Positions 1 through 24,167 of a stretch of DNA of 24,167 bases are shown here, piece by piece. How positions within the stretch are numbered: position 1 is the stretch's first letter; each line of letters opens with the position of its first letter. Below the pieces are notes generated by a model that had not been told where the DNA came from, made no database searches, and saw nothing but the letters and a program-made list of their open reading frames with translations. The stretch is taken from positions 1 to 24,167 of the IMG/VR virus record IMGVR_UViG_3300032173_000044; one strand, written 5' to 3'. Both the position numbers and the translations under genes were made by a program. This DNA is from a virus.

Positions 1-609
1 GCGATCGGTCGTATGGGTCTTCAAAAAATTCGCTTCATCAACGATGATTAGATCAAATGGTTTCTTTACCTTGTCTTTAATGATCTTTACACCATCGAAG
101 TTAATGATTACAAATTCGTAATCACCGTTGATTATATTCTCCCTTACCTTCGCACTACCGTGGCACACCGCCGCCGTTCTGTGCATTGCCGTGTGAAACA
201 AGTCATCCATCCAAGCAGTTTGCATAATCGACATAGGGCACACAACAAGAACACGATGCACCTTCCCTAAGGTCATTAAGTAGTCAGCAGCCCATATTGC
301 CGCGCTCGTTTTTCCTGTTCCGGCATGGTTAAATATAAAGCACCTAGGGTTAGCCGCTGCAAAAGAAGCTGTTGTCCGCTGGTGTTCCATTGGTTTGTAC
401 TGCCCCGGCCACACATAGTCCTTAAGTATCGGGCTGGGTGTTTTCCAAAAACCATTCGCGGTCATGTACTCTACTTCTTCCTGTCCCCAGTGCACCAGCA
501 CGTCATAGACACCTTCGGCCTCACTGAGTACGTGGTGTTTTTCTAGGGGCGTAAAGAGCTCAGGCTTCCTAGTTTTTACTAGGAGCGCTTTGTTATCAAT
601 GATATCCAT
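1..609 (-). CDS. SNF2/DEAD-like helicase, N-terminal 203 residues (gene runs off the left edge)
   Basis: The reverse strand is open from ATG at 609 to the window edge, so the C-terminal half is missing. A Q-motif-like stretch YKPMEHQ (residues 71-77) precedes a Walker A HAGTGKT (95-101). A helicase motif Ia-like segment VLVVCPMSIMQTAW follows, and then a Walker B/motif II IIVDEAN (188-194), with DEAN in place of DEAH/DEAD. This order fits the N-terminal ATPase lobe of SNF2-type superfamily 2 helicases, which phages often carry beside their polymerase and recombination nucleases. By inference it is a DNA translocase used in replication or recombination. It is the most downstream gene of the leftward replication cluster seen here and starts 6 bases after the HNH gene. 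The fold is near certain; the exact role is not. Confidence 0.88.
   Translation of the reverse strand, partial: MDIIDNKALLVKTRKPELFTPLEKHHVLSEAEGVYDVLVHWGQEEVEYMTANGFWKTPSPILKDYVWPGQYKPMEHQRTTASFAAANPRCFIFNHAGTGKTSAAIWAADYLMTLGKVHRVLVVCPMSIMQTAWMDDLFHTAMHRTAAVCHGSAKVRENIINGDYEFVIINFDGVKIIKDKVKKPFDLIIVDEANFLKTHTTDR
567..584. repeat. Perfect 7-bp inverted repeat inside the helicase gene
   Basis: TCCTAGT, a four-base TTTT loop, then ACTAGGA. It lies about 25 bases inside the helicase coding start, so in mRNA it could form a hairpin near the ribosome site. It shares a CTAG core with the 14-bp dyads elsewhere in the window but is not the same sequence. Confidence 0.5.
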
Positions 610-614
610 TTAGA

Positions 615-869
615 TTACCCGTAGTTTTTCTTACCCTTGCGCCATCCTTCATTCTCCTTCGCGGAGATAACGCGGGTGTTACTTAAGTCAGTGCTACCAC
701 CTTTAGCGAGTCTGACCTTATGGTCAACTTGCTTTTTGTCACCTTTGTGCACCGTACCAGCTTTTAGCGCCGCATACCGAGCTCTGTTTCTTGCCTCTCG
801 CTTCTTAATCTCTTCTGGTGACTTCTGATATTCAGCCATAAATTTTAGCTTAGCTGGACTTGATTTCAT
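615..869 (-). CDS. Small HNH endonuclease
   Basis: 84 residues. The basic N-terminal half (KKREARNRARYAALKAG) leads into a compact HNH-like core: a VDHK motif with the catalytic D-H pair, KGGS, then SNTRVISAKEN, matching the DH...(L)xKGG...(S)N(L)R...N layout of short phage HNH proteins. The usual zinc-binding cysteines are absent, as in many stand-alone phage HNH proteins of this size. The start overlaps the stop of the upstream PD-(D/E)XK nuclease by four bases (ATGA), indicating translational coupling. Possible roles are DNA nicking in replication or recombination, or a homing-type nuclease; the sequence does not decide. Confidence 0.85.
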   Translation of the reverse strand: MKSSPAKLKFMAEYQKSPEEIKKREARNRARYAALKAGTVHKGDKKQVDHKVRLAKGGSTDLSNTRVISAKENEGWRKGKKNYG

Positions 870-1534
870 GTTCTCCCTTTCGGTTTAGGTCGGTGATGTT
901 CGCAGTCTTCACATGGGCACCAAGGGCATAAGCCACTGGATTTTGCTGGCCATATGCCAACCTGCTCAGACGACTCTATTTTACCAGCCTCAACCATCCA
1001 ATAGTTTTTATACTTTTCAATGTCACTCCGCTTATAGCTACCATTCACTATAGTCCCCGGCACCACGAAGAGCAACGCCCCATCTACAGTTTGAACTTCA
1101 GGTATGTGTAGCATAATCATTAAGGCCATCAGTTCTAGCTGCTTAACCTTTGGGTACTTATCTCCACCCGTTTTGAAATCCCCGATGAAGGCGCGTGTTC
1201 CGTTAATGACTGCTACGTCTGCAATACCGTTAAACCATGACGCTGCTGTCCTGAAAGTCGTGGGGTTAAAGTTCCTGTCAAATGACATCTCCAGCTCACA
1301 GTTCATGCCCCCTTCGAGACCCTTGAGTGAATCTAAGATGTCCTGCAATGCAGGGATACCTGTCTCACCTATTGGCTTACCATCCCGAAGGTACTCCTCA
1401 CACTTTAGGTGAATCTCAGTACCCCATCGCATTGCCTCAGTTTCCACTACAGGGTGCAACTTTAAGATTCTTGTCTCGTGATATTTACGAGGACACTCCT
1501 GAAAGGTACTGACGCTACTAAATGAGTGCGCCAT
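866..1534 (-). CDS. PD-(D/E)XK nuclease of the RecB/Cas4-like superfamily
   Basis: 222 residues. The family signature is visible in order: SVSTFQECPRKYH with Cys14, a helix with GTEIH (His42), GIAD (Asp106), the catalytic strand FIGDFKTG (Asp119, Lys121) and a following Q-x-E helix (Gln132). Near the C-terminus is a cysteine cluster CPWCPCEDC (203, 206, 208, 211). One early cysteine plus a C-terminal cluster is the arrangement that binds a 4Fe-4S cluster in Cas4 and AddB-type nucleases, so an iron-sulfur exonuclease is likely, though binding is inferred. Its ATG overlaps the stop of a tiny upstream ORF (TAATG) and its stop overlaps the HNH start. It probably acts on DNA ends during phage recombination or replication. 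Confidence 0.88.
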   Translation of the reverse strand: MAHSFSSVSTFQECPRKYHETRILKLHPVVETEAMRWGTEIHLKCEEYLRDGKPIGETGIPALQDILDSLKGLEGGMNCELEMSFDRNFNPTTFRTAASWFNGIADVAVINGTRAFIGDFKTGGDKYPKVKQLELMALMIMLHIPEVQTVDGALLFVVPGTIVNGSYKRSDIEKYKNYWMVEAGKIESSEQVGIWPAKSSGLCPWCPCEDCEHHRPKPKGRT

Positions 1535-1611
1535 TATGGATGTACCTCCAAGTCCGGATGGGGTTCTTGACGCTTATTAGACCTAGTGAAGAACTTCATA
1601 ATCTTATCCAT
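1534..1611 (-). CDS. 25-residue coupled ORF, unknown
   Basis: ATG at 1611 lies eight bases inside the end of the DUF6378 gene, and the TAA overlaps the nuclease ATG (TAATG). GTGAGG just before the start could serve as ribosome site. The peptide begins MDKIMKFFTRSNKR and has no recognisable domain. The exact interlocking with both neighbours is the main support; it may serve only to carry ribosomes to the nuclease start. Confidence 0.45.
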   Translation of the reverse strand: MDKIMKFFTRSNKRQEPHPDLEVHP

Positions 1612-2056
1612 ACCTCACTCTCCCAATCAAACCAATATAACCTGCGGCATCGGTAATTGTATCTCTCTTCGCACCGTTGAAGTCACGACACATCTTGAGT
1701 AACGTCATCATCCATGCAACATCTGCGGCATCAAGGGGGAGCTGCGCATCGTATTTCTCATGCAAGTACATCTCCCACATATTAGCAATAGCTCGTAGGT
1801 TCTTAGCTGGATGTCCATACTCTTTTTCTCTGTCACCATGAATCAGCATCTGGGCTTCTTCAAGAACGCTCTGCGTTTTCTCGCCCGGTTCACCAAGCAG
1901 CTCATATCGTTGACCTGTGATACCAATACCGCCAAAGGACGGTGGGGGGACTTCCTCAATTGCACTCTCACCGAGCTGCGCCATATAGTGTTTGTATTGG
2001 GTGGTTCTCTTATCTACGTTACCCTTGAGAGTTAGGGGTAGCTTTGGCTTTCTCAT
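1604..2056 (-). CDS. DUF6378-like phage protein
   Basis: 150 residues with a clear AAGGAG site before the ATG. The first 60 residues are low-complexity and charged. The conserved part begins near residue 65: EEAQMLIHGDREKEYGHP, an N-x-x-x-I-A-x-x-W helix, LDAADVAWMMTLLKMCR, then KRDTITDAAGYIGL. This arrangement of helices with GDRxxxYGHP and KRDTxxDAAGY matches the DUF6378 family common in phage replication modules. I recall the resemblance of its all-helical D-x-x-x-Y-G signature to MazG-like nucleotide pyrophosphatases, but no activity is claimed. It lies between the oxygenase and the nuclease in a tightly packed operon. Confidence 0.75.
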   Translation of the reverse strand: MRKPKLPLTLKGNVDKRTTQYKHYMAQLGESAIEEVPPPSFGGIGITGQRYELLGEPGEKTQSVLEEAQMLIHGDREKEYGHPAKNLRAIANMWEMYLHEKYDAQLPLDAADVAWMMTLLKMCRDFNGAKRDTITDAAGYIGLIGRVRYG

Positions 2057-2067
2057 TTTGTTTCTCC

Positions 2068-2628
2068 TTATCTAAACGCTGGGCCGAGTGCCCAAGTAAC
2101 CGATGTATAACGCACGCCTGAGGTGACCGGCGTAACTCTGTGCAGCATGAACGAGGGAAACACAATCATATCCCCAGCGTCCTGTAGTAACCCGCGCTTC
2201 CATTCACCGCTCGGCATGCATAACTCAAGATCACCCCCTACAAACTCATTGCTATTGTTCAGCAATACCACTGCTGTCAGCTTACGCTGCAGGTTATCAG
2301 CATCAGGAGTCAGTGTATCTATGTGCTCAATGTAATGGCCCCCTTCTCGGTACCGACTTAGCTGCGTATCCCCCACGTAAGACAGGGCGTAGTTCCAACC
2401 GCACTCGATGTTAGCTGAAACGGTGAGGGACTGCGCAATGCAACTAACTGCACCGCGCGGCGGTGCCCATACTACGTCTGTCTTCCGAACTGAGTAATCA
2501 ATCTCAGTGATCTCACCCACTACCACACCTGCATTTATTGTATTACCCCAGTTAACTTGGTCTAGTTCTATACGACATACCGCAGGGTGCACGGCCTCAA
2601 GATTTAGTTGGTACGGTACTTTAATCAT
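2068..2628 (-). CDS. 2-oxoglutarate/Fe(II)-dependent oxygenase (PKHD/prolyl-hydroxylase type)
   Basis: 186 residues from the ATG at 2628. That ATG has GGAG seven bases upstream and overlaps the preceding TGA (TGATG); an ORF start ten codons earlier lies inside the upstream gene and is less likely. The double-stranded beta-helix signature is complete: His102-x-Asp104 in EHIDTLTPD, a GGDLEL strand, distal His163 in FPSFMLHRVTPV, and Arg173 in SGVRYTS for 2-oxoglutarate. The family hydroxylates protein or nucleic-acid substrates; phage members are common and mostly uncharacterised. It sits between the DNA polymerase and a nuclease, which hints at modification of a replication protein or of DNA, but that is inference. 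A copy of the 14-bp dyad lies in codons near the N-terminus. Confidence 0.88.
   Translation of the reverse strand: MIKVPYQLNLEAVHPAVCRIELDQVNWGNTINAGVVVGEITEIDYSVRKTDVVWAPPRGAVSCIAQSLTVSANIECGWNYALSYVGDTQLSRYREGGHYIEHIDTLTPDADNLQRKLTAVVLLNNSNEFVGGDLELCMPSGEWKRGLLQDAGDMIVFPSFMLHRVTPVTSGVRYTSVTWALGPAFR
2560..2573 (-). promoter_or_regulatory. Dyad-family site, one-arm variant (GTATAGAACTAGAC)
   Basis: Reading leftward, the direction of the gene, it is GTATAGAACTAGAC, one base from the consensus GTCTAGAACTAGAC. It falls inside the oxygenase coding region and encodes I-E-L-D. Confidence 0.5.
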
Positions 2629-2798
2629 CACTGTTTCTCCATCTCGTTGGCAATCCACATCAAAACAATTCGGACATCGGCAATAGCCTCCCGTAAATGG
2701 ATGCTCGCCGCCGGATACCGTTTCTCATTCATCTCATCATGCGCTAGCTTTAATCTGCGCTCAGCATCGAGCAGTGCTTCTGAATAGTCTACTAGCAT
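2628..2798 (-). CDS. 56-residue coupled ORF, helical, unknown
   Basis: The ATG at 2798 overlaps the last codons of the polymerase gene (AAATGCTAG), and its TGA overlaps the oxygenase ATG (TGATG). The peptide starts MLVDYSEALLDAERRLKLAH and appears fully helical, with an internal LREAIADVRIVLMWIANE stretch. Overlap at both ends and a protein-like composition argue it is translated. I recognise no family. Similar short helical ORFs follow polymerase genes in other phages, but I cannot name a homolog. Confidence 0.65.
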   Translation of the reverse strand: MLVDYSEALLDAERRLKLAHDEMNEKRYPAASIHLREAIADVRIVLMWIANEMEKQ

Positions 2799-4804
2799 TT
2801 AAATACCCCCTCAGTTTTACCGTAACTAAATCCCCAATCTGTCTCACAATCAAGTGGTAGTCCGGTGGCCCAACCAGGTGTTATTTTCATATTCGCGTGA
2901 ATCTCTTTCATTGCATCTTCCTTCTCTGACTCGGGTACACAGAAAACTATTTCGTCGTGCACTTGCAGTAACGGCCTGAATGTAGACCGCGCCATAATCT
3001 CTTTAACTACTATTGCTGCCAACGCTTGACTACAGTTCTCTGCTACGCCGCCACCATACACTTTAACCCTCTGCAACCTACCCTCCTTCTTCCTTACACA
3101 AGAATAATCAGTCTTGTTAAGCTCAAGGTCTTTGAAGTATAGCGGAAGTCTATTAGGAAGTAAAAGTTTATTTTTACGAACACCTAATAAATCTCCATCA
3201 CTTTCTTCCCCGCGATACATAGCGCCTACTACTTTCTCTAAGCTCTTCCACCACTGTGGGATAGCTGGGTTCTTTTCGCGGAAAGTATTTATGATACTGA
3301 ATGCGCATGCTACATGTGTTAGCCATACAACTCCGTCTAACGCTGAGGGTTTCAACTCTTCTAGACGCTGTACTAAATCCTTCTTATCAGCCACCCATCG
3401 GACGTAACTATCTACGTCTACATCAAGCATTTCAACCATATCATCGTCGAACAAAACACTAGGTCCACCCAACATTCCAGCGTACATCATACCGGCGAAC
3501 TTCATATGGCCGAGCCCATAACCGCATCCGAGAATTACGCATTTTCCAATAAATCCCGGGATATAATCTGCCTCTACCTTCTTTCTATCTACCGGCCTAC
3601 CAAAAATAACTGACGCCATATCTGAATACACATCCCTACCTTGTGCGAATGACTCAAGAACATCCTGCTGCCCTGCCTGCCATACAACAAGTCGTGCTTC
3701 GATCTGTGACAAGTCAGACGCTACTACTACCATACCCTTCGGCGCCTTAATAGACTTACGAAGTAACGCTGTATCGGGTGTATCTTTACCACGTACTGCC
3801 GGCATGTTCTGAGCGTTTATGGCCCCACCCGCCGCGTATCTCCCAGTGCTAGTACCATAGTAGTTAAGTGAGATCGGTAAGCGTTTCATACGATCATAAA
3901 TACCTTTAAATCGGGCTGCTCTAGAACCTTTAATCGTACTCTTTAATCCGAGCCTCGCTTCACAAGCAAACTGTACAAGCTCATTGTCCGATTCTGCTAA
4001 GGCTTTAAAGTCTGCATCGGTTTTTGAAAACGCATACGCCATCACCTGCACACCAGCCTTCTTACTTTTCTTTTCTGAAATTTTCATTGGTGGTTCAACA
4101 CCAAGGCCTCTAAGTACCTCAGCAAACTTCACATCAGACCGCAGGTCTTTCAGCTCGCACTGCGCACGCTCAAGCATGAACTTCTTTTTCTCCTCTACAA
4201 GCTCTAACTCTCTAAGTATCTCGGCCTCGCCTAGCTCAAATACAGGCTCGGTGAACATCCTGATCGTCTGGTCAATAACTTTGTAGTCTGTATGTGGAAA
4301 GCCCTTCGCTAATACATTAAACAACTTCCAAGTCAGAACTACATCGTTACAGCAATACTCTGCCATCGCCTTCTCACCTTCCAGTGACAAGTTCACTACA
4401 CCATCAGAGTTACTTAACTCAAAACCTTTTCTACCTAGTCCGAACTTTTCTGCTAGAGCATCTAGACCGTGGCGTTCCTCATTACCTACCACTGCACGCG
4501 CCATAGATAGCGTGTCAAATATACCCATCGGCTTGAATCCATACTTCCAAGTAAGAATAGCTATATCGAACGTGGCGTTGTGACAAAGAACAAAGTTCTT
4601 GTCTAGTTCTAGACTACCGAAGAACGCAGGTAACTTATCTGCTGTAACCCATCGCGCCGGGCCACCATTGAAACTATACCCACACCCATGCACTTTGAAA
4701 CGTGGGTCGTTTATGTACTCCTCTGTGGTCATATTTTTAAGACCATACCTAGCCTTAGTATCAAACACTGTTTCAAAATCCAAACAGTAAACGTCGTTAC
4801 TCAT
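2792..4804 (-). CDS. Family A DNA polymerase with 3'-5' exonuclease
   Basis: 670 residues, the size of T7 gp5-type replicases. The DEDD exonuclease is intact: LDFET (Asp9, Glu11), HNATFD (Asp80) and YCCND (Tyr150, Asp154). The polymerase domain has TGRYAAGG-INAQN (320-332), motif A VVVASDLSQIEAR (Asp364), motif B around GKCVILGCGYGLG (Lys421, Tyr429, Gly430) and motif C VHDE (616-618). Motif B has no arginine four residues before the lysine, a departure from the classical RxxxK helix of Pol I, although this GK(C/V)xILGxGYG form occurs in phage polymerases. It overlaps the VRR-NUC gene by eight bases at its start. It is the central replication enzyme of this phage. No single-subunit RNA polymerase is seen in the window. 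Confidence 0.97.
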   Translation of the reverse strand: MSNDVYCLDFETVFDTKARYGLKNMTTEEYINDPRFKVHGCGYSFNGGPARWVTADKLPAFFGSLELDKNFVLCHNATFDIAILTWKYGFKPMGIFDTLSMARAVVGNEERHGLDALAEKFGLGRKGFELSNSDGVVNLSLEGEKAMAEYCCNDVVLTWKLFNVLAKGFPHTDYKVIDQTIRMFTEPVFELGEAEILRELELVEEKKKFMLERAQCELKDLRSDVKFAEVLRGLGVEPPMKISEKKSKKAGVQVMAYAFSKTDADFKALAESDNELVQFACEARLGLKSTIKGSRAARFKGIYDRMKRLPISLNYYGTSTGRYAAGGAINAQNMPAVRGKDTPDTALLRKSIKAPKGMVVVASDLSQIEARLVVWQAGQQDVLESFAQGRDVYSDMASVIFGRPVDRKKVEADYIPGFIGKCVILGCGYGLGHMKFAGMMYAGMLGGPSVLFDDDMVEMLDVDVDSYVRWVADKKDLVQRLEELKPSALDGVVWLTHVACAFSIINTFREKNPAIPQWWKSLEKVVGAMYRGEESDGDLLGVRKNKLLLPNRLPLYFKDLELNKTDYSCVRKKEGRLQRVKVYGGGVAENCSQALAAIVVKEIMARSTFRPLLQVHDEIVFCVPESEKEDAMKEIHANMKITPGWATGLPLDCETDWGFSYGKTEGVFKC
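4601..4614 (-). promoter_or_regulatory. Dyad-family site, exact copy
   Basis: GTCTAGAACTAGAC on the minus strand, inside the polymerase exonuclease domain, encoding S-L-E-L-D. It is in the sense orientation of the gene. Confidence 0.6.
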
Positions 4805-5078
4805 TTAGCCACCTCTCAAGTTCTTCGAGCCCTTCGACCTCATTGATAAGCAATGTCTTACCCCCGGCCATCTGCATGTCGAGCATCGTGTTTAACTGTC
4901 GCTCCGTAGGCTGCTTATTACCTGCCTTAGTCTCGATACCTAGCCAACGTCCGCGATGGCAAACAAGGAAGTCCAGAGAAGGTGCGCCCATGCCATTTGT
5001 TACTGGCATATAGCTGTATGCACCCGCAGCCTTTAGCTTTTCCTTAACTACCTTCTTAATTTTTCCCTCCGGCGTCAT
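4797..5078 (-). CDS. VRR-NUC domain nuclease
   Basis: 93 residues, the usual length of stand-alone phage VRR-NUC proteins. The PD-(D/E)XK-type core is visible: GAPSLDFLV (Asp36), WLGIETKAG (Glu49, Lys51) and a Q-x-x-x (Gln61) helix, then a beta hairpin KTLLINEVEGL and a final helix. The family includes Holliday-junction resolvase-like and structure-specific nucleases. Here it probably resolves branched replication or recombination intermediates. The start overlaps the coiled-coil gene upstream and the stop lies eight bases inside the polymerase start, so the two are translationally linked. Confidence 0.88.
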   Translation of the reverse strand: MTPEGKIKKVVKEKLKAAGAYSYMPVTNGMGAPSLDFLVCHRGRWLGIETKAGNKQPTERQLNTMLDMQMAGGKTLLINEVEGLEELERWLNE

Positions 5079-5290
5079 AGCGACGCCTCCAGTTCTTCGA
5101 TCTCTCTTTGCTGCGCTGCTGTCTCATCAAGCAGTTCTTCAATCTCTTTTTGCTGTGCTTCTGTCTCATCAAGCAGTCCTACGAGAAGTTTCAGACATTG
5201 CTGCTCTATGCCTGTTTCGCAGTAGGATGCGAGATAGTTAATCATCTCTTCCGCCCTTGGATTAGGGTGGAGCTTAGGTCTTTCTTTCAT
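5075..5290 (-). CDS. 71-residue coiled-coil protein with an internal tandem repeat
   Basis: The C-terminal half is an uninterrupted acidic coiled coil made of two 14-residue units, LLDETEAQQKEIEE and LLDETAAQQREIEE, from a 42-base DNA duplication. The N-terminal half (MKERPKLHPNPRAEEMINYL) is basic and proline-containing. It begins on the stop of the small membrane-protein gene (ATGA) and ends over the VRR-NUC start. No family is recognised. The coil suggests dimerisation, possibly as an adaptor to the adjacent replication proteins; that is inference. Confidence 0.7.
   Translation of the reverse strand: MKERPKLHPNPRAEEMINYLASYCETGIEQQCLKLLVGLLDETEAQQKEIEELLDETAAQQREIEELEASL
5091..5174. repeat. 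Two tandem 42-bp units
   Basis: Units 5091-5132 and 5133-5174 differ at only a few bases and encode two 14-residue coiled-coil segments. Being in frame, the array can lengthen or shorten without breaking the gene. Confidence 0.8.
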
Positions 5291-5454
5291 GATTTGTACC
5301 CCTTTAGTTCTTCACGTACTAGGAACTCCGCGAACTTTTTTACATCACTCTTGTACTTCGCATTATAGTAAATCAGTTGCGCCCCGCGCATGAGCGAGGA
5401 AAAAACCCAAAGCCATAAAGCGATTTGCAGTAATACATTTTCAACTTCGCACAT
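5287..5454 (-). CDS. 55-residue protein with one membrane segment
   Basis: ATG at 5454 is preceded by GGAGAAGAA, a good ribosome site. The N-terminal third is hydrophobic (VLLQIALWLWVFSSLM), followed by a basic and aromatic tail (YYNAKYKSDVKKFAEFL) expected to lie in the cytoplasm. The TGA overlaps the ATG of the coiled-coil gene, making this the first gene of the polymerase operon downstream of a candidate promoter at 5505-5532. No family is recognised. Confidence 0.7.
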   Translation of the reverse strand: MCEVENVLLQIALWLWVFSSLMRGAQLIYYNAKYKSDVKKFAEFLVREELKGYKS

Positions 5455-5487
5455 TTCTTCTCCTTATGGAACCCACCGTTGCTGGGT

Positions 5488-5585
5488 CTAAGTACCACCC
5501 CTAAATTTTACGAGCTTGCATTGCGATGCAAACACTCTACGTCCGTTTTATATTGCGAGGAGCGACCCGCAGGGGTGGCACTTAG
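5488..5585. repeat. 15-bp inverted repeat enclosing the inter-operon spacer
   Basis: 5488-5502 and 5571-5585 are reverse complements at 14 of 15 positions (CTAAGTACCACCCCT and AGGGGTGGCACTTAG) and enclose 68 bases. The right arm includes the stop codon of the gene at 5582. Inside is a small hairpin TTGCAT-TGCG-ATGCAA. Another short hairpin (ACCCA/TGGGT) lies at 5471-5487. There is no T tract for a normal intrinsic terminator. Confidence 0.6.
5505..5532 (-). promoter_or_regulatory. Candidate leftward promoter for the polymerase operon
   Basis: On the minus strand TTTGCA, 16 bases, TAAAAT. The -10 matches 5 of 6 and the -35 matches 4 of 6 of the sigma70 consensus. It lies about 50 bases upstream of the ATG at 5454, in the only sizeable gap of this stretch. 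Confidence 0.35.
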
Positions 5586-5857
5586 ATTCGTTCGTATTTC
5601 ATATCAAATTCAGGCTGCCGCATAATCTTGAGTTGCCCATTCTCGCCAATTCGTAACCAGTCTCCGAAGTGCATCATTTCAATGGACGGCTTGTGCCAGT
5701 CGTCGCGCCATCGGAGCATCAACTTCCCATCGTAGGGTGATGCTTCACAGCCATGACTGTTGAGTGTTTCTACCACAAGCTCGGTATTGCTACCGTCCCA
5801 CTGAAAGCACTGAGCATAATACGTTTTCTTTTTGTGTGATGCGTTTAACATAGTCAT
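5582..5857 (-). CDS. 91-residue phage protein with a GDW...F..KYE tail
   Basis: ATG at 5857 follows GAGGAG-ATTG; a second ATG two codons later is also possible. Conserved-looking features are YYAQCFQWDGSN near the start, and HFGDWLRIGENGQLKIM with a final F-x-x-KYE. This is a pattern I know from many small phage proteins ending in a GDW(I/V/L) motif. No function is established. The first 68 bases overlap the upstream gene in another frame, unusually long for this genome, so one of the two starts may be further in. Confidence 0.6.
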   Translation of the reverse strand: MTMLNASHKKKTYYAQCFQWDGSNTELVVETLNSHGCEASPYDGKLMLRWRDDWHKPSIEMMHFGDWLRIGENGQLKIMRQPEFDMKYERI

Positions 5858-5978
5858 CAATCTCCTCGTCTATCATCGTCGCTGGAACATTCACCACATC
5901 GTAATCGGTGGATGCAAGCTCAGGTATTTGTCTGTCATCGCACCAAGTGCCATCTAACCAGTATGCGATGTGCCGCAT
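5790..5978 (-). CDS. 62-residue small phage protein, unknown
   Basis: ATG at 5978 overlaps the TGA of the upstream gene (GTGATG) and GAGGAG lies just before it. The sequence (MRHIAYWLDGTWCDDRQIPE, later NVPATMIDEEIDDYVKRI) looks like a compact alpha/beta protein. The last 22 codons overlap the start of the next gene in a different frame. No family is recognised. Confidence 0.5.
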   Translation of the reverse strand: MRHIAYWLDGTWCDDRQIPELASTDYDVVNVPATMIDEEIDDYVKRITQKENVLCSVLSVGR

Positions 5979-6208
5979 CACTCCTCCTCAACTCCTGCGA
6001 TGGCTTCATACATATCCTTTCGGCCTTGCTCGTAGCTTTCCTTACAATGCTCATACATATCCTTCTGGCCTAGCTGGTAGCATTCTTGAGCGAATAGTTT
6101 AAACCCTTCTGGTACTCGCTTTGTTTCAGGGTCTATTGCTGCAAGTATTTGTAGCATCTGTTCATCGGTTATCATCATTCGTCCTTCAATCTGTTCATCG
6201 GTTGTCAT
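5978..6208 (-). CDS. 76-residue helical protein with repeated YxxGxKDMYE motif
   Basis: The C-terminal half carries two copies of a Y-x-x-G-(Q/R)-K-D-M-Y-E motif (residues about 49-57 and 60-68), a style seen at the ends of Ea22-like and similar phage accessory proteins. The N-terminus has two TDEQ segments (MTTDEQ and MITDEQ). A related YQQGREDM segment, without its own start, occurs around 7905-7935. ATG at 6208 has no strong ribosome site. Function unknown. Confidence 0.6.
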   Translation of the reverse strand: MTTDEQIEGRMMITDEQMLQILAAIDPETKRVPEGFKLFAQECYQLGQKDMYEHCKESYEQGRKDMYEAIAGVEEE

Positions 6209-6211
6209 TAC

Positions 6212-6232
6212 TTAGTCCTTTCCAAACGCGCT
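6212..6232. repeat. 21-bp exact direct repeat, copy 1 (copy 2 at 6743-6763)
   Basis: The same 21 bases, beginning TTAGTCCTTTCCAAACGCG, occur at 6212-6232 and 6743-6763. Copy 2 forms the end of the 154-residue gene (S-A-F-G-K-D-stop); in copy 1 the protein-like open frame is a different one. The pair brackets the methyltransferase gene. Confidence 0.85.
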
Positions 6233-6294
6233 CAAGAACCTCAGTTTGCTTGTCAGTCAGCACTGGAAGGTGCTCAATGCTTTCTGCGAACTCG

Positions 6295-6702
6295 TTATCG
6301 CATAACGATTACGGCGCTTGGGAACGGCGCAGAGTTCTTTGCATCTCCAAATTTCAATCGCCCTTTTACGAATCTAACCTCATGCGTAATTGCATAGTCA
6401 TGCCACCATTTCGTATCGGTACGTGCAGGGACTAAGCATACGACGATAGCGCCCTGCTTTGCAGATTCATATGCTTTCTTCATCCACTTTCCTATTTCTC
6501 TACCGTAAGGTGGATTCATCCAAACCACGCCTTTCCATTCTTGAGCAAGACCGTCCTGCTCTTTAGTAAACCAACTTACACATTTTGTGTTTTCATTAGT
6601 AGCGCAAACATCCACCTCAAAATTAAATTCAGCATTAAGCCTGTCAAAAAAGCCTTGTGGTGTTGCATGTAAATCCGTCTTGCTTGAAAAATGTACGTTC
6701 AT
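6295..6702 (-). CDS. Phage DNA N-6-adenine methyltransferase (Dam type)
   Basis: 135 residues, typical of the small phage Dam family (Pfam Dam). It begins with the characteristic HFSSKTDLHATPQGFFDRLN, then FNFEVDVCA, then the catalytic NPPY in WMNPPYGREIGKW (residues about 78-90), VCLVPARTDTKWW and a closing KFGDAKNSAPFPSAVIV. The enzyme transfers a methyl group from S-adenosylmethionine to adenine N6. Phages use it to evade restriction or time DNA events. It is flanked by the two 21-bp repeats, so it may be a movable cassette. The protein is complete and no key residue is missing. Confidence 0.92.
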   Translation of the reverse strand: MNVHFSSKTDLHATPQGFFDRLNAEFNFEVDVCATNENTKCVSWFTKEQDGLAQEWKGVVWMNPPYGREIGKWMKKAYESAKQGAIVVCLVPARTDTKWWHDYAITHEVRFVKGRLKFGDAKNSAPFPSAVIVMR

Positions 6703-6742
6703 TTAATCTCATCCACCAGTTAGTTAATAGCTGTTGCCTAGA

Positions 6743-7207
6743 TTAGTCCTTTCCAAACGCGCTAACGTGGGGCTGTTGCATCCGCCTGCCATAGCTAAAA
6801 ACACCACGCTCAGTTAACTTATCCTCACCCCGCAATATGGCTTCTATAGAATTGGACTCAACGCCATTAAGAAGCAGTGTTACGTCTTGCTCGGTGGCAG
6901 AGAGGGCTTGTACCGCTTCTGCTATGATTTTCTTTTGCGCTTCTACGCGATGTGGCTTGAAATTTTCTCCATACTTTTGCAGATAATCGTTAAGAACCTC
7001 TTTCGAGTCCTCAAGACACTCATTAAGCGCACCACGCAGCATCCCAACTTTGGCGTTGAGTTGTTCAATCTCCGCATCTTTCCCTTTTGCGATTGCGTCT
7101 GCGAAGGCTTGGAGTTGCTCAGGGTAAAACACCCATATCGAGTGGTCCGCGTCATCGTTAATTCGTTCGTATCCTGCGGTTTTACCTGCTATCTCTATTA
7201 TGTTCAT
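6743..7207 (-). CDS. 154-residue Ea22-like coiled-coil phage protein
   Basis: I chose ATG at 7207 (MNIIEIAGKTAGYERIN) because GAGGT lies eight bases before it; an in-frame ATG ten codons earlier overlaps the upstream ORF. The middle has YPEQLQAFADAIAKGKDAEIEQLNAKV, a region like the LxxFAxAI...IxxLxxxI pattern of Ea22-type phage proteins, then a long coil and a basic C-terminus. The last codons lie in a 21-bp repeat shared with 6212-6232. Function unknown; an accessory early protein is likely. Confidence 0.65.
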   Translation of the reverse strand: MNIIEIAGKTAGYERINDDADHSIWVFYPEQLQAFADAIAKGKDAEIEQLNAKVGMLRGALNECLEDSKEVLNDYLQKYGENFKPHRVEAQKKIIAEAVQALSATEQDVTLLLNGVESNSIEAILRGEDKLTERGVFSYGRRMQQPHVSAFGKD

Positions 7208-7218
7208 TTCTATATACC

Positions 7219-7356
7219 TCATTTTGCAGTTACACACTCGATTTTTCCGATTGGTCTAGCGGTAGCTATTGACGATGATGTGCCAGAATACGCAAGTGCA
7301 TTCTCCAACTCTTCAATGCGCTTAAGCAGTGGTGCGCGCCCTGCTTGCCACTTCAT
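7219..7356 (-). CDS. 45-residue ORF, truncated copy of the 7953 gene module
   Basis: It begins directly after the zinc-ribbon gene (ATG at 7356, previous stop at 7357-7359). The first 16 residues, KWQAGRAPLLKRIEELEN, match the C-terminal WQSGRAPLLKRIEELE of the 66-residue gene at 7953-8153, through a DNA duplication at 46 of 49 bases. After that the two diverge. It has lost the N-terminal 40 residues of its relative, so it is either a shortened paralog or a decaying remnant. No good ribosome site. Confidence 0.45.
   Translation of the reverse strand: MKWQAGRAPLLKRIEELENALAYSGTSSSIATARPIGKIECVTAK
7302..7350. repeat. 49-bp direct duplication, copy 1 (copy 2 at 7982-8030)
   Basis: Three mismatches in 49 bases, same orientation, 680 bp apart. 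Both copies encode the WQxGRAPLLKRIEELE module in the same frame, so this is a coding duplication rather than a regulatory site. Confidence 0.9.
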
Positions 7357-7638
7357 TCATTTCAAATCCTTCCCAAAATCTTGCCACGCGCCACAGTTCG
7401 GGCAATAGATCCCTTCTACCGTAACCTGAAACAAATCATTGCCACATCCACATTGCCAGTGGCTATCGTTCCAGTAGTGAGGGTGAATAAACCGACCGCG
7501 CACTAGGCTGCATGATGGGCATTCAAGCCACTCTGTTCCAGTTGGCGCTACGCCTTGCCATTCATGCTTGCAATCTAAGCAACGAGCTTGGCCTTGTATG
7601 TGAGGCTTGTATTCGCTGAGATTAACAACGTTGTTCAT
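7357..7638 (-). CDS. Zinc-ribbon protein, 93 residues
   Basis: ATG at 7638 (MNNVVNLSEYKPHIQG) is chosen because GGAAGG lies just before it; the longer ORF start lies inside the upstream gene. Two zinc-binding units are visible: CLDCKHEW with ECPSC, then CGCGN with YCPNCGAW. Each offers paired cysteines as in rubredoxin-like zinc ribbons. The N-terminal NVVNLSEYKPH occurs in phage zinc-ribbon proteins I recognise only as hypothetical. It probably binds nucleic acid or a host protein; no partner is evident. Confidence 0.7.
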   Translation of the reverse strand: MNNVVNLSEYKPHIQGQARCLDCKHEWQGVAPTGTEWLECPSCSLVRGRFIHPHYWNDSHWQCGCGNDLFQVTVEGIYCPNCGAWQDFGKDLK

Positions 7639-7639
7639 T

Positions 7640-7828
7640 TCAATCCTTCCAGCACGAGATTGCCGCACCATCTGAAGTGGACATAGTTGCACAGGTTATT
7701 CCAGCTTTAGGCGATACAAGGTTAATCGGCGTTGTCGCTTGAGAGAACAATCTAATTCCATATACCGCAGCAAATACAATCACGAATGCGATTAGCCCAA
7801 GCGCAAGCATTTCAAGTAATTTTTTCAT
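7640..7828 (-). CDS. 62-residue small membrane or exported protein
   Basis: ATG at 7828 with AAAGGAG upstream. MKKLLEMLALGLIAFVIVF is a lysine-plus-hydrophobic N-terminus, either a signal anchor or an uncleaved signal. The rest is short and polar with two cysteines (TCATM and ISCWKD) that could form a disulfide outside the cytoplasm. It resembles the membrane protein at 8150-8335 in architecture: an N-terminal membrane segment, then a small two-cysteine tail. Confidence 0.65.
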   Translation of the reverse strand: MKKLLEMLALGLIAFVIVFAAVYGIRLFSQATTPINLVSPKAGITCATMSTSDGAAISCWKD

Positions 7829-8001
7829 TTCAACTCCTTTAATCTATCTGATATGTGCAAGTCATTCATACTCCACGGCGCAGCCCATGTTTCCATCACT
7901 AGCTTGTGCATATCCTCTCGGCCTTGTTGGTAACAGGCGTTGGCTAGATTAGCTAATCTAATATCATGTGCAATTCGTCCATCTCCAACTCTTCGATGCG
8001 C
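7825..8001 (-). pseudogene. Startless frame with a YQQGREDM segment, probable gene remnant
   Basis: This frame is open for 58 codons but has no ATG, GTG or TTG until ATG at 7911. Its sequence LANACYQQGREDMHKLVMETW resembles FAQECYQLGQKDMYEH in the gene at 5978-6208, so it looks like real coding sequence that lost its beginning. It ends with the TTG-AAA-TGA junction feeding the next gene. Either a frameshift separated it from the 66-residue gene at 7953, whose last 16 codons it overlaps, or recombination fused two modules. A 28-residue product from 7911 is possible. Confidence 0.4.
7945..7960. repeat. 16-bp perfect palindrome TAGATTAGCTAATCTA
   Basis: Perfectly self-complementary with no central spacer. 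It contains the stop codon of the 66-residue gene and could be a dimer-binding operator or a 3' mRNA structure. No promoter elements were found beside it. Confidence 0.6.
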
Positions 8002-8153
8002 TTAAGCAGTGGTGCGCGTCCTGATTGCCAAGCTGAAAGTGCGGCAAAGTGCTCATCTTTTTCTGGGCTTGGGTTTTCTACTACATCTTCTCTGCCCCAA
8101 AAATCGTGCGTCCACCATTCCCCAAACAATTCATGCTCTTGATCGCCACTCAT
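7953..8153 (-). CDS. 66-residue small phage protein
   Basis: ATG at 8153 overlaps the stop of the upstream membrane-protein gene (AAATGAG). It has an acidic aromatic N-terminus (ELFGEWWTHDFWGRED), a middle DEHFAALSAWQSGRAP and a coiled C-terminus ending EMDELHMILD. The W-Q-x-G-R module is a pattern seen in small phage accessory proteins. The C-terminus stops inside a 16-bp palindrome, and another frame there looks more protein-like, so the present end may come from a frameshift. Function unknown. Confidence 0.6.
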   Translation of the reverse strand: MSGDQEHELFGEWWTHDFWGREDVVENPSPEKDEHFAALSAWQSGRAPLLKRIEELEMDELHMILD

Positions 8154-8335
8154 TTCAATTTCTCTACTTTTGCACAAATTACGCTACCGTTATACGTAAT
8201 CATAGAGCCTTCTTTTGATGTACATTCGGCGGTGCGATACGAGCTACGCTCATCTATCTTACCCAGAGCAAAACCAACAGTAAGACAGGTAATAATTATA
8301 ACTATGCTTACTACTACATTTGGAATAACATTCAT
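8150..8335 (-). CDS. 61-residue small membrane protein
   Basis: I use ATG at 8335 (MNVIPNVVVSIVIIIT) rather than the TTG two codons earlier, because AAAGG is then eight bases upstream. One strong membrane segment (VVVSIVIIITCLTVGFAL) leads into GKIDERSSYR and a two-cysteine tail (ECTSKE and VICAKV). Its layout parallels the 62-residue protein at 7640-7828. A role at the host inner membrane is inferred only from the hydrophobic segment. Confidence 0.65.
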   Translation of the reverse strand: MNVIPNVVVSIVIIITCLTVGFALGKIDERSSYRTAECTSKEGSMITYNGSVICAKVEKLK

Positions 8336-8337
8336 TT

Positions 8338-8865
8338 TCAACCTTTCACAATTTTAACTTTATGCCCAAGAATCTTTTCGATCTGGGCGACAGTCACTTC
8401 GACAGTCGCTTCAACAGCTTGATTCCTAGCGTTAAAGTCGGTTTCAGTAAGGCGCTCACCGTTTATAAACCATTCTTTTGTTCCATCTACATATTCACAA
8501 GCAGGACCATCTTCACGATGGCGTTCACCGTTTTTAAACCATTCTTTTGATCCATCTGCATATTCACAAGCAGGACCATCTTCACGATGTAATTTACCGT
8601 TTTTAAACCATTCTTTTAATCCGCCTGCATATTCAATAGCTGGACCATCTTCACGATGGAGTTCACCGTTTTTATACCACGCTTTTGTTCCATCTACATA
8701 TTCACAAGCTGGACCATCTTCACGATGACGTTCATCGTTTATATACCAGTATTTTAATCCATCGGCATATTCAATAGCCGGACCATCTTCACGATGGAGT
8801 TCACCTGCTTCATTATACCAACGCATATCTCCATGCGAATCAACTTCTACTTTATATGTTTTCAC
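8338..8865 (-). CDS. Tandem HREDGPA repeat protein (MORN-like)
   Basis: About 175 residues. I prefer the GTG at 8865, as AGGGGG lies five bases before it; another GTG two codons earlier overlaps that site. Five nearly identical units of 23-24 residues follow one another, each of the form W(Y/F)xNGxxHREDGPAxEYxDGxK. This is a MORN-like repeat known from phages, giant viruses and some bacteria, without a settled function. The C-terminal tail VEVTVAQIEKILGHKVKIVKG is a short (L)GxKVKIVK motif that recurs at the ends of other phage proteins and may be a separate binding element. The repeats probably form a beta-hairpin stack for protein or lipid contact. Confidence 0.8.
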   Translation of the reverse strand: MKTYKVEVDSHGDMRWYNEAGELHREDGPAIEYADGLKYWYINDERHREDGPACEYVDGTKAWYKNGELHREDGPAIEYAGGLKEWFKNGKLHREDGPACEYADGSKEWFKNGERHREDGPACEYVDGTKEWFINGERLTETDFNARNQAVEATVEVTVAQIEKILGHKVKIVKG

Positions 8866-8944
8866 TTTCACCCCCTAAAAAATCCAACAGTAAACCAACC
8901 GTGTACTTCTTACCAATTCTCAAAAAGTTTTCTCTCTCGTTCAT
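8852..8944 (-). CDS. 30-residue coupled ORF, unknown
   Basis: ATG at 8944 overlaps the TGA of the pentapeptide gene (ATGA), and the stop lies just inside the HREDGPA gene, whose ribosome site AGGGGG it contains. The peptide begins MNERENFLRIGKKYTVGLLL. Its main role could be translational coupling. Confidence 0.5.
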   Translation of the reverse strand: MNERENFLRIGKKYTVGLLLDFLGGESENI

Positions 8945-9786
8945 TTCATCCTCGCAATTCTCTGCTGGTGTCCAAGTGACATTGACAAAATAAATCCACC
9001 CCATTCCTTCCACCAGTCAAGCGCGCCTGAATCCATTCTTTCAATTTCTTCATCGGTGAAATTAGTCCACTCTTCGTGAGAATGAAACTCGCATCCGATT
9101 TTGATGTGGTTGTCTAAAATAAGCACGAAATACCTTGTACCTAAAACTTGTAGCGGCTGAATAGAGATTTTTAAACCGTTGTTGTAAGTAGCACCGAGCA
9201 AGTCAGCACCGCACAAGTCAGCACCGCACAAGTCAGCACCGCGCAAGTTAGCTTCGCGCAAGTTAGCTCTGAGCAAGTCAGCACCGCACAAGTCAGCACC
9301 GAGCAAGTCAGCACCGCACAAGTCAGCACCGCACAAGTCAGCTTCGCGCAGGTCAGCACCGCGCAGGTCAGCACCGCGCAAGTTAGCTTCGCGCAAGTTA
9401 GCTTCGCGCAAGTTAGCTTCGCGCAAGTTAGCACCGCGCAAGTCAGCTTCGCGCAGGTCAGCACCGCGCAGGTCAGCACCGCGCAAGTCAGCACCACTAA
9501 AGTTAGTACCGCGCAGGTCAGCACCGCGCAAGTTAGCTTCGCGCAAGTCAGTACCGAGCAAGTTAGCACCACTAAAGTCAGCACCGCGCAAGTCAGCACC
9601 ACTAAAGTTAGTACCGAGCAAGTTAGCACCACTAAAGTCAGCACCGAACAAGTTAGCACCACTAAAGTCAGCTTCGCGCAAGTTAGCTTTTGATCTACAA
9701 GCCGCTTCAACACATAATTTAATTGATGTTGTTTCGAGACTAAACATAACCGACCCAGTAAACCTGTTTTTAATTTCAAATTTCAT
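8941..9786 (-). CDS. Pentapeptide-repeat protein, 281 residues
   Basis: The start MKFEIKNRFTGSVMF at 9786 is chosen for the GGGGAGGGG upstream and because this N-terminus is shared by phage pentapeptide proteins. About 34 consecutive A(D/N)LxG/A(D/N)FSG units form a right-handed quadrilateral beta-helix. The C-terminal domain (IQPLQVLGTRYFVLILDNHIKIG, then a DEEIERMDSGAL segment) is the non-repetitive cap found in many phage versions. Function is not established for the phage family; Qnr/MfpA relatives mimic DNA and bind gyrase. The DNA itself is a near-perfect 15-bp tandem array, so unit number is likely variable. Confidence 0.92.
   Translation of the reverse strand: MKFEIKNRFTGSVMFSLETTSIKLCVEAACRSKANLREADFSGANLFGADFSGANLLGTNFSGADLRGADFSGANLLGTDLREANLRGADLRGTNFSGADLRGADLRGADLREADLRGANLREANLREANLREANLRGADLRGADLREADLCGADLCGADLLGADLCGADLLRANLREANLRGADLCGADLCGADLLGATYNNGLKISIQPLQVLGTRYFVLILDNHIKIGCEFHSHEEWTNFTDEEIERMDSGALDWWKEWGGFILSMSLGHQQRIARMK
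9178..9690. repeat. 15-bp coding microsatellite (pentapeptide array)
   Basis: A few 15-base unit types recur, such as GCAAGTCAGCACCGC and GCAAGTTAGCTTCGC. Identity between neighbours is high enough to point to recent expansion or recombination. It is coding, not a CRISPR array: there are no unique spacers. Confidence 0.9.
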
Positions 9787-9787
9787 T

Positions 9788-9913
9788 TCAAACCCCTCCC
9801 CAATATCCCACCCAAAAAACAACACACATAATTAAAATCAGGCGCGGTATGGTTAGTCCGAGCGAGTGCATTGTGTCAATGACGATCTCTCTAATTGTGT
9901 AGGCTCTCATCAT
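9788..9913 (-). CDS. 41-residue small membrane protein
   Basis: Starts at ATG-ATG 9913, with AGGGG upstream, over the stop of the preceding gene (AGATGATGA). A hydrophobic stretch PRLILIMCVVFWVGYWGG makes up its C-terminal half. The stop is separated from the pentapeptide ATG by one base. Unknown family. Confidence 0.6.
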   Translation of the reverse strand: MMRAYTIREIVIDTMHSLGLTIPRLILIMCVVFWVGYWGGV

Positions 9914-10257
9914 CTAACCCCTAAAGAATGTACTCGACCCTTCGGCACAGGTACGGGTTTCATAAACAAGTCAGACCATACGCCGCCGACTTCCGCATCT
10001 ATTTTATAACCTGAGCTCACGGCTTTACGGCAGTACACGTTCATCGCCTTACCTCCTTCGGGTCGGCGCTTAGTTGCAACGGCTGCTATCAATGGCTCTT
10101 TCACTTTCACGAGGTCAACAATAGTTCGTGCGACCTGCGGCGTTGTGTACTGCGGAAGCTGCGCCGCGATGTCTTTTGCCGTGAACTCCTTCCCCGCTGG
10201 AACAGCGTTAATGACTGCTGTCACTTCGTTGACCCTGCCATACCGTCTAGTGTTCAT
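9910..10257 (-). CDS. 115-residue protein with a winged-helix-like N-terminal half
   Basis: Residues about 8-50 (VTAVINAVPAGKEFTAKDIA, then QVARTIVDLVK) have the rhythm of a winged helix used by DNA-binding regulators: helix, FTAKDIA, turn, helix. The next part (AVATKRRPEGGKAMNVYCRK) could be the wing. The C-terminal third is unfamiliar. It is one of few proteins in the window that might bind DNA specifically, but the HTH assignment comes from pattern only. The start overlaps the stop of the small membrane gene upstream. Confidence 0.6.
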   Translation of the reverse strand: MNTRRYGRVNEVTAVINAVPAGKEFTAKDIAAQLPQYTTPQVARTIVDLVKVKEPLIAAVATKRRPEGGKAMNVYCRKAVSSGYKIDAEVGGVWSDLFMKPVPVPKGRVHSLGVR

Positions 10258-10376
10258 AACCCTGCTCCCCAGTAAACGACTGCATACACCATAGCGACTA
10301 GCGTTACTACGACTAGGGCTTCCATCGCGTAGATGGAGAGCATGCTCTCGGGTTCTTCGTATTCAATTCTGTTCAT
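10254..10376 (-). CDS. 40-residue small membrane protein
   Basis: ATG at 10376 follows GGAGGAG-TGCAC, among the best ribosome sites in the window. The first 14 residues are acidic; the rest is a membrane segment (MEALVVVTLVAMVYAVVYW). The TGA overlaps the ATG of the next gene. Confidence 0.65.
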   Translation of the reverse strand: MNRIEYEEPESMLSIYAMEALVVVTLVAMVYAVVYWGAGL

Positions 10377-10417
10377 GTGCACTCCTCCGAATGTTATTTA
10401 CTATATACCCATCGGCG

Positions 10418-10585
10418 TCATTTGTCTAGTTCTAGACTCTCTTCCTTGCGCCGTTTGCGTTCATCGTCTGCTGCATCACACGCGGCTTCAAACCCATCTT
10501 CATCAGCCCACTGGCTGTCTAAATAGGTGTAGAGTTCACGCTCAAAATATCTATCTTCGGGGTGATTCCCGTAGCATCCAGCCAT
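10418..10585 (-). CDS. 55-residue acidic protein, unknown
   Basis: ATG at 10585 with AAGGAG seven bases upstream. It begins MAGCYGNHPEDRYFERELY and ends with a charged helix DDERKRRKEESLELDK. The last codons (S-L-E-L-D) contain an exact dyad site at 10424-10437. No family recognised. Confidence 0.65.
   Translation of the reverse strand: MAGCYGNHPEDRYFERELYTYLDSQWADEDGFEAACDAADDERKRRKEESLELDK
10424..10437 (-). promoter_or_regulatory. Dyad-family site, exact copy at a gene end
   Basis: GTCTAGAACTAGAC in the sense direction, three bases from the stop codon of the 55-residue gene and 47 bases upstream of the next ATG (10376). Confidence 0.6.
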
Positions 10586-10600
10586 AATAGTTCTCCTTAA

Positions 10601-10969
10601 TTATTCACCAAACCAAAACCGCTGGCAGTATGCAAGCAGTGCCTCTCTATCAAGGTTAGCCCCAAAATACTCTGTCCAAGGCGTACCCCAGTCTTGATAC
10701 TGAAGTCGAGGCCGCGCTGGCTGCATATACTCATCCAAGTCTCCGATGATGCGAACCGCCGGGCCGCCAGTACATAAGAGAATCTCAAACTCCTCAGGTG
10801 AATACGCATCACCGGGGGTGTACCAGCCGCTGCGAACCTGAACGCTCAGTGGGTCTTCTTGGATGCGTCGTTCTGCATCTTCGTAGTCAACAGCAAGCGT
10901 AGCAACCATCTCTGCGATAGCATTCATTTGGGCGGCTGCTTGTTGTAGTGCATGGTTTTCTTCATTCAT
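10601..10969 (-). CDS. 122-residue conserved-type phage protein
   Basis: An N-terminal helix (NEENHALQQAAAQMNAIAEMVATL) leads to a compact alpha/beta part with WYTPGDAYSPEEFEILLCTGG, PAVRIIGDLDEY and a closing LAYCQRFWFGE. I recognise this WYTPG...EFEILLCTGGPAVRIxGDL pattern from hypothetical proteins of diverse phages, with no known function. The start overlaps the preceding stop (ATGA). Confidence 0.7.
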   Translation of the reverse strand: MNEENHALQQAAAQMNAIAEMVATLAVDYEDAERRIQEDPLSVQVRSGWYTPGDAYSPEEFEILLCTGGPAVRIIGDLDEYMQPARPRLQYQDWGTPWTEYFGANLDREALLAYCQRFWFGE

Positions 10970-11163
10970 TTCGGCATCTCCTCATTTAACCAAAAATCAA
11001 TTACTTCCCAAGTGATACCTATGGTGCAATCGTGAAAGTAGTCCATCCTCTCGAGAACCCAAGCGGCTTTCTTCTTACCGCACTTTACGCCGCTGCTTTT
11101 TGCGTGCATCAGTATATCTTCCACGCACCACGTAATTACTAATTCGCCTTTATCGTTAATCAT
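10966..11163 (-). CDS. 65-residue conserved-type phage protein
   Basis: ATG at 11163 is chosen because GGAGG lies seven bases ahead and it overlaps the peptidase stop (ATGA). The pattern ITWCVEDIL, a helix ending AAWVLERMDYFHDCTIGITWEVIDFWL, matches a small domain met repeatedly in phage accessory regions (W-x-x-E-D-(V/I), then H-D-x-x-x-G-I-x-W). Function unknown. Confidence 0.65.
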   Translation of the reverse strand: MINDKGELVITWCVEDILMHAKSSGVKCGKKKAAWVLERMDYFHDCTIGITWEVIDFWLNEEMPK

Positions 11164-12134
11164 TTCATTTCCTCCCCGTAAAACCAACTCCATGCTTTGT
11201 CCTGTGCTGCTACTTCGTAACTACCCCCTCCGCCCTTCGTATCAATTAGCATCTCAGCCACTGCATCGGGGTTCTGGTACACGTAGTCATATATATCCTC
11301 ATCATCCATCCGCATGATGTCGTCGAAGCTCATGATTTCATGACTGGTCTCATTTCTCCAGCTTGTCCATTTATCTTCCACTGCAGGGTCGCGGCTAACA
11401 GGTAGCGAATCCCAGTCTAGTTCTAGACACACATCCCGCAAGGTAAAAAGAAAGTCTACATCCTGCGTCTCGTTTCCGCTGTGCTGGCTTGCATACCCGC
11501 ATGATATGTTCGTGCACTCAGGGATAAGGGCAACCCACTCCGCTGTATCTGTATACACCCCGGTATCATCCGGACGGTACTCGAACCCCGAGACGTTCAA
11601 CTTGTCACTCAACGCCTGGGCAAAATCATCCGAGCAGCATCGTCCCCACCCTTGGTGCGTTATCACATCCTTAGTACCCGCACGGTCAAAGGCAATCGCC
11701 CGGTCGAACTCACGCATAAAGCCTGAGCAGTTATCAGCCACCCATCGCGCCCCCACCCCGCCGCGCTCCTCTCCTACGGTATACATGAACGTACCCTTCA
11801 CACCCGCCTTCATCATCTCGAACAGTAACCAAACTCCTGCGCCATCATCCGCACCCAGTGCTGTGCCATCTGTCTTATACATAATGCCCAGCTCTTGGTC
11901 ATACTGTACAGGGTTTGGTTCTTTCTCATCATTGTGTACCGTGTCCAAGTGTGCGACGAACAGCGTGCTCGACTCTTCGTCTGTAGTGTAGATGTACGCC
12001 ATCACCTGTCCCTTATCGTTGCATGAAGTCACAAACTCCATCGGCATCTGACTCATCAAGTGTTGCCCGATATACACCTCATTACGCCCGCCATGCGGAC
12101 GCTTAAGGTTTAGGATTTCTAATAGTGTGTTCAT
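11160..12134 (-). CDS. M20/M28-like zinc metallopeptidase
   Basis: 324 residues. The co-catalytic two-zinc signature is complete: AHLDTVH (His62, Asp64), GADDGAG (Asp96), GEERGGVG (catalytic Glu122, ligand Glu123), AFDRAG (Asp150) and YASQHSG (His218). These match the H-x-D...D...EE...D...H series of M20, M28 and M42 aminopeptidases. The usual dimerisation insert of M20 is missing, so a compact M28/M42-like form is likelier. The last 100 residues are acidic and unfamiliar. The presence in a phage is unusual; the substrate could be a host peptide or an amidated small molecule. The strong ribosome site CCGGAG precedes ATG 12134, 12 bases after the 518-residue gene, so the two are co-transcribed. 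Confidence 0.85.
   Translation of the reverse strand: MNTLLEILNLKRPHGGRNEVYIGQHLMSQMPMEFVTSCNDKGQVMAYIYTTDEESSTLFVAHLDTVHNDEKEPNPVQYDQELGIMYKTDGTALGADDGAGVWLLFEMMKAGVKGTFMYTVGEERGGVGARWVADNCSGFMREFDRAIAFDRAGTKDVITHQGWGRCCSDDFAQALSDKLNVSGFEYRPDDTGVYTDTAEWVALIPECTNISCGYASQHSGNETQDVDFLFTLRDVCLELDWDSLPVSRDPAVEDKWTSWRNETSHEIMSFDDIMRMDDEDIYDYVYQNPDAVAEMLIDTKGGGGSYEVAAQDKAWSWFYGEEMK
11415..11428 (-). promoter_or_regulatory. Dyad-family site, exact copy in the peptidase gene
   Basis: GTCTAGAACTAGAC in sense direction inside the peptidase gene, encoding C-L-E-L-D about 90 codons before its end. Confidence 0.6.
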
Positions 12135-12146
12135 GTATATCTCCGG

Positions 12147-13703
12147 TTATGCTGCTAAGCGTTGCGCTTGTTGTTCTTCCTCGCGCATCATCTTCGCTAA
12201 AAGGCCACACATCAAACTGTTATGCGGTAGGCCTGTGGCAAAATTCCTAGACCAATTACCTGCCTTAACGAACTCTTTATAAGCTGTATAGATATCCTTT
12301 AAACAGATGTACATGCTACGCAATAGCTCACAGACCGCTGCATACTCATCACTATCCTCGTGCACCCAATCACCATCGACAAGGTATAGACTGCCCTTAT
12401 AGTCACCCAGTTCACCATCCAGAATATAAATCCCCCCGTTTGAATTCTCTCCGACTTTGCAAACATCTTCTGAGTGCTGGGTGTTCCCATCAATGTCCGC
12501 CACGGAATCATCTATGTTTATCCACTCATTCCTGCTCTCAGCGTAGGTTAAATCAAATTCGCTAAGGTCTAGGCTGTCCAGATAACAGGTATCGTTACAC
12601 TCAACATAAGTAACACTATCAACGTGTACATACTCTTCGTTCCCTCGGAGGTCTACCACTGCGTACCTGTAGTAGCCGTCTAGGCACGCCTGACACACCA
12701 TCCCGTTATCTTCGACATATGTCATGTTATCTTCGTCTGCATAGTCCCCGCAGTTGCAGCACTGCTCACCTTGGTCGCCCTGAGTTACCCCGTCATAAGT
12801 GTTCCCATCGGTAGTATCAATATCCCCGCCTCTAACGCATAACTCCCAGTAATCCGCAGCTTCGTCCGCATGTAACGCACCGCCGCTTGAACCTATCCCG
12901 CGATCCACATAGGGCATGATGTACCCCGAACCGTTACGATTCTCTATCTTACGCAGACGACATCCAGTGAGTGCCCCAACTTCCGGCTCGATGCCTAACA
13001 GTGCCAGCGCGGGTTCGAGTTTATCCTTGTCCCCGTAGATACGGCTACACTTCCTATTGTTAACTAGGGTTCGAGCCGAGATGTTACCGTCAGCATCTTC
13101 CAACCATGCAATTTGAATATCCCCGTAGGCATACGCCGCCGCTGGGTGCACGTGTCCTTTGTAACTCATCCCCTGCATGCAACTCTCGGTACACCCTTTG
13201 TCAATCACGCGGATAAAGTCTTCCTCAGCCTCAGAGAATTTAACCTCTTGTTCTTTCCCATGATGATAGTTGAACACGTTCGTGATGTGCTTGATTGCCT
13301 CGTTATCAATATCAGGGTTAAGGCGGCGCAGATACCTACCTAGTCCGACCCGCAGCTGCAAGTCACGCTTACCCTTATCCTCGTTCTCCGTGAACGCAAC
13401 CATCGCTTGCTCCGTCCCGCCTTGGGCTACATGCAGGAAGTGTAGATAGGGTACGCCTATGTCGTTGTTATGAATCGCCTGTCGCACAGGCAAGGCTAAG
13501 GGTTCATACGCACCGCTATCCATGCGGAGCTGCTCGCGCCACTTCCAGAATGACTCTTCGTCTACGCCACCCAGCGGCGCGCTTCCGTTTAGGCCTAGTG
13601 CGTAGTCGTTGTATGGTTTGTCTGTATCCTGCACCATCACATCGAGCAGCAGCTCCATTGAATTGATCTTGGAGCTGTAGTGATTTATAGATTCTCTTGG
13701 CAT
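12147..13703 (-). CDS. 518-residue protein with zinc-finger-like cysteines, unknown
   Basis: AAGGAG precedes the ATG. Three parts can be seen. Residues 1-200 are mixed alpha/beta with GLGRYLRRLNPDIDN. Residues about 215-275 hold a conserved-looking block (KCSRIYGDKDKLEPALALLG, then GCRLRKIEN, YIMPYVDRG). Residues 315-430 hold C-C-x-C-G-D-Y and VCQACLDGYY, a C4 zinc knuckle, followed by repeated acidic strands (EYVHVDSVTYVECNDTCYLD, EWINIDDSV). The end is helical. I know this kind of protein only as a phage hypothetical. It shares an operon with the metallopeptidase, suggesting a common process. It has two dyad sites in its leader. Confidence 0.7.
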   Translation of the reverse strand: MPRESINHYSSKINSMELLLDVMVQDTDKPYNDYALGLNGSAPLGGVDEESFWKWREQLRMDSGAYEPLALPVRQAIHNNDIGVPYLHFLHVAQGGTEQAMVAFTENEDKGKRDLQLRVGLGRYLRRLNPDIDNEAIKHITNVFNYHHGKEQEVKFSEAEEDFIRVIDKGCTESCMQGMSYKGHVHPAAAYAYGDIQIAWLEDADGNISARTLVNNRKCSRIYGDKDKLEPALALLGIEPEVGALTGCRLRKIENRNGSGYIMPYVDRGIGSSGGALHADEAADYWELCVRGGDIDTTDGNTYDGVTQGDQGEQCCNCGDYADEDNMTYVEDNGMVCQACLDGYYRYAVVDLRGNEEYVHVDSVTYVECNDTCYLDSLDLSEFDLTYAESRNEWINIDDSVADIDGNTQHSEDVCKVGENSNGGIYILDGELGDYKGSLYLVDGDWVHEDSDEYAAVCELLRSMYICLKDIYTAYKEFVKAGNWSRNFATGLPHNSLMCGLLAKMMREEEQQAQRLAA

Positions 13704-13720
13704 TTTAATTCTCCTTAATA

Positions 13721-13778
13721 TCGTTTCGTGGTTTAGTTCTATACTGCTTCATCTCGTTTCGTGGTTTAGTTCTATACT
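13721..13778 (-). repeat. 25-bp tandem leader repeat (33-bp period) with two dyad variants
   Basis: 13721-13745 and 13754-13778 are identical over 25 bases and begin 33 bp apart, about three helical turns. Each includes GTATAGAACTAAAC (minus strand; 13731-13744 and 13764-13777), a dyad-family variant whose right arm is imperfect. The upstream copy includes the stop codon of the 92-residue gene; the downstream copy ends 17 bases before the 12147-13703 start codon. Confidence 0.75.
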
Positions 13779-14050
13779 TCGTTTAACACCGTTACCATAT
13801 AGCGGTCATTGTCGTAACAGTCCACGAAGTCTCCGGCGGGTACGCCTTCAAGGTCTATAATTTTCGCAATGCTATACAGCGTTACTGATGCAGAGTTAAA
13901 GGTTATCTTCCATCCTGTCGTTTCGCGCACTAGGTCATACTCCAACTTAGTGACGCCTTGATCACCATCACCTGTGATCAGTCGGGTTAGTTTTGTTTCG
14001 ATGCGGCGGGTGCGCGATGCAATGTCTGTCAGCAGTTCGTTTGGGTTCAT
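13772..14050 (-). CDS. 92-residue phage protein, unknown
   Basis: AAAGGAACATC precedes the ATG. A helical N-terminus (ELLTDIASRTRRIETKLTRLI) is followed by a beta-rich part (KLEYDLVRETTGWKITFNSA, then VPAGDFVDCYDNDRYMVTVL). No family recognised. Its leader contains an exact dyad, and a good promoter lies at 14119-14147. Confidence 0.7.
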   Translation of the reverse strand: MNPNELLTDIASRTRRIETKLTRLITGDGDQGVTKLEYDLVRETTGWKITFNSASVTLYSIAKIIDLEGVPAGDFVDCYDNDRYMVTVLNEV

Positions 14051-14071
14051 GATGTTCCTTTCATATTTTAC

Positions 14072-14085
14072 GTCTAGTTCTAGAC
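14072..14085 (-). promoter_or_regulatory. Dyad-family site, exact copy in a 5' leader
   Basis: GTCTAGAACTAGAC between the 14119-14147 promoter and the ribosome site of the 92-residue gene, 21 bases before its ATG. Confidence 0.7.
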
Positions 14086-14118
14086 CGCTTGGTGTTCTTT
14101 GTTTCTCAACGGTGTGGC

Positions 14119-14147
14119 ATTATGGCATAAATACCTAAGCAAATCAA
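14119..14147 (-). promoter_or_regulatory. Leftward sigma70-like promoter
   Basis: Minus strand TTGATT, 17 bases, CATAAT (4/6 and 5/6). Transcription should start near 14112, giving a leader of about 60 bases that holds the dyad at 14072. Confidence 0.65.
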
Positions 14148-14154
14148 CCCCTTG

Positions 14155-14292
14155 TCAGTTCTTAACCCATATCACCTCAATCCGCCCATCCGGTAGGCAC
14201 TCTTTGCACGCGAGGGTAAAACCCAGTTTGCGCATTGTATAAGCCCCACGCTCAAAGAGGTACGCACTACTATAGGTCAGGGTTCTTCTCAT
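14155..14292 (-). CDS. 45-residue basic protein
   Basis: ATG at 14292 overlaps the TGA of the upstream mini-gene (ATGA) and GGAG lies shortly before. The peptide begins MRRTLTYSSAYLFERGAYTM and ends with a strand EVIWVKN; two cysteines occur at ACKEC. The open frame extends upstream to 14631, but that extension runs back through the promoter at 14477 and is not coding. Confidence 0.6.
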   Translation of the reverse strand: MRRTLTYSSAYLFERGAYTMRKLGFTLACKECLPDGRIEVIWVKN

Positions 14293-14396
14293 GGCAGCTC
14301 CTTTAAGGCTCGTAGCTCCTGTACGGTGAGCTTCAGATACTTGATTATCGTCATCGTTGCCACGATGCGCCCAGCGTTGTTCTTTATCGTTTTCAT
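14289..14396 (-). CDS. 35-residue first gene of the leftward operon
   Basis: ATG at 14396, with AAAGGA eight bases before. The peptide starts MKTIKNNAGRIVATMTIIKY and continues LKLTVQELRALKELP, a basic helical peptide. It is the first ORF behind the strongest promoter in the window and is coupled to the next gene by ATGA. Too short to classify. Confidence 0.55.
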   Translation of the reverse strand: MKTIKNNAGRIVATMTIIKYLKLTVQELRALKELP

Positions 14397-14409
14397 TTTG
14401 TGTCCTTTC

Positions 14410-14423
14410 GTATAGTTCTATAC
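14410..14423 (-). promoter_or_regulatory. Dyad-family site, symmetrically changed copy in a 5' leader
   Basis: GTATAGAACTATAC, in which the third base of each arm has changed together (C-G to A-T), so the 5- or 6-bp dyad stays perfect. It lies directly against the AAAGGA ribosome site of the gene at 14289 and downstream of the 14477-14505 promoter. Confidence 0.75.
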
Positions 14424-14476
14424 TGTTAAGGCAGTTTGAAAGTGTTCTTTTGCCCCTTTTTTCAGGATAGGGATAT

Positions 14477-14505
14477 ATTGTAGCATATAATGACCTTGTT
14501 GTCAA
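14477..14505 (-). promoter_or_regulatory. Strong leftward promoter (candidate early promoter)
   Basis: Minus strand TTGACA, 17 bases, TACAAT: a perfect -35 and a 5-of-6 -10 at ideal spacing, the best sigma70 match in the window. It would transcribe leftward into the long replication arm. The spacer contains AACAAGGTCATT (minus strand), also found at 15036-15047 on the plus strand. A plus-strand TATAAT at 14486-14491 overlaps it, suggesting back-to-back promoters. Confidence 0.85.
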
Positions 14506-14518
14506 TAGGGGGTCAATC

Positions 14519-14626
14519 GTGAATGATGCAAAGGGTGTTTTACGAAGGCAATGGGCGGAGAGGGGTGAGGTTCTTAACGTGCTAGGAATTTCCGGTTTAA
14601 AAACCGTGAGAAACGCATTAAGGTAA
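14519..14626 (+). CDS. 35-codon rightward ORF, HTH-like peptide
   Basis: GTG at 14519 has AGGGGG six bases upstream, and a plus-strand TATAAT lies at 14486-14491 but without a good -35. The peptide starts MNDAKGVLRRQWAERGEVLN and ends VLGISGLKTVRNALR. The LGISxxxTVRNAL pattern is like the second and third helices of a helix-turn-helix. Its position opposite the strongest early promoter is that of a Cro- or repressor-like gene. It is very short and could be chance. Confidence 0.4.
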   Translation: MNDAKGVLRRQWAERGEVLNVLGISGLKTVRNALR

Positions 14627-15030
14627 AGCATTAAAAATCATGGACATAGGGGTAAAGGTGGGGGAGGGGGTTGTTTAGGTGGAACAAATGGGGAACGCCC
14701 GCTGGGTATAGGAAAGATTGTGCGAGAGTTGCATCTGTGCTGTTTTTTCAAACATATATGGGAGTTCCTACGAAAAAGAGCGCACCAGCACGACCGAAAA
14801 AGAAAAGACATCTCTCTGTCTATATATATATAAATTTAATTAAATATAATAAAGAATACACACCACACCCATTGCAGCCGTGCGGGTTCTTCGGTTTGCT
14901 CCACCCTCACAACCCCCGCAACTTAAAAAGTCTAACAATGCCTTCCGGCTAGCCCCTCCAAACCCATGCTCCCTATGGTTGCAAGCCTCTGTTCCACCTC
15001 AATGTTCCTTTCTCAATTTTGACGGTGTTA
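14627..15030. other. Gene-poor region with AT-rich block inside an inverted repeat
   Basis: No convincing gene. A G-rich tract (14655-14672) is followed by AGGTGGAACA at 14677-14686, and its exact reverse complement TGTTCCACCT is at 14990-14999. Between them lies an AT-rich block at 14820-14857 (alternating TA then TAAATTTAATTAAATATAAT). GTGGAACA recurs at 15032-15039. Such an arrangement of short sites around an easily melted block is compatible with a replication origin or a repressor-controlled switch. An open frame at 14671-14952 crosses it but has no ribosome site and biased content. Confidence 0.4.
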
Positions 15031-15031
15031 T

Positions 15032-15058
15032 GTGGAACAAGGTCATTTGTGGTATGCT
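15032..15058 (+). promoter_or_regulatory. Candidate rightward promoter and operator
   Basis: An extended -10, TGG-TATGCT (15050-15058), without a recognisable -35. Upstream are GTGGAACA (15032-15039) and AACAAGGTCATT (15036-15047), the 12-mer that also occurs on the other strand in the spacer of the leftward promoter at 14477. It would serve the gene starting at 15085. Confidence 0.45.
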
Positions 15059-15084
15059 GGACGCTTCAAAACTTGGAGAACATC

Positions 15085-15795
15085 ATGGCTACTCACTACG
15101 GAATTGAAGAGAAAATTAAGAGCGCACACACCCGATACTTGGATATGCAAGCCGCCTACAACCACATGCCTGAATCGCGGAGCGTGGCTAAGTCGCTGCA
15201 AGATGCCTACAATCGGTTGGATACGCTCATACAGGCCTACAACAACCCCGACACCCCTAAGAAGGCCTGCGCGGTGTGCAACACCCTTCGATTTGAACGC
15301 TATGACTATGTGCGGAGAGGTCGTGTTCGGTCTGATGTGTGTGTACGGTGCGAGGGTAATCTGTATGCGAAGCGCTACATGCAAGCGAAACGTGAGAGTA
15401 AGAAGCAGCTGGAGAGTGCCATAAGCTCGTCAGGAGGCCGCCTAAGCCATTTAAAACGTGCTCAGGTACGTGTGGCCTTGCTCGCGGACTACAAAGCGGC
15501 TACAGCGGCTCTGAGGCGGCGTATCAAGCTCCTTATGGGGAAACAGGATGGCTACACACTTATGGCAGCGCAGGGTATTGCCTACAACAGTCGAACACTG
15601 GTTCGGGTGAGTAACAATCTGCTCGTAGCTAAGGCTCAGATGGGGTTGATTGATTCATTGTTGAAAGACCAGTTGGCGGACGTGGAGAACGGGGTTATGC
15701 CTAGCGACATCAACGACCTGATCAAAGCAAATAAAATCCTCCTGAGTATGGCAGAGGAAGTGCGAGGGGCTACCGGTCGTCTAGAACTAGACTGA
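15085..15795 (+). CDS. 236-residue protein with a C4 zinc site, isolated rightward gene
   Basis: ATG at 15085 (MATHYGIEEK) has GGAG six bases before; the longer open frame from 15019 covers the promoter region and is rejected. After a helical N-terminus comes a four-cysteine module CAVC (62, 65) and CVRC (86, 89), separated by 20 basic residues, likely a zinc ribbon. The rest is mostly helical and basic, ending GRLELD. It stands alone on this strand between two leftward operons, with a promoter sharing a 12-mer with the early leftward promoter. A regulator is a reasonable guess, but no family is recognised. The last codons hold an exact dyad. Confidence 0.75.
   Translation: MATHYGIEEKIKSAHTRYLDMQAAYNHMPESRSVAKSLQDAYNRLDTLIQAYNNPDTPKKACAVCNTLRFERYDYVRRGRVRSDVCVRCEGNLYAKRYMQAKRESKKQLESAISSSGGRLSHLKRAQVRVALLADYKAATAALRRRIKLLMGKQDGYTLMAAQGIAYNSRTLVRVSNNLLVAKAQMGLIDSLLKDQLADVENGVMPSDINDLIKANKILLSMAEEVRGATGRLELD
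15779..15792 (+). promoter_or_regulatory. Dyad-family site, exact copy at a gene end
   Basis: GTCTAGAACTAGAC on the plus strand, sense to the 15085 gene, immediately before its TGA. Confidence 0.6.
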
Positions 15796-15860
15796 CGACT
15801 ATGCGCGGACGACTATGGACTTTCATGACTGATGCGAGTTTCCGCTGGGGGTGTGGTTTG

Positions 15861-15874
15861 GTCTAGAACTAGAC
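15861..15874 (+). promoter_or_regulatory. Dyad-family site, exact intergenic copy
   Basis: GTCTAGAACTAGAC on the plus strand, 65 bases past the end of the 15085 gene and just before the twin leftward terminators. Non-coding, so no amino-acid constraint explains it. Confidence 0.7.
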
Positions 15875-15877
15875 GAG

Positions 15878-15902
15878 AAAAACCCCGCTGGCTAGGCGGG
15901 GT
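15878..15902 (-). terminator. Intrinsic terminator, second of a pair
   Basis: Reading leftward: ACCCCGC, seven-base loop, GCGGGGT then TTTTT. It backs up the similar terminator at 15919-15945 for the operon starting at 16788. Confidence 0.8.
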
Positions 15903-15918
15903 AAGAAAATGAGGGCGT

Positions 15919-15945
15919 AAAAAAGCCCCGCTGGTTAGGCGGGGC
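15919..15945 (-). terminator. Intrinsic terminator, first of a pair
   Basis: Reading leftward: GCCCCGC, seven-base loop, GCGGGGC then six T. It lies 15 bases beyond the stop of the 58-residue gene. Stem and loop are nearly identical to the next terminator, so one is likely a duplicate of the other with C-G to A-T changes at the base. Confidence 0.88.
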
Positions 15946-15959
15946 AGTAGGGTTGTGGA

Positions 15960-16136
15960 CTAGTAGGCGGCATTTTCTATCTGATACACCTCGGCCAGTG
16001 TCGCGCCGCGATGATGTAGGGAGTTTTCTGCCACCACGATGTCATGCAAGCTCACACCCTGCGGTAGGGTAAAATCTAACATATCGGTAAAGTCTAGGTC
16101 ATACAGTGTTGCGAAGTCTTCTAAAGTTTGGCTCAT
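15960..16136 (-). CDS. 58-residue acidic protein, unknown
   Basis: ATG at 16136 with AGGAG nine bases before. It begins MSQTLEDFATLYDLDFTDML and continues LPQGVSLHDIVVAENSLHHR, an acidic alpha/beta peptide. It is the last gene of the short leftward operon, behind a UUCG hairpin. No family recognised. Confidence 0.7.
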   Translation of the reverse strand: MSQTLEDFATLYDLDFTDMLDFTLPQGVSLHDIVVAENSLHHRGATLAEVYQIENAAY

Positions 16137-16158
16137 GATATATAACTCCTTTGGTTAT

Positions 16159-16174
16159 GCGCCCCGAAGGGCGC
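16159..16174 (-). other. GCGCCC-UUCG-GGGCGC hairpin between genes
   Basis: In leftward mRNA this forms a 6-bp stem closed by C(UUCG)G, an exceptionally stable tetraloop. No T run follows, so it is more likely an mRNA stabiliser or partial terminator than a full terminator. Confidence 0.7.
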
Positions 16175-16175
16175 G

Positions 16176-16189
16176 GTCTACTTCTAGAC
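16176..16189 (-). promoter_or_regulatory. Dyad-family site, loop variant (GTCTAGAAGTAGAC)
   Basis: Both outer arms are intact; only the loop-side base differs. It begins at the stop codon of the 199-residue gene and directly precedes the UUCG hairpin. Confidence 0.6.
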
Positions 16190-16788
16190 TACTTGGCTGA
16201 AAGACCGGCTTTGATTGCCTTCGCTTGTGCGGCGGTGATTGCACCTTTGTCTAACATTTGAGCGGTATATTCAGCGAGGAAGGCCGAAACTGCAAACTTT
16301 GACGCCTTTGTTGCCTCGGCTGTTACCTTGTCCGCGTCTGTTTCTTTTGCTTCGCCCACTTTAACCTCAACCACAATTAGCCCGCATTTTTTCGCAGCGG
16401 TATGGATTAGGTCGATATTTACGGCTGTTTTACGTTCGGCATTTTCAATAACGAGATTTACGGCGGCGGTCAGCTTAGCGGCTTTTTTCGCATCTAGCGC
16501 GATGGCTTTAACTACAGCTGACAGCTTGTTGAGAGTTTGCCATCCTTTCGCGGTGCGGTGTCCTAGAATCTTTGTCGCGCTGAATTCGGGGATCAACACT
16601 CCGTTTGCTACTTGCAAGGCTAAAAGGTTTTGTTGCGCGTCATTTATCGCCTTTGCTTTAACGATGAGGGCGACATCCAGAGCCTTCGCGGGTATCTCAA
16701 CCTTGTTTAATGTTCGGGTAGTAACGCCGTCCACTTTAGTAAATACGACGTTAACAAGGGCTTCAATAGAATTGTTATAAGTGTTCAT
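16189..16788 (-). CDS. 199-residue alanine/lysine-rich protein, unknown
   Basis: AAAAGGAAACACC precedes the ATG, and a good promoter lies at 16837-16864. The protein is mostly helical and rich in Ala, Lys and Val, with no cysteine cluster or membrane segment; it starts MNTYNNSIEALVNVVFTKVD and ends ITAAQAKAIKAGLSAK. The separate strong promoter, twin terminators and stable hairpin suggest high expression. A DNA-associated or abundant early protein is possible, but nothing identifies it. Confidence 0.75.
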   Translation of the reverse strand: MNTYNNSIEALVNVVFTKVDGVTTRTLNKVEIPAKALDVALIVKAKAINDAQQNLLALQVANGVLIPEFSATKILGHRTAKGWQTLNKLSAVVKAIALDAKKAAKLTAAVNLVIENAERKTAVNIDLIHTAAKKCGLIVVEVKVGEAKETDADKVTAEATKASKFAVSAFLAEYTAQMLDKGAITAAQAKAIKAGLSAK

Positions 16789-16836
16789 GGTGTTTCCTTT
16801 TCTTAGGTTAGCCCGCTTTGATTAGCGAGTGTTGCC

Positions 16837-16864
16837 ATTATACCTTAACGAATAGAAATAGCAA
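16837..16864 (-). promoter_or_regulatory. Leftward promoter with perfect -10
   Basis: Minus strand TTGCTA, 16 bases, TATAAT (4/6 and 6/6), giving a leader of about 40 bases for the gene at 16189-16788. Confidence 0.75.
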
Positions 16865-16869
16865 GCGCA

Positions 16870-16883
16870 GTCTAGAACTAGAC
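16870..16883 (+). promoter_or_regulatory. Dyad-family site, exact copy between divergent promoters
   Basis: GTCTAGAACTAGAC on the plus strand, six bases upstream of the leftward -35. Non-coding. Its position would allow a bound protein to affect the leftward promoter. It is the only copy not clearly inside a predicted transcript. Confidence 0.65.
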
Positions 16884-16947
16884 CGATTATTTCCTAACAA
16901 TAAGATGAACCGCGCGTTCTCTATATACTGTATATGTGCGAGGCGTG

Positions 16948-16977
16948 AGGGGTACGGTGGGGGCATCACCCCTTTTT
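16948..16977 (+). terminator. Candidate rightward terminator
   Basis: AGGGGT, a 14-base loop and ACCCCT followed by TTTTT. An inner stem GGTG/CACC is an alternative fold. It would block rightward transcripts entering the head genes from upstream. The T run overlaps the -35 of the next promoter. Confidence 0.5.
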
Positions 16978-17004
16978 GACGATTCACTGGGACTCCTCTA
17001 TACA
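16976..17004 (+). promoter_or_regulatory. Candidate rightward promoter for the packaging/head arm
   Basis: TTGACG, 17 bases, TATACA (5/6 and 4/6). It is 150 bases ahead of the terminase small subunit. The rest of the gap (17005-17158) is AT-rich with a GATTCACTG repeat (16981 and 17081 regions); the AT run at 17092-17117 could hold another promoter. Confidence 0.55.
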
Positions 17005-17158
17005 CTGAGTTTTTCACACTCTCCACAAATTTTAAAACAATAGCCCTACAGATGACCCAAGTATATACCCCTCCCAAAAAGATTCACTGTCAAAAATAAA
17101 ATTTTTATAAAAATCCAAAAAGTGTTACCATGCGGCCTCCTCGCACAGCGAAGCGCCC

Positions 17159-17752
17159 ATGAACGAAGAACTACCACCGGGGTTTACCCCGAAGTTGGAA
17201 CGAGTAAAAGAGGATGTGATACACAGACCTGCGGACGATGCTGAGCAGGCCCGCGCCTTGGCACGCTCTATGGCACTACTGGGCAATCACGGTTTACAGA
17301 TGAAGCTCTCCGAGGGAGAAGCTTTTAATGCACGAGATGCGTTCACCGGTGTGCTACCACTAAAGAATACTCCCCCTGCAGCTATAGCAAAGCTAGGATT
17401 ACTCCTCGACGAGTATGACCACACCCTAGTTAAAGACGCTGCACAGATAAGGACGTTCGTGACGAACCGTCTGATTGAGGAGTCAAACGACAAGAACCCA
17501 CAGATCAGGATGAAAGCCCTAGAACTCTTAGGTAAGATTGGCGACGTTGGCTTATTTACCGAGAAGACCGAGGTGACAATACACCATCAAGCGACGCATA
17601 CTATTGAGGCCAAGCTCAGGGAGAAGCTCACCATCCTCATGGATGTAGAAGATGCTCAGGTGCTGCCTGCTAAAGGGAAAGTTATCGGTGCCTCAGATGC
17701 GCATGCGGCAGGTGACATCGACCCAATGAAGTTACTCAAAGACCTAGAATGA
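17159..17752 (+). CDS. terS: Terminase small subunit (DNA maturase-like)
   Basis: 197 residues, directly before and overlapping the large terminase gene (ATGA). Apparently helical N-terminal and central parts (DDAEQARALARSMALLGNHG, then AIAKLGLLLDEYDHTLVKDA) and a region with NPQIRMKALELLGKIGDVGLF, the helical pattern seen in small terminases of podovirus-like phages. Its role would be to recognise phage DNA and start packaging. The ATG has no strong ribosome site (only AGCGAAG), unlike most genes here. Identification rests on position and helical pattern more than on a signature motif. Confidence 0.8.
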   Translation: MNEELPPGFTPKLERVKEDVIHRPADDAEQARALARSMALLGNHGLQMKLSEGEAFNARDAFTGVLPLKNTPPAAIAKLGLLLDEYDHTLVKDAAQIRTFVTNRLIEESNDKNPQIRMKALELLGKIGDVGLFTEKTEVTIHHQATHTIEAKLREKLTILMDVEDAQVLPAKGKVIGASDAHAAGDIDPMKLLKDLE

Positions 17753-19317
17753 CTATCGCTTTTACCCCGGATGAAGTCAGGCATCTCCTTGCCAACCTGC
17801 ATAAGCTCCCACCACGGGAACAAGCTGAACTGCTGTTGATGCTTGAAGAGCTAGAGGCTAGAAAAGAGTCTTCCAATGCACGGGATTCGCTTATTGCGTT
17901 TGCACACAAGGTTGCACCAGTGCTTCAGATTGAGACTGAGCCTAAGATATTCATGGTAGGTCCGCACCATAAGCGGATTGCCCAGATTTTAGAAGATGTA
18001 GCCTCAGGTAAAAAACGGAGGGTACTGCTCTCAATTGCCCCCCGATTTGGTAAGTCGTTACTCACTTCATATCTTTTTGCTGCGTGGTATTTAGGTAAGT
18101 TTCCGAACCGAAGAATGATTATGGCCTCTCATACCAGTGATATGGCGACAGGGTTCGGTCGTAAAATTCGAGACCTAATTGCAACACCAGAATTCAAGAC
18201 TGTATTCCCTGCGGTAGACTTAAAATCAGACTCTAAGGCCGCTGGTCAGTGGGCGACGAACAAGGGTGGTGAATTCTATGCTGTGGGAACCGGCGGTGCG
18301 TTAGCGGGCCGTGGCGCGAACTTGGTGGTGATTGACGATCCATTCTCAGAACAAGCGGTGATTAACGGTAATACCGATGTATTTGACGAGGCGTTCACTT
18401 GGTTTCAGTCGGGTCCGCTGCAGCGTCTAGCCCCTGATGGTGCGTGCGTGGTTATCCATACCAGATGGTCAAAGGCAGATTTGATCGGTAAACTTGTTGA
18501 TCAGATGACTAAGAACCCAGACTCTGAGCAGTGGGAAGTAATCGAGTTCCCTGCGATCTTGAATGAGGATACACCGGAGGCAAAGAGTCTGTGGCCAGAG
18601 CGGTGGCCGTTGGAAGAGCTGCTGAAGAAGAAGGCGGTCATGGCCCCGTACCTGTGGAACGCACAGTACCAACAGAATCCTACGGGTGAGGCTGGTGCGC
18701 TGATTAAGGCTGAGTGGTGGCGTGATTGGGAAAAAGAGGATCCGCCAGAGTGCGATTATATAATTATGGGTTTGGACGCGGCTCAGGAAAGCCATAACCG
18801 TGCAGACTTTAACGCGTTTGGTGTGTGGGGTGTGTTCTATCGTGACCCTGAATCTGGGCGCGGTGAGCCCGTAGCCAATATAATTCTGCTTGATTCGTGG
18901 GCCAAACGCATGGAGTACCCTGAGTTGAAACAGGCGATGCTCGCTGAATACGAGAACTGGCAGCCGGATAGCTTCGTGATCGAGAAGAAATCAAACGGGG
19001 CTGTGCTGTTCCAAGAGTTCCGTAATGCAGGCTTACCGGTATCAGAATTTACACCTGGAAAAGGCCAAGATAAAATTGCGCGCGTAAATAGTGTTAGCGA
19101 AATGTTTTCGTCTGGGTTAGTATGGGCGCCGAAGGCGCGGCGGTGGGCGCAGGAAGTTATCGAGCAGTGCGCAGACTTTCCTAACGGGTCGAACGATGAC
19201 TTGGTGGATATGACGACGTTATGCTTGCGGAGATTCAGAACGGGTGGGTTTATTCGCCTGAGTACCGACGCTGAGGATGAGGAAGAGAATGGGTATCGAA
19301 AGAGGAGTTATTACTAA
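17749..19317 (+). CDS. terL: Terminase large subunit
   Basis: 522 residues. ATPase: Walker A-like SIAPRFGKSLL (96-105, with R-F-G-K-S in place of GxGKS, as usual in this family), the adenine-side SHT-x-D region near 128, Walker B LVVIDDP (192-198) and a coupling motif HTRW (237-240). Nuclease: GLDAAQE (Asp343), DSFVIEKKSNG (Glu412) and SNDDLVD (483-487) supply the RNase H-type metal ligands. The motor cuts and pumps DNA into the procapsid through the portal encoded downstream. All motifs are intact and the length is normal for a podovirus-type TerL. Confidence 0.96.
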   Translation: MTIAFTPDEVRHLLANLHKLPPREQAELLLMLEELEARKESSNARDSLIAFAHKVAPVLQIETEPKIFMVGPHHKRIAQILEDVASGKKRRVLLSIAPRFGKSLLTSYLFAAWYLGKFPNRRMIMASHTSDMATGFGRKIRDLIATPEFKTVFPAVDLKSDSKAAGQWATNKGGEFYAVGTGGALAGRGANLVVIDDPFSEQAVINGNTDVFDEAFTWFQSGPLQRLAPDGACVVIHTRWSKADLIGKLVDQMTKNPDSEQWEVIEFPAILNEDTPEAKSLWPERWPLEELLKKKAVMAPYLWNAQYQQNPTGEAGALIKAEWWRDWEKEDPPECDYIIMGLDAAQESHNRADFNAFGVWGVFYRDPESGRGEPVANIILLDSWAKRMEYPELKQAMLAEYENWQPDSFVIEKKSNGAVLFQEFRNAGLPVSEFTPGKGQDKIARVNSVSEMFSSGLVWAPKARRWAQEVIEQCADFPNGSNDDLVDMTTLCLRRFRTGGFIRLSTDAEDEEENGYRKRSYY

Positions 19318-19445
19318 TGGCAACTACAAACCCAGTTACAGGCGATAAGCTAGTCTCTAAGCCCACATCGGACGCTTATAAAGCGAACTATGATGCTATT
19401 TTTGGTAAAAAAGAGCCAAAACCAGAACCAAAGGATAAAAAATGA
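19317..19445 (+). CDS. 42-residue ORF between terminase and portal
   Basis: ATG at 19317 overlaps the TerL stop (TAATG) and the TGA overlaps the portal ATG (ATGA). The peptide begins MATTNPVTGDKLVSKPTSDA and ends in a lysine/proline tail. Short lysine-rich ORFs occur at this place in other podovirus-like genomes; function unknown. Confidence 0.75.
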   Translation: MATTNPVTGDKLVSKPTSDAYKANYDAIFGKKEPKPEPKDKK

Positions 19446-21994
19446 TTGAAAAAAGCGTTGGCGCAGGTAGTTCTTATCGTGATTTAACTGGGGAATCTGA
19501 GATTGGCGATGTTGAAGTTGTTCTTCCAGAGGAAGAAGACGGCACAGAGGGGCTTGAAACCGATTCTGAGGACCTCGGCGATGAGGATATGTTCTACCGG
19601 AACCTCGCAGAAGACATAGATGCCTCGGTTTTAGGTGAAATTGCCGAAGAATGTGCCGAAATGTACCAAAACGACATAGATTCGCGTGCGGATTGGTCAA
19701 AAACCTTTGAAGAAGGTGTGAAATTACTCGGTTTAGGCTTTGAAGAACGCACCGAACCGTGGGAAGGCGCTTGTGGTGTAACTCACCCACTTATGGCTGA
19801 GGCGGCGGTCAAATTTCAAGCCGAAAGTATTACTGAAATATTCTCCGCTCAAGGTATCTGTAAGGCCACCATCATGGGGAAGACCAGCGAGAAGAAAGAG
19901 AAGGCCTCGAAGCGTGTTGAGAATGACATCAACTGGCGTTTAACCACGCAAATGAAAGAGTATCGCCCAGAACACGAGCGGATGTTGTGGAACTTGGCCA
20001 TTATGGGTTCGGCCTTCAAGAAGGTGTATTTCGACCCAAGTCTAGATCGGCAGACATCCGTATTTGTATCCGCTGAGGACTTAGTAGTCTCCTACGGCGC
20101 CACTGATATCAGTTCAGCGCCACGTCTGGCTCACCGAATGAAGAAGTCTTTAAATGATATTAAGAAGCTGCAGGTAGCGGGTTTCTACCTAGATGTAGAC
20201 CTTGATGAACCACAGGATAACAAACAGAAAAAAGATGCTAAAGACAAAGTAACAGGAGTTAAGGCCGTAAAAGATGATCGCCTTGATATTATTGAGATGC
20301 ACGTCGATTTAGATATTGAAGGTTTTGAAGACGTAGATGCAAACGGTGAAATGACCGGCATCATGATCCCTTATGTTGTAACCTTCGACTTAGCTTCAAA
20401 AGAGATTCTTTCAGTTTACCGTAACTGGAAGATCGACGACAAGACCAAGACGCGCGTCCAGCATTTTGTGCACTACATTTATATCCCCGGTTTTGGGTTC
20501 TACGGTATGGGGCTTGTTCATCTTGTAGGTGGGTTCGCGCAGTCGGCCACTTCTATTCTGCGGCAGTTGATTGACGCTGGGACACTGAGCAACCTACCTG
20601 CTGGTTTCAAGACTAAAGGTATTCGTGTCCAACGCGACAGCGACCCGCTACAACCCGGTGAATTCCGTGATGTGGATGTTCCCTCTGGCTCACTCCGTGA
20701 TAATCTAGTACCTTTACCATTCAAAGAGCCATCGCAAACGCTGTTAACACTGTTCGGAGAAGTTGTTGAAGAGGGTCGCCGTATGGCCGCTGTGTCTGAT
20801 CTCAACGCTGCAGACATGAACCAGCAAGCTCCGGTAGGTACCACACTAGCGATTCTAGAGCGTAGTCTGAAGGTTATGACAGCGGTGCAGGCGCGGCTAC
20901 ATGCTAGCTTGAAGGAAGAGCTGCAACTTCTGAAGGATATTATTAAGGATCAGCTACCTGAGGAGTATGACTACGATGTTGAAGAAGGCCGGCAGGTTAA
21001 ACAAGCGGACTATGAGCAGACGGGCATTATCCCAGTGTCTGATCCTAACGCTGCAACTATGTCACAGCGTGTTGTACAGTATCAAGCAATTATCCAGATG
21101 GCCCAAGCGAACCCCGCGATCTATGACCAAGTAGAGCTCAATCGTCAGATGCTGGTGACGTTAGGCATCAAGAACGTAGAGAAACTCATACCGGCCAGCG
21201 AAGATCAGACACCAAAAGACCCAATCATTGAGAATATGAACATCATCAATGGGAAACCGGTTAAGGCATTTGCCTATCAGGATCACGAGTCCCACCTGAA
21301 GATTCACTTGGCAGCGCAGCAAGACCCCCATATGTCGCAGATACTAGGGCAGATGCCTAACGCTCAAGGGATTATGGCAGCTTCAAATGCACATATCGCG
21401 GAACATATTGCCTTTGAGTACCGTAAACGTATCGAGGCGCAGTTTGGGGCCCCACTCCCACAGGGTGATGAACAGATGACTCCGGATGTAGAGAAGGCAC
21501 TCAGTATAGCGATGGCTCAGGCGGCGACGCAGTTGTTGCAGCAGCACCAAACAGAGGCGGCACAGCAGCAAGCGCAGCAGGCGGCACAAGACCCGATTGT
21601 GCAGCAGCAGAACGAGCAGATACAGATTGATAAGGAAAAGAATCAGTTGTCTAAATACAAGATCGACAAGGACTTCGAGCTAGGTATGAGGCGTTTAGAG
21701 GCCGATGCCGCGAAGCTTGGGTTAACTCATGAGCATCAGGATAAAGTGAATGCTGTGAATCATATTATTGACGCGGCCAAGATGGACGAGCAGCACGGGA
21801 TTGACCCTGCGGTAGAACTACAGCAAGCGCAGCAGGTGCATCAACAGAGTATGGCGCACGTTCAGCAAGCCCACCAGCAGAAGCTAAGTCACGCAGAACT
21901 GCTTCATAGGCAGAAGGTCATGCAGCAGATGGCACAGCAAGAGCTGGCTAAGCGTAAAGCCGAAGCACCTATGGGTGGGGATGGGTACGCATGA
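19442..21994 (+). CDS. Portal protein, P22-like large form
   Basis: 850 residues. Recognisable are WEGACGVTHPLMAEAAVKFQ, the YxPEHERMLWNLAIMGSAFKK segment, the tunnel-region YGMGLVHLVGGFAQSATSIL and VSDLNAADMNQQAPVGTTLA, all typical of large portal proteins of podovirus-like environmental phages. The stretch from about residue 690 is glutamine-rich coiled coil, probably the extended barrel or crown seen in P22-type portals. The dodecamer would sit at one vertex and dock the terminase. Start at 19442 overlaps the preceding stop; the end overlaps the next gene. Confidence 0.92.
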   Translation: MIEKSVGAGSSYRDLTGESEIGDVEVVLPEEEDGTEGLETDSEDLGDEDMFYRNLAEDIDASVLGEIAEECAEMYQNDIDSRADWSKTFEEGVKLLGLGFEERTEPWEGACGVTHPLMAEAAVKFQAESITEIFSAQGICKATIMGKTSEKKEKASKRVENDINWRLTTQMKEYRPEHERMLWNLAIMGSAFKKVYFDPSLDRQTSVFVSAEDLVVSYGATDISSAPRLAHRMKKSLNDIKKLQVAGFYLDVDLDEPQDNKQKKDAKDKVTGVKAVKDDRLDIIEMHVDLDIEGFEDVDANGEMTGIMIPYVVTFDLASKEILSVYRNWKIDDKTKTRVQHFVHYIYIPGFGFYGMGLVHLVGGFAQSATSILRQLIDAGTLSNLPAGFKTKGIRVQRDSDPLQPGEFRDVDVPSGSLRDNLVPLPFKEPSQTLLTLFGEVVEEGRRMAAVSDLNAADMNQQAPVGTTLAILERSLKVMTAVQARLHASLKEELQLLKDIIKDQLPEEYDYDVEEGRQVKQADYEQTGIIPVSDPNAATMSQRVVQYQAIIQMAQANPAIYDQVELNRQMLVTLGIKNVEKLIPASEDQTPKDPIIENMNIINGKPVKAFAYQDHESHLKIHLAAQQDPHMSQILGQMPNAQGIMAASNAHIAEHIAFEYRKRIEAQFGAPLPQGDEQMTPDVEKALSIAMAQAATQLLQQHQTEAAQQQAQQAAQDPIVQQQNEQIQIDKEKNQLSKYKIDKDFELGMRRLEADAAKLGLTHEHQDKVNAVNHIIDAAKMDEQHGIDPAVELQQAQQVHQQSMAHVQQAHQQKLSHAELLHRQKVMQQMAQQELAKRKAEAPMGGDGYA

Positions 21995-22182
21995 GTACGG
22001 TAGCTTTCGCACGGATTATCCGAGATGAACTAGCTGAGGCGCTCCAGAGCATTGAGGCGGGCATCCTCGGGGGTGTTAAAAGTATGGATGAGTATCGAGA
22101 ACTCGTGGGTAAACGGCAGGGCCTCCAGCGGGCGATAGCTGTTATAGATGAAACAACTCGTCGGTTCGACGAGCAACAGTAG
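21991..22182 (+). CDS. 63-residue head-module protein
   Basis: ATGA overlap with the portal stop. A helical peptide (FARIIRDELAEALQSIEAGI, then VGKRQGLQRAIAVIDE) of a type I have seen between portal and scaffold genes without known function. It may be a small head-assembly factor. Confidence 0.75.
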   Translation: MSTVAFARIIRDELAEALQSIEAGILGGVKSMDEYRELVGKRQGLQRAIAVIDETTRRFDEQQ

Positions 22183-22194
22183 CAACACCGGGAA

Positions 22195-22214
22195 CACAGA
22201 CCGGCTAATCTGTG
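22195..22214 (+). other. Intergenic hairpin CACAGA/TCTGTG
   Basis: 6-bp stem and 8-base loop in the 49-base gap before the co-chaperonin gene, without a T run. It may tune mRNA or translation. Confidence 0.4.
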
Positions 22215-22231
22215 CTTGTAAGGAGAAGTAA

Positions 22232-22675
22232 ATGTCAGAGCTCATCCTACCGGACCACATGGTCGCGGAGAAAGAAGCTGTCAAAGATCAAGCCCGAGAC
22301 CAAATTGAAGGCGATTCCAAAGAAGAGAAGGACGATAAATTAGCGTCGCAACTCCCCACACCTACGGGCTACAAAATACTTGTAGGCCTCCCTAAGATTG
22401 AAGAAAAATACGAGAGCGGTATTCTTAAAGCCGATACCATTGTCCGTCAGGATGAGGTAGCCACAGTCGTTGGTTTCGTTATTGAGATGGGGCCCGATTG
22501 CTACGCCGATAAAAACAAGTTCCCTACAGGCCCTTTTTGCAAGAAAGGTGACTTCATTCTATTACGAGCGTATTCAGGCACGCGGTTCAAGATTCACGGT
22601 GTCGAGTTTCGCCTTATAAGTGATGATACTGTTGAGGCAGTTGTAACTGATCCGCGCGGCTTTAGCCGAGTTTGA
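22232..22675 (+). CDS. GroES-like co-chaperonin (Cpn10 fold)
   Basis: 147 residues with AAGGAG before the ATG. After an acidic, lysine-rich N-terminal extension of about 45 residues comes a Cpn10-like core: GYKILVGLPKIEEKYESGIL (start of the barrel and first part of the mobile loop), GFVIEMGPDCY, CKKGDFILLRAYSGTRFKI and EFRLISDDTVEAVV. GroES-like proteins cap the host GroEL and help fold the capsid protein, as gp31 does in T4. Placement inside the head module, ahead of the scaffold, supports that role. The extension is longer than in bacterial GroES. Confidence 0.9.
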   Translation: MSELILPDHMVAEKEAVKDQARDQIEGDSKEEKDDKLASQLPTPTGYKILVGLPKIEEKYESGILKADTIVRQDEVATVVGFVIEMGPDCYADKNKFPTGPFCKKGDFILLRAYSGTRFKIHGVEFRLISDDTVEAVVTDPRGFSRV

Positions 22676-22687
22676 TAAGGAGGATAT

Positions 22688-23641
22688 ATGAGTTTACCTA
22701 ACCCAGAAGATACACTAAAGCCGGGGGTTGAACCCCGGGAAGACGAGATTGAAATCATTATTGAACCTGAAATTGAACTTGAGATAGTCGATGATACCCC
22801 AAAAGAAGATAGAAACAGAAAACCGCTAGATGATAATCCGGAGCCTTCTGAAGAGGAGCTTGAGGAATACTCCGATGCAGTTAAGAAGCGTATTGGTAAG
22901 ATGAAGCATGGGTTGCACGACGAAAGGCGCGCGAAAGAAGCCGCTGCTCGGGAGCGTGACGAAGCCATCGAGCTGTCTAAGAAATTGTTTGGGGAGAAAA
23001 AAGCGCTTGAAGCCCGCATGATTCAGGGTGAAGAGGCTTTCATTAACCAAACAAAAGAAAAAGCCAGCATGACTATGGCGGAAGTTAAGCGAGCCTATAA
23101 AGCAGCCTATGAAATAGGTGATGCTGATGCAATGGCCGATGCTCAGGAACGTATGGCTTTAGCAGCAGTAGAGCAAAAGCAGACGGAAGAGTGGGGTAAA
23201 CAGGCTGCCCAGCGCAAACAAAATGCTGGACAAGAGCAAAACCCTATGGTACAAAGCCGCCAAGTCGCTAGAGATGAGGTCCCAGAACCTGATCCGGAAG
23301 TAACTGAGTGGGCTGAAAAGAACACGTGGTTTGGTAAAAACATGCGTATGACCAACTTGGCCTACGCAATCCACGATGAACTAGTATCCGAGGGTATTGA
23401 TCCTAAGCGCGATGCTGCTCAGTATTACAGTAAGCTCAACGTAGAAATGCGCAATATGTTCCCTGACCACGAGTGGGGGGACGCACCAAAAAAACGTACC
23501 GCGTCAGTTGTAGCTCCGGTAAATCGGACGACTAACAAAGCGACAAAGGTAACGCTAACTCAATCACAACTATCCGTAGCACGCAAGATGGGTATAACCC
23601 CTCAGCAGTATGCTATTGAAGTTGCTAAACTGGAGAAATAA
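22688..23641 (+). CDS. Scaffolding protein
   Basis: 317 residues with a strong AAGGAGGAT site. A very acidic N-terminus (EIEIIIEPEIELEIVDD) is followed by a long charged coiled coil (about 60-190), a segment with WAEKNTWFGKNMRMTNLAYA, and a basic, likely capsid-binding C-terminus. This composition and the place between portal and the predicted major capsid gene are typical of podovirus-like scaffolds. It would guide procapsid assembly and then leave. No protease domain is seen. Confidence 0.85.
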   Translation: MSLPNPEDTLKPGVEPREDEIEIIIEPEIELEIVDDTPKEDRNRKPLDDNPEPSEEELEEYSDAVKKRIGKMKHGLHDERRAKEAAARERDEAIELSKKLFGEKKALEARMIQGEEAFINQTKEKASMTMAEVKRAYKAAYEIGDADAMADAQERMALAAVEQKQTEEWGKQAAQRKQNAGQEQNPMVQSRQVARDEVPEPDPEVTEWAEKNTWFGKNMRMTNLAYAIHDELVSEGIDPKRDAAQYYSKLNVEMRNMFPDHEWGDAPKKRTASVVAPVNRTTNKATKVTLTQSQLSVARKMGITPQQYAIEVAKLEK

Positions 23642-23643
23642 TC

Positions 23644-24120
23644 ATGACTAAACGAGATATGAGTCTCACCGAGAATTTGGCACGCCAACCACGTGATAGC
23701 GAAAGTCGTGATGCGACTACACGCCAGAGGATGTGGAAACCGGCGGATTTATTACCGGAACCAGCGCGCCAAGAAGGTTGGGAGTACAAATGGATTCGGA
23801 AGTCAATGATGGGCGTTGGTGATCCAACCAATATGTCTAAGTCGTTGCGTGAAGGATGGGAACCTTGTCGTTTAGAGGATCACCCTGAGATGATGCTGGC
23901 GATTGACGTTGATGCTAAGAACTCTGGTTTGATTGAGGTAGGGGGTCTTGTGTTATGCAAGATACCACAAGAGATGTTCAACCAGCGTCAAGCGTATTAC
24001 ATGGCACAGGCCGAGGGCCAGATGGAGTCCGTGGACGCACAGGTTGACAGAGAGAATGACAAGCGTATGCCAATCTTTAAAGAGCGAAATACGCAAGTCA
24101 CGTTTGGGAACGGACGATAA
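23644..24120 (+). CDS. 158-residue head-module protein, unknown
   Basis: Starts two bases after the scaffold stop. The sequence has RMWKPADLLPEPARQEGWEY, KWIRKSMMGVGDPTNMSKSL and GGLVLCKIPQEMFNQRQAYY, a pattern I associate with conserved hypothetical proteins between scaffold and major capsid genes of environmental podovirus-like phages. It is probably structural or an assembly factor. Single-cysteine, no membrane segment. Confidence 0.75.
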   Translation: MTKRDMSLTENLARQPRDSESRDATTRQRMWKPADLLPEPARQEGWEYKWIRKSMMGVGDPTNMSKSLREGWEPCRLEDHPEMMLAIDVDAKNSGLIEVGGLVLCKIPQEMFNQRQAYYMAQAEGQMESVDAQVDRENDKRMPIFKERNTQVTFGNGR

Positions 24121-24124
24121 GGGC

Positions 24125-24146
24125 TACGGCCCTGTGTAGGGCCGTA
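24125..24146 (+). other. 9-bp hairpin ahead of the next gene
   Basis: TACGGCCCT, GTGT loop, AGGGCCGTA, with only TGTAGTTT after it, so it is a weak terminator or an mRNA processing/stability element before a highly expressed gene. A ribosome-site-like AAGAAGG ends the window at 24161-24167, announcing a further rightward gene, likely the major capsid protein. Confidence 0.65.
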
Positions 24147-24167
24147 TGTAGTTTAACTTAAAGAAGG

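Follow-up and report, generated by a model that had tools for sequence, protein, structure and literature searches.

Private dyads at matching places in related tailed phages as probable operators of an early-region regulator with diverged specificity

Regulators of the Lambda CI and phiC31 type bind as dimers to palindromic operators at several early places, one of them beside the regulator's own promoter, and IncP plasmids carry global palindromic operators. Regulation in the IncP plasmid RK2 has been modelled (PMC3199767). In cluster A mycobacteriophages, most stoperators face the same way with respect to transcription, and from phage to phage their motifs have diverged (PMC6550527, PMC9283540). 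Mor of phage Mu uses, at the middle promoter Pm, a dimer site of two 5-bp inverted repeats beside the promoter core, centred at -43.5 (PMC4390567), and the SAS/ESAS elements of cluster K mycobacteriophages are a repeated motif just upstream of the ribosome sites of some genes, ESAS being an inverted repeat (PMC3203893). Here we compare with these systems a family of dyads found in a 24,167-base viral record (the window), a fragment of a tailed-phage genome with a terminase 43-46% identical to those of Pelagibacter phage HTVC027P, phage 023Pt_psg01 and phage DSL-LC04.

The consensus GTHTAGAASTADAC occurs 12 times in the window against an expectation of 0.00, with no shuffle scoring as high, and allowing up to one mismatch from GTNTAGNNCTANAC recovered the identical 12 sites (expectation 0.70; Table 1). 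Fourteen bases are conserved, without conservation of the flanks, and they form two facing GTHTAG half-sites with AA between them. Five of the sites lie within genes (2560, 4601, 10424, 11415 and 15779), all read in the frame x-[LI]-E-L-D; the only other stop-free frame through them, SRTR, is used in none. The final bases of the dyad at 10424 overlap a promoter-like match, TAGACA-17-TATAGT, and a 33-nt tandem duplication at 13708-13773 places two one-arm variant dyads in a single leader. At 11 or 12 of the 12 sites the sense strand of local transcription carries the central AA (p 0.006 or 0.0005), the count depending on whether 16870 is given the direction of terS or that of p199, and this bias holds across strand switches from 2560 to 16883. 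A symmetric dimer offers no explanation for it.

Table 1. Dyads and associated features in the window and in related phages.
Genome	Feature	Coordinates or copies	Strand	Context
Window	Dyad GTATAGAACTAGAC	2560..2573	-	One-arm variant within 2OG-Fe(II) oxygenase gene; RIELDQ
Window	Dyad GTCTAGAACTAGAC	4601..4614	-	Within DNA polymerase A gene; SLELDK
Window	Dyad GTCTAGAACTAGAC	10424..10437	-	End of small ORF 10418-10585; SLELDK-stop
Window	Dyad GTCTAGAACTAGAC	11415..11428	-	Within gene 11160-12134; CLELDW
Window	Dyad GTATAGAACTAAAC	13731..13744	-	Leader of gene 12147-13703; one-arm variant; within 33-nt tandem duplication
Window	Dyad GTATAGAACTAAAC	13764..13777	-	Second copy in the 33-nt tandem duplication shared with 13731
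Window	Dyad GTCTAGAACTAGAC	14072..14085	-	Leader of gene 13772-14050; site of the sequence-only reading
Window	Dyad GTATAGAACTATAC	14410..14423	-	Left (-) operon leader, one base 5' of AAAGGA; site of the sequence-only reading
Window	Dyad GTCTAGAACTAGAC	15779..15792	+	Extreme end of gene 15085-15795; encodes R-LELD-stop
Window	Dyad GTCTAGAACTAGAC	15861..15874	+	Position c: just beyond (-) terminators of p199 operon
Window	Dyad GTCTAGAAGTAGAC	16176..16189	-	Position b: gap between p199 and next small gene
Window	Dyad GTCTAGAACTAGAC	16870..16883	+	Position a: 5 nt upstream of -35 of p199 promoter
Window	Promoter-like TTGATT-17-CATAAT	14119..14147	-	9/12; before gene 13772-14050
Window	Left operon promoter TTGACA-17-TACAAT	14477..14505	-	11/12; best sigma70-like promoter in scanned 13.3 kb
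Window	p199 promoter TTGCTA-16-TATAAT	16837..16864	-	10/12
Window	p199 gene, 199 aa	16189..16788	-	Candidate DNA-binding regulator; family searches gave no meaningful match
Window	Small gene, 58 aa	15960..16136	-	Downstream of p199
Window	Two terminator-like hairpins	15882..15945	-	End of p199 operon
Window	Convergent gene, CxxC..CxxC zinc-ribbon-like pattern	15085..15795	+	Weak similarity to L130 4549-5010, pairwise E 0.001
G001/L130 (TerL 73%)	Dyad TACGCGTAG-N4-CTACGCGTA	6294, 5404, 5045, 2885		5 nt before TTGACA; between genes; after terminator; in leader, before ribosome site
L129 (TerL 74%)	GGACN4ACAA half-sites	1313, 479, 25		2 nt before TTGACA; between genes; after terminator
L133 (TerL 49%)	Dyad TTATCCTAGGATAA	1765, 1041, 625/517		
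L228	Dyad CCACGCATGCGTGG			
L245	Dyad GTATTAGTTAATAC	x11		
L262	Dyad GTACAATTTTGTAC	x7		
L298	Dyad TGTACGTCCGTACA	x11		

Other elements of the window were recorded beside the dyads. The sequence AACAAGGTCATT is found at about 14487-14500 (-), in the spacer of the left operon promoter, and at 15034-15048 (+), just before the divergent (+) gene, and is possibly a second regulatory motif. A GCGCCC-TTCG-GGGCGC hairpin at 16159-16175 directly follows the dyad at 16176 in the gap between p199 and the small gene. Farther left, a gene of 69-nt HREDGPA-type repeats stands beside a pentapeptide-repeat gene of 15-nt units (8338-8871 / 8941-9825).

Two of the dyads, at 14410 and 14072, had been singled out in the sequence-only reading as lying in leaders, and this was borne out: the minus strand has GTATAGAACTATAC at 14423-14410 and GTCTAGAACTAGAC at 14085-14072, both non-coding. 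The former was placed correctly behind the strongest promoter and against AAAGGA, from which one base separates it; the latter does lie behind the promoter at 14119, though the 9/12 class to which this promoter belongs is at chance level (21 matches against 18.8 expected). Leader placement also recurs elsewhere: in 16 phages, 29 of 102 dyads have a start within the next 45 nt downstream, which holds for 11% of random positions. Leaders are a real placement of the dyads, but one among several. The symmetric C-G to A-T change at 14410 (positions 3/12) is likewise real. As a general rule, paired change of the arms did not hold, since single arms have changed at 2560 (A..G), at 13731 and 13764 (A..A, both stemming from one tandem duplication) and at 16176 (position 9 alone). 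A covariation check on the arms gave pair statistics no higher than those of shuffles, the observed count being reached in 291 of 500. With three sites changed in one arm and covariation no better than shuffled, the symmetric change at 14410 is weak evidence.

That change had been taken to indicate either an RNA stem or a dimer-binding DNA site, with free change of one arm counting against a stem; such change occurs within the window itself (2560, 13731/13764). Hairpins in mRNA leaders, with a 5-bp stem and a 4-nt loop serving an RNA-binding protein, translation tuning or mRNA processing, would fit the AA of the loop on the sense strand and the leader enrichment, and 14410 and 14072 are among the 5 of 12 sites that form the 5-bp hairpin in local context. 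Against this, folding energy is -2.9 kcal/mol for the canonical 14-mer and only -0.8 kcal/mol for 14410, 3 of the 12 sites are unfoldable, five lie in genes, and an Rfam search for the dyads gave no match. In the relative L133, the sole change affecting both arms concerns the two bases at the centre, between which no pair can form in a hairpin. Because the dyad at 16870 precedes the p199 promoter, the p199 transcript does not contain it. Of the features expected from a leader RNA, then, neither compensatory stem change nor a location within the controlled transcript was seen, 16870 and its equivalents in relatives standing upstream of the -35. Stems in leader RNA do not account for the window dyads in general, and we regard an RNA element as very unlikely; it is the DNA half of the proposed alternative that is supported, among other things by 16870 and the recurrence of its arrangement in relatives.

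In the closest relatives by TerL the dyad of the window itself is absent, and a reading of this absence as lack of conservation was overturned by the dyads of their own that these phages carry at matching places. Sixteen relatives (G001/L130, L129, L133 and 13 others mapped in detail; TerL 48-74% identical) each have a private repeated dyad, for instance CGTAGN4CTACG or GTATTAN2TAATAC. When 79 further TerL relatives were scanned blind for repeated dyads, 14 proved to have a private family of 14-bp dyads, and 79 block-shuffled sequences yielded none; 13 of the 14 were mapped in detail, L253 being omitted with three copies only. The layout of positions a, b and c around the p199-type gene is common to the window, G001/L130, L129 and L133, which have four different dyads (Table 1). 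Judged from these sequence comparisons, the relatives settle the predicted level of action of the dyads as DNA. An exact-motif scan of viral contigs returned at least 118 stretches; among the matches listed, two copies occurred only in L067 (122 kb), and these were taken as chance because a reversed-pattern control scored higher. Scans via the DNA polymerase and a 518-aa early protein found no relatives.

Several further elements came to light in these genomes. Tandem repeats GCCGTAGCCGCTGC of G001, picked up by k-mer scan, proved to be a coding repeat, and the same type of scan showed a GTTTAAAC family in L202/L134. LexA-type winged-helix genes or ORFs lie directly upstream of TerL in L144 (6842-7280), L134 (3318-3569) and L202 (8252-8503); ahead of the L144 gene, which has a Pfam LexA_DNA_bind match, runs a series of GCTAAAACTAGC-type dyads in a single orientation. 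In L218 (Synechococcus phage MinM2), CAGCCTGAACC / ATCCGGTTCAG occurs 14-16 times, several copies being in gene gaps. The freshwater relatives L148-L206 (e.g. L153:6525-, 7308-, 7657-) carry a distinct leader element, a small hairpin whose stem varies between leaders and whose loop is often GAGA-like (CTGTC-GAGA-GACAG, TTGGC-GAGA-GCCAA), followed about 7-14 nt on by an invariant ribosome-site box (A)ACTGCTAGGAG; with 38 distinct leaders, this hairpin looks like a real RNA element.

We next considered the dyads that adjoin promoters. In eight promoters of p200, the equivalent of the p199 gene in relatives, from seven phages, the distance from dyad centre to -35 is 12, 12, 14, 15, 7, 10, 12 and 12 nt, spacings that are approximate since the -35 boxes were picked by best score; no dyad abutting a -35 was found in L245, L298, L262, L256 or L254. 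A protein search with the p200 of L223, L228 and L244, the type that we call family A, added 79 loci, at least one of which is the L223 record again. In 73 family A loci (L306-L378), CCACKN4MGTGG occurs 214 times against 3 in shuffles, distributed among 55 of these loci and with 60 distinct spacers, counts that are not independent because some loci are near duplicates. For 113 family A genes the upstream DNA was long enough to search; at a cut-off of no more than one mismatch, 55 of them have an upstream dyad, against 4 with shuffled DNA, and about half have no site. In 38 of the 55, exactly 3 nt separate the dyad from a -35-like box downstream (e.g. TTTACA, TTTACT), a spacing subject to the same choice of box by best score, making the promoter-abutting site the most regular class of dyad. 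A second dyad, CGCTAATTAGCG, is present just upstream of the TCACG dyad at the p200 promoters of L223 and L300-L306.

These sites bear on three of the alternatives. Partition, packaging or replication sites, akin to parS or to KorB operators, would account for repeated palindromes over one genome arm with several inside genes, and they share a likeness with the global palindromic operators of IncP plasmids; the exact 3-nt placement before -35-like boxes speaks for transcription control instead, and no ParA/ParB-like protein is present among the selected window proteins scanned, so that this reading is highly improbable. Against an RNA stem, the arms of the CCACG family are not significantly associated: at the variable fifth position, 107 G-C and 11 T-A pairs stand against 37 G..A and 14 T..C (Fisher p = 0.09). 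Arms that vary independently are as expected for two half-sites read separately in duplex DNA. Spacer orientation is mixed in L245, L262 and L244, which counts against a hairpin loop and also against directional, stoperator-like roadblocks of the kind known from cluster A mycobacteriophages, which would halt RNA polymerase during elongation in a single orientation, with p200 as an immunity-type repressor. Roadblocks would explain the scatter of sites along one operon, within genes as well as between them, the strong orientation bias in the window and the motif divergence among relatives; all dyad families examined are nevertheless symmetric, with asymmetry confined to the central bases, where stoperators are asymmetric, and promoter-abutting sites are the most regular. 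We therefore consider roadblocks unlikely, while keeping a directional component as a possibility, because the stoperators of cluster A have a similar orientation bias.

Which protein would read the dyads was approached through p199 and p200. No homologue of p199 was detectable, and searches of p200 against PHROGs, Pfam, and PDB sequences and folds gave no match; neither protein has a Mor-family match in Pfam or an HTH family or fold match. The single-sequence model of p199 was discarded (pLDDT 42). The family A p200 model (pLDDT 91.8) matched nothing among solved structures or a viral model library, and profile comparisons found no homology between p199 and family A, or between family A and p200 of the L129/L130 type. 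Half-sites follow the p200 lineage, being TCACG for L223-like proteins (48-100% identical to L223 p200) and CCACG for distant homologues (label permutation p = 0.0007, ignoring relatedness), and unrelated p200 proteins go with unrelated dyads; in L129 and L130, p200 is related (46%) and the dyads are dissimilar. The link between p200 and half-site is confounded with overall relatedness. Since the promoter is the most constant target, the protein diverges as fast as the dyad and the half-site follows its lineage, p199/p200 is the best candidate binder.

The binder might instead be another phage protein, such as the zinc-ribbon-like product of 15085-15795 or that of a gene beyond the 24-kb fragment, with p200 only the most constant target. 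The window is only part of a genome, no DNA-binding domain is recognisable in p200, a zinc-ribbon-like protein is also found at the matching place in G001, and LexA-like winged-helix genes or ORFs lie near other dyads in L144 and L202/L134. The constancy of the p200 promoter as target and the shift of half-site with p200 lineage point the other way, and among the other early gene families examined none is shared by all dyad-bearing loci. We rate an alternative binder as a possibility of some substance, short of an even chance.

Taken together, the dyads are probably DNA operators of a phage-encoded dimeric regulator of the early region, whose specificity has diverged between relatives; a dimer would bind each dyad, and p199/p200 would most likely be that binder. 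A p199 dimer would read the two GTHTAG half-sites across AA. At its own promoter, beside the -35, it could activate or autoregulate p199, much as Mor acts from its dyad at Pm; beyond promoters, whether in a leader, between genes or within one, it would hinder RNA polymerase, turning early genes down. Divergence of specificity between related phages would leave each with its own operator. The sequences of the window and its relatives thus suggest a widespread, undescribed phage control system of fast-diverging specificity. More tentatively, p200 may be a phage master regulator of a new DNA-binding class, with a fold unmatched in PDB or viral models, and many versions of it would occur in a large uncultured tailed-phage lineage; each version would recognise a palindrome of its own, both at the promoter of its gene and throughout the early region, insulating relatives from each other's control. 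If so, p200 versions with private palindromes could provide an immunity-like specificity. Such a control layer would be predictable from sequence in phages known almost only from metagenomes, the putative operator of each being readable from its genome with the candidate regulator adjacent. Were p200 the binder, natural p200-operator pairs would form a data set on the divergence of DNA-binding specificity and would reveal early-gene control in phages without a recognised regulator.

Compared with known systems, the window resembles L5-type stoperators in its many short sites scattered over the early region, in promoters and gene gaps, in motif divergence among relatives and in orientation bias (11-12 of 12), unlike the mixed orientation of L245, L262 and L244. 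L5-type stoperators are asymmetric 13-mers bound by a monomer, whereas the dyads here are symmetric with a variable centre, several lie in genes, and the candidate p199/p200 has no HTH match. The Mor site has the same layout as CCACG-N4-CGTGG against the -35, half-site, spacer and half-site adjoining the promoter core, but Mor replaces the -35 at one promoter, while here a -35-like box stands beside the dyad and further dyads occur in leaders and genes. With SAS/ESAS the dyads share a repeated motif shortly ahead of some ribosome sites, but SAS is tied to translation starts; the present dyads are phage-specific in sequence and also occur within genes, past terminators and ahead of a -35. As with Lambda CI and phiC31, palindromic sites occupy early control regions, one at the candidate's own promoter; in contrast to those systems, p199/p200 has no CI-like or other known repressor domain, and the locus is known from an incomplete 24-kb fragment. 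Control through the dyads probably belongs to a known general kind, the multi-site operator system, and its specificity is unusually diverse across relatives.
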